Shown here piece after piece: positions 1-64,000 of a DNA stretch of 64,000 bases. The first letter of the stretch is position 1. Each line of letters starts with the position of its first letter. Source of the DNA: Kaistia algarum (GTDB taxonomy: Bacteria; Pseudomonadota; Alphaproteobacteria; Rhizobiales; Kaistiaceae). The notes beneath the pieces were generated by a model. That model did not search any database and had not been told where the DNA came from. It saw nothing but the letters and a program-made list of their open reading frames with translations. Where the stretch lies: contig NZ_JAPKNJ010000001.1 of the NCBI RefSeq assembly GCF_026343945.1, positions 1,736,001-1,800,000 of the forward strand, read 5' to 3'. The position numbers and the translations under genes were made by a program.

Positions 1-2
1 CC

Positions 3-149
3 TTCGGCGGCTGGAAGCGGTCGATCTTCGGCGACCATGCGATCTACGGACCGGAGGGCGTGCGCTTCTATACGCGGATCAAGACCGTGACGAGCCGCTG
101 GCCGGACGGCATCAAGTCAGGCGCCGTGTTCAACTTCCCGACGATGTGA
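3..149 (+). CDS. mmsA: Methylmalonate-semialdehyde dehydrogenase, C-terminal end (partial)
   Basis: Only the last 48 codons are in the window; the reading frame is open from the left edge to the TGA at 147-149. The residues [16 protein letters not shown], then [12 protein letters not shown] and a tail with SRWPDG, match the usual C terminus of CoA-acylating methylmalonate/malonate-semialdehyde dehydrogenases. The family oxidises (methyl)malonate semialdehyde to propionyl- or acetyl-CoA in the cytoplasm. Malonate semialdehyde is the product of beta-alanine transamination, and beta-alanine is the end product of the pyrimidine-degrading enzymes encoded just downstream, so the position fits. A different aldehyde dehydrogenase subfamily cannot be excluded from so short a piece. 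Confidence 0.8.
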
Positions 150-185
150 GGGATATGGTCAGGTTCGGCAGCCATATTCTCGAGC

Positions 186-270
186 GTCATCCCCGGGCTT
201 GACCCGGGGATCCAGACTTCTTGCCGATCTCAAGTAAGGTCTGGATTGCCGGGTCAAGCCCCGCAATAAC
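186..270. repeat. Intergenic inverted repeat (REP-like palindromic element)
   Basis: Two arms of about 33 bases (186-219 and 238-270) are near-perfect reverse complements around an 18-base spacer. The core is CCCGGGCTTGACCCGGGGAT, and the inner ends read CCAGACTT and GGTCTGG. This style of GC-rich palindrome is common between genes of alphaproteobacteria. Here it sits downstream of mmsA and could also act as a transcript-stabilising or terminating hairpin. No T-run follows it. Confidence 0.75.
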
Positions 271-304
271 AGGCTATCGAGCCCAATGAGGATAGCGAAC
301 CGAC

Positions 305-1555
305 ATGACCGCCCCGACCGATAACCTCCGCATCAATGGCGAGCGCCTTTGGGACAGCCTGATGGAGATGGCGAAGATCGGGCCGGGGGTGCGCGGCGGC
401 AATAATCGCCAGACGCTGACCGATGCCGACGCCGAGGGGCGCAAGCTGTTCCAGTCCTGGTGCGAGGCCGCCGGCCTCAGCATGGGCGTCGACCAGATGG
501 GCACCATGTTCATGACGCGGCCGGGCACCGATCCGGATGCGCTTCCCGTCTATGTCGGCTCGCATCTCGACACCCAACCGACCGGCGGCAAATATGACGG
601 CGTGCTCGGCGTGCTCTCGGCGCTGGAAGTCGTCCGCAGCCTGAACGATCTCGGCATTCAGACCAAGCATCCGATCGTCGTCACCAACTGGACGAACGAG
701 GAGGGCGCGCGCTTCTCCCCGGCCATGCTGGCTTCCGGCGTCTTCGCCGGCGAAATTCCGCTCGATTATGCCTATGGGCGCAAGGACCCCGAAGGAAAGA
801 TTTTCGGCGAGGAATTGCAGCGGATCGGTTGGGTTGGCGAGGAAACGGTCGGGGCGCGCAAGATGCACGCCTACCTCGAATATCACATCGAGCAGGGGCC
901 GATCCTCGAAGCGCATGACAAGCCGATCGGCGTCGTCACCCACGGCCAGGGCCTTTGGTGGCTGGAGGTGACGCTGACCGGCAAGGAAGCGCATACCGGC
1001 TCGACGCCAATGAACATGCGCGTCAATGCCGGCCTTGCCATGGCCCGCATTCTCGAAATGGTGCAGAAAGTCGCCATGGACAGCCAGCCCGGCTGCGTCG
1101 GCGGCGTCGGCCAGATGTTCTTCAGCCCGAATTCGCGCAACGTGTTGCCCGGCAAGGTCGTGTTCACCATCGACATCCGCAGCCCGGAACTCGCCAAGCT
1201 CACCGCCATGCGGGCGCGGATCGAGGAAGAGGCGCCGAAAATCGCCGAGGCGCTCGGCGTCGGCTTCGCCATCGAGCCCGTCGGCCATTTCGATCCGGTC
1301 ACCTTCGATCCGATCCTCGTCGGACGGGTCCGCGCCGCGGCGGAACGCCTCGGCTACGGCCATATGGACATCATCTCCGGCGCCGGTCACGATGCCTGCT
1401 GGGCCGCCAGGGTGGCACCGACGACCATGATCATGTGCCCATGCGTCGACGGGCTTTCACACAATGAGGACGAGACGATCACGCCGGAATGGGCAACCGC
1501 AGGGGCCGACGTGCTGCTCCATGCCGTGCTCGAAACGGCCGAGATCGTCGGCTGA
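305..1555 (+). CDS. Zn-dependent M20-family amidohydrolase (beta-ureidopropionase / N-carbamoyl-amino-acid hydrolase)
   Basis: A 416-residue cytoplasmic enzyme, normal length for the hydantoinase/carbamoylase branch of peptidase M20. Metal-ligand motifs are visible: GSHLDT around His87, YDG with Asp98, TNEEG around Glu132-Glu133, His194 in EYHIEQGP, and a late His in LSHNEDE. The family hydrolyses N-carbamoyl amides with release of CO2 and ammonia. It lies 29 bases upstream of dihydropyrimidinase and just after mmsA, so the inferred substrate is N-carbamoyl-beta-alanine, the third step of reductive pyrimidine degradation. N-carbamoyl-L-amino-acid hydrolase or allantoate amidohydrolase are alternatives that sequence reading cannot separate. 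The ATG at 305 places the N terminus as expected for the family. Confidence 0.88.
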   Translation: MTAPTDNLRINGERLWDSLMEMAKIGPGVRGGNNRQTLTDADAEGRKLFQSWCEAAGLSMGVDQMGTMFMTRPGTDPDALPVYVGSHLDTQPTGGKYDGVLGVLSALEVVRSLNDLGIQTKHPIVVTNWTNEEGARFSPAMLASGVFAGEIPLDYAYGRKDPEGKIFGEELQRIGWVGEETVGARKMHAYLEYHIEQGPILEAHDKPIGVVTHGQGLWWLEVTLTGKEAHTGSTPMNMRVNAGLAMARILEMVQKVAMDSQPGCVGGVGQMFFSPNSRNVLPGKVVFTIDIRSPELAKLTAMRARIEEEAPKIAEALGVGFAIEPVGHFDPVTFDPILVGRVRAAAERLGYGHMDIISGAGHDACWAARVAPTTMIMCPCVDGLSHNEDETITPEWATAGADVLLHAVLETAEIVG

Positions 1556-1584
1556 GTCCGAACGAACGATAAAGAGGGAAATCA

Positions 1585-3042
1585 ATGTCGACGGTGATCA
1601 AAGGCGGGACGATCGTAGCGGCCGACCGCAGCTATGAGGCGGATATCCTGGTCGAGGGCGAGACGATCCAGGCGATCGGGCCGGATCTGAAGGGCGATAC
1701 CGTCGTCGATGCGACGGGCGCCTATGTCATGCCCGGCGGCATCGACCCGCATACTCATCTCGAAATGCCGTTCATGGGCACGACGACGGCCGAGACCTGG
1801 GAGAGCGGCACTTTCGCCGGCCTTTCAGGCGGCACCACCACGGTCGTTGACTTCATCATCCCCGGCGAGACCGGCATGGTCGCGGCGCTCGACGAATGGG
1901 CCGAGCGCTCGGCGCGCCAGGCCTCGGGCGATTATTCCTTCCACATGGCCGTCACTGGCTGGTCGGAAAAGCATTTCGACGAGATGGCGACCGTCGTCTC
2001 GCGCGGCGTCAACACCTTCAAGCATTTCATGGCCTATAAGGGCGCGCTGATGGTGAATGACGACGAGATGTTCGCGTCGTTCCAGCGTTGCGCCGCGCTC
2101 GGCGCGCTGCCGCTCGTCCATGCCGAAAACGGCGACATCGTCGCGGCGCTGCAGCAGAAATATATGGCAGAGGGCAAGACCGGCCCGGAGAGCCATGCCT
2201 ACTCGCGGCCTCCCGAGGTCGAGGGTGAGGCGACCAATCGCGCCATCATGATCGCCGATGCCGCTGGCGTGCCCGTCTATATCGTCCATACCTCCTGCGA
2301 GCAGGCGCATGAGGCGATCCGCCGGGCCCGGCAGAAGGGCATGCGCGTCTATGGCGAGCCGCTGATCCAGCATCTCGTTCTCGACGAACGCGATTATTTC
2401 AACACCGACTGGGACTATTCCGCCCGCCGCGTGATGTCGCCGCCCTTCCGCGACAAGAGCCATCAGGACAGCCTCTGGGCCGGCCTCGCGAGCGGCTCGC
2501 TGCAGGTGGTGGCGACCGATCATGCCGCCTTCACGACGGAGCAGAAGCGGTTCGGTCTCGGCGATTTCCGCAAGATCCCGAACGGCACCGGCGGTCTCGA
2601 GGACCGCATGCCGGTGCTGTGGAGCCGGGGCGTCGAAACCGGCCGGCTGACGCCAAACGAATTCGTGGCCGTGACTTCGACCAATATCGCGCAGATCCTC
2701 AACATCTATCCGAGGAAGGGCGCGATCCTGCCGGGTTCCGATGCCGACCTCGTCGTCTGGGATCCGAAGCTCTCCAAGACCATCTCGGCCGCCAACCAGA
2801 AATCGATCATCGACTACAACGTCTTCGAAGGCATCGAGGTTCGCGGCCTGCCGCGCTACACGCTGTCGCGCGGCGAAATCGTCTGGTCGGACGGGCAGAA
2901 TTCGGCGCCGCAGCCCGGCCGCGGCAAGTTCATCGCCCGCAAGCCGTTCCCGGCCGTCAACAAGGCGCTGTCCAAGTGGAAGGAACTGACGGCGCCGCGT
3001 GCCGTCACCCGCTCGCCCGAGCATATGCCGATCGGGGTGTGA
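1585..3042 (+). CDS. hydA: Dihydropyrimidinase / D-hydantoinase
   Basis: A 485-residue amidohydrolase-superfamily enzyme that opens the ring of dihydrouracil, dihydrothymine or hydantoins to the N-carbamoyl acid. The binuclear metal site can be read: His56 and His58 in GIDPHTHLEMPF, the carbamylated Lys152 in KHFMAYKGAL, His179 in LVHAENGD, His235 in IVHTSC and Asp312 in VVATDHAAF. Length and order match bacterial D-hydantoinases. The GAGGG-type ribosome site lies a few bases before ATG 1585. It is the middle gene of an mmsA / amidohydrolase / hydA / ABC-transporter group, and its product would be the substrate of the preceding hydrolase. Natural substrates (pyrimidines or hydantoins) cannot be told apart here. 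Confidence 0.93.
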   Translation: MSTVIKGGTIVAADRSYEADILVEGETIQAIGPDLKGDTVVDATGAYVMPGGIDPHTHLEMPFMGTTTAETWESGTFAGLSGGTTTVVDFIIPGETGMVAALDEWAERSARQASGDYSFHMAVTGWSEKHFDEMATVVSRGVNTFKHFMAYKGALMVNDDEMFASFQRCAALGALPLVHAENGDIVAALQQKYMAEGKTGPESHAYSRPPEVEGEATNRAIMIADAAGVPVYIVHTSCEQAHEAIRRARQKGMRVYGEPLIQHLVLDERDYFNTDWDYSARRVMSPPFRDKSHQDSLWAGLASGSLQVVATDHAAFTTEQKRFGLGDFRKIPNGTGGLEDRMPVLWSRGVETGRLTPNEFVAVTSTNIAQILNIYPRKGAILPGSDADLVVWDPKLSKTISAANQKSIIDYNVFEGIEVRGLPRYTLSRGEIVWSDGQNSAPQPGRGKFIARKPFPAVNKALSKWKELTAPRAVTRSPEHMPIGV

Positions 3043-3049
3043 TCGGCCA

Positions 3050-3865
3050 ATGAGTGGGGGAGAGGGGGAGAACGAGAAGGCCGGCGAGAACAGCGCGATC
3101 GATATTCGCGGGCTCTCGCTGACCTTCGAGACCAATGACGGGCCGGTCCAGGCGCTGTCGGGCATCGATCTCGATGTGAAGCGAGGCGAATTCGTCTCCT
3201 TCATCGGCCCGTCCGGCTGCGGCAAGACCACGCTGCTGCGCATCATCGCCGATCTGGAACGGCCGACCGGCGGCTCGATAACGGTCAACGGCGTCTCGCC
3301 GGAAGCGGCGCGGCTGGACCGCGCCTATGGCTATGTCTTCCAGGCGGCGGCGCTCTATCCCTGGCGGACGATCGCGAAGAATGTCGCGTTGCCGCTGGAA
3401 ATCATGGGGCTGCCCAAGGCGGAGCGCGAGAAGCGGATCGCCGAGAACCTCGCCCTCGTCAATCTGGCGGGCTTCGAGAAGAAGTTCCCCTGGCAACTTT
3501 CCGGCGGCATGCAACAGCGCGCCTCGATCGCCCGCGCGCTCGCCGTCGAGCCCGAATTGCTGCTGATGGACGAACCGTTCGGCGCGCTGGACGAGATCGT
3601 GCGCGACCATCTGAACCATCAGCTCCTGAAGCTCTGGGCCCATACGCAGAAGACGGTCATCTTCGTCACCCACTCGATCCCCGAGGCGGTGTTTCTGTCG
3701 ACCAAGATCATCGTCATGTCGCCACGGCCCGGCCGCGTCACCGACGTGATCGAATGCCGCTTCCCGCATGACCGCACGCTCGATTTTCGCGAGACGCCGG
3801 AATTCCTCGAAGTCGCGGCGCGTGTCCGTGCCGGGCTGCGGGCAGGGCATTCCTATGAGGATTGA
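3050..3865 (+). CDS. ABC transporter ATP-binding protein, NitT/TauT type
   Basis: A 271-residue ATPase with Walker A GPSGCGKTT (about residues 53-61), Q-loop after YVFQAAALYPW, signature LSGGMQQR, Walker B LLLMDEPFGALD and the switch His in VTHSIPEA. The FVTHSIPEAVFLS style is typical of NrtD/TauB/SsuB/ThiZ-like importers of nitrate, sulfonates or pyrimidines. The ATG at 3050 follows the hydA stop by 7 bases and was preferred over an upstream start that would overlap hydA. Two permeases and a periplasmic protein of the same class follow at 4505-7587. The inferred cargo is a pyrimidine- or hydantoin-like compound because of the linked catabolic genes. Confidence 0.9.
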   Translation: MSGGEGENEKAGENSAIDIRGLSLTFETNDGPVQALSGIDLDVKRGEFVSFIGPSGCGKTTLLRIIADLERPTGGSITVNGVSPEAARLDRAYGYVFQAAALYPWRTIAKNVALPLEIMGLPKAEREKRIAENLALVNLAGFEKKFPWQLSGGMQQRASIARALAVEPELLLMDEPFGALDEIVRDHLNHQLLKLWAHTQKTVIFVTHSIPEAVFLSTKIIVMSPRPGRVTDVIECRFPHDRTLDFRETPEFLEVAARVRAGLRAGHSYED

Positions 3866-3882
3866 GGCGCTGGCCGATGATC

Positions 3883-4010
3883 TTTCCTTCTCCTCCCCCC
3901 TTGTGGGGGAGGCCGGGAGGGGGGTCTGCCGGGGAAGGGCGCGCATTTTCCGGAGAGGGCGGTTTACCCCCCTCTCCGGCTCTCCCCCACAAGGGGGGAG
4001 AGGGAAGAGA
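3883..4010. repeat. Large intergenic inverted repeat between convergent genes
   Basis: Arms of about 43-45 bases (3883-3925 and 3966-4010) are nearly perfect reverse complements. Each contains the smaller palindrome CTCCCCC-TTGTG-GGGGAG type core. The pair fills the gap between the ABC ATPase gene and the antisense cupin gene and could end transcription from both sides. The sequence class resembles dispersed intergenic palindromes of Hyphomicrobiales. Whether it is multi-copy cannot be decided here. Confidence 0.8.
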
Positions 4011-4016
4011 GTCGGC

Positions 4017-4430
4017 CTAGGCCACATACTTCTCCAACTCCGGCAGCAGCACGACGCTCTCCTGCTCGTTCGGGTCGGTGCGGGCGATGACCGCCGTGCA
4101 GGGTTCGGTGCCGCGGTTAATCGGCAGATGCGGCATGCCGGCGGGGATGTAGAACATCTCGCCGGCGCGCACGGTGAGGCATTGCTCCAGCTTCTCGCCG
4201 AACCAGGTCTCGGCCTCGCCGGCGAGCACATAGATCGCCGTCTCGTGGCTCTCATGCAGATGCGCCTTGGCGCGGCCGCCGGGCGGCAGGGTCAACATCA
4301 GCATGCAGATGCCGCTGGCGCCGACCGCCTCGGCGCTGATGCCGGCGACATAGGTGTGGCCCTGCTTGCCTTCATAAGTGACCGCACCCGGCTGGACGAC
4401 CCGGCAGGTTGCCTTTTCCTCGACGCTCAT
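4017..4430 (-). CDS. Cupin-domain protein (single small beta-barrel)
   Basis: A 137-residue one-domain cupin. The first cupin motif is visible as HLHESHETAIYVLAGEAE, with two His and a Glu as likely metal ligands. The second motif is GEMFYIPAGMPHLPIN with a further His. The ATG at 4430 was chosen because a GAGGAG ribosome site sits 8 bases upstream; an in-frame start at 4448 is less well placed. The gene runs against the surrounding pyrimidine-catabolism genes and diverges from the permease gene 74 bases away. The reaction is unknown: small cupins include ureidoglycolate-related enzymes, isomerases and binding proteins. Location suggests a role in ureido-compound metabolism, but that is inference only. 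Confidence 0.8.
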   Translation of the reverse strand: MSVEEKATCRVVQPGAVTYEGKQGHTYVAGISAEAVGASGICMLMLTLPPGGRAKAHLHESHETAIYVLAGEAETWFGEKLEQCLTVRAGEMFYIPAGMPHLPINRGTEPCTAVIARTDPNEQESVVLLPELEKYVA

Positions 4431-4504
4431 CGTTCCCGCTCCTCGCAAATGATGCGCCCAATCTACGCCGCTTCGTTGCCGAGCCCAACCGGGGGGATCG
4501 CGCC

Positions 4505-5434
4505 ATGAGCGCCGCAGCCGCGCGTCGCGGACCCGTCAAGCCCCCCGGCCGGCTGCTGCCGATCCTCGTCGTCTCGATCGCGATCGTCTGTATCTGGTAC
4601 GTCGGCGCCTATTTCATGAATGCGTCGCTGGTGCGCGATGCATTCAAGCGGCAGAAGGTCGAGCCCACCATCGAGCAGATGATCGCGGCGACGCTCGCCA
4701 TGGACCGCCCGCTCCTGCCGGCGCCGCACCAGATCGCCACCGAGATTTGGAAGACGACTGTCGACCAGAACATCACCTCGAAGCGCAGCCTCGTCTATCA
4801 CTCCTGGGTGACGCTGTCGGCGACGCTGGCCGGCTTCATCAGCGGCACGCTGCTGGGCTTTCTCCTCGCCATCGGCATTGTCCATGTCGCGAGCCTCGAC
4901 AAGAGCCTGATGCCCTGGGTCGTCGCCTCGCAGACCGTGCCGATCGTCGCGATCGCGCCGATGATCGTCGTCGTCGGCTATAATCTCATGAACGGGCAGA
5001 TGGGACTGTCGACCGATCTGTCGCGCTTCATCGCCAAGGCGATGATCTCGACCTATCTCTCCTTCTTCCCGGTGACGGTCGGCCTCGTGAAGGGGTTCCG
5101 TTCGCCGGAAATCCTGCATCTCGATCTGATGCGTACCTATTCGGCGACGCGCGGGCAGACCTTCTGGAAGCTGCGCCTGCCGGCGGCGCTGCCCTATCTC
5201 TTCACCTCGATGCAGGTCGCGATCGCCATCAGCCTTGTCGGCGCCATCGTCGGCGAATTGCCGACCGGCGCCACGGCCGGCATCGGCGCCCGGCTGCTCG
5301 CGGGCTCCTATTATGGGCAGACCGTGCAGATCTGGTCGGCGCTGGTCGCCGCCTCGGTGCTCGCCGCCCTGCTCGTCTGGATGGTCAGCCTCGGCGGTAC
5401 GGCGGTCGTCAAGCGCATGGGGATGGCACGATGA
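4505..5434 (+). CDS. ABC transporter permease, NitT/TauT type (first)
   Basis: A 309-residue inner-membrane protein with about six hydrophobic segments; the first lies at residues 18-36. The cytoplasmic loop LMRTYSATRGQTFWKLRLPA is the EAA-type motif that docks with the ATPase. The ATG at 4505 is preceded by a G-rich ribosome site (CCGGGGGGAT), and upstream in-frame starts would run into the cupin promoter. Its last bases overlap the next permease as ATGA, indicating translational coupling and a heteromeric channel. It belongs with the ATPase at 3050-3865 even though the cupin gene separates them. Confidence 0.88.
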   Translation: MSAAAARRGPVKPPGRLLPILVVSIAIVCIWYVGAYFMNASLVRDAFKRQKVEPTIEQMIAATLAMDRPLLPAPHQIATEIWKTTVDQNITSKRSLVYHSWVTLSATLAGFISGTLLGFLLAIGIVHVASLDKSLMPWVVASQTVPIVAIAPMIVVVGYNLMNGQMGLSTDLSRFIAKAMISTYLSFFPVTVGLVKGFRSPEILHLDLMRTYSATRGQTFWKLRLPAALPYLFTSMQVAIAISLVGAIVGELPTGATAGIGARLLAGSYYGQTVQIWSALVAASVLAALLVWMVSLGGTAVVKRMGMAR

Positions 5435-6555
5435 ACCCGCGTGGCCGTCTTCAGCCCTGGCTCGCGCTGCTAGGCCTCTTCGCCATGGTGGCGCTGCCTC
5501 TGGACAGCGCCGATCCAGCGATCATGATTCCGCGCGAGGGATGGCTCGGCTGGTCGGTGCTGGTCGCCACGGCGCTCGCCATCGTCGCCTCGATCCGCGC
5601 CGAGCAAAGCGGGACTGCCGGCGTGCTGCTTGCCATCGCCGCCCATCTCGGCGCCTTCGCGGCCATCTCCTGGCTGCCGATGCTCGCCGGCCATGCCGGG
5701 CCGGGCTTCGTCGCGCTTGTGGTGACAAGCTGGCTGCTCGCCTGGGCCCTCGTCTCGCAGCTTTCCGCGCTGCCGCCGCAGAAGGGTTTCGACGCCACCC
5801 TGCTGCGCCTTCTCATTCCGTTCCTGTTCGGACTCTGGCTGCTCATTCTGTGGCAGATCGTGGTCGTCGTGCTAAAGGTGCCGTTCGTGCTGATCCCGCC
5901 GCCATCGGCGATCGGGGCGCGGATTGCCACCTCGATCCCGACTCTGGCGGCCGATTTCCGCCAGACCTTCCTGAAGGCGGTGATTGCCGGCTATGCGATG
6001 GGCTGCGGTGCCGGCTTCCTCGCCGCGATCCTGGTCGACCGCGTTCCGTTCCTGCAGCGCGGGCTGCTGCCGATCGGCAATCTGGTGTCGGCGCTGCCGA
6101 TCGTCGGCATGGCGCCGATCATGGTGATGTGGTTCGGGTTCGACTGGCCGTCCAAGGCAGCGGTCGTGGTTATCTCGACCTTCTTCCCGATGCTGGTGAA
6201 TACGGTGACCGGACTTGCGGCCGCGCAACCGATGAGCCGGGACCTGATGCGGACCTATGCGGCGGGCTATTGGCAGACGCTGTTCAAGCTGCGCCTGCCC
6301 GAAGCGCTGCCCTTCATTTTCAACGCGCTCAAGATCAATTCGACTCTCGCCCTGATCGCAGCCATTGTAGCCGAATTCTTCGGCACGCCGATCGTGGGCA
6401 TGGGCTTCCGCATCTCAACCGAAGTCGGGCGCATGAACATCGACATGGTGTGGGCGGAAATCGCGGTGGCGGCACTCGCCGGCTCCGTGTTCTACGGCGT
6501 GGTGGCGCTGATCGAGCGCGCCGCGACCTTTTGGCATCCGTCCTTCCGCACCTGA
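5431..6555 (+). CDS. ABC transporter permease, NitT/TauT type (second)
   Basis: A 374-residue permease, longer than usual because about four extra hydrophobic segments (residues 8-125) precede the normal permease core. The EAA-type loop LMRTYAAGYWQTLFKLRLPE is in the C-terminal half. The ATG overlaps the stop of the first permease by four bases. The periplasmic-binding-protein gene follows after 33 bases. The two permeases share the loop pattern but not length, so the transporter probably uses a heterodimer. The N-terminal extension has no recognisable function in the sequence. Confidence 0.87.
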   Translation: MNPRGRLQPWLALLGLFAMVALPLDSADPAIMIPREGWLGWSVLVATALAIVASIRAEQSGTAGVLLAIAAHLGAFAAISWLPMLAGHAGPGFVALVVTSWLLAWALVSQLSALPPQKGFDATLLRLLIPFLFGLWLLILWQIVVVVLKVPFVLIPPPSAIGARIATSIPTLAADFRQTFLKAVIAGYAMGCGAGFLAAILVDRVPFLQRGLLPIGNLVSALPIVGMAPIMVMWFGFDWPSKAAVVVISTFFPMLVNTVTGLAAAQPMSRDLMRTYAAGYWQTLFKLRLPEALPFIFNALKINSTLALIAAIVAEFFGTPIVGMGFRISTEVGRMNIDMVWAEIAVAALAGSVFYGVVALIERAATFWHPSFRT

Positions 6556-6588
6556 CGGACGGACCAACGAACCCGAACGGAGGGGTCC

Positions 6589-7587
6589 ATGAAAAAGACG
6601 ATGATCGGAGCGCTGGCATTTGCCGCCGGCCTCGCATTGAGCGCCCCGGCCTTTGCGGCCGATCCGCTGACGCTGCAGCTGAAATGGGTCACCCAGGCGC
6701 AGTTCGCCGGCTACTATGTCGCCAAGGCGAAGGGCTTCTACGAGGCCGAAGGCCTCGACGTCACCATCAAGCCGGGCGGACCGGACATCGCTCCCGAGCA
6801 GGTCATCGCGGGTGGCGGCGCCGACGTGATCACCACCTGGATGCCGGCAGCGCTCGCTTCCCGCGAAAAGGGCGTGCCGCTCGTCAACATCGCCCAGCCG
6901 TTCAAGAAATCGGGCCTGATGCTGACCTGCCGCAAGGAAACCGGCATCGCTTCGCCGGCCGATTTCAAGGGCAAGACGCTCGGCGTGTGGTTCTACGGCA
7001 ATGAATATCCCTTCCTCGCCTGGATGGCGAAGCTCGGCCTCAAGACCGATGGCGGCCCGGACGGCGTCACCGTATTGAAGCAAGGCTTCAACGTCGATCC
7101 GCTGATCCAGAAGCAGGCCGACTGCATCTCGACCATGACCTATAATGAGTTCGGCCAGGTGCTGGACGCCGGCATTCCGGAGAGCGAACTGGTCGTCTTC
7201 AAATATGAAGACCAGGGCGTCGCGACGCTGGAAGACGGTCTCTATGTCATGGAAGACAAGCTGAAGGACCCGGCTTTCGTCGAGAAGATGGCGAAGTTCG
7301 TCAAGGCCTCAGAAAAGGGCTGGGACTATGCCCGCGCCAATCCGGACGAAGCGGCGAAGATCGTTCTCGACAATGACGAGAGCGGCGCCCAGACCGAAGC
7401 GCACCAGAAGTTCATGATCGGCGAGATCAACAAGCTCACCGACGGCACCAGCGGCGCGCTCGACGAGGCGGACTACAAGCGCACCGTCGCGACGCTGCTG
7501 TCGGCCGGCGGCGACAGCCCGGTCATCACCAAGGAGCCGACCGGCGCCTGGACCCACGCGGTCACCGACGCGGCCGGCTTGAAGTAA
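6589..7587 (+). CDS. ABC transporter periplasmic substrate-binding protein, NMT1/ThiY-like
   Basis: A 332-residue exported protein. It has a Sec signal peptide (MKKT, hydrophobic core, cleavage near AFA|ADP at residues 23-24). The mature start LTLQLKWVTQAQFAGYYVAK is the hallmark of NMT1/ThiY-type binding proteins, which capture pyrimidine-like, sulfonate or taurine ligands. A GGAGGGG ribosome site lies 5 bases before the ATG. It is the last gene of the transporter set. With dihydropyrimidinase and ureidopropionase next door, a pyrimidine or hydantoin ligand is the best inference. The exact ligand is not decided by the motifs seen. Confidence 0.9.
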   Translation: MKKTMIGALAFAAGLALSAPAFAADPLTLQLKWVTQAQFAGYYVAKAKGFYEAEGLDVTIKPGGPDIAPEQVIAGGGADVITTWMPAALASREKGVPLVNIAQPFKKSGLMLTCRKETGIASPADFKGKTLGVWFYGNEYPFLAWMAKLGLKTDGGPDGVTVLKQGFNVDPLIQKQADCISTMTYNEFGQVLDAGIPESELVVFKYEDQGVATLEDGLYVMEDKLKDPAFVEKMAKFVKASEKGWDYARANPDEAAKIVLDNDESGAQTEAHQKFMIGEINKLTDGTSGALDEADYKRTVATLLSAGGDSPVITKEPTGAWTHAVTDAAGLK

Positions 7588-7608
7588 GGCGGCTTTCAAA
7601 GCTGGCAG

Positions 7609-7637
7609 CGGGCGCCTCCGGGCGCCCGTTTGCGTTT
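7609..7637 (+). terminator. Hairpin terminator between convergent genes
   Basis: Perfect 8-bp stem CGGGCGCC / GGCGCCCG with loop TCCG, followed by a T-rich TTTGCGTTT. It lies between the binding-protein gene and the convergent FAD-oxidase gene, so it probably ends transcription of the transporter operon. Confidence 0.75.
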
Positions 7638-8812
7638 CAGACGATGTTCTTCTCGACCATCGGCCGACCCTCGAGGATCCGCTCATAGCCGAGCGGCGAG
7701 AGGTCGAGCATCCGGTACGCGCCGTCGACGATCCATTCCGCCAATCCGCGCCCGACGGCCGGCGCCTGTTGCAATCCGTGGCCGGAGAAGCCGTTGGCGA
7801 TCAGCAAATTATCGAATCCCGGCACGCGCCCGACGATGGCGTTGTGATCGAACAGGTTCATGTCGTAATGACCGGCCCAGGCCCGACCCGGCCGGATCGT
7901 CTCAAAGGCCGGGACGCGTGCAGCGAGGATTGGCCAGATCTGTTCCTCGAACAGCGCGTGGTCGACTTCGAAATCCGTCGCGAGCGGATCATCTTCCGGC
8001 GATGGCGCCGCGCCGCACAGGTAGAGTTCGCCCTCGGGCCGGCAATAGGTCCCCGACGGGTCGATCAGCATCGGGAAGCCGGGCAGCTTGTCGCGGCAGG
8101 CAAAGGTGAAGATGCAGCGCTTACGCGCCTCGACCGGCATAGGCAGGCCCAGGGGCTCGATCAGCGGACGCGCTCCGGTTCCGGCCGCGACGATCACGGT
8201 ACCGGCGCCATGGAAACTGCCATCGGCAAGCCGGACGCCGGTCGCACGCCCTCCCTCCGTAGCGATCTCGGTCACGGTTCCCGTCATCATCTGGGCGCCG
8301 AGCGCGCGGGCCTTGGCGCGGAAAGCCTGCATCAGGCCGTAGCCGTCGAACCAGCCCTCGCCAGTGGCGCCGAAGCTTGCCGCCGCGATGTCCTCCACCG
8401 CCAGATAGGGGAAGCGCCCGGCGAGTTCTTCCGGTGAGAACAGGACCATGTCGGCGCCGAGCGCCGCCTGCAGCCCGTGGTTCTCGGCAAGGACTGGAAG
8501 ACCAGCCTCGGTCGCCAGGAACAGATAGCCGCCCTCGACCAGGCTGATCGCGGGCCTGTCCTCACCGACAGCAAGCCGCTCGCCGATCGCTCGCAGGAAT
8601 TCGATGCCATAGAGCGAGATGGCAATGTTGGTGGGGTCGGAGAATTGCTGGCGGATCGAGGCGGCCGAAAGCGCGCTGGCGGCGAATGCGAAGCTTGGAT
8701 CCTTCTCGATCAGAAGGACGCGGCCGGAGAAGGCGGGATGCGCTGCGAGGTGATAGGCCGCCGAGGCACCGTGGACAGCACCGCCGACGATGATGACGTC
8801 ATGGCTCGGCAA
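7637..8812 (-). CDS. FAD-dependent amino-acid oxidase/dehydrogenase (DAO family)
   Basis: A 391-residue flavoprotein. The N terminus VIIVGGAVHGASAAYHL is the dinucleotide-binding beta-alpha-beta of the DAO/sarcosine-oxidase family. The C terminus has GFSGHGLQQAPAVGRGLAEW, the second FAD contact typical of the family. The family oxidises D-amino acids, glycine or N-methylated amino acids. The start is TTG at 8812, supported by a strong AGGGGG ribosome site 6 bases upstream and by a stop codon directly before it in frame. It lies just downstream of an Lrp-type regulator and near alanine dehydrogenase, so an alanine-related substrate is plausible. The substrate cannot be assigned from motifs. 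Confidence 0.85.
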   Translation of the reverse strand: MPSHDVIIVGGAVHGASAAYHLAAHPAFSGRVLLIEKDPSFAFAASALSAASIRQQFSDPTNIAISLYGIEFLRAIGERLAVGEDRPAISLVEGGYLFLATEAGLPVLAENHGLQAALGADMVLFSPEELAGRFPYLAVEDIAAASFGATGEGWFDGYGLMQAFRAKARALGAQMMTGTVTEIATEGGRATGVRLADGSFHGAGTVIVAAGTGARPLIEPLGLPMPVEARKRCIFTFACRDKLPGFPMLIDPSGTYCRPEGELYLCGAAPSPEDDPLATDFEVDHALFEEQIWPILAARVPAFETIRPGRAWAGHYDMNLFDHNAIVGRVPGFDNLLIANGFSGHGLQQAPAVGRGLAEWIVDGAYRMLDLSPLGYERILEGRPMVEKNIV

Positions 8813-8887
8813 TCAGGACCCCCTGGGAAGGACGAAGGGAGAGAATGGCATGACACCCGGGCGGGGTCGATGCGGCGAAGCAATCCC

Positions 8888-9349
8888 TCAGCCGATCGGC
8901 ACCAATGGCCGCTCGATCGCCTCACGAAGCGCGAATTTCGATTCGATACGGGCAACGCCCGGCAGATGGCCGAGGACATTGGCGTGCAGGCGTTCGAAAT
9001 CGGGGAGATCGCGGGCGACGATACGAAGCAAATAGTCGCTCGTGCCCGACATCAAATAGAGCGAGAGGATGTTGGGGCACTTCTTCGCCGCCGCCTCGAA
9101 TGCCTTCAGCGCCTCATCATTCTGCCGGTCGAGCGAGATTTCGACGAAGGCGGTGATGCCGAGCCCGACCGCCGCCGGATCGACCACCGCCCGGTAGCCG
9201 CCGATCACGCCATCGACCTCCAGCCGCTGCAATCGGCGCGTCACCGCCGACGCCGATAGTCCGACCCGGTCGGCGAGCTGGACTGCCGTCAGCCGCCCCT
9301 CGCGGGCGAGCTGGGCGACGATCCTGCGGTCGAAATCGTCCATCTGCAC
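8888..9349 (-). CDS. Lrp/AsnC-family transcriptional regulator
   Basis: A 153-residue regulator. Residues 1-60 form the winged helix-turn-helix (DDFDRRIVAQLAREGRLT, then LADRVGLSASAVTRRLQRLE). The rest is the RAM effector-binding and oligomerisation domain, containing YLMSGTSDYLLRIVA. The GTG at 9349 has a GGAGG ribosome site 7 bases upstream; an ATG two codons later is the alternative. It is divergent from alanine dehydrogenase and precedes the FAD oxidase on the same strand, the usual position of an AldR-type activator responding to alanine. The shared 133-bp gap holds a palindrome and a tandem repeat. Confidence 0.92.
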   Translation of the reverse strand: MQMDDFDRRIVAQLAREGRLTAVQLADRVGLSASAVTRRLQRLEVDGVIGGYRAVVDPAAVGLGITAFVEISLDRQNDEALKAFEAAAKKCPNILSLYLMSGTSDYLLRIVARDLPDFERLHANVLGHLPGVARIESKFALREAIERPLVPIG

Positions 9350-9386
9350 GGATTCACCTCCCGGCGCGCTTCATGCGCATGGAACG

Positions 9387-9426
9387 TGCTGACATTGCCT
9401 TTTGTCAGCATGAAATAGCATGAAAT
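9387..9426. promoter_or_regulatory. Palindrome plus tandem 10-bp repeat in the lrp-ald divergent promoter
   Basis: TGCTGACA (9387-9394) and TGTCAGCA (9403-9410) form a perfect 8-bp inverted repeat with an 8-base spacer. Directly after it AGCATGAAAT is repeated in tandem (9407-9416 and 9417-9426). Both lie in the gap between the Lrp-family gene and ald, so this is the likely operator of the regulator. Confidence 0.65.
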
Positions 9427-9482
9427 CGTCTCCAACGTGGCAATACCCTGCTCGAAATCCAAGAAAACCAGGGGATCTCACC

Positions 9483-10595
9483 ATGCTCGTCGGCGTTCCG
9501 AAGGAAATCAAGAACAACGAGTTTCGGGTCGGCCTGACGCCGTCGGCGGTGCGCGAGTATGTTTCGCATGGCCATCGCGTGCTCATCGAGACCGGTGCCG
9601 GTGTCGGCATTGATGCGTCGGACGACGCCTATGTCGCGGCCGGGGCCACGATCGCTCCGAACGCCGCCGATATCTTCGCCCTCTCCGACATGATCGTGAA
9701 GGTCAAGGAGCCGCAGCCCTCCGAATGGGTGCAGCTTCATGAAGGCCAGATCCTCTTCACCTATCTCCACCTCGCCCCCGATCCGGACCAGGCGCGCGGC
9801 CTGATGGCGTCGGGCGTCACGGCCGTAGCCTATGAGACGGTAACCGACGCGCAGGGCGGTTTGCCGCTGCTGGCGCCGATGAGCGAAGTCGCGGGACGCC
9901 TCTCCATCCAGGCCGCCGCAACGGCATTGCAGAAGCCGAATGGCGGTCGCGGCATCCTGCTCGGCGGCGTGCCGGGCGTGGCGCCGGCCAAGGTCGTCGT
10001 CATCGGCGGCGGCGTCGTCGGCCTGCATGCCGCGCGCATGGCGGTCGGCCTCGGCGCCGACGTCACCGTGCTCGACCGTTCGATCCCGCGCCTGCGCCAG
10101 CTCGACGAACTCTTCGCCGGCCGCGTACACACCCGCTATTCGACCATCGACGCGCTGGAAGCTGAAGTGCTCTCCGCCGATGCCGTGATCGGAGCGGTGC
10201 TGATCCCCGGAGCCGCCGCGCCCAAGCTCGTCACCCGCACCATGCTCGGCAAGATGAAGCGCGGCGCCGTCATGGTCGACGTTGCCATCGACCAGGGCGG
10301 TTGCTTCGAGACCTCGCATGCCACGACCCATGCCGAGCCGACCTATGTCGTCGATGGTGTGATCCATTATTGCGTCGCCAACATGCCGGGCGCCGTCGCG
10401 CTGACCTCAAGCCATGCGCTGAACCACGCGACGCTGCCCTTCGGCCTGGCGCTCGCCGATGAGGGCCTTGCCGCAATCGCCCGCAATCCTCACCTCCGCG
10501 CCGGCCTCAACGTCCATCGCGGCCGCATCACGCACCGCGCCGTCGCAGAGGCGCTCGGCGAGAATTTCGCGGACCCGGTGGGTGTCGCGGCCTGA
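9483..10595 (+). CDS. ald: Alanine dehydrogenase
   Basis: A 370-residue NAD-dependent enzyme that interconverts L-alanine with pyruvate and ammonia. The start [20 protein letters not shown] is diagnostic. Also present are KVKEPQ near the substrate site, the NAD-binding [24 protein letters not shown], and the late [14 protein letters not shown] motif. Length is normal (about 371). The ATG at 9483 with AGGGGAT upstream was chosen over a longer in-frame start at 9420 that would run through the regulatory repeats. The divergent Lrp-family gene is the likely regulator. Confidence 0.97.
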
Positions 10596-10770
10596 GGCGG
10601 CCAATATCATCAACCCCTTTTCGGGTCCGTGGATCGGCCCCGAAACTCGGCAGAGGGAGCGCCGCAGGATTTCGCTGCAGCCCCGAGGAATGTCCAAGGG
10701 CGTTGCTATCGGGGCGCATGCAGCCTAGGTACGGCCTATCTGGCCAACCAACGTCCGGACGGACCCAGGC

Positions 10771-11601
10771 ATGATCCTATCGATTGCCGACCCTTCTCCA
10801 TTGGCATCCCTAGCCGACACGCTCGTCGCGACAGCGCTTGCGGCCGGCGAGGCCGTGATGGCGATCTATGGGCAGGATTTCTGCGTCGACGCGAAGAGCG
10901 ACGCGTCTCCCGTCACGGAGGCCGATCGGCTGGCCGAGGCGATCATCCTCGCCGATCTGGCGAAGCTCGCGCCGGATATCCCCGTCATCGCCGAGGAGGC
11001 CTGTTGCGCCGGCATCGTGCCGGACGTCACGAGCCGATTCTTCCTTGTCGATCCCGTTGACGGAACGCGCGAGTTCGTCGGTAGAAACGGCGAGTTCACG
11101 GTCAATATTGCCCTCGTCGAGGATGGCGAGCCGGTTTTCGGGATCGTCTATGCGCCAGCCCTCGGCGTCCTGTTCATGGGCCGGGCCGGTCTTGGCGCGG
11201 AAGAGATGAAGATCGCCGCCGGCGCCATCGTCGCCCGACGCGCGATCACCGTTGCGACGCCCTCCGTGCCACCGCGGATCGTCGCAAGCCGGTCGCACCG
11301 GACGCCAGAGACCGACGACTTCCTGGCGGAATATCCTGACGCCTCGATCGTCCCGGCCGGATCGTCTCTGAAATTCTGCCTGCTCGCCTCAGGCAAGGCC
11401 GACCTCTACCCCCGGTTCGGGCCGACGATGCAGTGGGACACCGCCGCGGGCGATGCGGTGCTACGTGCCGCGGGCGGCAGCGTGACGACGCCGGACGGCG
11501 ACCTGCTGCGCTATGGGCCAAGCTACGGCCTCGGGATCGAGGCCTATCGCAACTCGTCCTTCATCGCCTGGGGCGGTAGCGCCCGGCCGGCGGGCCAATA
11601 A
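10771..11601 (+). CDS. cysQ: 3'(2'),5'-bisphosphate nucleotidase CysQ
   Basis: A 276-residue inositol-monophosphatase-fold phosphatase that removes phosphate from PAP/PAPS, keeping the sulfate-assimilation by-product PAP low. Motifs: VTEADRLAE near residue 50, the EE metal ligands in VIAEEACC, the signature DPVDGTREF, and the late WDTAAGDAVLRAAGG. Length fits CysQ (about 250-280). It lies 154 bases upstream of cysD on the same strand. A general inositol monophosphatase is the alternative, but the GTREF form and the cysDNC neighbours favour CysQ. Confidence 0.9.
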   Translation: MILSIADPSPLASLADTLVATALAAGEAVMAIYGQDFCVDAKSDASPVTEADRLAEAIILADLAKLAPDIPVIAEEACCAGIVPDVTSRFFLVDPVDGTREFVGRNGEFTVNIALVEDGEPVFGIVYAPALGVLFMGRAGLGAEEMKIAAGAIVARRAITVATPSVPPRIVASRSHRTPETDDFLAEYPDASIVPAGSSLKFCLLASGKADLYPRFGPTMQWDTAAGDAVLRAAGGSVTTPDGDLLRYGPSYGLGIEAYRNSSFIAWGGSARPAGQ

Positions 11602-11755
11602 AACACGACTAACCTTATAGACTTTTATGAAACAAGATTGCTCTGATTTCTGTTTTCACGCCAAGTCGCGTTGAATCGTCGTAGAGATACGCGATGGCCG
11701 TGCTTGTGATGCAGCATGAGGGAGGACTATTTTCCGGCTTGTTCCGGAGTTGTTC

Positions 11756-12664
11756 ATGACGCCCTCCTTGCCGCTTCACCTTCGCCGCCTCGAAGCCGAG
11801 GCCATCTTCATCCTGCGGGAGGTGGTGGCGAACTTCGAAAATCCTGTGATGCTCTATTCGATCGGCAAGGATTCGTCGGTCATGCTGCATCTGGCGATAA
11901 AGGCGTTTCATCCGGCCAGGCCACCATTCCCCCTCCTCCATGTCGACACGACCTGGAAATTCCGCGAGATGATCGCCTTTCGCGACGAGACCGTGCGCCG
12001 GCTCGGCCTCGATCTGCGCGTGCATACCAATGCCGAGGGAAAGGCCGCCGGCATCAACCCGTTCGACCATGGCTCTTCCAACTATACCCAGATCATGAAG
12101 ACGGAAGCGCTGAAGCAGGCGCTGGACGCCGGCGGCTATGACGCCGCCTTTGGCGGGGCGCGGCGCGACGAGGAAAAGAGCCGCGCCAAGGAGCGCGTCT
12201 TCTCGTTCCGTTCGGCCAATCATGGCTGGGACCCGAAGAACCAGCGCCCCGAACTCTGGTCGCTCTACAATACCCGCATCGCCAAGGGCGAGACGATCCG
12301 CGTCTTCCCGCTCTCCAACTGGACCGAGCTCGACATCTGGGAATACATCCTTGCGGAAGAGATCCCGATCGTGCCGCTCTATCTTTCGGCGGAGAGGCCT
12401 GTCGTCGAGCGCAATGGCCAGTTGATCATGGCCGATGACGAGCGGCTAAGGCTGCTGCCAGGCGAGGCGCCCGAGCTTCGCCGCGTGCGCTTCCGCACGC
12501 TCGGCTGCTACCCGCTGACCGCCGCCGTTGAATCGGACGCGGAAACCGTCGCCGACATCGTCCGAGAGATGTTCCACGTCACCACCTCCGAGAGGCAGGG
12601 CCGGCTCATCGACCATGACGAGAGCGGCTCCATGGAGAAGAAGAAGCGGGAAGGATATTTCTGA
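11756..12664 (+). CDS. cysD: Sulfate adenylyltransferase subunit 2 (CysD)
   Basis: A 302-residue ATP-sulfurylase catalytic subunit, the same length as E. coli CysD. The PP-loop [13 protein letters not shown] is at residues about 35-47, and the C terminus [13 protein letters not shown] is the usual CysD ending. With the CysN GTPase it makes adenylyl sulfate from sulfate and ATP. The ATG at 11756 was preferred; a TTG two codons upstream is possible. The stop overlaps the cysNC start by one base (TGATG), so the two are translationally coupled. The 154-base leader before it is A/T-richer than its surroundings and may carry the promoter; no known riboswitch was recognised. Confidence 0.97.
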
Positions 12665-14571
12665 TGGCCGATCCGCTTTCCGTTCTTCAACTTAGCGAAG
12701 TCCTTCCCGCGCGGGAGGCCGGTGGCAAGGGTCTCTTGCGCTTCCTGACCTGCGGCAGCGTCGATGACGGCAAGTCGACGCTGATCGGCCGCCTGCTCTA
12801 CGATTCCAAGCGCCTCTTCGACGACCAGATCGCGACGCTCGAGAAGGATTCGAAGAAGTTCGGCACGGTCGGCGACGACATGGACTTCGCCCTCCTCGTC
12901 GACGGCCTCGAGGCGGAGCGCGAGCAGGGGATTACGATCGACGTCGCCTATCGATTCTTCGCAACCGAGAAGCGCAAGTTCATCGTGGCCGACACCCCCG
13001 GCCACGAGCAATATACACGCAACATGGCAACCGGCGCCTCGACGGCCGATCTTGCCGTGCTGCTCATCGATGCGCGCAAGGGCATTTTGAACCAGACGCG
13101 GCGCCACGCCACGATCGCGTCGCTGCTCGGCATCCGCCACGTCGTCCTCGCGATCAACAAGTTCGATCTCGTCGGCTACGACCTTGCGATCTACGAGCGG
13201 ATCATCGCCGAATTCGACGCGGATGCCGGCCATTACGGCTTTGCCAGCCGCGTCGCCATCCCGCTCTCCGCCCGCTTCGGCGACAATGTCTCGTTCCACA
13301 GCGATGCGATGCCCTGGTATCGCGGCCCGACGCTGATCGAGCATCTGGAGACGGTCGAGATCGAGATCGACACGCTGGTGCCGCGGCCGATGCGCTTTCC
13401 GGTCCAGTGGGTGAACCGGCCGGACCTGACCTTCCGCGGCTATGCCGGAACGCTGGCGGGCGGCACCGTCGAGGCCGGCGACGAGATCGTCGTGGCGCGG
13501 ACCGGGCAGACGGCGCGCGTCGCCAGGATCGTCACCTATGATGGCGATATCGCGAGCGCCTCGGCCGGCGATGCCGTGACACTGACACTCGACCGCGAGA
13601 TCGATGTTTCGCGCGGCGACGTCCTCGCTCCGGCCTCCACACGACCGGAAGTCTCCGACCAGTTCGCGGCCCATCTGATCTGGATGGCTGACGAGCCGCT
13701 TTTGCCGGGCCGGCCCTATTGGATGAAGATCGGCACTCGCACCGTCGGCGCGGCGGTGAGCGAGTTGAAGCACCGCCTCGAGATCGAGACGCTGAAGCCG
13801 CTTGCGGCCAAGACGCTGGCGCTCAACGACATCGGCTTCGGCAATCTTTCGCTGTCCGAGCCGATAGCCCTAGACCCCTATGAGGAGAACCGGACCACGG
13901 GGGCCTTCATCCTGGTCGACCGCTTCACCAACCAGACCGTCGCGGCGGGAATGGTCCGCTTCGGCCTGCGCCGCGCCACCAACGTCCATCGTCAGGCGCT
14001 CGCCATCGACAAGGCCGCGAGGGCAGAGGCGAAGGGCCAGAAGCCCGTCATATTGTGGTTGACCGGGCTTTCCGGCGCCGGCAAGTCGACGATCGCCAAC
14101 CTCGTCGAGCAGAAGCTCCATCTCCGGGGCCGCCACACCTATCTGCTCGACGGCGACAATGTCCGCCACGGCCTCAACCGCGATCTGGGCTTCACCGACG
14201 CGGATCGGGTGGAGAATATCCGCCGCGTCGCGGAGACGGCGAAGCTGTTCCTCGATGCCGGCTTGATCGTCCTCGTCTCGTTCATCTCGCCCTTCCGCTC
14301 CGAACGCCAACTGGCGCGCGATCTGGTCGAGGAAGGCGAGTTCGTCGAGATCTTTGTCGATACGCCGCTGGCGGTCGCGGAGGCCCGCGACGTGAAGGGG
14401 CTCTACAAGAAGGCCCGCGAAGGCAAGATCAAGAACTTTACCGGCATCGACAGCCCCTATGAACCGCCGCAGGCTGCCGAGATTCATCTCGATGCGGCCG
14501 GTTCGGATCCCGAAGCGATGGCCGATCGCATCCTCGCCTATCTCGGCGATCGCGGCATCATCGACGTCTAG
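12664..14571 (+). CDS. cysNC: Bifunctional sulfate adenylyltransferase GTPase / adenylylsulfate kinase (CysNC)
   Basis: A 635-residue fusion. Residues 1-about 440 are the CysN GTPase with [16 protein letters not shown] (P-loop), [12 protein letters not shown] (G3) and NKFD (G4). From about residue 460 comes the APS kinase CysC with Walker [10 protein letters not shown], the [13 protein letters not shown] substrate loop and [11 protein letters not shown] near the end. The protein drives sulfate activation by GTP hydrolysis and then phosphorylates APS to PAPS. The NC fusion is common in rhizobia, where PAPS is also used for sulfated surface or signal molecules; that use is not shown here. The TAG stop shares a CTAG palindrome with the convergent next gene. 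Confidence 0.97.
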
Positions 14572-15809
14572 TTCAGGATCTCGATCCGAACCGAGCGGAT
14601 GTCGACCGCTGTGTCGTCGCCGGGAATGCCAGGCTCGATGATGAGGGAATCATTTTCGGGACCGCCGCGTTCCGGCGGCGCCGTCCAGACAGCGGAGAGC
14701 GGCGTGTAGGTGCCGGTCAGCGGCACGTCTGTCCACGGGCTCTGCATGCGGCCATTCTGATAGGCAAAGCGCAGGGTCGTGGCCGGTGCGGTGCGCGCCG
14801 CGCGGGCGACGATGACGATGCGGATCTGATGGCCGGCGATCCGCTGATAGACCCCGCGGCCAACCTGGACGCGGGCGCCGGTCGATCCCGTCGACGACGA
14901 AACGCGGGCGAAGCCGCCCTCCGCATCGCCCTGGAACGATACCGGGTTCTCCGGCGCCGACTGGAACACGCTCGGATCGCGGCCGTCGAAAAGGACCAGC
15001 GATTCGAGCGCGAGGCCGGTGGGCGACAGCGCGGCTGCCGGTGTCGGAGCCGGCCGGGGTGCCGCGGCGTCAATGGCCGGCGGTGACTCGGGCTGCGCGG
15101 CGGGCGGAGCGGCAGGCTCGGATACGGTCTCGGGTGTCGCGGACTCGGAAACGGCCGGCGCCGAGGCCGACTGGGCCGGCTCCGGCGAGCGCGCATAGAC
15201 GAACCAGGCGAAGGCGGCGCCAAGGAGCAGGAGCGCGCCAGCGACAGCGATCGGCCGCCAGCCGATCGCATCGATCATGTCGAGAAAACGATCCTTCGGC
15301 CCGACATGTTCGTCGTCGTTCTCATCGTCGTAATAGTCATCGTCCCGGTCCGGATCGTCGTCCTCGTAATCGGCATAAAGGTCGACGTCTTCCGCCGGCT
15401 CCACCGCCTCGCCATCGTCCACGAGCGGCTCTTCCTCGTCCTCCTCGATCTCCGGATCGGGAAGCAGGGGCGCCTCGGGGCGGGGCAGCGCCAGCGGGGC
15501 CACTGGACCCCGCTTCTCGAAGACGCTGGCGGCCTCTAGCATCAGCATTCCACCGGCGGGCCTCGCCAACAGGAACTGCGCCTCGATCGCGCGCGCGATC
15601 GTGTCGAACTCGCCTATCTTGCTGGCGATCTCGTCGGAGGTGAGCGGCGGATCATAGACATGCAGCAGGCGGATCATCGCCGCGCGAGCGCTCGCAAAGA
15701 CGCGATCTCGCCCGATCCGGTCGGACGGGTCGAGATGTGCGATCGAGCGGCGAAGGACTATGTCGAGCTGGCTCATGACGGCGGTAGGCGGGTGGTTGGA
15801 CGGCGGCAC
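14568..15809 (-). CDS. Single-TM acidic protein of unknown function
   Basis: A 413-residue unrecognised protein. Residues 1-90 look helical and soluble. Residues about 105-175 are strongly acidic with [17 protein letters not shown] and DDENDDE stretches. One transmembrane helix follows ([19 protein letters not shown]). Then comes a Pro/Ala/Ser-rich linker and a C-terminal beta-rich domain of about 150 residues reminiscent of a carbohydrate-binding fold. The topology suggests an inner-membrane protein with an acidic cytoplasmic arm and a periplasmic sensor or adhesion domain. The GTG at 15809 has GGAG 6 bases upstream; ATG 15776 is an alternative. Its stop overlaps the cysNC stop. The function is not known. 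Confidence 0.75.
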
Positions 15810-15845
15810 GGATCGCTCCGCCCCGTCATCGGCGGCCGCCTTGTC

Positions 15846-16811
15846 TCACTTCTGCTGGAGGAAGGACAGCCCCTGGCCGAGGATGAGCGCGTCCGGCTTG
15901 CCGACGACGTCCTTGTCGCGGCCCTCATAGTCCACCTTGCCGAGGACGTGGCGGATGATGTTGAGGCGGGCGCGGCGCTTGTCATTGGCAAGGACGACGG
16001 TCCACGGCGCCGCATCGGAATGGCAAGCGGCCAGCATCTCGTCCCTTGCCTTCGAATAGGCGTCCCATTTGTCGAGAGCGGCGTAGTCCATCGGCGACAG
16101 CTTCCAGATCTTGAGCGGGTTGTGGCGGCGCTCGTGGAACCGCTTCAACTGCATCTCGCGGCCGATGTCCAACCAGAACTTGAAAAGAATGAGGTCTGAT
16201 TCGACCAACATGCTCTCAAATCGCGGCGCCTGCTTCAGGAAGCTCTTGTGCTGCTCGGGCGTGCAGAACCCCATGACGGGCTCGACGCCGGCGCGGTTGT
16301 ACCAGGAGCGATCGAAGGTGACGATTTCGCCTCCCGTTGGCAGTTCGGCGACGTACCGCTGGAAATACCACTGACCCGCCTCGGTTTCTGTCGGCTTCGG
16401 CAAGGCGACGTCGCGGGCGCTGCGTGGGTTCAGATATTGGCGGAACGCGAAGATGGCACCACCCTTGCCGGCCGCGTCGCGGCCCTCGAAAAGGATCACG
16501 AGCTTGCGCTTCTTGGCGATGACGTCGGTCTGCAGCTTGACGAGTTCGACCTGCAGGGCCTTCAGATCCTCCTCGTATTTTTCCGTCTTGAGCGACTTGT
16601 CATACGGATACCCGCCGGACTTGAACGCCCGCTCGTCGACCCAGGCAGGCAATTGAGGGTCGTCCAGGTCGAAATTGCCGGGCTTCAGCGCGATCGGCGC
16701 GGCGTCGACCGAAGGCACCAGAACGCTGGGCAGCGTCTCTGGCGTGCGCGCGACGACCGCTGCCACCGGCAATGTATCGTTGGCCACCTTCTTCTTGTCC
16801 GCCTTGGACAT
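15846..16811 (-). CDS. ppk2: Polyphosphate kinase 2 (PPK2 family)
   Basis: A 321-residue kinase that transfers phosphate between polyphosphate and nucleoside diphosphates. Visible motifs: Walker [12 protein letters not shown] (residues about 108-118), a lid-region arginine in [15 protein letters not shown], and the Walker B / lid segment [19 protein letters not shown] lysine-rich N terminus precedes the core, as in class I rhizobial enzymes. It is divergent from phoR with a PHO-box-like site in the 175-base gap, so polyphosphate turnover may answer to phosphate supply. Whether it prefers ADP, GDP or AMP cannot be read with confidence; single-domain length argues for class I. Confidence 0.93.
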
Positions 16812-16856
16812 GGGTTTTCCGCCCTTCTTGCTTGTGCGCTCGCGAGGACTGCGATT

Positions 16857-16883
16857 CTGTCACATATGTCATCGGTTTGTCCC
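16857..16883 (+). promoter_or_regulatory. PHO-box-like repeats between ppk2 and phoR
   Basis: CTGTCAC (16857-16863), ATGTCAT (16866-16872) and TTGTCCC (16877-16883) resemble the 7-base half-sites of the PhoB box CTGTCAT. The last two have the canonical 4-base spacing and match 6/7 and 4/7 positions. The site lies between the divergent ppk2 and phoR starts and could serve either gene. Confidence 0.5.
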
Positions 16884-16986
16884 GCACCCTATGGCATCTT
16901 CGCCGGAGGATTCGGACGGTTCGATGGCAGCAGGATTCGGCCTGTCGCCAGTCTGATCATGTAACAACCGGATCGCGAGGCGCTGT

Positions 16987-18312
16987 ATGAGCGACGGAGA
17001 GCACGAGGAGAAGCCAAGCGAGGCGCTGGCGCGGACGGGCGGCGTCCTTCGCCGCCTTACCGAAGCCCGCCTCCTGCTGGCGCTCGTGGTCATCGTCGTC
17101 ACGGTTTTCGCGCTGCTTGGCCATCTCGCCTTGCTGCCGGCGATGCTTCTTCTGGCCGCGATCGCACTGGCCACCGCCTTCGCCTATCCGGAGACGCGGG
17201 AGCAGCCGATCCGGCTCTCGCTTCGAGCGCCACCTTCGGTCTGGCCGGAAACGGGCGTCAAGCACATGGCCGATGCGCTGCCCGAGCCCTGCATCATCCT
17301 CGATCGCCGCGGCGTCGTGCGCTATGCCAATCACCTAGCCGAGGCGGCTTTCCCGATCCGGCCCGGCGATCCGCTGACCTTTCGGCTGCGCTCGCCTGAT
17401 TTCGTGCGCGCCTTCGAGCGGGTGGCGGCCGGCGGGTCGCCCGAGCGCATCGAATTCCTGGAGCGGGTGCCGACCGAACGCTGGTTCCAGGCTTCTTTTT
17501 CGCTCATGGAGCCCCATGACGAGGTTCGCCGCGCCGGCTTTGTCGTGCTGATCATCTCCGATCTGACCGAGCGACGGCGAAGCGAGAAGATCCGCGTCGA
17601 TTTCGTCGCCAATGCCAGCCACGAGCTTCGGACTCCGCTGGCCTCGCTTTCCGGCTTCATCGAGACGTTGCAGGGACCCGCGCGCGACGATGCCCGGGCC
17701 CGCGAGCGCTTCCTTGCGATCATGCACGACCAGGCGACGCGGATGAGCCGGCTCATTGACGATCTCCTGTCGCTGTCGCGCATCGAGATGAAGGCCCATA
17801 TGCGCCCGGAATCGCCGGTCGATCTCACGGCGATCATCCGCGGCGTGGTCGACGCGCTCGAACCGCAGGCGCGCGATCTGTCCGTCGTCATCGAGACGCA
17901 GTTCCCTGCCGGGCCGCTGATGGTGGCGGGCGATCGCGACGAGCTGATCCAGGTGTTCCAGAACCTCGTCGAGAACGCGTGCAAATATGGCCGCTCCGGC
18001 GGCCGCGTCCTGGTTGAGGCGAAGGCCTCGGAGGATGGCCGACTGGCCTGCGTCGCCGTGCGCGATTTCGGCCCCGGAATCTCGCCGGAACATCTCCCTC
18101 GGCTGACCGAGCGATTCTACCGCGCCGACCATGAGGCCACGGGTGCCCAGCGTGGAACGGGCCTCGGACTGGCGATCGTCAAGCACATCCTGAACCGCCA
18201 CAAAGCGCGACTGAACATCGAGAGCCGCCCGGGCGACGGGGCCGTCTTCACGATCGAGTTCCCGACGCTGGCCTCGCCCATCGATCCGCCTCAGAAACTG
18301 GCGATATCGTAA
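16987..18312 (+). CDS. phoR: Phosphate regulon sensor histidine kinase PhoR
   Basis: A 441-residue membrane kinase. Two hydrophobic segments (about 29-45 and 47-67) anchor it. A PAS-like region follows (about 92-195). The phospho-acceptor His212 is in NASHELRTPLASLSGFIETL. The ATPase part carries the N box LVENACKYG, the G1 motif VRDFGPGISPEH and the G2 motif GTGLGLAIVKHIL. The family autophosphorylates in low phosphate and passes phosphate to PhoB, under restraint by Pst and PhoU. The short periplasmic loop fits PhoR, which senses through Pst rather than directly. The gene heads phoR-pstSCAB-phoU-phoB, all on one strand. Confidence 0.95.
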   Translation: MSDGEHEEKPSEALARTGGVLRRLTEARLLLALVVIVVTVFALLGHLALLPAMLLLAAIALATAFAYPETREQPIRLSLRAPPSVWPETGVKHMADALPEPCIILDRRGVVRYANHLAEAAFPIRPGDPLTFRLRSPDFVRAFERVAAGGSPERIEFLERVPTERWFQASFSLMEPHDEVRRAGFVVLIISDLTERRRSEKIRVDFVANASHELRTPLASLSGFIETLQGPARDDARARERFLAIMHDQATRMSRLIDDLLSLSRIEMKAHMRPESPVDLTAIIRGVVDALEPQARDLSVVIETQFPAGPLMVAGDRDELIQVFQNLVENACKYGRSGGRVLVEAKASEDGRLACVAVRDFGPGISPEHLPRLTERFYRADHEATGAQRGTGLGLAIVKHILNRHKARLNIESRPGDGAVFTIEFPTLASPIDPPQKLAIS

Positions 18313-18327
18313 AATCAACGGGTTAGT

Positions 18328-18356
18328 CTGTCATAAACTTGTCAGCTATCCGTCAT
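18328..18356 (+). promoter_or_regulatory. PHO box (three 11-bp-phased repeats) before pstS
   Basis: CTGTCAT (18328-18334), TTGTCAG (18339-18345) and CCGTCAT (18350-18356) are spaced by exactly 4 bases. They match the PhoB half-site CTGTCAT at 7/7, 5/7 and 6/7 positions. The site is about 100 bases upstream of pstS and directly after phoR, so PhoB should activate pstS and the genes behind it here. Confidence 0.9.
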
Positions 18357-18458
18357 AGAACCATTACCAGCGGTCACTAGGGTCCGACCCGCGTCGCCGC
18401 CGCGATCTCCTCGCGGCAGCGTTTCGCTTCATTTTTGACTCCACTAGGGAGATGGTCT

Positions 18459-19514
18459 GTGAAACTCACGAACATCGCATTTGCGGCTGGCCTAATGGCT
18501 TCCGCCATCGGTTTCGGTTCCGCCCAAGCCGTCGATATCTCGGGGGCAGGCGCGACCTTCCCCTATCCGATCTACGCGAAGTGGGCCGATACCTACCAGA
18601 AGGAAACCGGCGACAAGCTCAACTACCAGTCGATCGGTTCGGGCGGCGGCATCAAGCAGATCAAGGCCAAGACGGTCACCTTCGGCGCCACCGACGCGCC
18701 GCTGAAGCCGGAAGAGCTGGAGAAGGAAGGGCTCGTGCAGTTCCCGACCGTGATTGGCGGCGTCGTGCCGGTGATCAACGTTCCGGGCGTCAAGCCGGGT
18801 GATGTCGTTCTCGACGGCCAGACTCTCGCCGATATCTTCCAGGGCAAGATCACGTCGTGGGACGACGCGGCGATCAAGAAGCTCAATCCTTCGCTGACGC
18901 TGCCGGCGACCGCCATCGCCGTCGTGCATCGCTCGGACGGATCGGGCACCTCGTTCGTCTTCACGACCTATCTGTCGCAGGTCAGCCAGGCATGGGCTGG
19001 CGATGTCGGCGCCGCTTCGGCTGTCGAATGGCCGGTCGGCCTCGGCGCCAAGGGCAATGAAGGCGTCGCCGCCGGCGTGTCGCAGACGGTCGGTTCGATC
19101 GGCTATGTCGAGTATGCGTTCGCCGCGCAGAACAACATGACCTACGCCAAGCTCGTCAACAAGGACGGCCAGACGGTCGCTCCGGAAGTGCCGAACTTCG
19201 CCGCCGCCGCCGAAGGCGTCGATTGGTCGAAGCTGCCGGGCTACTACGTCATCCTGACCAACGAGCCGGGCGCCTCGTCCTGGCCGATCACCGCGGCGAC
19301 CTTCATCCTGATGCACAAGACGCCGAAGGATGATGCCGCTTCCGCTGCCGCGCTGAAGTTCTTCGCCTGGGCCTATGCCAATGGCGATCAGGCCGCTGCC
19401 GACCTGCATTATATCCCGATGCCCGACGCCGTCGTCGCCAACATCAAGGCCACCTGGGCCAAGGATATCGTCGGCGCGGACGGCAAGCCGCTCTTCGTCG
19501 AGATGGCCAAGTAA
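18459..19514 (+). CDS. pstS: Phosphate-binding periplasmic protein PstS
   Basis: A 351-residue exported protein that captures inorganic phosphate for the PstCAB importer. The signal peptide ends near AQA|VDI at residues 24-25. The mature start [20 protein letters not shown] is the PstS signature. RSDGSGTSF near residue 160 is the phosphate-contacting loop. The GTG at 18459 is favoured by AGGGAG 7 bases upstream and by the signal peptide it creates; an upstream TTG would place six extra residues before it. A strong hairpin follows the stop, which fits separate, higher expression of pstS relative to pstC. Confidence 0.97.
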
Positions 19515-19529
19515 GATCGACCGATCCTG

Positions 19530-19552
19530 GGAGAGGGGCGCCGCCCCTCTCC
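19530..19552 (+). other. Intercistronic hairpin between pstS and pstC
   Basis: GGAGAGGGGC and GCCCCTCTCC form a perfect 10-bp stem with a 3-base loop 15 bases after the pstS stop. There is no T-run. It is more likely a transcript-stabilising or partial-termination element that raises pstS mRNA over the permease genes than a full terminator. Confidence 0.75.
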
Positions 19553-19597
19553 TGATCTCTTCAGATTGAAGGCTCAGAGCTGAGCCGGGGGACCGAG

Positions 19598-20590
19598 ATG
19601 GCGGACGCTATAATGACCGGGTTGCGGAGCACAGGCGTAGATAGCAGCAAGCTCAAGCGGATGAGCCGGCTTCGTGCTGGCGACCTGGTGTTCAACTGGG
19701 TTACGTTCGCGGCCGCGCTGACGGTTTTGATCTTGCTCGGCGGCGTGATCATTTCGCTGATCTACGGCTCGATACCCGCCTTTCAGACTTTCGGTCTCGG
19801 CTTTGTAACCACGCAGAGCTGGAATCCGGTCACCGAGAAGTTCGGCGCGCTGGCTCCGATCTATGGCACCGTGGTCACGTCGATCATCGCGCTTCTGATC
19901 GCTGTCCCGGTGGGACTCGGGATCGCGATCTTCCTTACCGAACTCTGCCCGCCCTGGCTGAAGCGTCCGATCGGCGTCGCGATCGAACTGCTCGCCGGCA
20001 TCCCGTCGATCATCTACGGCATCTGGGGCCTCTTCGTCTTTGCCCCCTTCTTCCAAACCACCATCCAGCCGGCGCTGATCGGCCTGTTCGGCAATGTGCC
20101 CGGCCTTTCGAGCGTGTTCGCCGGGCCGCCCTACGGCATCGGCGTCCTGACGGCCGGCATCATCCTGGCGATCATGGTGCTTCCCTTCATCACCTCGATC
20201 ACCCGCGACGTGTTCGACACGGTTCCGCCGGTGCTGAAAGAAGCAACCTACGGCCTCGGCTGCACGACGGCTGAAGTCGTTACCAAGGTCGTGCTGCCCT
20301 TCTCCCGCGTCGGCGTCATCGGCGGCATCATGCTCGGCCTCGGCCGCGCCCTCGGCGAGACCATGGCGGTCACCTTCGTTATCGGCAACGCCCACAAGAT
20401 CTCGGCCTCGATCCTGGCTCCGGGAACGACCATCTCGGCCTCGATCGCCAATGAATTCACCGAGGCCGTCGGCGAGCTCTACACCTCGTCGCTGATCGCC
20501 CTCGGTCTGATCCTGTTCATCATCACCTTCATCGTTCTGGCGGCAGCCCGCATCATGCTGGCCCGCATGAACGTCAAAGCCGGCAACTGA
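19598..20590 (+). CDS. pstC: Phosphate ABC transporter permease PstC
   Basis: A 330-residue inner-membrane permease with six or seven hydrophobic segments, the first at about residues 35-58. [21 protein letters not shown] is the conserved PstC stretch, and the coupling loop [22 protein letters not shown] is the EAA-type motif. A G-rich ribosome site (CCGGGGGACC) precedes ATG 19598. It pairs with PstA to form the channel. Gene order pstS-pstC-pstA-pstB-phoU-phoB is the standard one. Confidence 0.95.
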
Positions 20591-20600
20591 GGCGAAAACC

Positions 20601-21482
20601 ATGGCAACCTTGGGAAACTCGGCCGTCTCCAGTCCAACCGCCCAGGCGCTCTACAAGAAGCGCCGCCGCGGCAACGGCATCCTGCTCAGCCTGTCTTTCG
20701 CTGCGACGATCTTCGGCCTCGCCTGGCTGGTGCTGATCCTGGCGGCCTTGGTCTGGCAGGGCTTTTCGGGGCTTTCGCTGGCGATCTTCACCGAGATGAC
20801 GCCGCCGCCGGGCGAGGCCGGCGGTCTGCTCAACGCCATCGTCGGCAGCCTGATCATGACGATCGCCGGTGTTTTGATCGGCACGCCGATCGGCATCCTC
20901 GCCGGCACCTACATGGCCGAATACGGCCGCCACAACCAATTGACCAACATCGTTCGCTTCATCAACGACATCCTGCTGGCGGCGCCGTCCATCGTCATCG
21001 GTCTGTTCGTCTATGAGGTCGTGGTCGCGCCGATGGGCCATTTCTCGGCTTTCGCCGGCGCCCTTGCCCTGGCCATCCTGGTTATTCCGGTCGTTGTCCG
21101 CACGACCGAGGACATGCTCAATCTGGTTCCGAACACGCTTCGCGAAGCATCGGCCGCACTGGGCCTGCCTCGTGCGGTCATGATCCGGCAGGTTGCCTAT
21201 CGCGCCGCCATGTCGGGCATCGTGACCGGCGTACTGCTCGCCATAGCCCGCGTCAGCGGCGAGACGGCACCACTGCTGTTCACGGCGCTGAACAACCAGT
21301 TCTTCAGCACCAACCCCAATGCGCCGATGTCCAGCTTGCCGGTCACCATCTTCCAGTTTGCTTTGAGCCCCTATCCGGAATGGCAGAAGCTCGCCTGGAC
21401 CGGCGCCCTGCTCATCACCTTCACAGTGCTTGCGCTCAACATCGTTGCCCGCACATTCCTTAGCCCGAGGACCTCCAAATGA
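20601..21482 (+). CDS. pstA: Phosphate ABC transporter permease PstA
   Basis: A 293-residue permease partner of PstC. It shows about six membrane spans, the conserved [18 protein letters not shown] stretch and the EAA-type loop [19 protein letters not shown]. It follows pstC after 10 bases. Its stop overlaps the pstB start as ATGA, so permease and ATPase are co-translated. The N-terminal segment before the first span is lysine/arginine-rich (KKRRRGNG), as expected for a cytoplasmic start. Confidence 0.95.
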
Positions 21483-22273
21483 CCCAGATCGCCTCCGCGA
21501 GCGTCGCCGGACATGGCATGGCCGAGAAGATCACGATCCGCAATCTGAAGTTCTTCTACGGCGAGAGCCTGGCGCTGAAGTCGATCAACCTGCCGCTCTA
21601 CGAGAAGAAGGTCACGGCCTTCATCGGGCCGTCGGGCTGCGGCAAGTCCACGCTGCTGCGCGTGCTGAACCGCATGTACGACCTCTACCCGAGGCAGCAT
21701 GCGGAAGGCGAGGTTCTGTTCGATGGCGGCAACATCCTGGCGCCGGGCCAGGATCTCAATCTCCTGCGCGCGCGCGTCGGCATGGTGTTCCAGAAGCCCA
21801 CGCCGTTCCCGATGTCGATCTATGACAACATCGCCTTCGGCATCCGCCTCTATGAGAATATCTCGCGCTCCGAGATGGACGCCCGCGTCGAGGCGGCGCT
21901 GACGCGCGGTGCGCTCTGGAACGAGGTCAAGGACAAGCTGACGTCGAGCGGCCTGTCGCTCTCCGGCGGCCAGCAGCAACGCCTCTGCATCGCCCGCTCG
22001 ATCGCAGTACGGCCGGAAGTCGTTCTGTTCGACGAGCCCTGCTCGGCGCTCGACCCGATCTCGACCGCCAAGATCGAGGAGCTCATCGACGAGCTGACCG
22101 CCGACTACACCATCGCGATCGTTACCCACAACATGCAGCAGGCGGCCCGCGTCTCGGACTATACCGCCTTCATGTATCTCGGCGAGCTGATCGAATTCGA
22201 CGAGACGTCGAAGATCTTCACGGCTCCGAGCGACAAGCGCACGCAGGACTACATCACCGGACGCTTCGGCTGA
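21479..22273 (+). CDS. pstB: Phosphate ABC transporter ATPase PstB
   Basis: A 264-residue ATPase. Walker [12 protein letters not shown] (about 48-58), [11 protein letters not shown] that is typical of Pst[20 protein letters not shown] (Q-loop), [13 protein letters not shown] (signature), [16 protein letters not shown] (Walker B) and [10 protein letters not shown] (switch) are all present. It energises phosphate import and, with PhoU, transmits phosphate status to PhoR. It overlaps pstA by four bases. Confidence 0.97.
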
Positions 22274-22295
22274 GCCCGGACGGCAGGAGGACGAC

Positions 22296-23012
22296 ATGTC
22301 GGAACATATTGTTACCCGATACGACGACGAGCTGAAGAACGTCCAGCGCCGCATCGCGGAAATGGGCGGCATGGCCGAACGGCTGGTGGATCTCTCCGTG
22401 TCCGCGCTGACGCGGATCGACACGGCCACCGCGAACATGGTCATCGCCGAGGATCGGCGCCTCGACGAGATCCAGCGCGAATGCGAGGAAGAGGCGATCC
22501 GCATCATCGCCCGACGCCAGCCCATTGCTGTCGACCTGCGTGAGGTCATCGGCGCGATGCGCATCTCCAACGACCTCGAGCGCATCGGCGATCTGGCCAA
22601 GAACATTGCCAAGCGCGTCCTCGCGCTCGACGGGCAGTTCCAGTCGAAGCGTTTCATGACGGGTGTGGAGCATATGGCGGAGCTGTCCCTCGCCCAGCTC
22701 AAGGACGTGCTCGACGCCTATGCGACGCGCGACGTCAACCAGGCCTTCGAGGTCTGGAAGCGCGATGCCGATATTGACTCGATGTACACGTCGCTGTTCC
22801 GCGAACTCCTCACCTACATGATGGAGGATCCGCGCAACATCTCGCTGTGCACGCATCTGCTGTTCTGCGCCAAGAATATCGAGCGGATCGGCGATCACAC
22901 GACGAACATCGCCGAGACCGTGCACTACGTCGTCACCGGCGAAGCGCTCACGCAGGATCGTCCGAAGCAGGACGAGTCGAGCCTGACGAACGTCACCTAT
23001 GAGAACATTTGA
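22296..23012 (+). CDS. phoU: Phosphate signalling protein PhoU
   Basis: A 238-residue all-helical protein made of two similar three-helix units. The metal-binding motifs appear as DLERIGDLAKNIAKR in the first half and NIERIGDHTTNIAETVHY in the second. PhoU connects Pst activity with PhoR and keeps the regulon off when phosphate is plentiful. A GGCAGGAGG ribosome site precedes ATG 22296. It sits between pstB and phoB, as in many alphaproteobacteria. Confidence 0.96.
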   Translation: MSEHIVTRYDDELKNVQRRIAEMGGMAERLVDLSVSALTRIDTATANMVIAEDRRLDEIQRECEEEAIRIIARRQPIAVDLREVIGAMRISNDLERIGDLAKNIAKRVLALDGQFQSKRFMTGVEHMAELSLAQLKDVLDAYATRDVNQAFEVWKRDADIDSMYTSLFRELLTYMMEDPRNISLCTHLLFCAKNIERIGDHTTNIAETVHYVVTGEALTQDRPKQDESSLTNVTYENI

Positions 23013-23045
23013 TCGGCTCGCTCCGGTCTGGTCGGGGTTAGCTGA

Positions 23046-23747
23046 ATGACACCACGGGTTATGGTGGTTGAGGACGAGGAGGCGCTGAGCCTCCTCCTAC
23101 GATACAATCTCGAAGCGGAAGGCTACACGGTCGACGTGGTGCCTCGCGGCGACGATGCCGAGACGCGGCTGCGGGAGACCGTTCCCGATCTGCTGCTGCT
23201 CGACTGGATGCTGCCTGGAATCTCGGGCATCGAGCTCTGCCGCCGGCTGCGCGCGCGCGACGTCACGCGCACGCTGCCGATCATCATGCTGACCGCGCGT
23301 GGTGAGGAGCAGGAGCGCATACGCGGCCTGTCCACGGGGGCAGACGACTATGTCGTGAAGCCGTTCTCCGTGCCGGAGCTGATGGCGCGCGTCCGCGCTA
23401 TCCTGCGCCGATCGCGGCCGGAGGTGATCGCCTCGCTGCTGCGGGCCGGCGACATCGAACTCGACCGGGAGACGCACCGCGTCCGCCGTTCCGGCCGTGA
23501 ATTGCGGCTGGGGCCGACCGAGTTCCGCCTGCTCGAATTCCTGATGAAGAGCCCAGGCCGCGTCTTCTCGCGCGAGCAATTGCTGGACGGGGTCTGGGGA
23601 CGGGACGTCTATGTCGACGAGCGCACCGTCGACGTCCATATCGGCCGCCTGCGCAAGGCGGTCAATCGCGGCCGCGTCAAGGACCCGATCCGGACCGTCC
23701 GCGGCTCAGGCTACGCCTTCGACGACCAGTTCGTCGGGGTCAACTGA
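23046..23747 (+). CDS. phoB: Phosphate regulon response regulator PhoB
   Basis: A 233-residue OmpR-type regulator. The receiver domain has the acidic pair Glu9-Asp10, the phospho-acceptor Asp53 in LLLLDWMLPG, the Thr in IMLTARGEE and the Lys in DYVVKPFS. The C-terminal winged helix begins near residue 135 and contains LGPTEFRLLEFLMKSPGRVFSREQLLD and VHIGRLRKAV. It binds PHO boxes such as that before pstS. It ends the operon; three hairpins follow before the convergent gcrA. Confidence 0.96.
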   Translation: MTPRVMVVEDEEALSLLLRYNLEAEGYTVDVVPRGDDAETRLRETVPDLLLLDWMLPGISGIELCRRLRARDVTRTLPIIMLTARGEEQERIRGLSTGADDYVVKPFSVPELMARVRAILRRSRPEVIASLLRAGDIELDRETHRVRRSGRELRLGPTEFRLLEFLMKSPGRVFSREQLLDGVWGRDVYVDERTVDVHIGRLRKAVNRGRVKDPIRTVRGSGYAFDDQFVGVN

Positions 23748-23775
23748 CAGAATAGTCGCCGCCGCTTAAAAGAAG

Positions 23776-23810
23776 GCCTTCCCCCGCGTAATACGCCGAA
23801 AGGGGAAGGC
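23776..23810 (+). terminator. Hairpin downstream of phoB
   Basis: GCCTTCCCC and GGGGAAGGC form a perfect 9-bp stem with a 17-base loop 29 bases after the phoB stop. No clear T-run follows, so it may be a Rho-assisted or stabilising hairpin rather than a classical terminator. Confidence 0.6.
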
Positions 23811-23865
23811 AGGCGGGCACGCGTTCCTGAAGGACAAGCTCCATTGGGAGCATCGGCCTCGTCCA

Positions 23866-23928
23866 GACCTCTCCTGCGGAGAGGTCGGATCGCGGTTATG
23901 GGGACCCTCTCTCGCGGACGAGAGAGGG
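23866..23928. terminator. Two adjacent hairpins between convergent phoB and gcrA
   Basis: GACCTCTCC-TGC-GGAGAGGTC (23866-23886) is a perfect 9-bp stem. CCCTCTCTCG-CGGA-CGAGAGAGGG (23905-23928) is a perfect 10-bp stem just past the gcrA stop. They probably insulate the converging transcripts. Confidence 0.65.
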
Positions 23929-23936
23929 AAGCGCAC

Positions 23937-24479
23937 TCAGGCGCTGACCATCTTGCGCTCGCGCCGGCGTTCGTGAACCGGCTGGTAGGCGATGCGGGAA
24001 TGATACTCGCAGTATGGAATTCCCGAATTCGAGCGCTGGCCGCAGAAATGGAAATCCTCGGAGCTCGGATCGCCATTCGGCCATTTGCAGGTCTGCTCGG
24101 TGAGCGTCAGGATGCTCGCATGCAGGCTGATCGGAACGACGACATCGTTGCTGTCGGTCGGACGAGGGGCGCGACGCGGCTCCGGCGCCAGTTGCCCGAT
24201 GGGCTTCAGCGCCGTATTGCCGGCGACGAGCGGCCGTGTCATCGGCGGCTGCGGCCGGCCGGATACGTTGGTACGGCCGGTCGAGACTGCCGGCTGTTTG
24301 CGGGGTCTGGCGATCGGCGTCGTGGCCGGCTTCGCCCTGCCCGAAAGGCTGAGGCGATGCACCTTGCCGATGACCGCGTTTCGCGTCACGCCGCCGAGTT
24401 CCGTCGCGATCTGGCTGGCGCTGAGACCGTCGGCCCAAAGCTTCTTGAGCAACTCAACCCGTTCGTCCGTCCAAGTCAT
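23937..24479 (-). CDS. gcrA: Cell-cycle regulator GcrA
   Basis: A 180-residue GcrA-family protein. The N-terminal DNA-binding helix-turn-helix reads MTWTDERVELLKKLWADGLS then ASQIATELGGVTRNAVIGKV. A basic, proline-rich linker follows. The C-terminal part has CKWPNGDP, FCGQ and YCEYHSRIAY, a conserved Cys/His region known to contact sigma-70. In Caulobacter GcrA works with RNA polymerase at promoters carrying CcrM-methylated GANTC sites. Five GANTC motifs lie within 250 bases upstream of this gene, suggesting auto- or methylation-dependent control. The length matches the Caulobacter protein (about 173). Confidence 0.95.
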   Translation of the reverse strand: MTWTDERVELLKKLWADGLSASQIATELGGVTRNAVIGKVHRLSLSGRAKPATTPIARPRKQPAVSTGRTNVSGRPQPPMTRPLVAGNTALKPIGQLAPEPRRAPRPTDSNDVVVPISLHASILTLTEQTCKWPNGDPSSEDFHFCGQRSNSGIPYCEYHSRIAYQPVHERRRERKMVSA

Positions 24480-24761
24480 GGCTCATCCTTGTCGGTCGGA
24501 GCGGCCGTCGGAATCCCTAATGCTCGCCGCCCGCTACGCCGGACGACGACTGCGCAAATACAAGGTTCGGGGAAAACAGCTCGCTCGATATTTCGTATCT
24601 TAACGAACATTAAGCTACTATATGGCGTGACTCGCTGACAAGAGTCCGGCCGAATCAGAGACGGCGATCTCGGCTTTTTCCCCAGATTGGATGCCAAGGC
24701 GCGAAGTTTGAGTCGCGTCAATCGGTTAGCCGCCTCGGAACCTCGTCATGCACGGCTTTCC
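24480..24761. promoter_or_regulatory. gcrA upstream region with five GANTC sites
   Basis: No gene is seen in this stretch, which forms most of the 409-base gap between gcrA and argD. GANTC motifs (CcrM methylation targets) occur at 24511-24515, 24629-24633, 24642-24646, 24652-24656 and 24710-24714. TTAA-N6-TTAA at 24600-24613 resembles a CtrA site but has a 6-base rather than 7-base spacer. A T-run sits at 24674-24679. Confidence 0.7.
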
Positions 24762-24790
24762 TTGACAGAAATCGTCACCACCGTGATATA
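24762..24790 (+). promoter_or_regulatory. Sigma-70 promoter of argD
   Basis: The -35 element TTGACA (24762-24767) is perfect. After 17 bases comes GATATA (24785-24790), overlapping TATAAG. It would start transcription near 24797, about 90 bases before the argD ATG and right before a structured leader. Confidence 0.8.
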
Positions 24791-24802
24791 AGGGCAACGC
24801 AA

Positions 24803-24855
24803 AAAGGTGCTGCCCGGCGCGACGGCCTCGGGTGGCACCTTTGATTTTTGGTGCC
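24803..24855 (+). promoter_or_regulatory. argD leader with exclusive terminator-like and competing hairpins
   Basis: AAAGGTGC (24803-24810) pairs perfectly with GCACCTTT (24835-24842), with extra CCC/GGG pairs inside, and is followed by GATTTTT: a terminator form. The segment GGCACC (24834-24839) can instead pair with GGTGCC (24850-24855), which would break the first stem. No leader peptide with an ATG was found. This looks like an attenuator acting through RNA structure; the effector is unknown. Confidence 0.6.
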
Positions 24856-24888
24856 TTTGCAGAGCCTAACTAGACCCCAGGAGGGGAT

Positions 24889-26118
24889 ATGACCGCCCCC
24901 GCTACCGTTCCGCCCAAGCCGCATTCGAGCCTCTACAACACGTTCGCGCGTGCCCCGCTCGAGTTCGAGCGAGGCGAGGGCGCGTGGGTCTATACGCCCG
25001 CGGGCGAGGCCTATCTCGACTTCTCGGCCGGCATCGCCGTCAATTCGCTCGGCCACGCCAATCCGGTGCTGGTCGCAGCGCTGACCGAGCAGGCCGGCAA
25101 GATCTGGCACACATCGAACCTCTTCCGCATTCCGGGGCAGGAGCGGCTTGCTGAGCGGCTCACGGCTGCGAGCTTCGCCGACCGCGTCTTCTTTGCCAAT
25201 TCCGGCGCGGAAGCGAATGAATGCGCGATCAAGACCGCGCGTCGCTATCATTTCGTGAACGGCCATCCCGAGCGCTTCCATATCATCACGATCGAGGGTG
25301 CCTTCCACGGGCGGACGCTCGCGACGCTCGCGGCCGGCGGCCAGGAAAAATACCTGGAAGGCTTCGGTCCCAAGGCCGACGGCTTCGTCCAGGTGCCCTT
25401 CGGCGATATCGATGCCGTGAAGGCCGCGGTGACGCCTGAGACGGCTGCCATCATGGTCGAGCCGATCCAGGGCGAAGGCGGCGTGCGCAGCTTCCCGGCC
25501 GGGTTCTTCAAGGAGCTCCGGGCGCTCTGCGACGCGAATGGCCTGCTGCTCGTGATGGACGAGGTCCAGACGGGCGTCGGACGCACCGGCAAATTCTTCG
25601 CCTATGAATGGACAGGGGTAACGCCCGACATTTTGACGCTCGCCAAGGGCATTGGCGGCGGCTTCCCGCTCGGCGCCTGCCTTGCGACCGAAGAGGCCGC
25701 CAAGGGCATGACACCGGGCACGCATGGCACGACCTTCGGCGGCAATCCGCTCGCCATGGCGGTTGGAAATGCCGTCCTCGACGTCGTCCTCGCTGACGGC
25801 TTCCTGGATCATGTGCGCGAGACCGGCCTCTATCTGAAGCAGCGGCTGGCGGCGCTCGTCGACCAGCATGGCGATGTGCTGGACGGTGTGCGCGGCGAGG
25901 GGTTGCTCGTCGGCCTCCATGCGGTTCAGCCAGTTCCTGAGGTGGTGGCGGCGCTGCGCGCCCAGCATCTTCTCGTCGCCGGCGCTGGCGAGAATGTCGT
26001 GCGCCTGCTGCCGCCGCTCACCATCGGCAGAACCGAGGTCGACGCGGCGATCGAGAAGATCGAGGCAGCGTGCCACGCACTCGCTCCCGCCGCTGAGCGG
26101 CAGCAGATCCAGGCGTAA
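24889..26118 (+). CDS. argD: Acetylornithine aminotransferase
   Basis: A 409-residue class III PLP aminotransferase that converts N-acetylglutamate semialdehyde to N-acetylornithine in arginine synthesis, and may also serve in lysine synthesis. PLP contacts: [12 protein letters not shown] (Ser105-Gly106-Ala107), [17 protein letters not shown], Asp224 in [14 protein letters not shown] and the Schiff-base Lys253 in [18 protein letters not shown] precedes ATG 24889. It leads argD-argF-hslO with gaps of 6 and -1 bases. The structured leader and strong promoter suggest specific control. Confidence 0.95.
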
Positions 26119-26124
26119 ACCTTC

Positions 26125-27048
26125 ATGGCACGGCATTTTCTCGACCTGTCCGATTTCGATTCCGCGACATTGCGGCAGATCCTCGATGGCGCGCGGCGGC
26201 TGAAGTCGGTGCGCAATGGCGCCCGCGATGGTGTCGGCCCGCTCGCCGGCAAGGTGCTGGCGCTGATCTTCGAGCAGCCCTCGACGCGCACGCGCGTTTC
26301 CTTCGATGTCGGCATGCGCGAACTCGGCGGCCAGACGCTGATGCTGACCGGCGCCGAGATGCAGCTGGGCCGCGGCGAGACGATTGCCGACACGGCGCGC
26401 GTCATGTCGCGCTATGTCGACGGCATCATGATCCGCATCCTCGACCAGGAACAACTCGCGGAGCTGGCCCGCCACGCGAGCATTCCCGTGATCAACGGAC
26501 TGACGCGCCGTTCGCATCCCTGCCAGGTCATGGCCGACATCATGACCTTCGAGGAGCATCGCGGCCCGATCGCCGGCAAGACGATCGCCTGGGTCGGCGA
26601 CAGCAACAATGTCATGGCCTCTTGGATTCATGCGACGGCGCGGTTCGACTTCCGCATGAAGATCGCGACACCATCCGAACTCGCGCCGACGCACAAGCTG
26701 CTGGACTGGGCGCGGATGAATGGCGGCGAGGTGATCGCCGGCGAAGATGCGCAGGAAGCAGCCGATGGCGCCGATTGCATCATCACGGACACCTGGGTGT
26801 CGATGGGCGACAACGAGGCCGAACGGCGTCACAATCTCCTGAAGCCTTACCAGGTCAATGCCCGGCTGATGTCCCGAGCCAGCCCGGACGCCATTTTCAT
26901 GCACTGCCTCCCCGCTCACCGCGGCGAGGAGGTGACGGCCGAGATCATGGACGGGCCGCAATCCGTCGTGTTCGACGAGGCGGAAAACCGCCTTCACGCG
27001 CAGAAGGGCATTCTCGCCTGGTGCCTCGCCGGTCCGGAGGCGCTCTGA
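26125..27048 (+). CDS. argF: Ornithine carbamoyltransferase
   Basis: A 307-residue anabolic enzyme making citrulline from ornithine and carbamoyl phosphate. The carbamoyl-phosphate site is STRTR at residues 53-57 ([15 protein letters not shown]). The other markers are HPCQVMAD, the ornithine site DTWVSMGDN and [11 protein letters not shown]. It lies 6 bases after argD. Its TGA overlaps the hslO ATG by one base. Length is standard. Confidence 0.97.
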
Positions 27049-28037
27049 TGGAAGGATCGAAGGCTAGCGAGCCGCAACCACTCGGTTCGGCCGGCGACGA
27101 TGCCGTGCTGCCCTTCGAGGTTGTCGGCCTCGACGTTCGGGGCCGCGTCATCCAAATGGGCCCCGCGCTCTCGACGCTGCTCGATCGCCACAATTATCCG
27201 CTGCCGGTCTCGAAGCTGCTCGGCGAGGCGATCGTCCTCACCGTCCTGCTCGGTTCCTCGCTCAAATTCGAAGGCCAGTTCATCCTGCAGACGCAGACGG
27301 ACGGGCCGGTCGACATGCTCGTCGTCGATTTCCGCACGCCCGGCCATATCCGGGCCTATGCCCGCTTCGATGCAGATGCGGTGGCCGAAATGGAGGCTGC
27401 CGGGACACTGGAGCCGTCGATGCTGCTGGCCGACGGCACGCTCGCCATGACGATCGACCAGGGGCCGCATACGAGCCGTTACCAAGGCATCGTTCCGCTC
27501 GACGGATCGAGCCTCGAAGAGGTGGCGCATCTCTATTTCGAACAGTCGGAACAGATCCCGACCGCGGTGCGCCTTGCCGTCGCCGAGATGATGACGCGCG
27601 AGGAAGGCGGCGTCGCCCATAGCTGGCGAGCTGGCGGCCTGATGGTGCAGTTCCTGCCGCAGTCGGAAGACAAGTCCCGCCAGCGGGACCTGCCGGGCGG
27701 CGACCTGCCGGACGACATGGAGATCGAGAGCGACGAGGATGATGCCTGGCTTGAGGCGAAGTCGCTTGTCGGCACGATCGAGGATCATGAGCTGATCGAT
27801 CCCGACGTCACGCCCGAACTGCTGCTCTACCGCCTGTTCCACGAGCGCGGCGTGCGCGTCTTCGAGCCGACCACCGTGCACGACCGCTGCTCCTGCTCGC
27901 AGGAACGGATCGAAGGGGTGATGCGGAGCTTCACCGCCGAGGAAATCACCCAGTCGATCGAGGATGGCCGCATCACGGTCACCTGCGAGTTCTGCGGCCT
28001 CGTCTACAGCTTCGATCCGGCGGAATTCCTGTCCTGA
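27048..28037 (+). CDS. hslO: Redox-regulated chaperone Hsp33
   Basis: A 329-residue holdase activated by oxidation. The C-terminal redox switch has Cys281, Cys283, Cys313 and Cys316 (CSC then CEFC), which bind zinc when reduced. The N-terminal domain carries SSLKFEGQFILQTQTDGPVD and SRYQGIVPLDG, typical of HslO. An acidic stretch DDMEIESDEDD forms the linker. The ATG at 27048 sits in the argF stop (TGATG), so a longer upstream frame overlapping argF was rejected. The argD-argF-hslO order recurs in Hyphomicrobiales. Confidence 0.95.
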   Translation: MEGSKASEPQPLGSAGDDAVLPFEVVGLDVRGRVIQMGPALSTLLDRHNYPLPVSKLLGEAIVLTVLLGSSLKFEGQFILQTQTDGPVDMLVVDFRTPGHIRAYARFDADAVAEMEAAGTLEPSMLLADGTLAMTIDQGPHTSRYQGIVPLDGSSLEEVAHLYFEQSEQIPTAVRLAVAEMMTREEGGVAHSWRAGGLMVQFLPQSEDKSRQRDLPGGDLPDDMEIESDEDDAWLEAKSLVGTIEDHELIDPDVTPELLLYRLFHERGVRVFEPTTVHDRCSCSQERIEGVMRSFTAEEITQSIEDGRITVTCEFCGLVYSFDPAEFLS

Positions 28038-28044
28038 TCCGCGG

Positions 28045-29019
28045 CTAGTCCAGCCCTTCGAACAGCGCCGTCGAGAGATAGCGCTCTGCGAAGGAAGGGA
28101 TGATCAGGACGATCGTCTTCCCCTCCATTTCCGGCCGGCGGCCGACGGCGACGGCGGCCGCCACAGCGGCGCCGGAGGAAATGCCGACGGGAATGCCCTC
28201 AAGCCGCGCGGTCAGCCGCGCAAAAACAATGGCATCGGAACTTGGAACCTGCACCACCTCGTCATAGATCGACGTGTCGAGCACGGCCGGGACAAATCCC
28301 GCGCCGATGCCCTGGATCTTGTGCGGCCCCGGCGCCCCACCGGACAGGACGGGGCTCTCGGTAGGCTCGACCGCAATAACCCGCAGCGAAGGCCGGCGCG
28401 GCTTCAGCACCTGACCAACGCCGGTGATGGTTCCGCCGGTGCCGACTCCGGCGATGAAGGCGTCGATCTCCCCGCCCGTATCGTTCCAGATCTCCTCGGC
28501 CGTGGTGGCGCGGTGGATGGCCGGGTTAGCGAGGTTGCGGAATTGCTGCGGCATGACGGCATCGCCGATCGAGGCGACCAGTTCCTCAGCCCGGGCGATT
28601 GCCCCCTTCATTCCCTTGGCGCCCTCGGTCAGATCGAGCTCCGCACCCAGAAGCTTCAGCATCTTGCGCCGTTCTAACGACATGGTTTCCGGCATGACCA
28701 GGATAAGGCGATAGCCGCGCGCCGCCGCCACGAAGGCGAGCGCGATGCCTGTATTGCCGGACGTCGGCTCGACGAGCACGGTTCGGCCCGGCGTGATGTG
28801 GCCCTCAGCCTCCAGCGCGTCGATCATCGCGACGCCGATGCGGTCTTTCACGGAGCCGATCGGATTGAAGAACTCGAGCTTGGCCAGGAGCTTGGCGCCG
28901 ACGCCTTCCTCCGCCTCGATCCGCTTCAGCCGGACGAGCGGTGTGTCGCCGATCGTATCGGTGATCGATTCGTAGATCCGGCCACGCCCCGGACGCTTCG
29001 CTGCACTTGGGTCAGTCAT
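28045..29019 (-). CDS. cysK: Cysteine synthase A (O-acetylserine sulfhydrylase)
   Basis: A 324-residue PLP enzyme that makes cysteine from O-acetylserine and sulfide. The PLP lysine is Lys58 in [13 protein letters not shown]. The family motifs [32 protein letters not shown] and [11 protein letters not shown] follow in order. It is the last gene of the minus-strand run that begins with ubiE, and it converges on hslO with a 7-base gap. Functionally it completes the sulfur pathway begun by cysQ-cysDNC elsewhere in the window. CysM or cystathionine beta-synthase-like forms are less likely. Confidence 0.94.
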
Positions 29020-29046
29020 GTTCGTCTCCTGCCCTCGAAGGCTAGT

Positions 29047-29517
29047 CTAGACCGAGCGCCCGGTCGAGCCGAAGCCACCGGCGCCACGCTCCGTGGCGTC
29101 TGAGAAAGCGTCGACGACTGTAAAGCGCGGCCGGATCACGGGGACGAACATCATCTGCGCGATGCGATCACCGGGCGAGATGCTCACGCTCTCCCCTCCC
29201 CGGTTCCAGACACTGACGAGGATGGGTCCCTGATAATCGGCATCGATCAGGCCGGTCAAATTGCCGAGCACGATGCCCTGACGATGGCCGATGCCGGAAC
29301 GGGGCAGGATCGTCGCGGCCACGAAGGGGTCGCGGATGAAGATCGAGAAGCCGGCCGGCACCAGTTCGGCCGGCGCGCCCGGCTCGAGCGTCAGCGCTTG
29401 GTCGAGGCAGGCGTGGAGGTCGATCGCCGCCGCGCCCAGGCTCTTGTAGCTCGGCAACCCCCATTCGCTGAGTCGCGGATCCAGGATCTTCAACTCGACA
29501 GACGGTTCCAGTCGCAC
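29047..29517 (-). CDS. dut: dUTP pyrophosphatase
   Basis: A 156-residue trimeric dUTPase. All five family motifs are present: [28 protein letters not shown] with the catalytic Asp, PGDRIAQM, and the C-terminal arm [10 protein letters not shown]. The GTG at 29517 was chosen: GGAG lies 9 bases upstream and the resulting length is normal, whereas the much longer frame starting at 29748 has an arginine-rich non-homologous N terminus. It removes dUTP and supplies dUMP. It lies between the DUF4105 gene and cysK on the same strand. A coaBC-dut association is common in bacteria. Confidence 0.95.
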
Positions 29518-29581
29518 GCGATGAATCTCCGTTTTATCCGGAAGCGATGGTCCGCGTCGGACGGGCGAAATCAACCCAGCT

Positions 29582-30616
29582 TCACGGCTTATCAACCGGC
29601 AATGCGCCGGCGAGCCCCGTCGGCGGGCGGATCGCCGCCGAGAAACCCGGCGTGTTGCCCGCCGCGAGCGCCAGCGCACTGATCGCCGCCCGCGCGCGGA
29701 ATTCTTCGCGCGAGAGGCCGGTTCGATAACCCTGATGCTCGAAAACATAGTCCGGGAGATAGCCCGAGAGCAGAATGCGATAGTCGCGCGGCAGGCCGGG
29801 ATCGAGGGCGCGGATCAGCCGGAAAACCACGGTGGTGCAGTTGGTCGTCAGCGTATTGTAGAATTTCGGCCGCGCCGCCAGCGCGTTGCCGCTTTCGACA
29901 TAGGACAGGAACAACGCCCGCATTCCCGCCTGCGGCATTTCGATCGGATAGAGATAGAGATCCTCGCGGCGCACATTGGTCCGCACATAGATGACATCCC
30001 GCTCGTCCGCCGCGATCAGCACGAGGTTGAAGACACGGAAGAAGCCGGCGAGTGCCGAGAATTCCTGCGTCTTGTCGGGGCGGATCTCGGCCGAGAACGA
30101 TAGGTGCTGGCCGTCGGTGAAGCCGAAGCTGATGATCGTATGGGCGATCTGCGGGCCCATCCAATAGCCGAGCACGAGATCCACGGTCGCGAGCTTGGAG
30201 AGGTCGTAACGCCGCGTCTCCCAGCGCTCGGTGAAATCCGTATCCGAACGCCAGTCGAAGTCGCGGACATTCGACAGTGTTACGATGTCGCCATCCACCG
30301 TACCGGTGACGCCATGCGCCACTTCGGGACGCCAGTCGCGATCATTGGTCGGCAGGATCGTCGACCACCAGGCCGCGAAAACGATGATCGCCAGGATATA
30401 AAGGCCGCGGACGCGCCAGCTCGGCCTGGCGATCTCCAAGGTGAGGATCGCGACGGCGAAAAGCGCCCAGGCGAGAACCGCGATCGACTTGGCGATGTCG
30501 GGCAGCGGCAGCTGGAAATAGAGACAGAAGCCGATCCAGACCGCCGAGAGAGCGACGACGAGAAAGAGGAGCGCGCGCAGCAGAAAACGGCCGATCCACA
30601 GAAGTCCGCCGCTCAT
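29582..30616 (-). CDS. DUF4105 membrane protein
   Basis: A 344-residue protein. Three hydrophobic helices lie in the first 110 residues. They are followed by a periplasmic domain with [53 protein letters not shown] and [14 protein letters not shown]. The Asn-Cys-Thr-Thr block is the core of the DUF4105 family and may be a catalytic or structural Cys site. The ATG at 30616 has GAGGG upstream and was preferred to longer starts at 30634 or 30664. The cellular role is not established. It sits between coaBC and dut in the same direction. Confidence 0.82.
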
Positions 30617-30714
30617 TTCCGCCCTCGCTGCCATCGCCCTGCGCGCCTTGTAGCATGCGGGCATGCGGCCGAAATGGCGGCGCTACCGATTTTGCAGCTT
30701 CGTTGCCGCGCCGC

Positions 30715-31932
30715 TCAGTCGCGCGCGAGGCGCGCTGCGATCCAGTCGATCAGGCGGCGGCCGACCTCCTCCTTGGGAAGCTCCGGCCATCGCTCCACGC
30801 CCTCGGCAGTCACGAGGCAGACCGTATTGTCGGCGCCGCCCATGACGCCGGTTCCCGGCGAGACGTCGTTGGCGACGATGACGTCGCAGCCCTTCCTATC
30901 AAGCTTCGCCTTTGCATTGGCGAGCAACTCGTCCGTCTCGGCGGCAAAGCCGACGACGAGGCGCGGCCGGCCGGCGCTGCGATGGGCCACCGTGGCGAGA
31001 ATGTCGGGATTCTCGGTCATGACAAGCGGCGGTGCCTTGCCGCTGCCATCCTTCTTGATCTTCGAGACAACCTCGTGCTTCGGCCGCCAATCGGCGACGG
31101 CGGCGGCGAAGATGGCGATATCGGCCGGCAGCGCGATCTCGACCGCCGCCAGCATGTCGCGCGCGGTTTCGACCGGATGGACGGTGACACCCGGCGGCGG
31201 TGCGAGGTTCACAGGGCCGCTGATGAGGGTTACGCGAGCGCCGGCGGCCGCGGCTGCTGCGGCGATGGCGTAACCCTGTCTGCCGGAGGAGCGGTTGGCG
31301 ATGTAGCGCACCGGATCGATCGGTTCCTGCGTCGGCCCGGCGGTGACGACGACATGGCGCCCGGAAAGAGCGCCTGACTGCGGCGAAAAAAGCGCCTCGG
31401 CCGCGGCGACAATGGCGAGCGGCTCCGACATGCGGCCCGTTCCCGCCTCGCCGGCCTCGGCCATCTCACCGGTCGCCGGTCCGACGAAGTGGACGCCGTC
31501 GGCGGCAAGCTGCGCGACATTGCGCTTCGTTGCCGGGTTGGCCCACATGGCGGGATTCATCGCCGGCGCCAGCAGGATCGGTCCCTTGCCGGCGAGCAGG
31601 ACGGCGCTTGCCAGGTCATCGGCATGGCCACCCGTCATCTTCGCCATCAGATCGGCGGTCGCGGGGGCGACCAGGACGAGATCGGCGTCGCGCGCGAGAC
31701 GGATATGGCCGACATCCTGCTCATCGTCGCGATCGAAGAGCTCAGTATAGACCTTGCCGCCCGACAAGGCGCCGGCCGCCAGCGGCGTCACGAACTCCGT
31801 CGCGCCCTTCGTCATGATCACGGTGACGAGCGCGCCGCGTTCCTTGAGCCGGCGGATCAGGTCGAGCGCCTTATAGGCGGCGATGCCGCCGGCGATCACG
31901 AGCAGGATGCGGCGGGAGGCAAGGGGGGTCAT
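30715..31932 (-). CDS. coaBC: Bifunctional phosphopantothenoylcysteine decarboxylase / phosphopantothenate-cysteine ligase
   Basis: A 405-residue fusion acting in coenzyme A synthesis. The N-terminal CoaC flavoprotein has ILLVIAGGIAAYKALDLIRR, VAPATADLMAKM and the active-site APAMNPAMW. The C-terminal CoaB ligase has VVVTAGPTQEPIDPVRYIANRSSG, FAAAVADWRP and VGFAAETDELLANAK with KKxG-type Lys residues in between. The ATG at 31932 overlaps the stop of the toxin gene as ATGA, so its translation may be coupled to the toxin-antitoxin pair upstream. Confidence 0.96.
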   Translation of the reverse strand: MTPLASRRILLVIAGGIAAYKALDLIRRLKERGALVTVIMTKGATEFVTPLAAGALSGGKVYTELFDRDDEQDVGHIRLARDADLVLVAPATADLMAKMTGGHADDLASAVLLAGKGPILLAPAMNPAMWANPATKRNVAQLAADGVHFVGPATGEMAEAGEAGTGRMSEPLAIVAAAEALFSPQSGALSGRHVVVTAGPTQEPIDPVRYIANRSSGRQGYAIAAAAAAAGARVTLISGPVNLAPPPGVTVHPVETARDMLAAVEIALPADIAIFAAAVADWRPKHEVVSKIKKDGSGKAPPLVMTENPDILATVAHRSAGRPRLVVGFAAETDELLANAKAKLDRKGCDVIVANDVSPGTGVMGGADNTVCLVTAEGVERWPELPKEEVGRRLIDWIAARLARD

Positions 31933-32357
31933 GCCGGTGGCTCCCAGGGATTGATGATCTCGATACCTGCGTTGTCAAAGCCGCTATCGTCGCGCGTGGC
32001 CACTGCGAAGCCGCGCGCCCGTGCAATCGCCGCGATCTGCGTATCCGGCGCCGATGTCGATCGGCCGATGCGCCGTCGCCCAGCGATTATGATGGCGTAG
32101 TGGCTCGCCGCAGCCTCGTCGAAAGGAAGCACGCGACCGGAGAAGAGGGCAAGTACTGCAAGAGCCGCGGCCTGCTTCTCGCTGCGTCGCCGGCCCTGTG
32201 GCATGAATTCGATACCCGAAAGGATCTCGGCCATCGTGATGCTTGTGATGAACGCGTCCATGGGGTCGAGAAAGGCAAACCAATCCAGCACTACCGGCGA
32301 GGCGTCGGCTTCAGGCCGCATCAGCTCCGAGAGTACGTTTGTATCGAGAATGATCAA
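31929..32357 (-). CDS. vapC: PIN-domain ribonuclease toxin (VapC/FitB-like)
   Basis: A 142-residue PIN nuclease. The acidic metal site is visible as Asp5 (IILDTNVLSEL), Glu44 (ITMAEILSGIEF), Asp105 (APDTQIAAIA) and Asp123/124 (TRDDSGF). The family cleaves RNA when freed from its antitoxin. The start is TTG at 32357, overlapping the TGA of the upstream small gene, and its own stop overlaps the coaBC start. It is thus part of a tightly coupled chain. The FitB-like NVLSEL and AIARARG segments are typical of rhizobial VapC copies. Confidence 0.9.
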   Translation of the reverse strand: MIILDTNVLSELMRPEADASPVVLDWFAFLDPMDAFITSITMAEILSGIEFMPQGRRRSEKQAAALAVLALFSGRVLPFDEAAASHYAIIIAGRRRIGRSTSAPDTQIAAIARARGFAVATRDDSGFDNAGIEIINPWEPPA

Positions 32358-32623
32358 GAATCCGGTTCACCCCAGTTGTCGAACCGGATCTCGCGGTGAT
32401 AGGCCCGTGGCGGCAGATCGAGGTCTGCCCCTCCGACCGGATCAACAATCGAACGAATGACCTGGGTGAGACCACTAGCCGGGCGATCGCCGGGCGTGGC
32501 CGCGCGAACACGGCTGCTCCACTCGGCAACGCGCTTCTTGGTAACCCCCGATTTTGCGGACGGTGTCTCCTGTGAAACCGCCAGAGACGGGTCAGCATGC
32601 TTTCGCGCCGCGCCATATGCCAT
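32354..32623 (-). CDS. Putative antitoxin of the VapC-like toxin
   Basis: An 89-residue protein ending by overlap with the toxin start, the position and size of an antitoxin. The sequence does not show a clear AbrB, ribbon-helix-helix or Phd motif; the middle (KKRVAEWSSRVR, GLTQVIRSIVD) may hold helices. The C terminus (DLDLPPRAYHREIRFDNWG) is the likely toxin-binding tail. The ATG at 32623 has AAGGGG 8 bases upstream; a longer frame from 32728 begins upstream of the predicted transcription start. Assignment rests on context rather than homology. Confidence 0.65.
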   Translation of the reverse strand: MAYGAARKHADPSLAVSQETPSAKSGVTKKRVAEWSSRVRAATPGDRPASGLTQVIRSIVDPVGGADLDLPPRAYHREIRFDNWGEPDS

Positions 32624-32706
32624 GCCGACATCCCCTTCCCCATGTGAATATCCCGCATTGCGGCGAACCGATTGCTGCGCCTGCAAGACTCCCTTTGGAG
32701 CAAGAG

Positions 32707-32735
32707 ATAGTACGTCTTTGCTGAGCAAGGTTCAA
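32707..32735 (-). promoter_or_regulatory. Promoter of the toxin-antitoxin pair with an internal palindrome
   Basis: Read on the minus strand: TTGAAC (32735-32730), a 17-base spacer, then TACTAT (32712-32707). Within the spacer is the perfect palindrome TTGCT-C-AGCAA (32718-32728). Such a site between -35 and -10 is where an antitoxin complex could repress its own operon. Confidence 0.6.
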
Positions 32736-32738
32736 ACG

Positions 32739-34313
32739 TCAGCGCAGCACCAGCACCGCGAGCAGCGCCGCCACGGCCCAGATGCCGATCATCAGCCAGC
32801 GATTGCCCCTGCCCTCCGCCCGGCCGATCGCCTCGACCGTTTCCGGCGATAGCGTGATACCGTCCCGCGTTGCCTCGCCGAGTTGGGCGGCAATGCGGGC
32901 ACCGTTTTCGAGCAGCGCGGGGATCGTCGTTGCCGCGCGGCCGAGTTCGCCAAGGCCTGAGGCGGCCTGTTCCAGCTTGCCGGCGGGGCCGAGATTGCGC
33001 TCGATCCACTCGCGGACCACCGGCTCGGAGGCGCTCCACATGTCGAATTCCGGATCGAGCGAGCGCGCCACGCCTTCCACGACGACCATAGTCTTCTGCA
33101 GCATCAACAGTTCGGGCCGTGTCTGCATGTCGAAGATGCCGGTGATCTCCAGGAGCAGCGTCAGCAGCTTGCCCATCGAGATGTCGCTGGCGGGCTGGCC
33201 ATGGATCGGCTCGCCGATCGCCCGCAGCGCCTGGGCGAAGTCCTCTGGTGCGTGGCGCGGCGGCACATAGCCGGCTTCGATATGCACCTCGGCGATCCGC
33301 AGATAGTCACGGCGAATGAAGCCGTAGAGGATCTCGGCCAGGAAGCGGCGCTCCGCCTTGCCGAGCCGGCCCATGATGCCTAAATCGACCGCGACGATGT
33401 CGCCGGCCGGATCGACGAAGAGATTGCCCTGGTGCATGTCAGCATGGAAGAAGCCGTCGCGCATCGCATGGCGCAGGAAAGCCTGCATCAGGCGGACCGC
33501 GACCGCACGCAGGTCGTGGCCGGCGGCTTCGATGGCCGCCGGATCGGAGAGCTTCACGCCGTCGATCCATTCGAGCGTCAGCACGTCGCGCGAGGTGCGC
33601 GCCCAGTCGACGGCCGGGACGCGGAAGCCGGGATCACCCTTCGTGCGCTCCGCCATCTCCGACAGCGCCGCGGCCTCGAGGCGGAGGTCCATCTCCATCG
33701 ACACGGAACGGGCCAACGTATCGACCACGGCGACCGGGCGAAGGCGATGCATTGCCGGGTCGACCGCCTCGACCAGCCCTGCGCCGGCATAGAAGGTGGA
33801 GAGATCGCGCTGGAAGCGGCCGCGAACGCCCGGCCGCAGCACCTTGACCGCGACGAAATCGACCGTGCCATCGGCGCGCTGGCGGCTTGCCTTGTGAACC
33901 TGGGCGATCGAAGCGGCGGCGATAGGCGGCGAAAATGTCAGGAATAGCTCTTCGACAGGCTTGCCGAGGTCGCGCTGAATCACGAGGCGGGCCGCCAGCT
34001 CGCCGAAGGGCTCGATCTCGTCGCGAAGCTTGCCGAGTGCATCCGCGACGTCCTGCCCGACAAAATCTGGCCGCGTCGCCATGAACTGGCCGAGCTTCAC
34101 ATAGGAAGGCCCGAGCCGGTTCAGCGCGGCCGAGATGCGCGCGCCGCGGTCCTCGATCCTGGCAGATCGGCGCTCGAACAGGCGGGCGATCCGGACAAGC
34201 AGGACGGCCTGCGGCGGCAGATCGCCGGTCTCAACAATGCCGAACGCGCCCTCGCGCGCCAGAACGAAGCCGGCCGCCGCAACGCGGAAGAGACTGGCGG
34301 GGCTCCGTGCCAT
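32739..34313 (-). CDS. ubiB: Ubiquinone biosynthesis kinase-like protein UbiB
   Basis: A 524-residue ABC1/ADCK-family protein required for ubiquinone synthesis. The KxGQ motif is in GPSYVKLGQFMATRPD. An Ala-rich loop follows at PPIAAASIAQVHKA. FVAVKVLRPGV carries the ATP-binding Lys, FHADMHQGNLFVD is the kinase-like catalytic segment and DLGIMG the metal site. Two short hydrophobic stretches at the very C terminus (LMIGIWAVAALLAVLVL) anchor it. It follows ubiE after 5 bases. Confidence 0.95.
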   Translation of the reverse strand: MARSPASLFRVAAAGFVLAREGAFGIVETGDLPPQAVLLVRIARLFERRSARIEDRGARISAALNRLGPSYVKLGQFMATRPDFVGQDVADALGKLRDEIEPFGELAARLVIQRDLGKPVEELFLTFSPPIAAASIAQVHKASRQRADGTVDFVAVKVLRPGVRGRFQRDLSTFYAGAGLVEAVDPAMHRLRPVAVVDTLARSVSMEMDLRLEAAALSEMAERTKGDPGFRVPAVDWARTSRDVLTLEWIDGVKLSDPAAIEAAGHDLRAVAVRLMQAFLRHAMRDGFFHADMHQGNLFVDPAGDIVAVDLGIMGRLGKAERRFLAEILYGFIRRDYLRIAEVHIEAGYVPPRHAPEDFAQALRAIGEPIHGQPASDISMGKLLTLLLEITGIFDMQTRPELLMLQKTMVVVEGVARSLDPEFDMWSASEPVVREWIERNLGPAGKLEQAASGLGELGRAATTIPALLENGARIAAQLGEATRDGITLSPETVEAIGRAEGRGNRWLMIGIWAVAALLAVLVLR

Positions 34314-34318
34314 GACGA

Positions 34319-35095
34319 TCAGATTTTCCAGCCCGAATGGATCGCCGCGATCCCGCCGGTAAAGTTGCGGTAGCTGACGCTTGCGAAGCCGGCGCGGCGG
34401 ATCATCTCGGCGAAGCGCTCCTGATGCGGGAAGCGGCGGATCGATTCGACGAGATAGCGATAGCTCTCGGCGTCTCCCGCCACGAGGCGTCCCATTTCGG
34501 GGATCATGTGGAAGGAATAGAGGTCGTAAATCCGGTCGAGGCCCGGCACGTCGACCGAGGCGAATTCGAGGCAGAGAAAGCGTCCCCCGGGCTTTAGGAC
34601 GCGGTACGCCTCCTTCAGCGCCAGCTCGATGCGCGGCACGTTGCGGATGCCGAAGGCGATGGTGTAGGCATCGAACCGGCCGCTCTCGAAGGGCAGCTCC
34701 TCGGCATTGCCTTCGACGAACTCGACCTTCTCGGCGAGACCGCGCTTGGCGGCGCGCTCGCGGCCGACCTCCAGCATCGAAGCGTTGATGTCGCAGACGA
34801 TCGCATGCGCCCGGCCGCGGGAGCGATCGATTATGCGAAAGGAGACGTCGCCCGTGCCACCAGCGACATCGAGAACCTCGAAATCACGATTCGAGGGCGG
34901 GGCCAGCCAGGAAACCATCGCGTCCTTCCAGACGCGGTGGAGGCCGGCCGACATCAGATCGTTCATCAGATCGTAGCGCGAGGCGACCTTGTGGAACACG
35001 GCATCGACCATGCCCTGCTTGGCTCCGACCTCGACGTCGCGGAAGCCGAACGAAGCGTGCTCCCGCGAACCGTTCGCCGAAGTTTCGGTCGTCAT
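34319..35095 (-). CDS. ubiE: Ubiquinone/menaquinone C-methyltransferase UbiE
   Basis: A 258-residue SAM-dependent methyltransferase of the ubiquinone pathway. The family signatures are [17 protein letters not shown], the SAM motif [41 protein letters not shown] and [19 protein letters not shown]. Length is normal. It heads the minus-strand run that continues to cysK and is divergent from mutM with a 103-base gap. Confidence 0.97.
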
Positions 35096-35198
35096 GGCGC
35101 GCCACTCCTTATATTACACGATACCAACCTGTCGCCTTGATAGCCGAAGCCCGATCCTCGCGCCACGCCAACAGGCCGGAACGAACGCCGCAGCCATT

Positions 35199-36062
35199 AT
35201 GCCCGAACTTCCCGAAGTCGAAACCGTCCGCCTCGGTCTCCTGCCGGCGATGGAAGGTGCACGGATCGAGCGCCTCGAATTGCGGCGGCCCGACCTGCGC
35301 TTCCCCTTCCCCGAGCGCTTTGCCGAGCGGGTCGGCGGTCGAACTGTGAACTCGCTCGGCCGGCGGGCCAAATATCTCCTGGCCGATCTTGACGATGGCG
35401 CGCTGCTCATCATGCATCTCGGCATGTCGGGTTCCTTCCGGATCGAGGCGGGGGACGATGCGGAGACGATCGGCGAGTTCTACCATCCGCGCGGCAAGGC
35501 CGGCGTCCACGACCATGTCGTCTTCCATCTCTCCGGTGGGCAGCGTGTCGTCTATAACGATCCGCGCCGCTTCGGCTTCATGGATCTGGCGCGGAGGGAC
35601 ACGGCGGAGGCGAGCCGGCATCTCGCCGCGCTGGGGATCGAGCCGATCGGCAACGAATTCCACGGCGAAGCGCTCCACCGGCTCGTCGCGGGCAAGAAGG
35701 CGCCGCTCAAGGCCGCTCTGCTGGATCAGCGCCTCGTCGCCGGGCTTGGCAATATCTATGTCTGCGAGGCGCTGCACCGGGCCGGCCTGTCGCCGGAGCG
35801 GCAGGCCGGCAGCCTTCGCCCGGACGAAGCCGAGCGACTGGCCGACGCGGTACGCACGGTTCTTGGCGAGGCGATTGTCGCGGGCGGCTCGTCGCTGCGC
35901 GACCATCGCCAGACCAATGGCGAACTCGGCTATTTCCAGCATTCGTTCCGCGTCTATGATCGCGAGGGCGACCCATGTCCGAACCTTACCTGCGACGGCG
36001 TGGTCGAGCGCACTGTCCAGTCGGGACGATCGACCTTTCATTGCCGGCGCTGTCAGCTCTGA
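35199..36062 (+). CDS. mutM: Formamidopyrimidine-DNA glycosylase (Fpg)
   Basis: A 287-residue base-excision repair enzyme that removes 8-oxoguanine and formamidopyrimidines. The start [11 protein letters not shown] supplies the catalytic Pro and Glu. LGRRAKYLL carries the conserved Lys. The C-terminal zinc finger has Cys pairs CPNLTC and CRRC around GRSTFH. The first pair has a four-residue spacing, as in other rhizobial Fpg proteins. The ATG at 35199 is fixed by the required N-terminal proline; a longer frame from 34989 is wrong. Divergent from ubiE. Confidence 0.97.
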
Positions 36063-36123
36063 AGTCTGAGGGCGGGCGGCGCTCCGCCACAGCTCGAAAC
36101 ATGAAAAGCATCGGGAGCAAGGC

Positions 36124-36897
36124 ATGAGCTATGAGACCGTCATCGTCGAGACTCACGGAGCCGTCGGCCTCATCCGGCTCAACCGGCCAAAGGCCCTGAA
36201 CGCGCTGAGCCGGCAGCTCATCGCCGAACTCAATGCGACGCTTGATGCCTTCGAATCCGACCCGGACATCGCCGCCATCGTGCTCACCGGCTCGGAAAAG
36301 GCGTTCGCTGCCGGGGCCGACATCGGCGAGATGCAGCCGCTCGGCTATGTCGACGTCTATGAGAACGACTTCGTCGCCGCGTGGGAGCGGCTTGCCCGTG
36401 TCCGCAAGCCGGTGGTCGCGGCCGTGGCCGGCTTCGCTCTTGGCGGGGGCTGCGAGCTCGTCCTGATGTGCGACATTGTGATTGCCGCCGACAACGCAAA
36501 GTTCGGCCAGCCGGAAATCACGCTCGGGCTCATCCCCGGCGCCGGCGGCACGCAGCGGCTGGCGCGATCCGTCGGCAAGGCGAAGACCATGGACATGGTG
36601 CTGACCGGCCGCCTGATCGACGCTGGCGAAGCCGAGCGGATCGGGCTGATCTCGCGCGTCGTGCCGGCCGCGGACCTCATCGATGCGGCCATCGCGGCGG
36701 GCGGGAAGATCGCGTCCCTCTCCGGGCCTTCAGTGAAGATGGCGAAGGAGGCGGTGAACCGGGCGTTCGAGACGCCGCTCTCGGACGGCATCCGCACCGA
36801 GCGGCGGCTGTTTCACTCCCTTTTCGCCACCGAGGACGCCAGGGAGGGCATGGCAGCCTTCCTTGAGAAACGGCCGCCGGCCTTCAAGAATCGATGA
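36124..36897 (+). CDS. Enoyl-CoA hydratase
   Basis: A 257-residue crotonase-fold enzyme. [11 protein letters not shown] contains the first oxyanion-hole region. [13 protein letters not shown] and [20 protein letters not shown] carry the two catalytic Glu residues of mitochondrial-type enoyl-CoA hydratase. The family hydrates 2-enoyl-CoA in beta-oxidation. It lies between mutM and rpsT, a position shared by many Hyphomicrobiales. Chain-length preference is not visible. Confidence 0.93.
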
Positions 36898-36911
36898 TGC
36901 GCGATCGCGCA

Positions 36912-36940
36912 TTGACGCGGCCTGTTGGCCCTACTATAAG
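36912..36940 (+). promoter_or_regulatory. Sigma-70 promoter of rpsT
   Basis: TTGACG (36912-36917), a 17-base spacer and TATAAG (36935-36940). This would start transcription near 36947, giving rpsT a leader of about 100 bases. Confidence 0.75.
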
Positions 36941-37045
36941 GCGCCCTCGAACCGAGGTGGCCCCGAGCTGCCTTTCCGCCTTGTTACGACGTTGCGGTCG
37001 TCGGCGCGGAAATCCAACGAACCGAATTGACCAGGAAGGCCCTTA

Positions 37046-37312
37046 ATGGCCAATACGCCGTCCGCCAAGAAAGCCGCCCGCAAGATTGCGCGCCGGGCCG
37101 ACATCAATCGCACCCGCCGTGGCCGCATGCGCACCTTCGTGCGCAAGGTCGAGGAGGCGATTGCCTCCGGCGACGCCGCCGCCGCCGCGGAGGCGCTTCG
37201 CGCCGCCCAGCCGGAGATGATGCGGGCCGCCCAGAAGGGTGTCGTTCCCAAGAACACAGCCTCGCGCAAGGTGTCGCGACTGGCCGCCCGCGTTAAGGCC
37301 CTTTCGGCCTGA
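37046..37312 (+). CDS. rpsT: Small-subunit ribosomal protein bS20
   Basis: An 88-residue, highly basic ribosomal protein. [17 protein letters not shown] and the [20 protein letters not shown] helix are diagnostic, as is [15 protein letters not shown] near the end. It binds 16S rRNA early in 30S assembly. An AGGAAGG ribosome site precedes ATG 37046. It has its own promoter and terminator, so it is monocistronic. Confidence 0.98.
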
Positions 37313-37336
37313 ACCAAGCGTCAAAATCGTATTTTC

Positions 37337-37362
37337 AAAGCCCGGCTCAGGCCGGGCTTTTT
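37337..37362 (+). terminator. Rho-independent terminator of rpsT
   Basis: AAAGCCCGGC-TCAG-GCCGGGCTTT, a perfect 10-bp stem ending in a run of five T, 24 bases after the stop codon. Confidence 0.93.
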
Positions 37363-37960
37363 GTTATGCGGGTAAGTGGCTGCACCGCTTGAACAATAGC
37401 CGGGCGCGACACGCACGACCGTTCATCCCGCTGCCATCTAGCAAAATTTCCTTATATTTTCCAACATGTTATGACTTGGTAATGTTGGACCTGCGCCCCG
37501 TGTTCCGATTCCAACCGAGTCAATAGGCAAGGCGTTTAAATTTTTCGCCCGCTATGGATTTCCCCGCCTTATCGAAAAGCGCGAAACGAAGCCTTTGACT
37601 CGCAAGGGTTTACGCAACGCCATCCGCTACGGGGGGCCGAGAGGCGGGACATGAGCAGGCCAACCATGCGCGGAGAGGCGTTGCGATAGGGGGGGTGGCT
37701 GTGTATTTTCCCTTCATAGCGATGGCGGCGGAAGTCGTCGTCCGACCGGGAGGGTCAACCGGCAGGGTTTTGCGAGCCCCATGCGCAAAACTCAAATCTA
37801 GAAGTGTGACCGCGTGTAAATTCAGCAAATTTGTATCTGTATATTACGGAAGCTCCGTGCGTATTTTTATTGTCTTCCGTCGGGGATGACTTCTCAAGCC
37901 TTGTAAAGTGTAGGGTCTGGATTGCGCATGACAGAGATGTCGGGCGCATGAGGGGGTATT
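37363..37960. promoter_or_regulatory. 598-base non-coding region before the rhodanese-dnaA genes
   Basis: No convincing gene is seen. The region has A/T-rich patches (37440-37490, 37530-37560, 37810-37870) in otherwise GC-rich DNA. GANTC sites lie at 37507-37511, 37517-37521 and 37597-37601. An inverted repeat CCAACAT (37461-37467) / ATGTTGG (37482-37488) encloses 14 bases. No exact DnaA box was found; TTATCGAAA at 37569-37577 differs at two positions. It probably holds promoters for the downstream genes. Confidence 0.6.
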
Positions 37961-38407
37961 ATGTCTCGTTCACCTGCCGGCTCGTTCGCCGGCGACGTCA
38001 CGGCCCTTGAGGCCTTTGAAGCGCTGTCGAGCGAACCGCAATCGGTTCTCATCGACGTGCGGACCAAGGCCGAGTGGGGCTATGTCGGGATTCCGGATCT
38101 GAGTTCGATCGGCAAGGAGATCCTGCTGGTCGAATGGCAGAGCTTTCCGGCCATGGCCGTGAATGAGGACTTCGCCGAGGTTCTCTCGGCGGAACTGACC
38201 CGGCGGGGGATCGGCCGGGAGACGGCGTTGTTCTTCCTGTGCCGTTCGGGGGTAAGGAGCCTCGCCGCTGCCAATGCGATGGCAGCAGAGGGCTTCGATC
38301 GCTGCTTCAACGTCGCCGGGGGCTTCGAAGGCCCGCTCGACGAGGATCGGCATCGCGGCAACGCCGATGGCTGGAAGGCCGCCGGTTTGCCGTGGGTTCA
38401 ATCGTGA
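37961..38407 (+). CDS. Rhodanese-like domain protein
   Basis: A 148-residue single rhodanese domain. VLIDVRTKAEWGYVGIPDL is the first conserved segment. FFLCRSGVRSLAAANAMAAEGF holds the active-site loop Cys-Arg-Ser-Gly-Val-Arg, so a persulfide-carrying Cys is present. Sulfurtransferases of this size move sulfane sulfur in the cytoplasm; the acceptor is unknown. A GAGGGGGT ribosome site precedes ATG 37961. It sits 27 bases upstream of dnaA on the same strand and may be co-transcribed with it. Confidence 0.9.
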   Translation: MSRSPAGSFAGDVTALEAFEALSSEPQSVLIDVRTKAEWGYVGIPDLSSIGKEILLVEWQSFPAMAVNEDFAEVLSAELTRRGIGRETALFFLCRSGVRSLAAANAMAAEGFDRCFNVAGGFEGPLDEDRHRGNADGWKAAGLPWVQS

Positions 38408-38434
38408 CAGACGCAAGAAGGAAAAGGGGCTGTG

Positions 38435-39949
38435 ATGCGCGATGACAGGATTGGAGAATTCGGGGTGGGTACGTCAGCGCTTCGGACGGTCGATATCGAG
38501 GAAGACCGTGCGATGACCGTCCGTGCCGACGCACTTCTCTGGGACCGGGTCAAGCGCCGCCTCCGCAGCGAACTGGGGGAGGACGTCTTTTCGAGCTGGT
38601 TCGCCCGCGTCGAATTCGAGAGCGCCGATGGCGCCTCCGTCACCCTCTCCGTGCCGACGCGTTTCCTGAAATCCTGGATCCAGGCCCATTATCTCGACAA
38701 GCTCATCGGTCTCTGGGGCGCCGAGATCTCCGGTATCCGCCGTGTCGAACTGACCGTTCGCGGCGCTTCGCGTCCCAAGCCGCTGCCAAAGACCGAAAAG
38801 CCCGTCGCCCCGGTGCTGGGCGCGGCGGCCGCGCCGACCTTGCTCCCTGCCGCCTCCGCGGCTCCGGTCTCGATGGCGTCGTCACGCATCGATGCCGACA
38901 CGGCCGGCTCGCCGGTCGATCCGCGCCTGACATTCGAGACGTTCTGCGAAGGCGCGCCGAACCGCGTCGCCTATGCCGCGGCGCGCGCCGTCGCCGAATC
39001 CACCGCCGGTCGCCCGACGCCGTTCAACCCGCTCTACATCCATGCGGGCGTCGGCCGCGGCAAGACCCATCTCCTGCACGCGATCGCCCAGGCGGCCTTG
39101 CGGGCCGACCCCGGCCGCCGCGTCGTCTATCTGACGGCCGAGCACTTCATGTTCCGCTTCGTCGCGGCGCTGAAGAACCAGTCGGCGATCGCCTTCAAGG
39201 AAGGACTTCGCGAGATCGACCTGCTCTTGATCGACGACTTGCAGTTCCTGCAGGGAAAATCGGTGCAGCAGGAGTTCTGCCATACGCTGAACGTCCTGAT
39301 CGACGGCGCGCGTCAGGTCGTGGTTGCCGCCGACCGGCCATCCGCCGATCTCGAGACGCTGGACGAGCGCGTGCGCTCGCGCCTTCGCGGCGGCGTCGCC
39401 TTCGAGATCGGGGCCCCCGATCTCGAATTGCGCCGGCACATATTGGAGAGCCGCTACAAGGTCGCGCAGTCGCAGAGCCCCGGCCTCGACATCCCCTCGA
39501 CCGTTCTCGAATATGTCGCGCAGTCGGTCGTATCGAATGGCCGCGATCTCGAAGGGGCGCTCAACCGCCTCGTGGCGCAATGGCAGTTCACCCATCAGGC
39601 CGTGACCATGGCGTCGGCGGAAGTGACGCTGCGCGACCTCGTCGGCGCGCGGGAGCCGCGACGGGTCAAGATCGAGGACATCCAGAAGATCGTCGCGACG
39701 CATTACAACGTTTCGAAGGCGGACCTGCTGTCGAGCCGGCGCACACGCACCATCGTCAGGCCGCGGCAGATCGCGATGTATCTGTCGAAGACGCTGACAC
39801 CGCGTTCGCTGCCGGAAATCGGCCGCCGCTTCGGTGGGCGCGACCACACGACCGTTTTGCACGCGGTGCGCAAGGTCGAGGAATTGATGCAGGGCGACCA
39901 GCATCTGGCGGAAGAGGTCGAGCTGCTGCGGCGCATGATTGACGAATAG
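38435..39949 (+). CDS. dnaA: Chromosomal replication initiator DnaA
   Basis: A 504-residue AAA+ initiator. Domain I starts near [14 protein letters not shown]. An Ala/Pro-rich linker (domain II) spans about residues 110-155. Domain III has Walker [15 protein letters not shown] and Walker [14 protein letters not shown]. The first Gly of the usual P-loop is Ala here, as in some other alphaproteobacteria. Domain IV ends with [19 protein letters not shown], the DnaA-box helix. ATG 38435 has AAAAGGGG upstream; GTG 38432 is equally possible and a later start at 38512 would still keep domain I. A terminator follows. Confidence 0.96.
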
Positions 39950-39985
39950 CCGTTTCGGTCCGCATCGCTTCAATATCAAGACAGG

Positions 39986-40016
39986 ACGCCGTCCGGCCAT
40001 CGCGGGACGGCGTTTT
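39986..40016 (+). terminator. Terminator after dnaA
   Basis: ACGCCGTCC (39986-39994) pairs with GGACGGCGT (40005-40013) and is followed by TTTT. Outer bases ACAGG and CCTGT can extend the stem. It separates dnaA from dnaN, which lies 243 bases after the dnaA stop. Confidence 0.85.
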
Positions 40017-40192
40017 GCCTGTCAGGCCTCCCGGATAGCGGACGGCCGTCGGGACAGCGAAGAAGCGGCAATCCGGGCCTTGCGTTTCCCGCCCAAACCC
40101 GCCAATTTCTTCGGCCCATACCGGGCGCAAGCCCGCCATCTTCCGCGATCACGCGCCGTTGGCTCGGCCCGCCCTGCAAGGTTCCGCGTTTC

Positions 40193-41314
40193 ATGAGAGC
40201 GACCCTCGAGCGATCCAATCTTCTGAAGTCCCTCGCGCACGTTCACCGCGTCGTTGAGCGTCGGAACACCATTCCGATCCTCTCCAACGTACTGATCCGG
40301 GCGAATGGCCAGGCGCTGACGCTGAAGGCGACGGATCTCGACCTGGAGGTTCTGGAGACGGTGCCGGCCGAGGTCGGGCGCCCCGGCGGGACCACGGTGC
40401 CGGCGCATATGCTTTACGACATCGTCCGCAAGCTGCAGGACGGCTCGGAAGTGGCGCTGGAGACGGCGGTCGATGGCCAGACGCTGACGGTCAGGGCCGG
40501 GCGGTCCAATTTCTCGCTGCAGATGCTGCCGGAGAGCGATTTCCCGGATCTGACCATCGGCGAGTTTCCGATCCGCTTTGAGCTTCCCGCCGCGACGTTC
40601 AAATCGCTGATCGACCGCACCCAGTTCGCGATCTCGACCGAGGAGACGCGCTATTATCTGAACGGTATCTACCTGCACACGCCAACCATCGAGGGCCGGA
40701 CGCTGCTGCGCGCCGTGGCGACCGACGGCCACCGTCTGGCGCGCGCGCAGACTTCCGTCCCTACTGGGGCCGAGGGAATGCCCGGCATCATCATTCCGAG
40801 GAAGACCGTCGGCGAGATCCAGAAGCTGCTGGATGGCGGCGAGGGCGACGCCATCATTGAGATCTCGGAGACCAAGATCCGCGTCACTTTCGGCCTGGTC
40901 GTGCTGACGTCGAAGCTGATCGACGGCACCTTCCCGGATTATGCCCGCGTCATCCCGCAGACCAATGACAAGCTGCTGAAGGTCGACCGGAGCACCTTCT
41001 CCTCCGCTGTCGACCGCGTCTCGACCGTGGCGAGCGAGCGCGGCCGCGCCGTCAAGCTGGCGCTGTCCTCGGAGGGACGGCTGGCGCTCAGCGTGAACAA
41101 TCCCGATTCCGGCTCGGCGACGGAAGAACTCGACGTCGACTATGATTCCGATCCGATCGATATCGGCTTCAACTCGAAATATCTGCTCGACATCGCGGCG
41201 CAGTTGAAGACCGACAAGGCGGAATTCCGCTTCGCCGATCCGGGCTCCCCGACCCTGATCCAGGACGAGGGCGACGATTCCGCGCTTTATGTCCTGATGC
41301 CGATGCGCGTGTGA
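40193..41314 (+). CDS. dnaN: DNA polymerase III beta sliding clamp
   Basis: A 373-residue clamp. MRATLERSNLLKSLAHVHRVVERRNTIPILSNVL is the usual start (given here as separate parts: MRATLERSNLLKSL and VVERRNTIPILSNV). TDLDLEV, LLRAVATDGHRLAR and the C-terminal YVLMPMRV are diagnostic. The clamp tethers polymerase to DNA. The stop overlaps the recF GTG as GTGA, indicating coupling. The 243-base gap before it may hold its promoter beyond the dnaA terminator. Confidence 0.97.
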   Translation: MRATLERSNLLKSLAHVHRVVERRNTIPILSNVLIRANGQALTLKATDLDLEVLETVPAEVGRPGGTTVPAHMLYDIVRKLQDGSEVALETAVDGQTLTVRAGRSNFSLQMLPESDFPDLTIGEFPIRFELPAATFKSLIDRTQFAISTEETRYYLNGIYLHTPTIEGRTLLRAVATDGHRLARAQTSVPTGAEGMPGIIIPRKTVGEIQKLLDGGEGDAIIEISETKIRVTFGLVVLTSKLIDGTFPDYARVIPQTNDKLLKVDRSTFSSAVDRVSTVASERGRAVKLALSSEGRLALSVNNPDSGSATEELDVDYDSDPIDIGFNSKYLLDIAAQLKTDKAEFRFADPGSPTLIQDEGDDSALYVLMPMRV

Positions 41315-42471
41315 CGGCTCCGGGCGACGCCGCCGCGCCGCGCATCATGCGCGTTTCGCTTGTCGATTTCCGTTCCTATGCCACGCTCGACCTGACTACT
41401 GGCGCCGGCCTCGTGGCGCTCACCGGCGAAAACGGCGCCGGCAAGACCAATCTGCTCGAAGCTCTGTCGCTGTTCTCGCCAGGCCGAGGCTTTCGCCGGG
41501 CCGATCCCGCCGACCTGGCGCGGAGCGGCGGCAGCGGCGGCTTCTCCATAGCGCTGACGCTTCAGCGCAACGATATCGAGACGCGGCTCGGCACGGGAAT
41601 TGAGATCGGCGATACCGGCCCGACGCGGCGCTATCGCATCGATGGCGATAGCGTCGGCTCCGCCACCGCCTTTGCCGATTATCTCCGCCTCGTCTGGCTG
41701 GTGCCGGCCATGGACGGGCTCTTCTCCGGTTCGGCCGGCGACCGGCGCCGCTTTCTCGACCGGCTGGTGCTGGCGCTCGACGCTCGCCATGGCAGCCGCG
41801 TTTCGGCCTATGAGCGGGCGCTGCGCTCGCGCAACCGCCTGCTGGAGGAACCAGCGCCCGATCGCGCCTGGCTCGATGGCATCGAGGCCGAGGCAGCGGC
41901 CCTCGGAACCGCCATCGCCCGGATCCGGCTCGAGACCGTGCGGCGGCTCAGCGCAATCATCGAGGAAGGGAGAGGCGAAGAATCCCCCTTCCCTCATGCC
42001 TTGCTGGCGCTCGATGGTGAGATGGATCGCTGGCTGGCCGAGGACAATTCCCTCGCGGAGCACCGTTTCCGAACCGCCCTTCGCGACGGACGCCCTCGCG
42101 ACGCGGCGGCAAGGCGGGCGCTTGTCGGACCGCAGGCGAGCGATTTTCTCGTGCGGCACGGGCCGAAGGACGTCGCCGCCGATCGCGCCTCGACCGGCGA
42201 GCAGAAGGCGCTTCTCGTCGGGCTGGTGCTCGCCCATGCCCGGCTCGTCGCGCGCGAGAGCGGCCTTGCCCCCATCGTCCTCCTCGACGAGATCGCCGCC
42301 CATCTCGATATTCGCCGCCGCTCGGCGCTCTATGCGGCGCTCGAACGCCTCGGCAGCCAGGTCTTCATGACCGGCGCCGATCCCGGCCTCTTCGCCGAAT
42401 TGCCGCAATCGGCGGCGATCTTCCGGGTCGGCGGCGGCAGGGTGGAGCCGATCACCGTTCGGGGAGGATAG
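41311..42471 (+). CDS. recF: DNA replication and repair protein RecF
   Basis: A 386-residue SMC-like ATPase of the RecFOR gap-repair pathway. Walker A is TGENGAGKTNLLEAL, the signature is STGEQKALLVGLVLA, and Walker B is PIVLLDEIAAHLD. GTG 41311 overlaps the dnaN stop and is taken as the start; ATG 41347 (MRVSLVDFRSY), where homology normally begins, is an alternative. The dnaN-recF coupling matches other bacteria. Confidence 0.93.
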   Translation: MTAPGDAAAPRIMRVSLVDFRSYATLDLTTGAGLVALTGENGAGKTNLLEALSLFSPGRGFRRADPADLARSGGSGGFSIALTLQRNDIETRLGTGIEIGDTGPTRRYRIDGDSVGSATAFADYLRLVWLVPAMDGLFSGSAGDRRRFLDRLVLALDARHGSRVSAYERALRSRNRLLEEPAPDRAWLDGIEAEAAALGTAIARIRLETVRRLSAIIEEGRGEESPFPHALLALDGEMDRWLAEDNSLAEHRFRTALRDGRPRDAAARRALVGPQASDFLVRHGPKDVAADRASTGEQKALLVGLVLAHARLVARESGLAPIVLLDEIAAHLDIRRRSALYAALERLGSQVFMTGADPGLFAELPQSAAIFRVGGGRVEPITVRGG

Positions 42472-42476
42472 CCGAC

Positions 42477-43100
42477 ATGACCGGAATCTCGCTTTCGGGG
42501 CTGGCGCTTTTCGCGGCGGCGCTTGGCATTGCCGCCTTCTCGCCCGGCCCCGGCATCGCCGCGATCGTCGCGCGCGTGCTCGGGCGGGGCCGCGACGGCG
42601 CCATCGCCTTCGTCGCCGGAATGGCGATCGGCGACGTCGTCTGGCTATCGCTCGCCATATTGGGCCTCGCCGTCCTGGCACAGACCTTCCACGAGGTCTT
42701 CGCCCTGATCAAATATGCCGGTGCCGCCTATCTGCTCTATGTCGGCTGGAAGATGTGGACGGCTCCGGCCAAAGCCCAAGCTGTCGAGGCCAACACGGCG
42801 CGCGAAAGCCGCGTTCGCCTGTTCCTTGGCGGCCTCGCGGTCACCATGGGCAACCCGAAGACCATGGTATTCTACCTCGCCTTGGTGCCGAGCCTCGTCG
42901 ATCTCTCCGCCGTCGACGGGCTCGCTTTCACCGAGCTGGTCGCCACGACACTCGCGGTACTGACACTTGTCTTCGGCTTCTATGTTGTGCTGGCGCTGCG
43001 CGCCCGCCGGCTCTTTTCCAACCCGAGGGCGATCCGCCTCGTCAATCGTGGCAGCGGCGTCGTGATGGCGGGTGCTGCCGTGGCGATCGCCGCGCGGTGA
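42477..43100 (+). CDS. LysE/RhtB-family amino-acid exporter
   Basis: A 207-residue inner-membrane protein with about six hydrophobic helices. AAFSPGPGIAAIVARVLGRG is the conserved SPGP segment of LysE/RhtB transporters. GAAYLLYVGWKMW and GGLAVTMGNPKTMVFYLAL are the other typical blocks. The family exports amino acids or derivatives by proton exchange; the substrate is not readable. It starts 6 bases after recF, and its TGA overlaps the GTG of the next gene. Confidence 0.92.
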   Translation: MTGISLSGLALFAAALGIAAFSPGPGIAAIVARVLGRGRDGAIAFVAGMAIGDVVWLSLAILGLAVLAQTFHEVFALIKYAGAAYLLYVGWKMWTAPAKAQAVEANTARESRVRLFLGGLAVTMGNPKTMVFYLALVPSLVDLSAVDGLAFTELVATTLAVLTLVFGFYVVLALRARRLFSNPRAIRLVNRGSGVVMAGAAVAIAAR

Positions 43101-43990
43101 GCGGGTCGTCCGTCCGCGACCCAAACCGCTATGGCGCTTATCTTGAGCCGGCCCGGCGTCGTGCCCATGGTGTCATCGACCGGCTTCCAGCACCGCTGCG
43201 CGAGTTCCTGATTTTCGGCTTCAAGGAGGCCTGGGCTTCGCTTTTCGCCGGCCTGATGCTCGGCGCCATCCTCATCTCCAAGCTCGTCTGGCAGGAGGGT
43301 TGGCTTCTCGCGCGCTATGATTTCCTGTTCCTCTTCGCGATCGCGGTGCAGGCTGCCTTTCTGGCGCTGAAGCTGGAGCGGTTCGACGAGGCGAAGGTCA
43401 TTCTGCTCTTCCATGTCGTCGGAACGGTCATGGAGCTCTTCAAGACCCATATGGGCTCGTGGCAATATCCTGAGGCAAATTTCTTCCGCATTGGCGGGGT
43501 GCCGCTGTTTTCGGGCTTTCTCTATTCCTGCGTCGGCAGCTACATCGCCCGCTCGACCCGCATTTTCGATCTCCGCTACCGTAACTTCCCGCCGCTCTGG
43601 CTGGCCGGGCTGGTGTCGGCGTTGATCTACGTGAATTTCTTCAGCCATCACTTCGTGCCGGACATGCGGATCGCTCTCTTCGCTGCGACGATCCTCGTCT
43701 TCGGGCGGACAAGCGTCCAGTTCACCGTCGACCAGACGCCGCGCCGCATGCCGCTCGTCGTCGCCTTCCTGCTCATCGCGCTGTTCATCTGGTTTGCCGA
43801 AGTGATTGGCACGGCGAGTGCCACTTGGAGCTATGCCCGTACCGGCCTCGTCTCCCCGGCCAAGTTCGGCTCGTGGTATCTCCTGATGATCCTCTCCTAT
43901 GTGCTGGTGCTCCTCGTCCATCCGCCCAGGTCCTTTCTCGCGCAGGTTTCGGCAGATCGCCTGCCTTCCGGCGTGAATCTCGGCTCCTGA
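43097..43990 (+). CDS. DUF817 multi-spanning membrane protein
   Basis: A 297-residue integral membrane protein with about eight hydrophobic segments. KEAWASLFAGLMLGAILISK, HVVGTVMELFKTHMGSWQYP, GVPLFSGFLYSCVGSYIAR and SWYLLMILSYVLVLLVHPP are features of the DUF817 (YoaT-like) family. The start is GTG 43097 overlapping the LysE stop; no in-frame ATG lies before the first helix. The function is unknown. Coupling with the exporter suggests related transport or membrane roles, but this is only positional. Confidence 0.85.
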   Translation: MSGSSVRDPNRYGAYLEPARRRAHGVIDRLPAPLREFLIFGFKEAWASLFAGLMLGAILISKLVWQEGWLLARYDFLFLFAIAVQAAFLALKLERFDEAKVILLFHVVGTVMELFKTHMGSWQYPEANFFRIGGVPLFSGFLYSCVGSYIARSTRIFDLRYRNFPPLWLAGLVSALIYVNFFSHHFVPDMRIALFAATILVFGRTSVQFTVDQTPRRMPLVVAFLLIALFIWFAEVIGTASATWSYARTGLVSPAKFGSWYLLMILSYVLVLLVHPPRSFLAQVSADRLPSGVNLGS

Positions 43991-44034
43991 GGGCGTAGCA
44001 TCGCCGCGGCGAATCAGTTGGAAGGCCCGAATTA

Positions 44035-45840
44035 ATGCCGCTTTCGCGCGCCCGCGCCGCGCTCAAATCCGTCTTCGGCTATGACGATTTCCGACCAGGC
44101 CAGGACGAGGTGATCGGGGCGGTGCTCGCCGGCGAGAATGTGCTCGCCGTCATGCCGACCGGTTCGGGCAAATCCATGTGCTACCAGCTGCCGGCCGTGG
44201 TCGATGGCGGGCTCACCGTGGTCGTCTCGCCGCTGATCGCGCTGATGCGCGACCAGGTGCAGCAGATGGGCCATGTCGGCGTCGCCGCCGCGACGCTGAA
44301 TTCGGGCAATGGCGATGAAGCCAATCGCGAGACGCTGAAGCGGCTCCGGGCCGGCGAGGTCTCGCTGCTCTTCGTCTCGCCGGAGCGGCTTGCGGGTGAC
44401 GGGCTGATTTCCCTGCTGGCGGCCAGTTCCGTCAGGCGGCTCGCCATTGACGAGGCACATTGCGTCTCGCAGTGGGGCCATGATTTCCGCCCGGAATATC
44501 GCCAGCTGGCCCAGGTCCGGCAGGCGCTCGGCAATGTCCAGGTCGTGGCGCTGACGGCTACGGCCGACCAAGCGACGCGCAACGACATCGCGAGCCAGCT
44601 CTTCCCCGCGCCGCCGCGCATTGTTGTTCACTCCTTCGACCGGCCGAACCTGCATCTGCGCTTCGAGGCCAAGGACAAGCCGAGGAACCAGATCGCAGAT
44701 TTTCTCGAGCGGCATCGCGGCTCGAACGGCATCCTCTACGCCGCCTCGCGCGACCGCACCGAGAAGCTGGCGGAATGGCTCTGCGGCAAGGGTGTCCGCG
44801 CACTCGCCTATCATGCCGGGCTCGATGCGGCGGTGCGCTCGCAGCGGCAGGACGTCTTCCTGCAGGAGGACGGCGTCGTCATGTGCGCAACGATCGCCTT
44901 CGGCATGGGCATCAACAAGCCGGATGTGCGCTTCGTCATCCACGCCGATCTGCCCTCCGGCGTAGAGGCTTATTACCAGGAGATCGGGCGCGCCGGGCGC
45001 GACGGCCTGCCGGCCGAGACGCTGACGCTCTACGGCATCGACGATTTCGCCTTCCGCCGACGCCAGATCGACGAGAAGGCGATCAGCGACGCCCAGCGCC
45101 AGCTGGAGCACCGGCGCTTCTCGGCCATGATCGACCTCGCCGAAGCCGTCACCTGCCGCCGGCAGGCGCTGCTCGCCTATTTCGGCGAGACGAGCGGACC
45201 CTGCGGGGCGTGCGACCTCTGCCAGGGTGGTGCCGAACTGGTTGACGCCACGGTGGATGCGCAGAAGGTGCTGTCGGCCGTCATGCGCACCGGCCAGCGC
45301 TATGGCGCCGGCCATCTGGTCGACATCCTGCGCGGCGAGGCCAGCGACAATGTCCGCCGGCTCGGCCATGACCAGATCAAGACCTTCGGGGTCGGCGCGG
45401 CCCGTGGCGCCAATGAGTGGCGGACCGTCATCCGCCAGCTTTTCGCCGCCGGGGCCCTCGCCGAGGCCAGCGCGGAGCATGGCGGCTTCCGCCTGACCGA
45501 CACGGGCGAAAACATCCTCTTCGGCCGCGAGACGATCGCGCTTCGGAAGAGCCGCGAGGCGCCGAAGCGGGCGCGGCGTTCCGAAGCGCGCGAGAACCGC
45601 ACCAGCGGCCTCGACGATGCCGCGTCATCGCTGTTCGAGGCCCTGCGCGCGCTCCGCCGCGAGATCGCCCGCGAGGAAGGTGTTGCCGCCTATATGGTCT
45701 TCCCCGACCGGACGCTGATCGAGATGGCGGAGACCAAGCCGGCGACGCTCGCCGAGATGCGCGAAGTCCAGGGCGTCGGCGAGCGCAAGCTGTCGCTCTA
45801 TGGCGAGGTGTTTCTGGAACGGATCGCCGAGATCGGCTGA
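44035..45840 (+). CDS. recQ: ATP-dependent DNA helicase RecQ
   Basis: A 601-residue 3'-5' helicase. MPTGSGKSMCYQLPA (Walker A at about 41-47), DEAH at 139-142 within AIDEAHCVSQWGHDFRPEY, and the RecA-like second domain GRAGRDGLPAE are present. The zinc-binding Cys cluster (CRRQ, CGACDLC) and a C-terminal HRDC domain (ALRREIAREEGVAAYMVFPD) complete the usual RecQ layout. It unwinds recombination intermediates. It converges on dedA with a 2-base gap. Confidence 0.97.
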   Translation: MPLSRARAALKSVFGYDDFRPGQDEVIGAVLAGENVLAVMPTGSGKSMCYQLPAVVDGGLTVVVSPLIALMRDQVQQMGHVGVAAATLNSGNGDEANRETLKRLRAGEVSLLFVSPERLAGDGLISLLAASSVRRLAIDEAHCVSQWGHDFRPEYRQLAQVRQALGNVQVVALTATADQATRNDIASQLFPAPPRIVVHSFDRPNLHLRFEAKDKPRNQIADFLERHRGSNGILYAASRDRTEKLAEWLCGKGVRALAYHAGLDAAVRSQRQDVFLQEDGVVMCATIAFGMGINKPDVRFVIHADLPSGVEAYYQEIGRAGRDGLPAETLTLYGIDDFAFRRRQIDEKAISDAQRQLEHRRFSAMIDLAEAVTCRRQALLAYFGETSGPCGACDLCQGGAELVDATVDAQKVLSAVMRTGQRYGAGHLVDILRGEASDNVRRLGHDQIKTFGVGAARGANEWRTVIRQLFAAGALAEASAEHGGFRLTDTGENILFGRETIALRKSREAPKRARRSEARENRTSGLDDAASSLFEALRALRREIAREEGVAAYMVFPDRTLIEMAETKPATLAEMREVQGVGERKLSLYGEVFLERIAEIG

Positions 45841-45842
45841 GC

Positions 45843-46445
45843 CTATGCGCCGGGCGGCGGCGGGTCGCCGGCCGCCTGGCGTCGCATCCACCAGCCTCGC
45901 CCCAGATGCAGCACGACGAGCGAGACCAGGCCGATCGCCAGCGCGACGAGCAGCTTGTGCTCGATATGATGCAGGCGGCCGGCATATTGCTCGATGATCT
46001 GACCGAAGAAATAGCCGATCGACGTGACGAGCGCGGCCCAGACCGCAGCCGCGACAACGTTCAGCGGCGTATAGAGCCACGGGGAAACGCCCGCTATGCC
46101 GATGGCGATCGGGCTTATCGTTCGTACACCGTAGATGAAGCGGAAGGACAGGATGAACAGAACGCGGCGGCGATGGATGATATCCAGCACCTTTGCAAAA
46201 GCAGGCCGTACCGTCTGGCGCTTCACCAGCCTCGAATCCGCAGAATATCTTCCTATATAATAGAGGATCTGGTCGGACGTGACCGAACCGGCAAAGGCGG
46301 CCAGAAAGACGGTGATCGGGTTCATGACGCCCTGATGCGCCAGAAATCCCGCTGCGATCAGCACGCTGTCGCCTTCGATGATCACACCGAAATAGACAAC
46401 GACAAGGCCGTAGGTCGCCAGGAACTGATCGATTGCGTGCATCAT
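45843..46445 (-). CDS. DedA-family membrane protein
   Basis: A 200-residue protein with five or six hydrophobic segments. FGVIIEGDSVLIAAGFLAHQG is the conserved N-terminal DedA motif. FRFIYGVRTISPIAIGIAGV matches the [F/Y]xRxxPGxR block, with Tyr-Gly in place of the usual Pro-Gly. Members act in lipid scrambling/undecaprenyl-phosphate recycling and membrane homeostasis. A Pro-rich short tail ends the protein. Divergent from gyrB. Confidence 0.9.
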   Translation of the reverse strand: MMHAIDQFLATYGLVVVYFGVIIEGDSVLIAAGFLAHQGVMNPITVFLAAFAGSVTSDQILYYIGRYSADSRLVKRQTVRPAFAKVLDIIHRRRVLFILSFRFIYGVRTISPIAIGIAGVSPWLYTPLNVVAAAVWAALVTSIGYFFGQIIEQYAGRLHHIEHKLLVALAIGLVSLVVLHLGRGWWMRRQAAGDPPPPGA

Positions 46446-46696
46446 TGGTGGAGTTCGATCGCCTCTTTCGCCGCCAAATGAAACGGGAGAATCGATGCTC
46501 CGCCGTCCCGGCGCAAGCCCGCCGGAGACACGCGTCGCCGGGAACCGCCGAAACGGCGGCAGAATGCGGCCGCGCCACCTTGGCGCCGTCTTTCAATGAT
46601 AGGCGGAAACGTGCAATTCGCACGACGAAGCAATAGATTAGCACGACGAATCGAGTTCTCGCGCGCGTGTATGCGCGCGAATCCAAGGAAGATTGA
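46446..46696. promoter_or_regulatory. dedA-gyrB divergent promoter region with three GANTC sites
   Basis: No gene is seen. GANTC sites lie at 46489-46493, 46648-46652 and 46679-46683. GCACGACGAA is directly repeated (46620-46629 and 46641-46650). A perfect hairpin TCGCGCGC-GTGTAT-GCGCGCGA (46659-46680) lies 16 bases before the gyrB start and next to its AAGGAAG ribosome site. Confidence 0.65.
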
Positions 46697-49153
<2,457 letters not shown>

Positions 49154-49183
49154 GTTCGCCTCCTCCTGACAGGCGGCCGGCGC

Positions 49184-49600
49184 TTACAGCCGGCGCGCCG
49201 CTTCGCTGCGGGCATGGTAGTCGGCGTCGATCTGTCCCTCGCCAGCCTTGAAGTAATATTGGCTGGCGACGAGCCAGCCCTTCAGCGGCCTGAGCGGCGG
49301 AATGCAGGTGGCGAGCAGGAAGGGCAAAGTCGTGAAGAGGTGCACCCAATAGGGCGCCTGGAACGCGACCTCGATCCACAGCGCCAGGACCACCGCCGGC
49401 ACGCAGGCAAAACAGATCACGAAGAAAGCCGGGCCGTCCGCCGGGTCGGCGAAGGAATAATCGAGGCCGCAGACCTCGCAGCGGGGCGCCAGCGTCAGGA
49501 AGCCGCTGAAGAGATGCCCTTCGCCGCAACGTGGGCATCGCCCCCGGATCCCCGTCTTGAGCGGGGAGAGCGGCGGATATTCGGGTCTGCGCGGTTCCAT
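49184..49600 (-). CDS. DUF983 family membrane protein
   Basis: A 138-residue protein. The N-terminal part has a Cys4 zinc-ribbon-like motif (GRCPRCGEG then CEVCGLDY). DPADGPAFFVICFACVPAVV and a second hydrophobic region (TLPFLLATCIPPLRPLKGW) follow. This is the DUF983 pattern, often near cytochrome-oxidase assembly genes, though none are here. The ATG at 49600 has GGAG 9 bases upstream; an earlier TTG was rejected. It is divergent from the MocR-type gene. Confidence 0.87.
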   Translation of the reverse strand: MEPRRPEYPPLSPLKTGIRGRCPRCGEGHLFSGFLTLAPRCEVCGLDYSFADPADGPAFFVICFACVPAVVLALWIEVAFQAPYWVHLFTTLPFLLATCIPPLRPLKGWLVASQYYFKAGEGQIDADYHARSEAARRL

Positions 49601-49636
49601 AAACGGGAACTCCAACTTCCAGTCGATTGATCTTCA

Positions 49637-49690
49637 TATTGTATGGATCGCGGCATATTAAATGGCATTGACCCGTCTATTGTATGGATC
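49637..49690. promoter_or_regulatory. Direct 13-bp repeats before the MocR-type regulator
   Basis: TATTGTATGGATC occurs at 49637-49649 and 49678-49690, 41 bases apart (about four helical turns). A possible -35 TTGACC lies at 49668-49673. MocR/PdxR regulators are known to bind direct repeats near their own promoter, so these are likely operators. Confidence 0.65.
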
Positions 49691-49719
49691 CGTTTGTAGG
49701 GTCTTCAGCAGGAACCGCC

Positions 49720-51078
49720 ATGTGGCAGCCCCGGATTCAGAAATCGGCTCCCTCGAAGTTCATGGGCCTCGTCGCGGCGATCGCGGAGGACATCGCGGCA
49801 GGGCTGATCACGGAAGGCGAGCGCATGCCGCCCCAACGCGGCGTCGCCGATGCGCTCGGCATCGACCTCACCACAGTCACGCGTGCCTATCGGGAAGCGA
49901 AAACGCGCGGCCTCCTTTCCGCCAGGCCCGGACGCGGAGGGACCTGGGTTGCGGGAAACGCCGACACGCTCGCGCGCCGGGCCGGGGAAAGCCCGGTCGA
50001 TCTCAGCCTCAACATCCCGCCGCAGCCCGCCCGCGCCGATCTCCCAGCGCGGATCGGCCGAGCGATGGCGGATATCCTGCGAGCGGGCACGGCGTCGCCG
50101 CTGCAATACGTGCCCTCGATCGGCTCCGAAGCGGACCGGGCCGCGGGTGCCGCCTGGCTGCTGGAGGCGTTCGGACCGGACCTTTCCGATCGGATCGCCG
50201 TCACCAACGGAGCGCAGGCCGCGCTCCACGCCGTCTGTGCAACCCTGCTGCGGCCCGGTGACGGCCTCTGCGCTGGCGCCTCCACCTACCCGGGCGTCAA
50301 GGACGTAGCGGCGCAGATCGGCATCTCGTTGATCGGCCTTGCCATGGACCGCGAAGGGATCCTTCCGGACGCCTTCGAGACGGCTTGTGAGCGCCATCGC
50401 CCGAAGGCGATCTATGTCGTGCCGACGATCGACAATCCAACCACTGCAACCATGCCGACATCGCGGCGGGAGGCGATCGTAGCGGTGGCGCGACGCTTCG
50501 ACATCATCATCGTCGAGGACGATCCCTATCGGCCGCTCGCGGACGGCGCGCCCGCGCCGATCGCCACGATCGGGCCGGAACGCAGCTACCACATCGCCAC
50601 GCTGTCGAAATGCGCAACGCCCGGACTGCGGATCGCCTATCTCGCCGCGCCCTCCGCCAGCGCCCTGATCGGACCCGGCGAAGTCCTGCGGGCGACCGCG
50701 CTGATGGCGTCTCCGCTCATGGCGGCGGTTGCCTCGCGCTGGATCTCCGATGGCACGCTACACCGGATCACCGCCGCACTCACGGAAGAGGCCGCGGCGC
50801 GTCAGCTATTGGCGGCGCGCTACCTTGCGGCGGCGGACTACCGTGCGGATGCGAACGGCTACCATCTCTGGCTCACCATGCGAGACGGCTGGACATCCTC
50901 TGCCTTTGCCGCCGCCGCCGGCACGGGCGGCGTCGCCGTCGTTCCCGGCGCAGCCTTCGCGATCGGTCATGATGGAGCCGGCGCCGTCCGAGTCTCGCTC
51001 GGTGCGGCGCCGGATCGCACGGCGCTCGCATCCGGCCTTCGCCGCCTGCGCGACCTCCTTTCGGGTCCGCCGGCCTGA
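49720..51078 (+). CDS. MocR-family regulator (GntR DNA-binding + class I aminotransferase fold)
   Basis: A 452-residue PLP-dependent regulator. The N-terminal winged helix holds FMGLVAAIAEDIAAGLITEG and VADALGIDLTTVTRAYREAK. The aminotransferase-like domain includes VTNGAQAALHAVCATLL, VVPTIDNPTTATMP, VEDDPYRPLADG and the PLP-binding Lys in ATLSKCATPGLRIAYL. ATG 49720 with AGGAA upstream was preferred over 49684, which would start inside an operator repeat. MocR proteins sense aminated metabolites through PLP. The regulated gene is unclear: DUF983 is divergent and DUF2852 follows. Confidence 0.92.
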   Translation: MWQPRIQKSAPSKFMGLVAAIAEDIAAGLITEGERMPPQRGVADALGIDLTTVTRAYREAKTRGLLSARPGRGGTWVAGNADTLARRAGESPVDLSLNIPPQPARADLPARIGRAMADILRAGTASPLQYVPSIGSEADRAAGAAWLLEAFGPDLSDRIAVTNGAQAALHAVCATLLRPGDGLCAGASTYPGVKDVAAQIGISLIGLAMDREGILPDAFETACERHRPKAIYVVPTIDNPTTATMPTSRREAIVAVARRFDIIIVEDDPYRPLADGAPAPIATIGPERSYHIATLSKCATPGLRIAYLAAPSASALIGPGEVLRATALMASPLMAAVASRWISDGTLHRITAALTEEAAARQLLAARYLAAADYRADANGYHLWLTMRDGWTSSAFAAAAGTGGVAVVPGAAFAIGHDGAGAVRVSLGAAPDRTALASGLRRLRDLLSGPPA

Positions 51079-51205
51079 CAGCCGAGGGTCGCCCGCCGGA
51101 ATAGGTTTCCCGATTTCGGAACCGTCATGTCCGATTTTTCTTGAATCGCGGATTTTCCATTCCCACTTCCGTTCTCGTTGGGAAATTTCCAGGAAGGAAG
51201 GATCC

Positions 51206-51649
51206 ATGACCCAAACTCAGGCCCTGCGTCCCGGTTGGACGCCGCTCACCATCGCGATGATGGTCCTCGGCTTCGTCTTTTTCTGGCCGCTCGGTCTGGC
51301 CATGCTCGCCTACATCATCTGGGGCGATCGCATTCCCGAGTTTCGCCGGAATGCAAAGAGCATGAAGGCCGATTTCAGCCGGTCGTTCGGTGGTTGTGGT
51401 GCGCGCAAGAGCTGGAACAGTGCTCCCAGCGGCAATGCAGCGTTTGACGACTATCGCGAAGCCGAGCTTCGCCGGCTCGACGAGGAGCGCCGCCGTCTTG
51501 AGGATGAGCGCGCCGAATTCGAAACCTTCGTCCGCAATCTGCGGCGCGCTCGCGACCAGGAAGAGTTCGACCGCTTCAAGGCCGATCGGGACCGGGCTCG
51601 CCCGCAAGCCGCCAATGGTGAGAACGACGGGCGCATCATCGACCTCTAA
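51206..51649 (+). CDS. DUF2852 protein with coiled-coil tail
   Basis: A 147-residue protein. One hydrophobic segment (residues about 13-40, IAMMVLGFVFFWPLGLAMLA) is followed by WGDRIPEFRR. The C-terminal half is a charged helix (EAELRRLDEERRRLEDERAE) likely forming a coiled coil. This is the DUF2852 layout found in rhizobia. ATG 51206 is preceded by the ribosome site GGAAGGAAGGA. The function is unknown. A clear terminator follows the gene. Confidence 0.88.
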   Translation: MTQTQALRPGWTPLTIAMMVLGFVFFWPLGLAMLAYIIWGDRIPEFRRNAKSMKADFSRSFGGCGARKSWNSAPSGNAAFDDYREAELRRLDEERRRLEDERAEFETFVRNLRRARDQEEFDRFKADRDRARPQAANGENDGRIIDL

Positions 51650-51672
51650 ATTCAGGTCGACGCATCCATTCG

Positions 51673-51700
51673 AGGCCGGGCCGCAAGGTCCGGCCTTTTT
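51673..51700 (+). terminator. Rho-independent terminator after the DUF2852 gene
   Basis: AGGCCGG-GCC then GCAA loop then GG-TCCGGCCT, ending in five T. The stem has one mismatch. It lies 23 bases after the stop. Confidence 0.88.
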
Positions 51701-51734
51701 CATGCGAAACTGACATGACGAATCACCGCCGGTC

Positions 51735-52505
51735 GTGAAACAGGCCATGGGCTTCCTGCCGAGACTCCGCAGCCGAGGCGCCGAGACGCCACCGACGCCC
51801 GATCATTGCCATGTCGAGATCGACGGCGAGCGGGTTCGCGTCGCGCTCAACTGGAATCCACGGGCCAGCCGCTACACGCTGCGCCTGCGCGGTTCGGTGC
51901 GTGAGCCCGTCGTCACCATTCCCTATCGCGGTACGCTGGCCGAGGTGCGCGGCTTTCTCGACCGGCATCGCGGCTGGCTGAAGGCGCGCATCGACGCGCT
52001 GCCGATGGCGACGCCGCTTGCCGATGGCGCATCGATCCCGCTGCGCGGCGAGAGCGTCCGCCTTCGCCATGTCGGCGGTCGTGGCACGGTCCGGCTGCAA
52101 CACACCCTTACGGGCGACGAGCTGGTCGTGGCTGGCGATGCCGAGCACCTTCCCCGCCGGGTCACCGATTTCCTGAAGCGGGAGGCGCGGGCCGATCTCG
52201 AGGCAGCGACGGCCCGCCATGCGGCGGCTCTCGGCGTCACCGTCAAGGCGATCCGCCTGGGCGATCCGGCGAGCCGCTGGGGTTCCTGCTCCTCGTCGGG
52301 AACGATCGCCTACTCATGGCGCATCATCATGGCGCCGCCCGAGGTGCTCGACTACCTCGTCGCGCATGAAGTGGCGCATTTGCGGGAGATGAACCATTCG
52401 CCGCGCTTCTGGCGCCTGGTCCGCACGATTTGCCCAGGCATGGAGGCGGGCAAGGACTGGTTGCACCGACATGGCGCCAGCCTGCATGCGGTGGGCGCCG
52501 ACTGA
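51735..52505 (+). CDS. YgjP-like (DUF45) metallopeptidase
   Basis: A 256-residue protein. The zinc site is AHEVAHLREMNHSPRFW (HExxH plus a downstream His). RWGSCSSSGTIAYSWRIIMAPPEVLDYLVAHE is the conserved SprT/WLM-like block of the YgjP family (quoted as RWGSCSSSGTI and VLDYLVAHEVAHL). The N-terminal half is beta-rich. The start is GTG 51735; ATG 51747 is nearly as likely. Predicted cytoplasmic zinc-dependent protease or hydrolase of unknown substrate. Confidence 0.87.
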   Translation: MKQAMGFLPRLRSRGAETPPTPDHCHVEIDGERVRVALNWNPRASRYTLRLRGSVREPVVTIPYRGTLAEVRGFLDRHRGWLKARIDALPMATPLADGASIPLRGESVRLRHVGGRGTVRLQHTLTGDELVVAGDAEHLPRRVTDFLKREARADLEAATARHAAALGVTVKAIRLGDPASRWGSCSSSGTIAYSWRIIMAPPEVLDYLVAHEVAHLREMNHSPRFWRLVRTICPGMEAGKDWLHRHGASLHAVGAD

Positions 52506-52612
52506 TCCGGCCTCCCGGCCCTCCGATTCGGACCCCTCCCTATTCGTCATAGTTGCATCGCCGCATTGGCGCGATCATGCTGCAGATCCGGTCTACCGAA
52601 CGGATTGGCACC

Positions 52613-54550
52613 ATGATCCACCGCATGTTCGTGTCACTGGCGTTTCTTGTCCTTCTGGCCACGTCAGCCTTCGCGGCCTGCGACGGACCCGTCGTCGCGC
52701 TGAAGAAGACCACGACGCAGGATCATGATTCCGGCATCCTCGTTTCCGGCGACACGGTGATCCTGCGCCCCAAGCCGGATGGCTGGAATGCGCTGCTGCT
52801 GCGCCAGGTCGTCGGCAGCGAGATTGACGTCTGCTTCACCATCGCGGCACGGATCGATGACGATCCGCGCTCATCCGCCGGCGGGATCCAGTTCTGGCGT
52901 TCGGGACAGTCAACCAGCGACGATTTCTATGCCTTGGAGGTCGATTCGGGCGGCAATGCCGCGGTTCTTCGCTACGAAAACGAGAAGTGGATCAGCATCG
53001 TCAAATGGGGCCGGGCCAAGTCGCTGAAGAAGGGCCTCAACGAGCGCAATGAACTCCGCCTGACGACCAGCGGCGACACGGCGAAGCTCTACATCAATGG
53101 CAAGCTCTACAAGACAGTCGAACGCCTGCCGGGCGGCAAGGGCGGCTACGCCACGGCGCTGATGGCCGAGGCCAACAAGGCGGCCGCCCAATTCGATTTC
53201 ACCAATGTGCGCTCGCCGACGCAGACCGACACGCCGGCGACCCCGTCCGCGGACGCGAGCCCCGTGACACCCGCCGACGATGCGCAGAAGACCGCGGAGG
53301 CGGCCAAGGAAGTCGTGCCGCCGCTCGATGTCGAGGGCAAGCGGATCTACGATCTGCTGATGGCGGTGCCGCTCAATCCGGCCTACGCCGCACTCGTCCG
53401 TTCCGACTTCGTGGCGGCGACGGGAAATCTGGCGCCGTCGCAGCGCTGGCAACATGGTTCGGCGGAGGTCACCTATGCCCTGAAGCCGCTGGCGGGCAGC
53501 ACGGCAAGCCGGCTGTCATTCCTCATCTATCCCGACGCAACCGAAGCCGCGAAATATCTCGCAGAGAAGATCTCGGGCTCCAACTTCTTCTGGGATTCGC
53601 CCGAGGGCAGCGTGCACCACGACACTTATGATGCCGACGCTCCGTTCGGTCATCCCATCGACTATGCCTTCGGCATCCAGGCGCTGAAGCGCATAGGCTG
53701 GACGCGGTGGGCCTACCAGGATGGCCGTGTCGTCATCATTGCCTTCACCGACCAGACGCTGGAACCCTTGAAGGAAGGGGTCGTCACCACCGACAAGGTC
53801 TCGGACGAAACGCTGGAGCGGGGACTCAATCTTCTGCTCGCGGGCAAATACCAGCTCGACGCGATCCAGGACATGAAGATCAGCACCGGAACGGGTCCGG
53901 CGAATGGTGTCACGGCATCGCTGAATGCCGAGATGCAGGCTGTCTACGATCGGCTGCTGGCGACACCGCCCGATGCCAACAATCTCGCCAAGCTCGACAC
54001 GGCGCTGATCGATGTGAAGGGCAGTCTGACACCGCCCACGGGACACGGCACGGCCGAGATCGTCTATGCGCTGAAGTCCCCTGCCGACACCGTCGAGACC
54101 AGCTTGTCGTTCTATTTCTTTCCCGACGCGGCGGCGTCCGGCCAATATCTGAGCCTGGAGAACTTCGACAATTCGATCTTCACCGAGCTGGGGACCAACA
54201 AGTTCGGGCAAGGCCAGATCGACCCGTTCCCGCCCTTCAACGAGAAGCTCAGCTACATGGTCGGCGAAGCCGAGGGGGAGAAGCGCGGATGGGTTCGCTT
54301 TCCCTATCAGGACGACAATGTCGTCATCGTCGCGCAGACGGGCGAGAAAAAGACCAGCGATGCGCCCTACAAGGTGTCGGCGGAAGCCATGCGTCAGGGT
54401 GCCCTGCTCCTGGCGCTCGGCAAGCTGCAGCTCGATGCGGCGCGGGCCTCAAAGGCCGCACCGGCGAGCGAGGCTCCCTCCGCCGCGCCAGCCGCATCCG
54501 GCAAGGCCCCCCTACCGAGCGGGCCGTCGTCGACCCAGAAGGTCCAGTGA
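52613..54550 (+). CDS. Secreted protein with an N-terminal LamG-like domain and two copies of a novel domain
   Basis: A 645-residue exported protein. Signal peptide MIHRMFVSLAFLVLLATSAFA with cleavage before ACDG. Residues about 25-205 are a beta-rich, lectin-like domain (FYALEVDSGGNAAVLRYEN, ELRLTTSGDTAKLYINGKL). Two homologous units follow, about 239-423 and 438-619. Shared landmarks: YDLLMAVP/YDRLLATP, GSAEVTYALKP/GTAEIVYALKS, LSFLIYPDA/LSFYFFPDA, RIGWTRWAYQDGRVVII/KRGWVRFPYQDDNVVIV and LLLAGKYQLDA/LLLALGKLQLDA. The start is the ATG that yields the signal peptide. No enzyme motif was recognised; a binding or surface role is possible. Confidence 0.8.
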   Translation: MIHRMFVSLAFLVLLATSAFAACDGPVVALKKTTTQDHDSGILVSGDTVILRPKPDGWNALLLRQVVGSEIDVCFTIAARIDDDPRSSAGGIQFWRSGQSTSDDFYALEVDSGGNAAVLRYENEKWISIVKWGRAKSLKKGLNERNELRLTTSGDTAKLYINGKLYKTVERLPGGKGGYATALMAEANKAAAQFDFTNVRSPTQTDTPATPSADASPVTPADDAQKTAEAAKEVVPPLDVEGKRIYDLLMAVPLNPAYAALVRSDFVAATGNLAPSQRWQHGSAEVTYALKPLAGSTASRLSFLIYPDATEAAKYLAEKISGSNFFWDSPEGSVHHDTYDADAPFGHPIDYAFGIQALKRIGWTRWAYQDGRVVIIAFTDQTLEPLKEGVVTTDKVSDETLERGLNLLLAGKYQLDAIQDMKISTGTGPANGVTASLNAEMQAVYDRLLATPPDANNLAKLDTALIDVKGSLTPPTGHGTAEIVYALKSPADTVETSLSFYFFPDAAASGQYLSLENFDNSIFTELGTNKFGQGQIDPFPPFNEKLSYMVGEAEGEKRGWVRFPYQDDNVVIVAQTGEKKTSDAPYKVSAEAMRQGALLLALGKLQLDAARASKAAPASEAPSAAPAASGKAPLPSGPSSTQKVQ

Positions 54551-54665
54551 TCCGGGACAATCGGCCGGCGGTTCCCCCATTCCGGCCGATGCGCGATGTG
54601 ATCCGGGACGAAACCCGGACCGTTTCGCTCCCAAACGGCGTGAAACGAACGCCGTCCGGGCGATG

Positions 54666-55763
54666 TCAGTTCTTCAGCGCCGACGTGCCGTCAATTGCCG
54701 CCGGATAGGGCAGGTCGCTCACCAGCTTCGATGCCGGCTTGTCCTGCGCGAAGATCGTATCGAGATCGATCGTCACATAGGTCAAGCGGTGCGCGTAATC
54801 GGAGATCATCAGCTTGTTGTGCGTCAGATCCTTGATCGCCACCCACTGCGTATAGTCGGAGACGACTTCCTTGCCGTCCGTACTCTGGGCGATGCCGATC
54901 GGGATATCGACCGTGTTGAGAACGTGGCCGATCGCCTGGATCGCCTCGGCGCCGGTCTGCGGCGGCGTGATGTTGTGGCGCATGAAGGCGGCGCGGACGA
55001 AGCGCGAGGGCGGGGTGAAATCTCCCGGCAGACCCATCATGCCACCGCCCTGGCCGAGCGCGGTGACATTCACGGAGCCGATGTCGCGGCTGTTCACGCC
55101 GATGGTCGACAGGTTCAGATAGTTGCGTACGTTCAGGAGATGCCAGTCATAGGTCGGCGCGTTGGTAAGCACATGCGCGGCATTGTCGTACATCTTGAGT
55201 TCGCCGCCGACATATTCGACGACGACGCCGTCGCCCGTCTTGTCGGTGAAGACCATATGGATGGTCGGGGGGGTCGGGCCGGAGGGCAGCGACGGATCGG
55301 TCCAGACCTTGATCTTCGGCAAGTTCGCGCGGACGTCGGCGACCGAGCCGTTCATGCCGAGCACCCACTGGCCGAAGCCCAGGATCGACACGTAGCTGGT
55401 GTCGTCCTTGGTCACGGTCTGATACTGCGTGAAGCCCGGCAGGAAGTTGCCGCTGACGCCGAGGCCAGCGGAATTCTGGCCTTCCAGAATGGCGCCACCC
55501 GGGATGACCTCGGCGCTGATGCCGACCACGGCGTATTGCGTCGCGACCTTGTTCGCCGGAAGGCCAAGTTCCGGCGGCGCCGTCAGCGTCAGCTCGGTAC
55601 CCTTGGGGAAGCTCTGCAGCGTCCATTTCATGTCGAACGCCCATTCCATGGTGCGTCCGGCGATGACCGTGTTGTCGGCGGCGACGATGTCAACCGCTGT
55701 GCAGGCGAAGGCCTGGCTGAAGCTGGCCGCGAGCGCCAGGCCGGCGGCGAGAATGCGTAGCAT
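54666..55763 (-). CDS. Exported Ntn hydrolase of the choloylglycine hydrolase / penicillin V acylase family
   Basis: A 365-residue protein. A signal peptide (residues 1-20) ends at AFA|C, which exposes Cys21 as the N-terminal nucleophile that the CGH family requires. CTAVDIVAADNTVIAGRTMEW is the classic start (seen as CTAVDIV then GRTMEW). Other family features: a late Asn region GNFLPGFTQY, IHMVFTDKTGDGVVVEY and an Arg in GRTMEW. Related secreted enzymes cleave linear amides such as bile salts, penicillin V and acyl-homoserine lactones. The substrate here is not known; the periplasmic location favours environmental amides or AHLs. Confidence 0.88.
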   Translation of the reverse strand: MLRILAAGLALAASFSQAFACTAVDIVAADNTVIAGRTMEWAFDMKWTLQSFPKGTELTLTAPPELGLPANKVATQYAVVGISAEVIPGGAILEGQNSAGLGVSGNFLPGFTQYQTVTKDDTSYVSILGFGQWVLGMNGSVADVRANLPKIKVWTDPSLPSGPTPPTIHMVFTDKTGDGVVVEYVGGELKMYDNAAHVLTNAPTYDWHLLNVRNYLNLSTIGVNSRDIGSVNVTALGQGGGMMGLPGDFTPPSRFVRAAFMRHNITPPQTGAEAIQAIGHVLNTVDIPIGIAQSTDGKEVVSDYTQWVAIKDLTHNKLMISDYAHRLTYVTIDLDTIFAQDKPASKLVSDLPYPAAIDGTSALKN

Positions 55764-55861
55764 GAGAACCTCTTCCTATGACCGCGGCGAGCCATGCGGC
55801 CCGTCGCCACGCCCCGTCGCGATCGTAGCAGATCGCGGTTAAGGCTTCACGAGGGTCAGCG

Positions 55862-56898
55862 TCAGCGCCATGAAATGTCGACCGCGATCATCTCGTGGTC
55901 GGAGATGGCCCGCCGCTCGCTGTCGACCGCCTCGATGGTTCGCGGATGCGAGGCTTGCACACCGCGCGTGAACAACCAGTCGATGCGCCGGAACGGCGGC
56001 AAAGGCTTGCCGTCGGGAAGGGTGCGCAGCGTCGCCTGGGCATCGTTGCTGGGGAGCCAATCGAAGCCGGCCGCCCGCAGCAGGGCAAAAAGCGGTTCGT
56101 CGGCCTCCGGCTGCGTCAGCCACAGCGACGGATCGAGCGGCAGAGCCTTCGTGTTCAGATCGCCGCCGACGATCGCCGGAGAGCCTGGATAGAGTCGGTC
56201 CAGCGTTTCGATGAGCCGGCGTATCTGCGCGGCACGGTCGGCTGCGTCCGACTTGCTCTCGAGGTGAACGGAAACGGCAAGCAGCGGGCCGGCACGGGTT
56301 TCGATCTCGGGGCGACCGCCATGCGGAAACCGAGACGGCGCTGACCCTCCCGCGCATCGATCCACCATACGGCGCCGTCATCGAGACGGATCAAGGCCAC
56401 ATTGGAGAAGGGCAGCCGCGACAGAACGGCATTGCCATGGAAACCGACATCATTGCGCTCGCCGCGGTGCCATTCGCTTTCGCGCTCGTCGCCGATGCCA
56501 AGTTCCAGAAACTCCACGCCATAGGCGTAGCCCATGTCGAGCGCTGCCGCGAGATCGGCAACGGTGTGGCGGTTGCCGGAGCGGGCCATGCCGATATCGG
56601 CCTCCGACAGGAGCAGAACATCGGGCCCGACCGCCCGCACCAGGTCGGCCGAAGGCGCCGCATGCTTGAGCCGCTCGGCGTTCCAGGCGGCCACTCGGAG
56701 CGTCCCGGTATCGGGGACGCGCCTCGGCGCCGCCCGCACTTCCAGCGCGTTGAACGCCAGAAGATCGAGGGCGAGGCCATCATGGGCCGCGCGCGTCAGC
56801 TCCGCCTGCGGAGCTGCGCCGAAGAGCTCCGCAGGCGGCGTCGGCAAGGCGGGCACCGTGGCGGTCACGACGTGGGGAACGTTCACCCGATGGTCCAT
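55862..56898 (-). pseudogene. Endonuclease/exonuclease/phosphatase-family protein, frameshifted
   Basis: The N-terminal part (frame from 56898) carries LRVAAWNAERLKHA, GPDVLLLSEADIGMARSGN and NDVGFHGNAVLSRLPF, all EEP motifs. The C-terminal part continues in another frame with LLAVSVHLESKSD, AIVGGDLNTKALP, PFRRIDWLFTRG and ISDHEMIAVDI. The frames meet near 56309-56312, a run of four G on the plus strand; one extra base there would join them into a protein of about 345 residues. So it is either a real disruption or a sequencing indel. If repaired it would be an Mg-dependent phosphodiesterase, which fits the neighbouring ugp genes. Confidence 0.8.
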
Positions 56899-56909
56899 GG
56901 TCGGCTCTC

Positions 56910-57827
56910 TCAAGCATCGACGTCGGAGAGGCGACGATTGACCCGCTCGGCGAGGTCGCGGGCCCGGACGAGGCATTCGGCGCGCTCGGCCTCAAAACGC
57001 TCGCCGATCTCCATGATCAGCGCCGTTCCCGGCAGCACGTCGATCTCGTCGAAGATCGGCTCCCACGGAATATCGCCCCAGCCGATCGGCAGGTGCAGAT
57101 CGCCGATGCCGAGCGCGATCGCCTCGCTCGTATAGTAGAATTTCGACATCGTATAAGGCCGGCCGAAGCTGTCATGGACGTGCAAATGGCCGGTGACCGG
57201 CGCCATGGCGCGGACCTCGTCCCGGAAGTCGGCGCCGATGCGCGTCGTCTCGATATAGGCATGGCTGAAATCGATCAGCCCGACGAGGGAGGGATGATCG
57301 ACCGCGCGGATCGTCTCGGCCAGTTCGGACGGCGTCTGGCGATATTCGGTGTCGGCGACGGCGAAGATGTTTTCGAGCGCGATCCGAACGCCGATCTTCG
57401 CCGCGGCTTCGGCCATTTCCGCCAGGGCGTCGCGCTCCATCGCGTCATACTTGGCCAGCAACGGCCGCGGGCCGATCGGCGCCTGGCCGCAATGATGGAC
57501 GAGGACGTCGGCACCGACGCGCTCGCACAATTCCAGCATCGCCCGTACGGCGGCCTTCTGATAGGCGAGATGGGTCTCGTCCATGAAGTTCGAGACGATG
57601 AGGCCATGCACCGTATAGCGGATGTCGAACTTGGCGCAGATCTCGGCGAGGCGCCGGGCGCGGCCCTCGATGACGCGTCCGCCCGAGATCAGGTCCTCGC
57701 CGAAAAGGGCGAGTTCCGCGACATCGGCGCCGAGATCGACGATGCGGCGCAGCGATTCCTCAAGATGGCCGAGGTCGCCGTTCTTGGCCGTGGTCGAGAA
57801 GCCGACATGGGAGATGATGTTCGACAT
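56910..57827 (-). CDS. Sugar-phosphate isomerase/epimerase-like TIM-barrel protein
   Basis: A 305-residue xylose-isomerase-like TIM barrel. Metal-ligand candidates: ALENIFAV with Glu, LIDFSHAYIE with Asp and His, HLHVHDSFGR with His/Asp, and IMEIGERF with a final Glu. Also VLVHHCGQA and VHGLIVSNF. The ATG 57827 has GAGG 5 bases upstream; a start at 57851 would overlap the transporter gene. It follows ugpC by 20 bases and precedes the EEP gene by 11. It is likely co-transcribed with both. The reaction is unknown: it could process an imported phosphodiester or sugar. Confidence 0.85.
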   Translation of the reverse strand: MSNIISHVGFSTTAKNGDLGHLEESLRRIVDLGADVAELALFGEDLISGGRVIEGRARRLAEICAKFDIRYTVHGLIVSNFMDETHLAYQKAAVRAMLELCERVGADVLVHHCGQAPIGPRPLLAKYDAMERDALAEMAEAAAKIGVRIALENIFAVADTEYRQTPSELAETIRAVDHPSLVGLIDFSHAYIETTRIGADFRDEVRAMAPVTGHLHVHDSFGRPYTMSKFYYTSEAIALGIGDLHLPIGWGDIPWEPIFDEIDVLPGTALIMEIGERFEAERAECLVRARDLAERVNRRLSDVDA

Positions 57828-57847
57828 GGAAACCTCGCTTTGAAACG

Positions 57848-58951
57848 TCAATCGGCGCGAACCGACGCCAATATCTCGGCCGGGCGCTCGATCCGCAGAC
57901 CGGTATCGGCAGAATAGAGATGAATGTCTTCCGGCGCGAAGGCGACGGCGACGCTATCGCCCGGCTTCAGCGCCGTGGTCGTAGCGAGCGCCACCGCGAA
58001 GGATAGTCCGTCGAGATCGGTATGCACCACACGGCCGGCACCCAGTTCCTCGACGAAATCGACGGTCGCGGCGAGGGAGCCCGGCGTTCCCGGCTCGACG
58101 AAGCGCGCCGCTTCCGGCCGAACGCCGAGCGCGACGCGAGCGCCCGCCTTCGCATGGCCTGGTGAAAGTGCGACGCGGCGGTCCCTGTCATAGAGGAACA
58201 CGTCATGCGCATCGACGACGCCTTCGAGCAGGTTCATCGCTGGCGAGCCGACAAAGCCGGCGACGAACCGGCTGGCTGGACGGTTATAGACGTCGGCCGG
58301 CGTGCCGACCTGCTCGACGCGGCCGCCATTCATGACGACGAGGCGGTCGGCCAGCGTCATCGCCTCGATCTGGTCATGCGTCACGAAGACCGAGGTGGCG
58401 CCGAGCCGGCGATGCAGGCGGCGGATTTCGGCACGCATGGCAACGCGCAGCTTGGCGTCGAGATTGGAGAGCGGCTCGTCAAACAGGAAGACGCCGGGCT
58501 CGCGCACGATCGCCCGGCCCATGGCGACGCGCTGGCGCTGGCCGCCGGAAAGCGCGGCGGGCTTCCTATCGAGGAAGGCTTCGAGGCCGACGATCTTGGC
58601 CGTCGCCGCGACGCGCGCCCGGCGCTCGGGCTTGGGCACGCCGGCTACTTTCAGCGCATAGCCGATATTCTCAGCCACGCTCATATGCGGATAGAGCGCG
58701 TAATTCTGGAACACCATCGCGCAGCCGCGCTCGCGCGGCTCCAGTCGGTTGACGACGCGGCCATCGATCGCGATCTCGCCGGACGATATTTCCTCAAGCC
58801 CGGCGATCATGCGCAGGAGGGTCGACTTGCCACAGCCCGACGGGCCGAGAATGACGATGAACTCGCCCGAGGCGATGTCGAGATCGACGCCATGGACGAC
58901 GGTGTTCTTCGCATAGGCCTTCCTGACGTTCCGGATCGCGATCGAACCCAT
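57848..58951 (-). CDS. ugpC: Glycerol-3-phosphate-type ABC transporter ATPase
   Basis: A 367-residue MalK/UgpC-class ATPase. Walker [13 protein letters not shown]-loop [12 protein letters not shown], signature [13 protein letters not shown], Walker [17 protein letters not shown] and switch [14 protein letters not shown]. Residues about 240-367 are the regulatory TOBE domain ([24 protein letters not shown]). It energises import through the adjacent permeases. The assignment to Ugp follows from the ugpB homologue in the same operon. Confidence 0.93.
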
Positions 58952-58966
58952 CTTCGTTCCTTTCGT

Positions 58967-59881
58967 CTATTTTTCGGTCGAGATGAGGCCGCGCACGAAC
59001 CAGCGCTGCATCAGGATCACGACGATGAGCGGCGGCGTCATGATGAGCAGCGTCCCGGCCATGGCGACGTTCCAGTCGGGAAGGCCGAATTCGGACGGGA
59101 TCAGCGTCCTGAGCTCGGTGACGGCGATGCCGAAATTCGGATCGGTCGTGACGAGGAGGGGCCAGAGATACTGGTTCCACGCCCAGACGAACATGATGGT
59201 GAACAGCGCGATCATGTTGGAGCGCGACAGCGGCACCAGCACGTCCCAGAAGAAGCGCAGCGGCCCCGAACCGTCCATCTTGGCGGCCTCGGCGAGTTCC
59301 TCGGGGATCGTCAGATAGAACTGGCGATAGAGGAAGGTGCCGGTGGCGGTCGCGACCAGCGGCAGCACGAGGCCCGGATAAGAATTGAGCAGGCCCCATT
59401 GCAGCTTGATCTGCACGCCGGCCAGATGGGCGGCGAGCCAGGTGACGCCGGTGACGTCGAGGATCGCCTGGAACGGTGCCAGCGCATTGGCGGCCACGGC
59501 ATAAGTCGGCACGATGCGCACTTCGAGCGGCAGCATCAGCGTGACGAAGATGGCCCAGAAGATCAGCGAGCGGCCGGGGAAGCGGAAATAGACGATCGAG
59601 AACGCCGCCATCGCCGACAGGATCACCTTGCCGCAGGCGACCGCCGTCGCGAAGATGACCGAGTTGAACAGCTTGCGGCCGAGATCGGCCCGGACCCACG
59701 CCTCGTGGATATTGGCCATGAAATCATGGCCAGGCATCAGCGGCATCGGCACGATGTTGACGGTCTTGATGTCGTGCGTCGCCGCGATGATGACGATCGC
59801 AAACGGCAGCAGCGCCGTCAGCAGCCCGACCAGCAGGATCAAATGGCAGACGACGTTGAAGATCGGGGTGCGCTCAACCAT
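58967..59881 (-). CDS. ugpE: Ugp-type ABC transporter permease UgpE
   Basis: A 304-residue permease with about six hydrophobic segments. The EAA-type loop ELAEAAKMDGSGPLRFFWDVLVPLSRS is in the C-terminal half (quoted in part as EAAKMDGSGPLRFFW). WAWNQYLWPLLVTTDPNF is typical of UgpE/MalG-like proteins. It lies 7 bases after ugpA and 15 bases before ugpC. Confidence 0.92.
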   Translation of the reverse strand: MVERTPIFNVVCHLILLVGLLTALLPFAIVIIAATHDIKTVNIVPMPLMPGHDFMANIHEAWVRADLGRKLFNSVIFATAVACGKVILSAMAAFSIVYFRFPGRSLIFWAIFVTLMLPLEVRIVPTYAVAANALAPFQAILDVTGVTWLAAHLAGVQIKLQWGLLNSYPGLVLPLVATATGTFLYRQFYLTIPEELAEAAKMDGSGPLRFFWDVLVPLSRSNMIALFTIMFVWAWNQYLWPLLVTTDPNFGIAVTELRTLIPSEFGLPDWNVAMAGTLLIMTPPLIVVILMQRWFVRGLISTEK

Positions 59882-59888
59882 GGCCGCC

Positions 59889-60773
59889 TCACTTGTAGTG
59901 GATGCGCCGCTCGATGAAGCGGAACTGCACGATGGTAAGCAGGATGACCAGCACCATCAGGATGATCGACTGGGCGGCGGCGCCGGAATAGTCGAGGCCT
60001 TTGAAGCCGTCGAAATAGATCTTGTAGACCATGAGTTCGGTGGCGCGGGCCGGACCGCCCTGGGTCATGATGTCGACGATGCCGAAACTGTCTTGGAAGC
60101 TCTCGGTGATGTTGATGACGAGCAGGAAGAACAGCGTCGGCGTCAGCAGCGGCAATTGGATGTCGAAGACGCGGCGCAGCGGGCCGGAGCCGTCCATGGC
60201 CGCCGCCTCGATCATCGAGCGGGGAACGCCCTGCAGCGCCGAGAGGAAGAAGATGAAATTGTAGCCGATATATTTCCACGAGAAGGCGACGATGATGGCG
60301 ATCATCGCGTCATTGCCGTCGAGCGCCGGATTCCAGACGTTCGGCCAGAGATGGTTGACGATGGAGAGAAGGCCGGCTTCCGGCGCCAGGATGAAGCGGA
60401 AGGCGAGGCCGAGCGCCGGCGCGGCGATGGCATAGGGCCAGACGAAGACCGAGCGATAGAGACTGTGACCCTTCATCTCGCGATCGGTCAACAGGGCGAG
60501 AACCAGCGCCACAACCATGGCGATCGCCGTCGAGCCCAGGCCGAAGACGAGGCTGCGCGTGATCGAATTCCAGTAGATCGGGTCCTTCAGCAGATGGGCG
60601 AAGTTCTGGAAGCCGACCCATTTATTGCCGCCACCCCAGGGCTGCTCCAGCGTGAAGGCCCAGAAGAGCGCCTGGCCGCCGGGCCAGTAGAAGAACACGA
60701 AGACCAGCAGCAGCATCGGCAGGGCGAAGAGCAGGCCGATGGTGGTCGACGAGAAGGTGACGCGCTTTTCCAT
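59889..60773 (-). CDS. ugpA: Ugp-type ABC transporter permease UgpA
   Basis: A 294-residue permease. ALQGVPRSMIEAAAMDGSGP is the coupling loop, followed by FDIQLPLLTPTLFFLLVINI. WKYIGYNFIFFLSALQ and the start FALPMLLLVFVFFYWPGGQA are typical of UgpA/MalF proteins. It follows ugpB by 62 bases, which include a hairpin. Confidence 0.92.
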   Translation of the reverse strand: MEKRVTFSSTTIGLLFALPMLLLVFVFFYWPGGQALFWAFTLEQPWGGGNKWVGFQNFAHLLKDPIYWNSITRSLVFGLGSTAIAMVVALVLALLTDREMKGHSLYRSVFVWPYAIAAPALGLAFRFILAPEAGLLSIVNHLWPNVWNPALDGNDAMIAIIVAFSWKYIGYNFIFFLSALQGVPRSMIEAAAMDGSGPLRRVFDIQLPLLTPTLFFLLVINITESFQDSFGIVDIMTQGGPARATELMVYKIYFDGFKGLDYSGAAAQSIILMVLVILLTIVQFRFIERRIHYK

Positions 60774-60790
60774 GGGAATCTCGCCAAAAG

Positions 60791-60816
60791 CCCTCCCCCG
60801 GTGACGGGAGAGGGAG
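60791..60816 (-). other. Intercistronic hairpin between ugpB and ugpA
   Basis: CCCTCCCCC-GGTGAC-GGGAGAGGG forms a stem with one mismatch. It follows the binding-protein gene, as the pstS-pstC hairpin does, and may set a higher level of ugpB mRNA. The GGGAGAGGG core recurs in the pst hairpin. Confidence 0.6.
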
Positions 60817-60835
60817 ACGCGAAGTCGGGCCAGCT

Positions 60836-62188
60836 CTACGGCAGCTCTTTGCCTTCATAGGTTTGCTGGAAGCGGCGCAGGATGTCGTTGCCGCGGGCGG
60901 CCGCCTGGTCGAGCGAGGCCTGGACGTCTTCGTTCTTGATGAAGATCGCCTGCAGGCCGTTGGAGATTTCCTGGCGGATCTGCAGCAGGCCGCCGAGGCG
61001 GATGCCCGGATAGGAATTCGCATCGTCGGGCGTCGACGCCGTCAGGCTCTGGATCGCCAGCTCGCGGCCGGCATAGGGGGCCTTGTCGTAGAAGCCCTGC
61101 TTGACGAGGTAGTCGTAGCCCGAATTGCGGACCGGGATATAGCCGGTCACGGTCGACCAGGTCAGCGCTTCTTCCGGCTTGGCGATGAAGTTGAAGAAGG
61201 CGGCCGCGGCCTTGTAGTCCGCGTCCTGCTTGCCGGAAAGCACCCAGAGCGAGGCGCCGCCGACGAAGGAATGTTTGCGCTGCGTGCCTTCATAGACCGG
61301 CAGCATCGCGACGCCCCAGTTCAGGCCTTCCTTGGCGGTGCGGCCGATATTGCCATGGTCGCCGACCGAGGTCAGGATGGCCTGGCAATCACCGGCGGCG
61401 AAGGCCTCGACGAAGGTCTGCCCCGTCTCCTTCGACTTGATGACGGCGTAGCCGTTGTCGTACCAGCCCTTCCAGTCCTTGACGAACTGAACCCACTTGC
61501 CCTTGTTGAAGACCAGCTCGGCGTCGAGGCCCTCATAGCCGTTCTTCTTGGTGGCGATCGGCTCGCCGTGAACAGCGTTGAACTGCTCCTCGAACTGCCA
61601 GACTTCGTCGCGCGAGATGTTGAAGCCGAGCGGGCAGGTATAGCCCGCTTCCTTCAGCGCCTTGAAGTCGGCCGCGGCTTCTTCCCATGTCGCCGGCGCG
61701 TGATCCTTGCCGATCTTGGCGAAGGCGTCCTTGTTCCAGTAGAACAGCGCCGTCGAGGAATTGAAGGGGAACGAGTACATCTCGCCCTTCGAGGTCGCGT
61801 AATACGACTTGATGCCGGCGAAATAGTCGTTCCAGTCGACGTCGTACCCCATGTCCTTCATGAGCTTGTTCGCCGGGTAGAAGGCGCCCGAGAGCATGAT
61901 GTCCAGCGTGCCGGCATCGGAGACCTGCGCGATGGTCGGCTGCTGGCCGGCGCGGAAGGCCGCGATCGTATTCTGCAGCGAGGCGTCGTAGGAGCCCTGC
62001 GAGGTGCAGACGACTTCATAGTCAGACTGCGAGGCGTTGAAGCGGTCGCACTGCTCCTGGACGCGCTTGGCGATATCGCCCGAATTGCCGAACCAGAAAT
62101 CGATCTTGTGCTTTTCGGCGGCGGCCGGACCGGCCAGGAAGGCGGCCAACGCAAACGCGCTGACAGCGCCGAGAATCTTGGCGTTCAT
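60836..62188 (-). CDS. ugpB: Glycerol-3-phosphate-binding periplasmic protein UgpB
   Basis: A 450-residue exported binding protein. The signal peptide ends near AAA|EKH at residues 24-25. It resembles E. coli UgpB along its length: a CDRFNAS block, GSYDASLQNTIAAFRAG, SFPFNSSTALFYWNKDAF, IGGASLWV-like VGGASLWVLSG, and a C-terminal GNDILRRFQ. The GGASLWV loop contacts ligand in UgpB. The family binds glycerol-3-phosphate and glycerophosphodiesters. It is the first gene of ugpBAEC on the minus strand with a PHO-box-like site 77 bases upstream. Confidence 0.93.
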   Translation of the reverse strand: MNAKILGAVSAFALAAFLAGPAAAEKHKIDFWFGNSGDIAKRVQEQCDRFNASQSDYEVVCTSQGSYDASLQNTIAAFRAGQQPTIAQVSDAGTLDIMLSGAFYPANKLMKDMGYDVDWNDYFAGIKSYYATSKGEMYSFPFNSSTALFYWNKDAFAKIGKDHAPATWEEAAADFKALKEAGYTCPLGFNISRDEVWQFEEQFNAVHGEPIATKKNGYEGLDAELVFNKGKWVQFVKDWKGWYDNGYAVIKSKETGQTFVEAFAAGDCQAILTSVGDHGNIGRTAKEGLNWGVAMLPVYEGTQRKHSFVGGASLWVLSGKQDADYKAAAAFFNFIAKPEEALTWSTVTGYIPVRNSGYDYLVKQGFYDKAPYAGRELAIQSLTASTPDDANSYPGIRLGGLLQIRQEISNGLQAIFIKNEDVQASLDQAAARGNDILRRFQQTYEGKELP

Positions 62189-62264
62189 GAGAACCTCGCG
62201 AAGAGATGGAGCGCCGCTCCCGGCGCGACGGCCACCGCTTAGCTCATTAGGACGCCTGATAGTA

Positions 62265-62282
62265 ATGAAGATTCAATGACAT
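62265..62282 (-). promoter_or_regulatory. PHO-box-like site upstream of ugpB
   Basis: Read on the minus strand, ATGTCAT then TGAA then TCTTCAT. The two 7-base half-sites match CTGTCAT at 6/7 and 4/7 positions with the canonical 4-base spacer. It lies 77 bases upstream of the ugpB start, in the gap behind the peroxiredoxin-fusion gene. In E. coli ugp belongs to the Pho regulon. Confidence 0.6.
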
Positions 62283-62369
62283 GCCGGCTTATTGTTAGCC
62301 AGCTCTCCAATAACTCATACCCGGCCTGTCTCCGAAATTCCGGCGAGTGACGGGACTGCACGCCGGGTC

Positions 62370-64000
62370 TCAGAGCACCCGCAAGGACGGATCGCGTACA
62401 TAGCGAAGATAGGAGCGTACCTTCCGGAAGCCGCCCTGGTCGGCGAACATCCGCTCGGCTTCTTCGTCCGAGATGAAGGGCAGCACGACGGTATCGTCGC
62501 CGGGACGCCAATCCGCCGGCGTCGCGACACGGTATTTCGACGAGAGCTGCAGCGCGTCGAGCACCCGCAGGATCTCGTCGAAGCTGCGCCCCACCGAGGC
62601 CGGATAGGTCAGCATCAGTTCCACCCGCCTGGCGGGCGAGATGATGAAGACGCTGCGGACTGCCATGGTCTGGCCGAGCGCGGCGCCGTGGCGGAAATTC
62701 GTCGCGTCGAGCATGCCGAACAGCATCGCCACGCGGCGGTCCTTGTCGGCGATGATCGGGAAATCGACCGTGGTATGCTGCGTCTCGTTGATGTCGGCGA
62801 TCCAGCGTTCGTGCTCCTCCTCGCCGTCGACGCTCAATCCGATGACCTTGGTGGAGCGCTTGCGCCATTCGTCGCCGAGCCGCGCCGTCGCACCGAATTC
62901 GGTCGTGCAGACCGGCGTGAAATCCGACGGGTGCGAGAACAGGATGCACCAGGAATCGCCGATGAATTCGTGGAAGCGGATCGGCCCGAGGCTGGTATCG
63001 GCGACGAAATCGGGAACGCTGTCGCCGATGCGGATATAGCCTTGCTTGCGTAGCTGCTCCTCGGTGCGAAGGAAGGCGGCGTCGGGGCCGGCATAGCTGA
63101 ATTCGAATGCCCGCCCCGATGCTTCGCCGGCTTCGGGAAGCAGCGTCTGGTATTCATGGTCCAGCAGCTTGACCGTCCGGCCCTTGATCGTTCCCGCAAA
63201 GACGAAGTCGCCATCGGGTCCGCGCACCAGCGGCAGGTCGAAACGGAAGGAGCTGTCGCCGAGGAACTCCTCTTCGGCCGTCGTGTTCTGCCGCTGCAAC
63301 AGCTTGTTGCGATGGGGAAAGCGGCCGAAGCGCTTGATGACCGCGACATGCCGGTGAAAGATCTCGTGGAAGGCGTTGAGCGGGTCGTCGGACGCCAGTT
63401 GCTCCATTGCCCGGCCCCACTCCTCCATGCAGAGATACTGGTCCTCCAGCGCCTCCGAATGGGTGAGGACGAGGCAGAGGAAGACGCGCTCGACCGGCTT
63501 CAGCTTCTCGGCGATGCCGACCCGAAGCCCGCGCTTCACCAGGGTGAGGCAGCGCGCATCGGTCGCATACATCTGCGCCGTGTCGCGATACATGTTGCGC
63601 GGGAACTGGTCGAGCATGATGACCAGGGCGACCAGGAGGCGCGGATGATCGACGTTCAGCGCCCAGTTGTCATAATGGCCACGCGAGGCGAGCGCGACGT
63701 CGGCGCCGAAGCGGCTCCAGATCTCCTGGTCCGTCTGTTCGGACTTTCCGAACCACAGGTTCAGGCAGTCCTCGATGCTCGGCCGCAGCATATAGGCCAG
63801 GACCTCCTCGGCCTTGTCGAGTTCGGGGGTGTCCAGCTCGAGGCGCTCGTTCTGCAGCAGGATGCGCAATTCGCGCTGCAATGTTTCGAGATCGGCTCCG
63901 GACAGCGCCTCGCGCTCGTCGAGTCCCGCGAGGATCACCTTGAGGAATTGCTGGATCAGCGGCCCGGCGCCGGGATTGAGGGCGGCAAACCGGTCATTCG
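62370..64000 (-). CDS. DUF924 / 1-Cys peroxiredoxin fusion protein (N terminus outside the window)
   Basis: The frame is open to the right edge, giving at least 543 residues; the apparent GTG start at 63938 is probably internal because upstream codons (FAALNPGAGPLIQQFLKV) look coding. A DUF924 domain occupies the N-terminal part visible here (LNLWFGKSEQTDQEIW, MLDQFPRNMYRDTAQMYATD, HSEALEDQ). The C-terminal half is a Prx6-type peroxiredoxin with the peroxidatic Cys in SDFTPVCTTEFG and a late Arg region FIISPARRVELMLTYPAS. Prx6 proteins reduce peroxides with one active Cys. No second resolving Cys was recognised. The DUF924 role is unknown. Fusion of the two is unusual. Confidence 0.85.
   Translation of the reverse strand, partial: NDRFAALNPGAGPLIQQFLKVILAGLDEREALSGADLETLQRELRILLQNERLELDTPELDKAEEVLAYMLRPSIEDCLNLWFGKSEQTDQEIWSRFGADVALASRGHYDNWALNVDHPRLLVALVIMLDQFPRNMYRDTAQMYATDARCLTLVKRGLRVGIAEKLKPVERVFLCLVLTHSEALEDQYLCMEEWGRAMEQLASDDPLNAFHEIFHRHVAVIKRFGRFPHRNKLLQRQNTTAEEEFLGDSSFRFDLPLVRGPDGDFVFAGTIKGRTVKLLDHEYQTLLPEAGEASGRAFEFSYAGPDAAFLRTEEQLRKQGYIRIGDSVPDFVADTSLGPIRFHEFIGDSWCILFSHPSDFTPVCTTEFGATARLGDEWRKRSTKVIGLSVDGEEEHERWIADINETQHTTVDFPIIADKDRRVAMLFGMLDATNFRHGAALGQTMAVRSVFIISPARRVELMLTYPASVGRSFDEILRVLDALQLSSKYRVATPADWRPGDDTVVLPFISDEEAERMFADQGGFRKVRSYLRYVRDPSLRVL

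Follow-up and report, generated by a model that had tools for sequence, protein, structure and literature searches.

A variant Ugp locus without ugpQ

What does a Ugp transporter import when its operon ends in genes for two enzymes other than the usual glycerophosphodiesterase? In E. coli, ugpBAECQ encodes a PhoB-regulated uptake system for glycerol-3-phosphate (G3P) and glycerophosphodiesters, and ugp genes are commonly annotated as G3P uptake. In the window analysed here (the whole stretch of 64,000 nucleotides of Kaistia algarum, contig NZ_JAPKNJ010000001.1, positions 1,736,001 to 1,800,000), six closely packed genes on the minus strand comprise ugpB-A-E-C, a TIM-barrel protein of family PF01261 (TIM) and an EEP-family protein (PF03372), with intergenic gaps from ugpB down to EEP of 62, 7, 15, 20 and 11 nt. 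All six genes of the set described by the first-pass annotation were located, as follows (window coordinates):

62265-62282, minus strand: PHO-box-like site, 77-94 nt upstream of ugpB
62188-60836, minus strand: ugpB paralogue of the window type ('type I'), solute-binding protein, 450 aa; SBP_bac_8 126.8 bits
60773-59889, minus strand: ugpA permease, 294 aa; NCBIfam UgpA 275 bits, under the cut-off of 335
59881-58967, minus strand: ugpE permease, 304 aa; NCBIfam UgpE 302.9 bits, over the cut-off of 297
58951-57848, minus strand: ugpC ATPase, 367 aa; NCBIfam UgpC 527.9 bits, over the cut-off of 432
57827-56910, minus strand: TIM-barrel protein, 305 aa; PF01261 110 bits
56898-55862, minus strand: EEP-family (PF03372) phosphoesterase gene in two frames, the N piece starting at 56898 and the C piece ending at 55862

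No GDPD/UgpQ gene was found in or adjoining the operon, and the sole GDPD found in the genome lies on another contig. UgpQ is missing from the operon, as the first-pass annotation had it, but 14/14 Kaistia genomes carry a GDPD gene at some other place. Across a sample of 249 genomes, counting related genomes as independent, a GDPD lies within 6.5 kb of 0/20 window-type versus 4/17 canonical ugpB loci (p 0.036). These near GDPDs include one (L145) that sits about 5 kb off, on the opposite strand.

Linkage of TIM and EEP to ugp

A chance neighbourhood was ruled out by synteny in other genomes, where the three parts of the set co-occur as the first-pass annotation would lead one to expect. Genes of the ugp system stand directly upstream of TIM in 62 of the best 80 of 367 TIM loci (61 called by script plus L037, a locus at a contig end that the script had called 'other'), and ugp, TIM and EEP stand together in 15 of the same best 80. 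The ugp-TIM pairing spans eight families (Kaistiaceae, Aurantimonadaceae, Phyllobacteriaceae, Brucellaceae, Rhizobiaceae, Chelatococcaceae, Devosiaceae and Rhodospirillaceae), the annotation of relatives' loci covering chosen gene families. Within 6.5 kb, TIM or EEP accompanied 13/20 window-type ugpB genes in the even 249-genome sample, versus 0/17 canonical ones (Fisher p 2e-5, related genomes counted as independent), and outside Kaistia the same test gave 8/15 against 0/17 (p 6e-4, counted likewise). The canonical count is 17 of 18 places, one at a contig end (G052) being left out, and a genome with ugpB on a different contig from ugpA-E-C-TIM (G024) was counted as linked. EEP also lies near ugp without TIM at four loci (L118, L119, L151, L152).

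A separate UgpB class with an altered pocket

The window UgpB reaches 316 bits against the NCBIfam UgpB model, under the cut-off of 411, and scores 264 bits to E. coli UgpB, 245 to Phaeobacter UgpB and 59 to the M. tuberculosis chain. Judged by sequence, the window type is a paralogue class separate from canonical UgpB. The S. meliloti pSymB-type ugpB falls in the canonical class (about 36% identity), and the gene given after ugpC in that organism is a glutathione transferase, according to the accessible part of the source (PMC12542648).

The G3P pocket, as set out in the part of the source available (PMC12718374), consists of Y64, E88, S143, W188, W191, S266, G303, Y342 and R393, and the window UgpB keeps seven of the nine, with E88 replaced by D and W188 by I. 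The same pattern runs through all 76 window-type UgpBs compared (frames shorter than 350 aa left out): each has D for E88 and lacks W188, whose place is taken by I/F or others, and each retains Y64, S143, W191, S266, G303, Y342 and R393. Both altered residues are glycerol-contacting, and the phosphate contacts are kept in all 76. The accessible part of the same paper describes a Trp clamp that marks G3P/G1P binders as against their GPC- and dinucleotide-binding relatives, and an Asp at the Glu88 place in the GPC binder (PMC12718374). Because all contacts to the phosphate are retained while the G3P clamp is changed, a phosphodiester is the probable import; the pocket departs from those of G3P binders in a manner common to phosphodiester binders, which fits the phosphodiester import proposed at first pass.

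The TIM-barrel protein

The first-pass annotation called the TIM protein isomerase-like, a label that proved a poor guide: 'isomerase' is a poor name because the metal ligands of endonuclease IV are kept (H74, H112, E152, D186, H189, H216, D243, H245 and E273). Eight of the nine align to E. coli Nfo in MAFFT, and H216, which the aligner put elsewhere, was assigned by its HxxD motif. The nine ligands are conserved in 119-120 of the best 120 of 1095 homologues. Of the PF01261 paralogues that this genome encodes, 23 were compared (a set excluding L174, a fused frame, L180, TIM itself, and L196), and none shows His at the position of TIM's His 112 or His 245, some having gaps there, several of them at 245. 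This control is valid only for His 112 and His 245, because Nfo's own first His and Asp229 slipped in the mixed alignment. When 19 of the 23 paralogues were profile-scanned, three exceeded the cut-off of a model (2-oxo-tetronate isomerase, IolE and mannonate dehydratase).

The AlphaFold model of TIM (pLDDT 88.3) has the overall fold of the PF01261 sugar 3-epimerase/isomerase families, its nearest structural neighbours being D-allulose/D-tagatose 3-epimerases, and fold searches leave the function of both TIM and EEP unsettled. Compared as a profile with the single Nfo sequence, the TIM alignment reached E 0.0054 at a probability of only 6.7; the nfo model (TIGR00587) has no match to the window TIM at E 0.01, and 4/19 members match it weakly (best E 7.8e-4). 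Against the curated isomerase/epimerase models the window TIM likewise stays below cut-off (20.9 bits for IolO, cut-off 300; 19.6 bits for fructoselysine epimerase, cut-off 305), as it does against the CbiR model NF041277 (24.3 bits, cut-off 105). Weak matches are spread among 19 TIM members over IolO (16/19), hydroxypyruvate isomerase (11/19) and CbiR (11/19).

The TIM family is also found beside other phosphodiester-uptake genes, which supports the first-pass reading. In four of the best 80 TIM loci it comes after a Dpp-type transporter and a GDPD, an arrangement also seen on an A. larrymoorei plasmid; at L126 it is flanked by a Dpp-type transporter and a Na/Pi transporter; and in an agrocinopine-type operon on pAt2 of A. 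tumefaciens Gle002 a TIM relative accompanies GDPDs, a phosphatase and a Na/Pi transporter. TIM as a universal GDPD replacement was rejected, since it also adjoins GDPDs. More distant relatives (about 33-37% identity) occur in mixed contexts, some near Dpp-type transporters and some as tandem pairs, and many show no link among the gene families annotated. Our literature search, largely without full texts, found no paper joining a TIM gene to ugp.

The EEP gene and its frameshift

A frameshift divides the EEP gene into two frames, and no intact EEP frame is present in this genome; against PF03372 (cut-off 24.5) the N piece scores 23.5 bits and the C piece 32.5. Among 22 relatives' loci checked, 17 hold a frame matching both pieces (16 distinct loci, L015 and L039 being the same), and an EEP match without internal stop was obtained in 21/21 other genomes. 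General decay of EEP was rejected, every one of the 17 frames found being unbroken, and the split is peculiar to this assembly. Identity to K. hirudinis is 72% and 76% for the two EEP pieces and 80% for TIM; because conservation of the two pieces is thus close to that of TIM, the frameshift is recent or an artefact, and may be either a mutation or an assembly error.

The EEP catalytic motifs WNAE, GGDxNT and SDH are invariant in 14/14 aligned intact relatives. The fold search placed nucleases, phosphatases and sphingomyelinases all close together. EEP relatives not beside ugp number 14, six of which were read for context; at one locus (L210/L217), EEP has an ABC ATPase on one side and a GDPD on the other.

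Candidate Pho control

The PHO-box-like site that had been proposed before ugpB was found and matches 10/14 positions of CTGTCAT-N4-CTGTCAT. In the window it is weak on its own, because an equal or better score arises in 8.9% of shuffles of the stretch and in 6.1% of random pieces of the window. Across the upstream regions of 72 ugpB genes, that of the window among them, the motif is enriched: 14 of these regions reach at least 11 matches, versus 1.1% of shuffles. As a positive control, sites of 12/14 and 11/14 were recovered in the same window at 18328 and 18339, before pstS. Pho control of the operon is plausible.

Proposed route and competing explanations

Our reading, which we hold with confidence poised at the midpoint, is that the operon may encode a variant, Pho-controlled Ugp system that imports a phosphodiester for hydrolysis by TIM, with EEP as a second phosphoesterase. 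UgpB-A-E-C would probably import either a glycerophosphodiester or some related phosphodiester of a polyol or sugar; the cytoplasmic TIM, with its endonuclease IV-type metal cluster, would most likely hydrolyse the phosphodiester bond, taking the role that UgpQ (GDPD fold) has in E. coli; and EEP, where present and intact, would act on this compound or on its product. Phosphate limitation would probably raise expression via PhoB.

TIM might instead be a sugar or polyol (phosphate) isomerase/epimerase acting on the alcohol or sugar phosphate freed from the imported diester, with EEP or an unlinked GDPD cutting the ester bond. The epimerase neighbours in the fold search, the weak isomerase-model matches of many members (shared with CbiR) and the GDPD already beside TIM in Dpp-type and agrocinopine-type operons favour this explanation, and we consider it possible though on the unlikely side, because the metal ligands are those found in endonuclease IV, none of the 23 paralogues shows His 112 or His 245, the three paralogues above cut-off are the ones that match isomerase or dehydratase models, and at L126 and L131 TIM follows a Dpp-type transporter without a GDPD in the stretch read. 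A plainer account, ordinary G3P uptake with an unlinked GDPD dealing with any diester and with TIM and EEP as passengers with unrelated tasks, seems improbable: it draws on the one GDPD of this genome (at least one in each of the 14 Kaistia genomes), on 7/20 window-type ugp loci with neither TIM nor EEP and on 14 of the best 80 TIM loci not beside ugp, but it must contend with an association that spans eight families and persists outside Kaistia, with the independent linkage of EEP and TIM to ugp, and with a UgpB pocket unlike that for G3P.

Both enzyme superfamilies are rich in nucleases, and scavenging of nucleotide phosphodiesters (dinucleotides or short oligonucleotides) was also considered, with UgpB resembling the U3G dinucleotide binder and with the Endo IV-like TIM and ExoIII/TDP2/nocturnin-like EEP as cytoplasmic nucleases. 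A dinucleotide binder is placed near UgpB in the accessible part of the source (PMC12718374), and an Ochrobactrum TIM locus (L038) adjoins a nucleobase permease and a deaminase. However, the glycerol-contacting G303, R393 and W191 are retained, and the agrocinopine-type and A. larrymoorei plasmid contexts suggest sugar/glycerol phosphodiesters, so that we give this explanation very little credence.

Returning to phosphodiester import and hydrolysis by TIM, a broader and more tentative proposal, which we hold at somewhat below even confidence, is that TIM proteins constitute a novel group of phosphodiesterases that act on small molecules in the cytoplasm through a metal cluster of the endonuclease IV type, serving several unrelated phosphodiester importers in Hyphomicrobiales (the new UgpB specificity class, Dpp-type systems and agrocinopine-type operons on Agrobacterium plasmids) and forming with EEP an undescribed organic-phosphorus route. 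The ugp-TIM pairing in many plant- and soil-associated bacteria points to such a harvesting route. If this Ugp class imports another compound and handles it with different enzymes, many soil and plant alphaproteobacteria use a phosphorus source that annotation overlooks, and a widespread 'sugar phosphate isomerase/epimerase' family would gain a function and a link to opine catabolism in Agrobacterium.

Comparison with known systems

The operon shares with E. coli ugpBAECQ (locus L203) the ugpB-A-E-C order, a CUT1-type ABC importer, homologous proteins and an upstream PHO-box-like site; unlike the E. coli operon, it is without ugpQ, has TIM and EEP, and carries a UgpB of a separate paralogue class. 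With endonuclease IV (Nfo), a trinuclear-metal phosphodiesterase of the AP endonuclease 2 superfamily, TIM shares nine metal ligands, one of them by motif, but it does not match the nfo model and its context is nutrient uptake, not DNA repair. CbiR, a cobamide-remodelling phosphodiesterase according to the accessible part of the source (PMC7733943), is a precedent for a small-molecule phosphodiesterase in PF01261, although the window TIM matches its model weakly and lies in other gene contexts. A sugar-phosphodiester system of Xanthomonas was set aside as a parallel, as it uses a 2H-phosphoesterase (PMC12807533, in the part available). Compared with the GPC-binding UgpB of M. tuberculosis and the U3G binder of Thermus (PMC12718374, in the part available), the window-type UgpB is alike in its missing or altered Trp clamp and has Asp at Glu88 in common with the GPC binder, but is closer overall to E. 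coli/Phaeobacter UgpB and keeps W191. Agrocinopine catabolism (accABCDEFG) combines ABC import of a sugar phosphodiester with a subsequent cytoplasmic phosphodiesterase, as far as the accessible portion of the report describes it (PMC4526662); its importer is Dpp-type and its phosphodiesterase GDPD-type, and the same import-then-cleave scheme is the one proposed here for UgpB-A-E-C and TIM.

Organization and conservation of the ugp-TIM-EEP operon

The operon reported in the first-pass annotation was correctly described: all six genes lie on the minus strand in the order ugpB-ugpA-ugpE-ugpC-TIM-EEP, where TIM is a TIM-barrel gene with endonuclease IV-type metal ligands and EEP the PF03372 gene after it, with gaps of 7-62 nt (62, 7, 15, 20 and 11 nt, respectively).

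Genes of the operon and the phosphate regulon in the window
62188-60836, minus strand, ugpB (Pfam and NCBIfam)
60773-59889, minus strand, ugpA (Pfam and NCBIfam)
59881-58967, minus strand, ugpE (Pfam and NCBIfam)
58951-57848, minus strand, ugpC (Pfam and NCBIfam)
57827-56910, minus strand, TIM-barrel gene, PF01261 (Pfam)
56898-55862, minus strand in two frames, EEP-family gene (Pfam)
15846-23747, phosphate regulon: ppk2-like gene, phoR, pstS, pstC, pstA, pstB, phoU, phoB (names from translations)

UgpE and UgpC exceed the cut-offs of the curated glycerol-3-phosphate (G3P) system models of NCBIfam, and both UgpB (316 bits, cut-off 411) and UgpA (275 bits, cut-off 335) score under theirs. Scanned separately, the two pieces of EEP both match PF03372 (the N piece slightly below the Pfam cut-off), and the catalytic motifs are distributed across both, so the protein would not be made whole as assembled. 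A frame matching both pieces was found at 17 of the 22 relatives' loci checked (16 distinct) and was unbroken in all 17; the EEP match lacked an internal stop in 21/21 other genomes.

A choloylglycine hydrolase/penicillin V amidase-family gene (54666-55763) follows on the same strand 98 nt past EEP; tblastn placed it likewise in Kaistia hirudinis (L003, L029) and at none of the other ugp/TIM loci of relatives searched. Neither Pfam nor NCBIfam gave a match at E 0.001 for the 645-residue protein at 52613-54550, and a single frame at 62370-63998, running past the window end, encodes both DUF924 and a 1-Cys peroxiredoxin (AhpC/TSA plus 1-cysPrx_C) in what seems an unusual fusion.

Within Kaistia, the genus to which named homologues assign the window, TIM is present in 14/14 genomes (28 genomes of the family searched) with ugpC directly ahead of it in every stretch, and an EEP match follows in 10 of the 13 other genomes. 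Scanning a single genome for each species gave 367 TIM loci. Among the best 80 of these, ugp genes lay directly upstream in 62 (61 by script, for which three or more of the four ugp genes had to lie within 5.5 kb on the same strand, and the contig-cut locus L037), EEP followed TIM in 15 (14 by script plus L037), four had TIM after a Dpp-type transporter and a GDPD (the fold of the UgpQ glycerophosphodiesterase), and 14 showed other contexts. Loci with ugp beside TIM occur in Kaistiaceae, Aurantimonadaceae, Phyllobacteriaceae, Brucellaceae, Rhizobiaceae, Chelatococcaceae, Devosiaceae and, at a greater distance, Rhodospirillaceae (Inquilinus). On a quick TIM tree of 97 rows context changed 17 times, against a shuffle mean of 27.2 and with 0/200 shuffles as low.

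Enzymes beside the two transporter classes

Across 249 evenly sampled genomes of the order there were 38 UgpB matches at E 1e-80, which split into a window-like class (20 places, 51% identity and up) and a canonical class (18 places, 36-41%; 17 read). Within 6.5 kb of ugpB, TIM or EEP occurred at 13/20 window-class loci, namely five Kaistia (among them G024, which has ugpB on a separate contig and is counted as linked) and 8 of 15 others (four TIM, four EEP), and at 0/17 canonical loci (Fisher p 2.2e-5; outside Kaistia 6.1e-4; related genomes treated as independent). GDPD was near 0/20 window-class versus 4/17 canonical ugpB (p 0.036, with the same treatment of related genomes). TIM and EEP track the window-class transporter; seven of the 20 loci have neither within 6.5 kb. 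At two (L120, L121) of the four window-class loci with TIM outside Kaistia, the TIM gene is of a more remote clade and divergent from ugpB. Exceptions beyond the sample are L125, with TIM near a canonical ugp-GDPD operon, and Aureimonas L064 and L106, with a GDPD match upstream of ugp-TIM.

The linkages of EEP and TIM to ugp are separate from each other, EEP lying near ugp without TIM at L118, L119, L151 and L152. EEP relatives occurred in 22/249 genomes, near window-class ugp in eight; six of the remaining 14 were read, of which one has EEP behind another ugp-like operon (L218), one has the order ABC ATPase-EEP-GDPD (L217), and four have no such link.

TIM in other contexts

TIM accompanies a Dpp-type transporter and a GDPD in Sinorhizobium meliloti 4H41, a Mesorhizobium, a Chelativorans, an Ensifer and on an Agrobacterium larrymoorei plasmid; in stretches without GDPD it accompanies a Dpp-type transporter with a Na/Pi transporter (L126) or a metallophosphoesterase gene upstream (L131). 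On pAt2 of A. tumefaciens Gle002 (L110, 546-15609) it lies within an agrocinopine-type operon that also holds two GDPDs, a NUDIX hydrolase, DUF4432, a Na/Pi transporter, aldose epimerase, sucrose phosphorylase, inositol monophosphatase and traR. These contexts point to import and cutting of phosphodiesters. TIM was matched in 140 plasmid records, 94 of them from Agrobacterium. On a nopaline-type Ti plasmid a shortened TIM relative (L109, 9001-9636) that adjoins a NUDIX gene lies between vir and T-DNA genes, with an agrocinopine synthase gene close by; PMC6546132 describes truncated ACC-like genes in the interval from VIR to T-DNA of related plasmids. The 14 other contexts among the best 80 of 367 TIM loci, such as L038 (nucleobase permease and deaminase), are unexplained by a phosphodiester reading.

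Distant TIM relatives form tandem pairs at L129, L156, L157, L160 and L170, the last behind a Dpp-type transporter, and one genome (G000) is rich in xylose isomerase-like TIM barrels, with 26 PF01261 matches (25 above cut-off).

Possible phosphate regulation

The PHO-box-like site at 62265-62282 matches 10/14 positions, as do 8.9% of shuffles equally well. Across 72 ugpB upstream regions, in which related loci are not independent, at least 11 matches occurred in 14 (1.1% of shuffles) and at least 10 in 40 (11.5% of shuffles). In the window, pstS (a match to TIGR02136 under cut-off) is preceded by PHO boxes of 12/14 and 11/14 in an array at 18328-18356. Pho control of the operon is plausible.

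The UgpB pocket and the possible role of TIM

Classes were assigned by score to the window's UgpB, independently of pocket residues, and 96 rows were aligned, including E. coli UgpB (L203) and the printed stretch of 9lff. Of the G3P contacts in Phaeobacter UgpB listed in PMC12718374, all 76 window-class proteins retain Y64, S143, S266 and Y342 (phosphate), G303 and R393 (glycerol hydroxyls) and W191; all 76 have Asp for Glu88 and none has Trp at 188, where most have Phe, and the window's protein and its close relatives Ile. Among the 18 canonical rows from loci, E88 is kept in 17 and W188 in 14. By sequence, the window-class proteins are a separate class. According to the same paper, a Trp clamp distinguishes G3P/G1P binders from glycerophosphocholine (GPC) and dinucleotide binders. 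The window-class pocket would fit a phosphodiester ligand, though Phe replaces Trp188 only mildly.

The first-pass annotation had proposed phosphodiester import followed by processing along an undescribed route. The altered pocket and the tie of TIM and EEP to window-class ugp speak for this interpretation, and the proposal holds in part. Taken as a whole, we give phosphodiester import with hydrolysis by TIM an even chance. TIM may cut a different diester than GDPD, or act on the product of GDPD; because GDPD so often accompanies it in Dpp-type and agrocinopine-type operons, the latter possibility lets an isomerase role for TIM retain a sizeable share of our belief.

Set against UgpB of E. coli and Phaeobacter, both of which have E88 and W188, the window class shares the phosphate contacts and differs in its Asp at 88 and non-Trp residue at 188, and in that Asp it resembles the GPC binder of PMC12718374, whose Asp102 occupies the place of Glu88.
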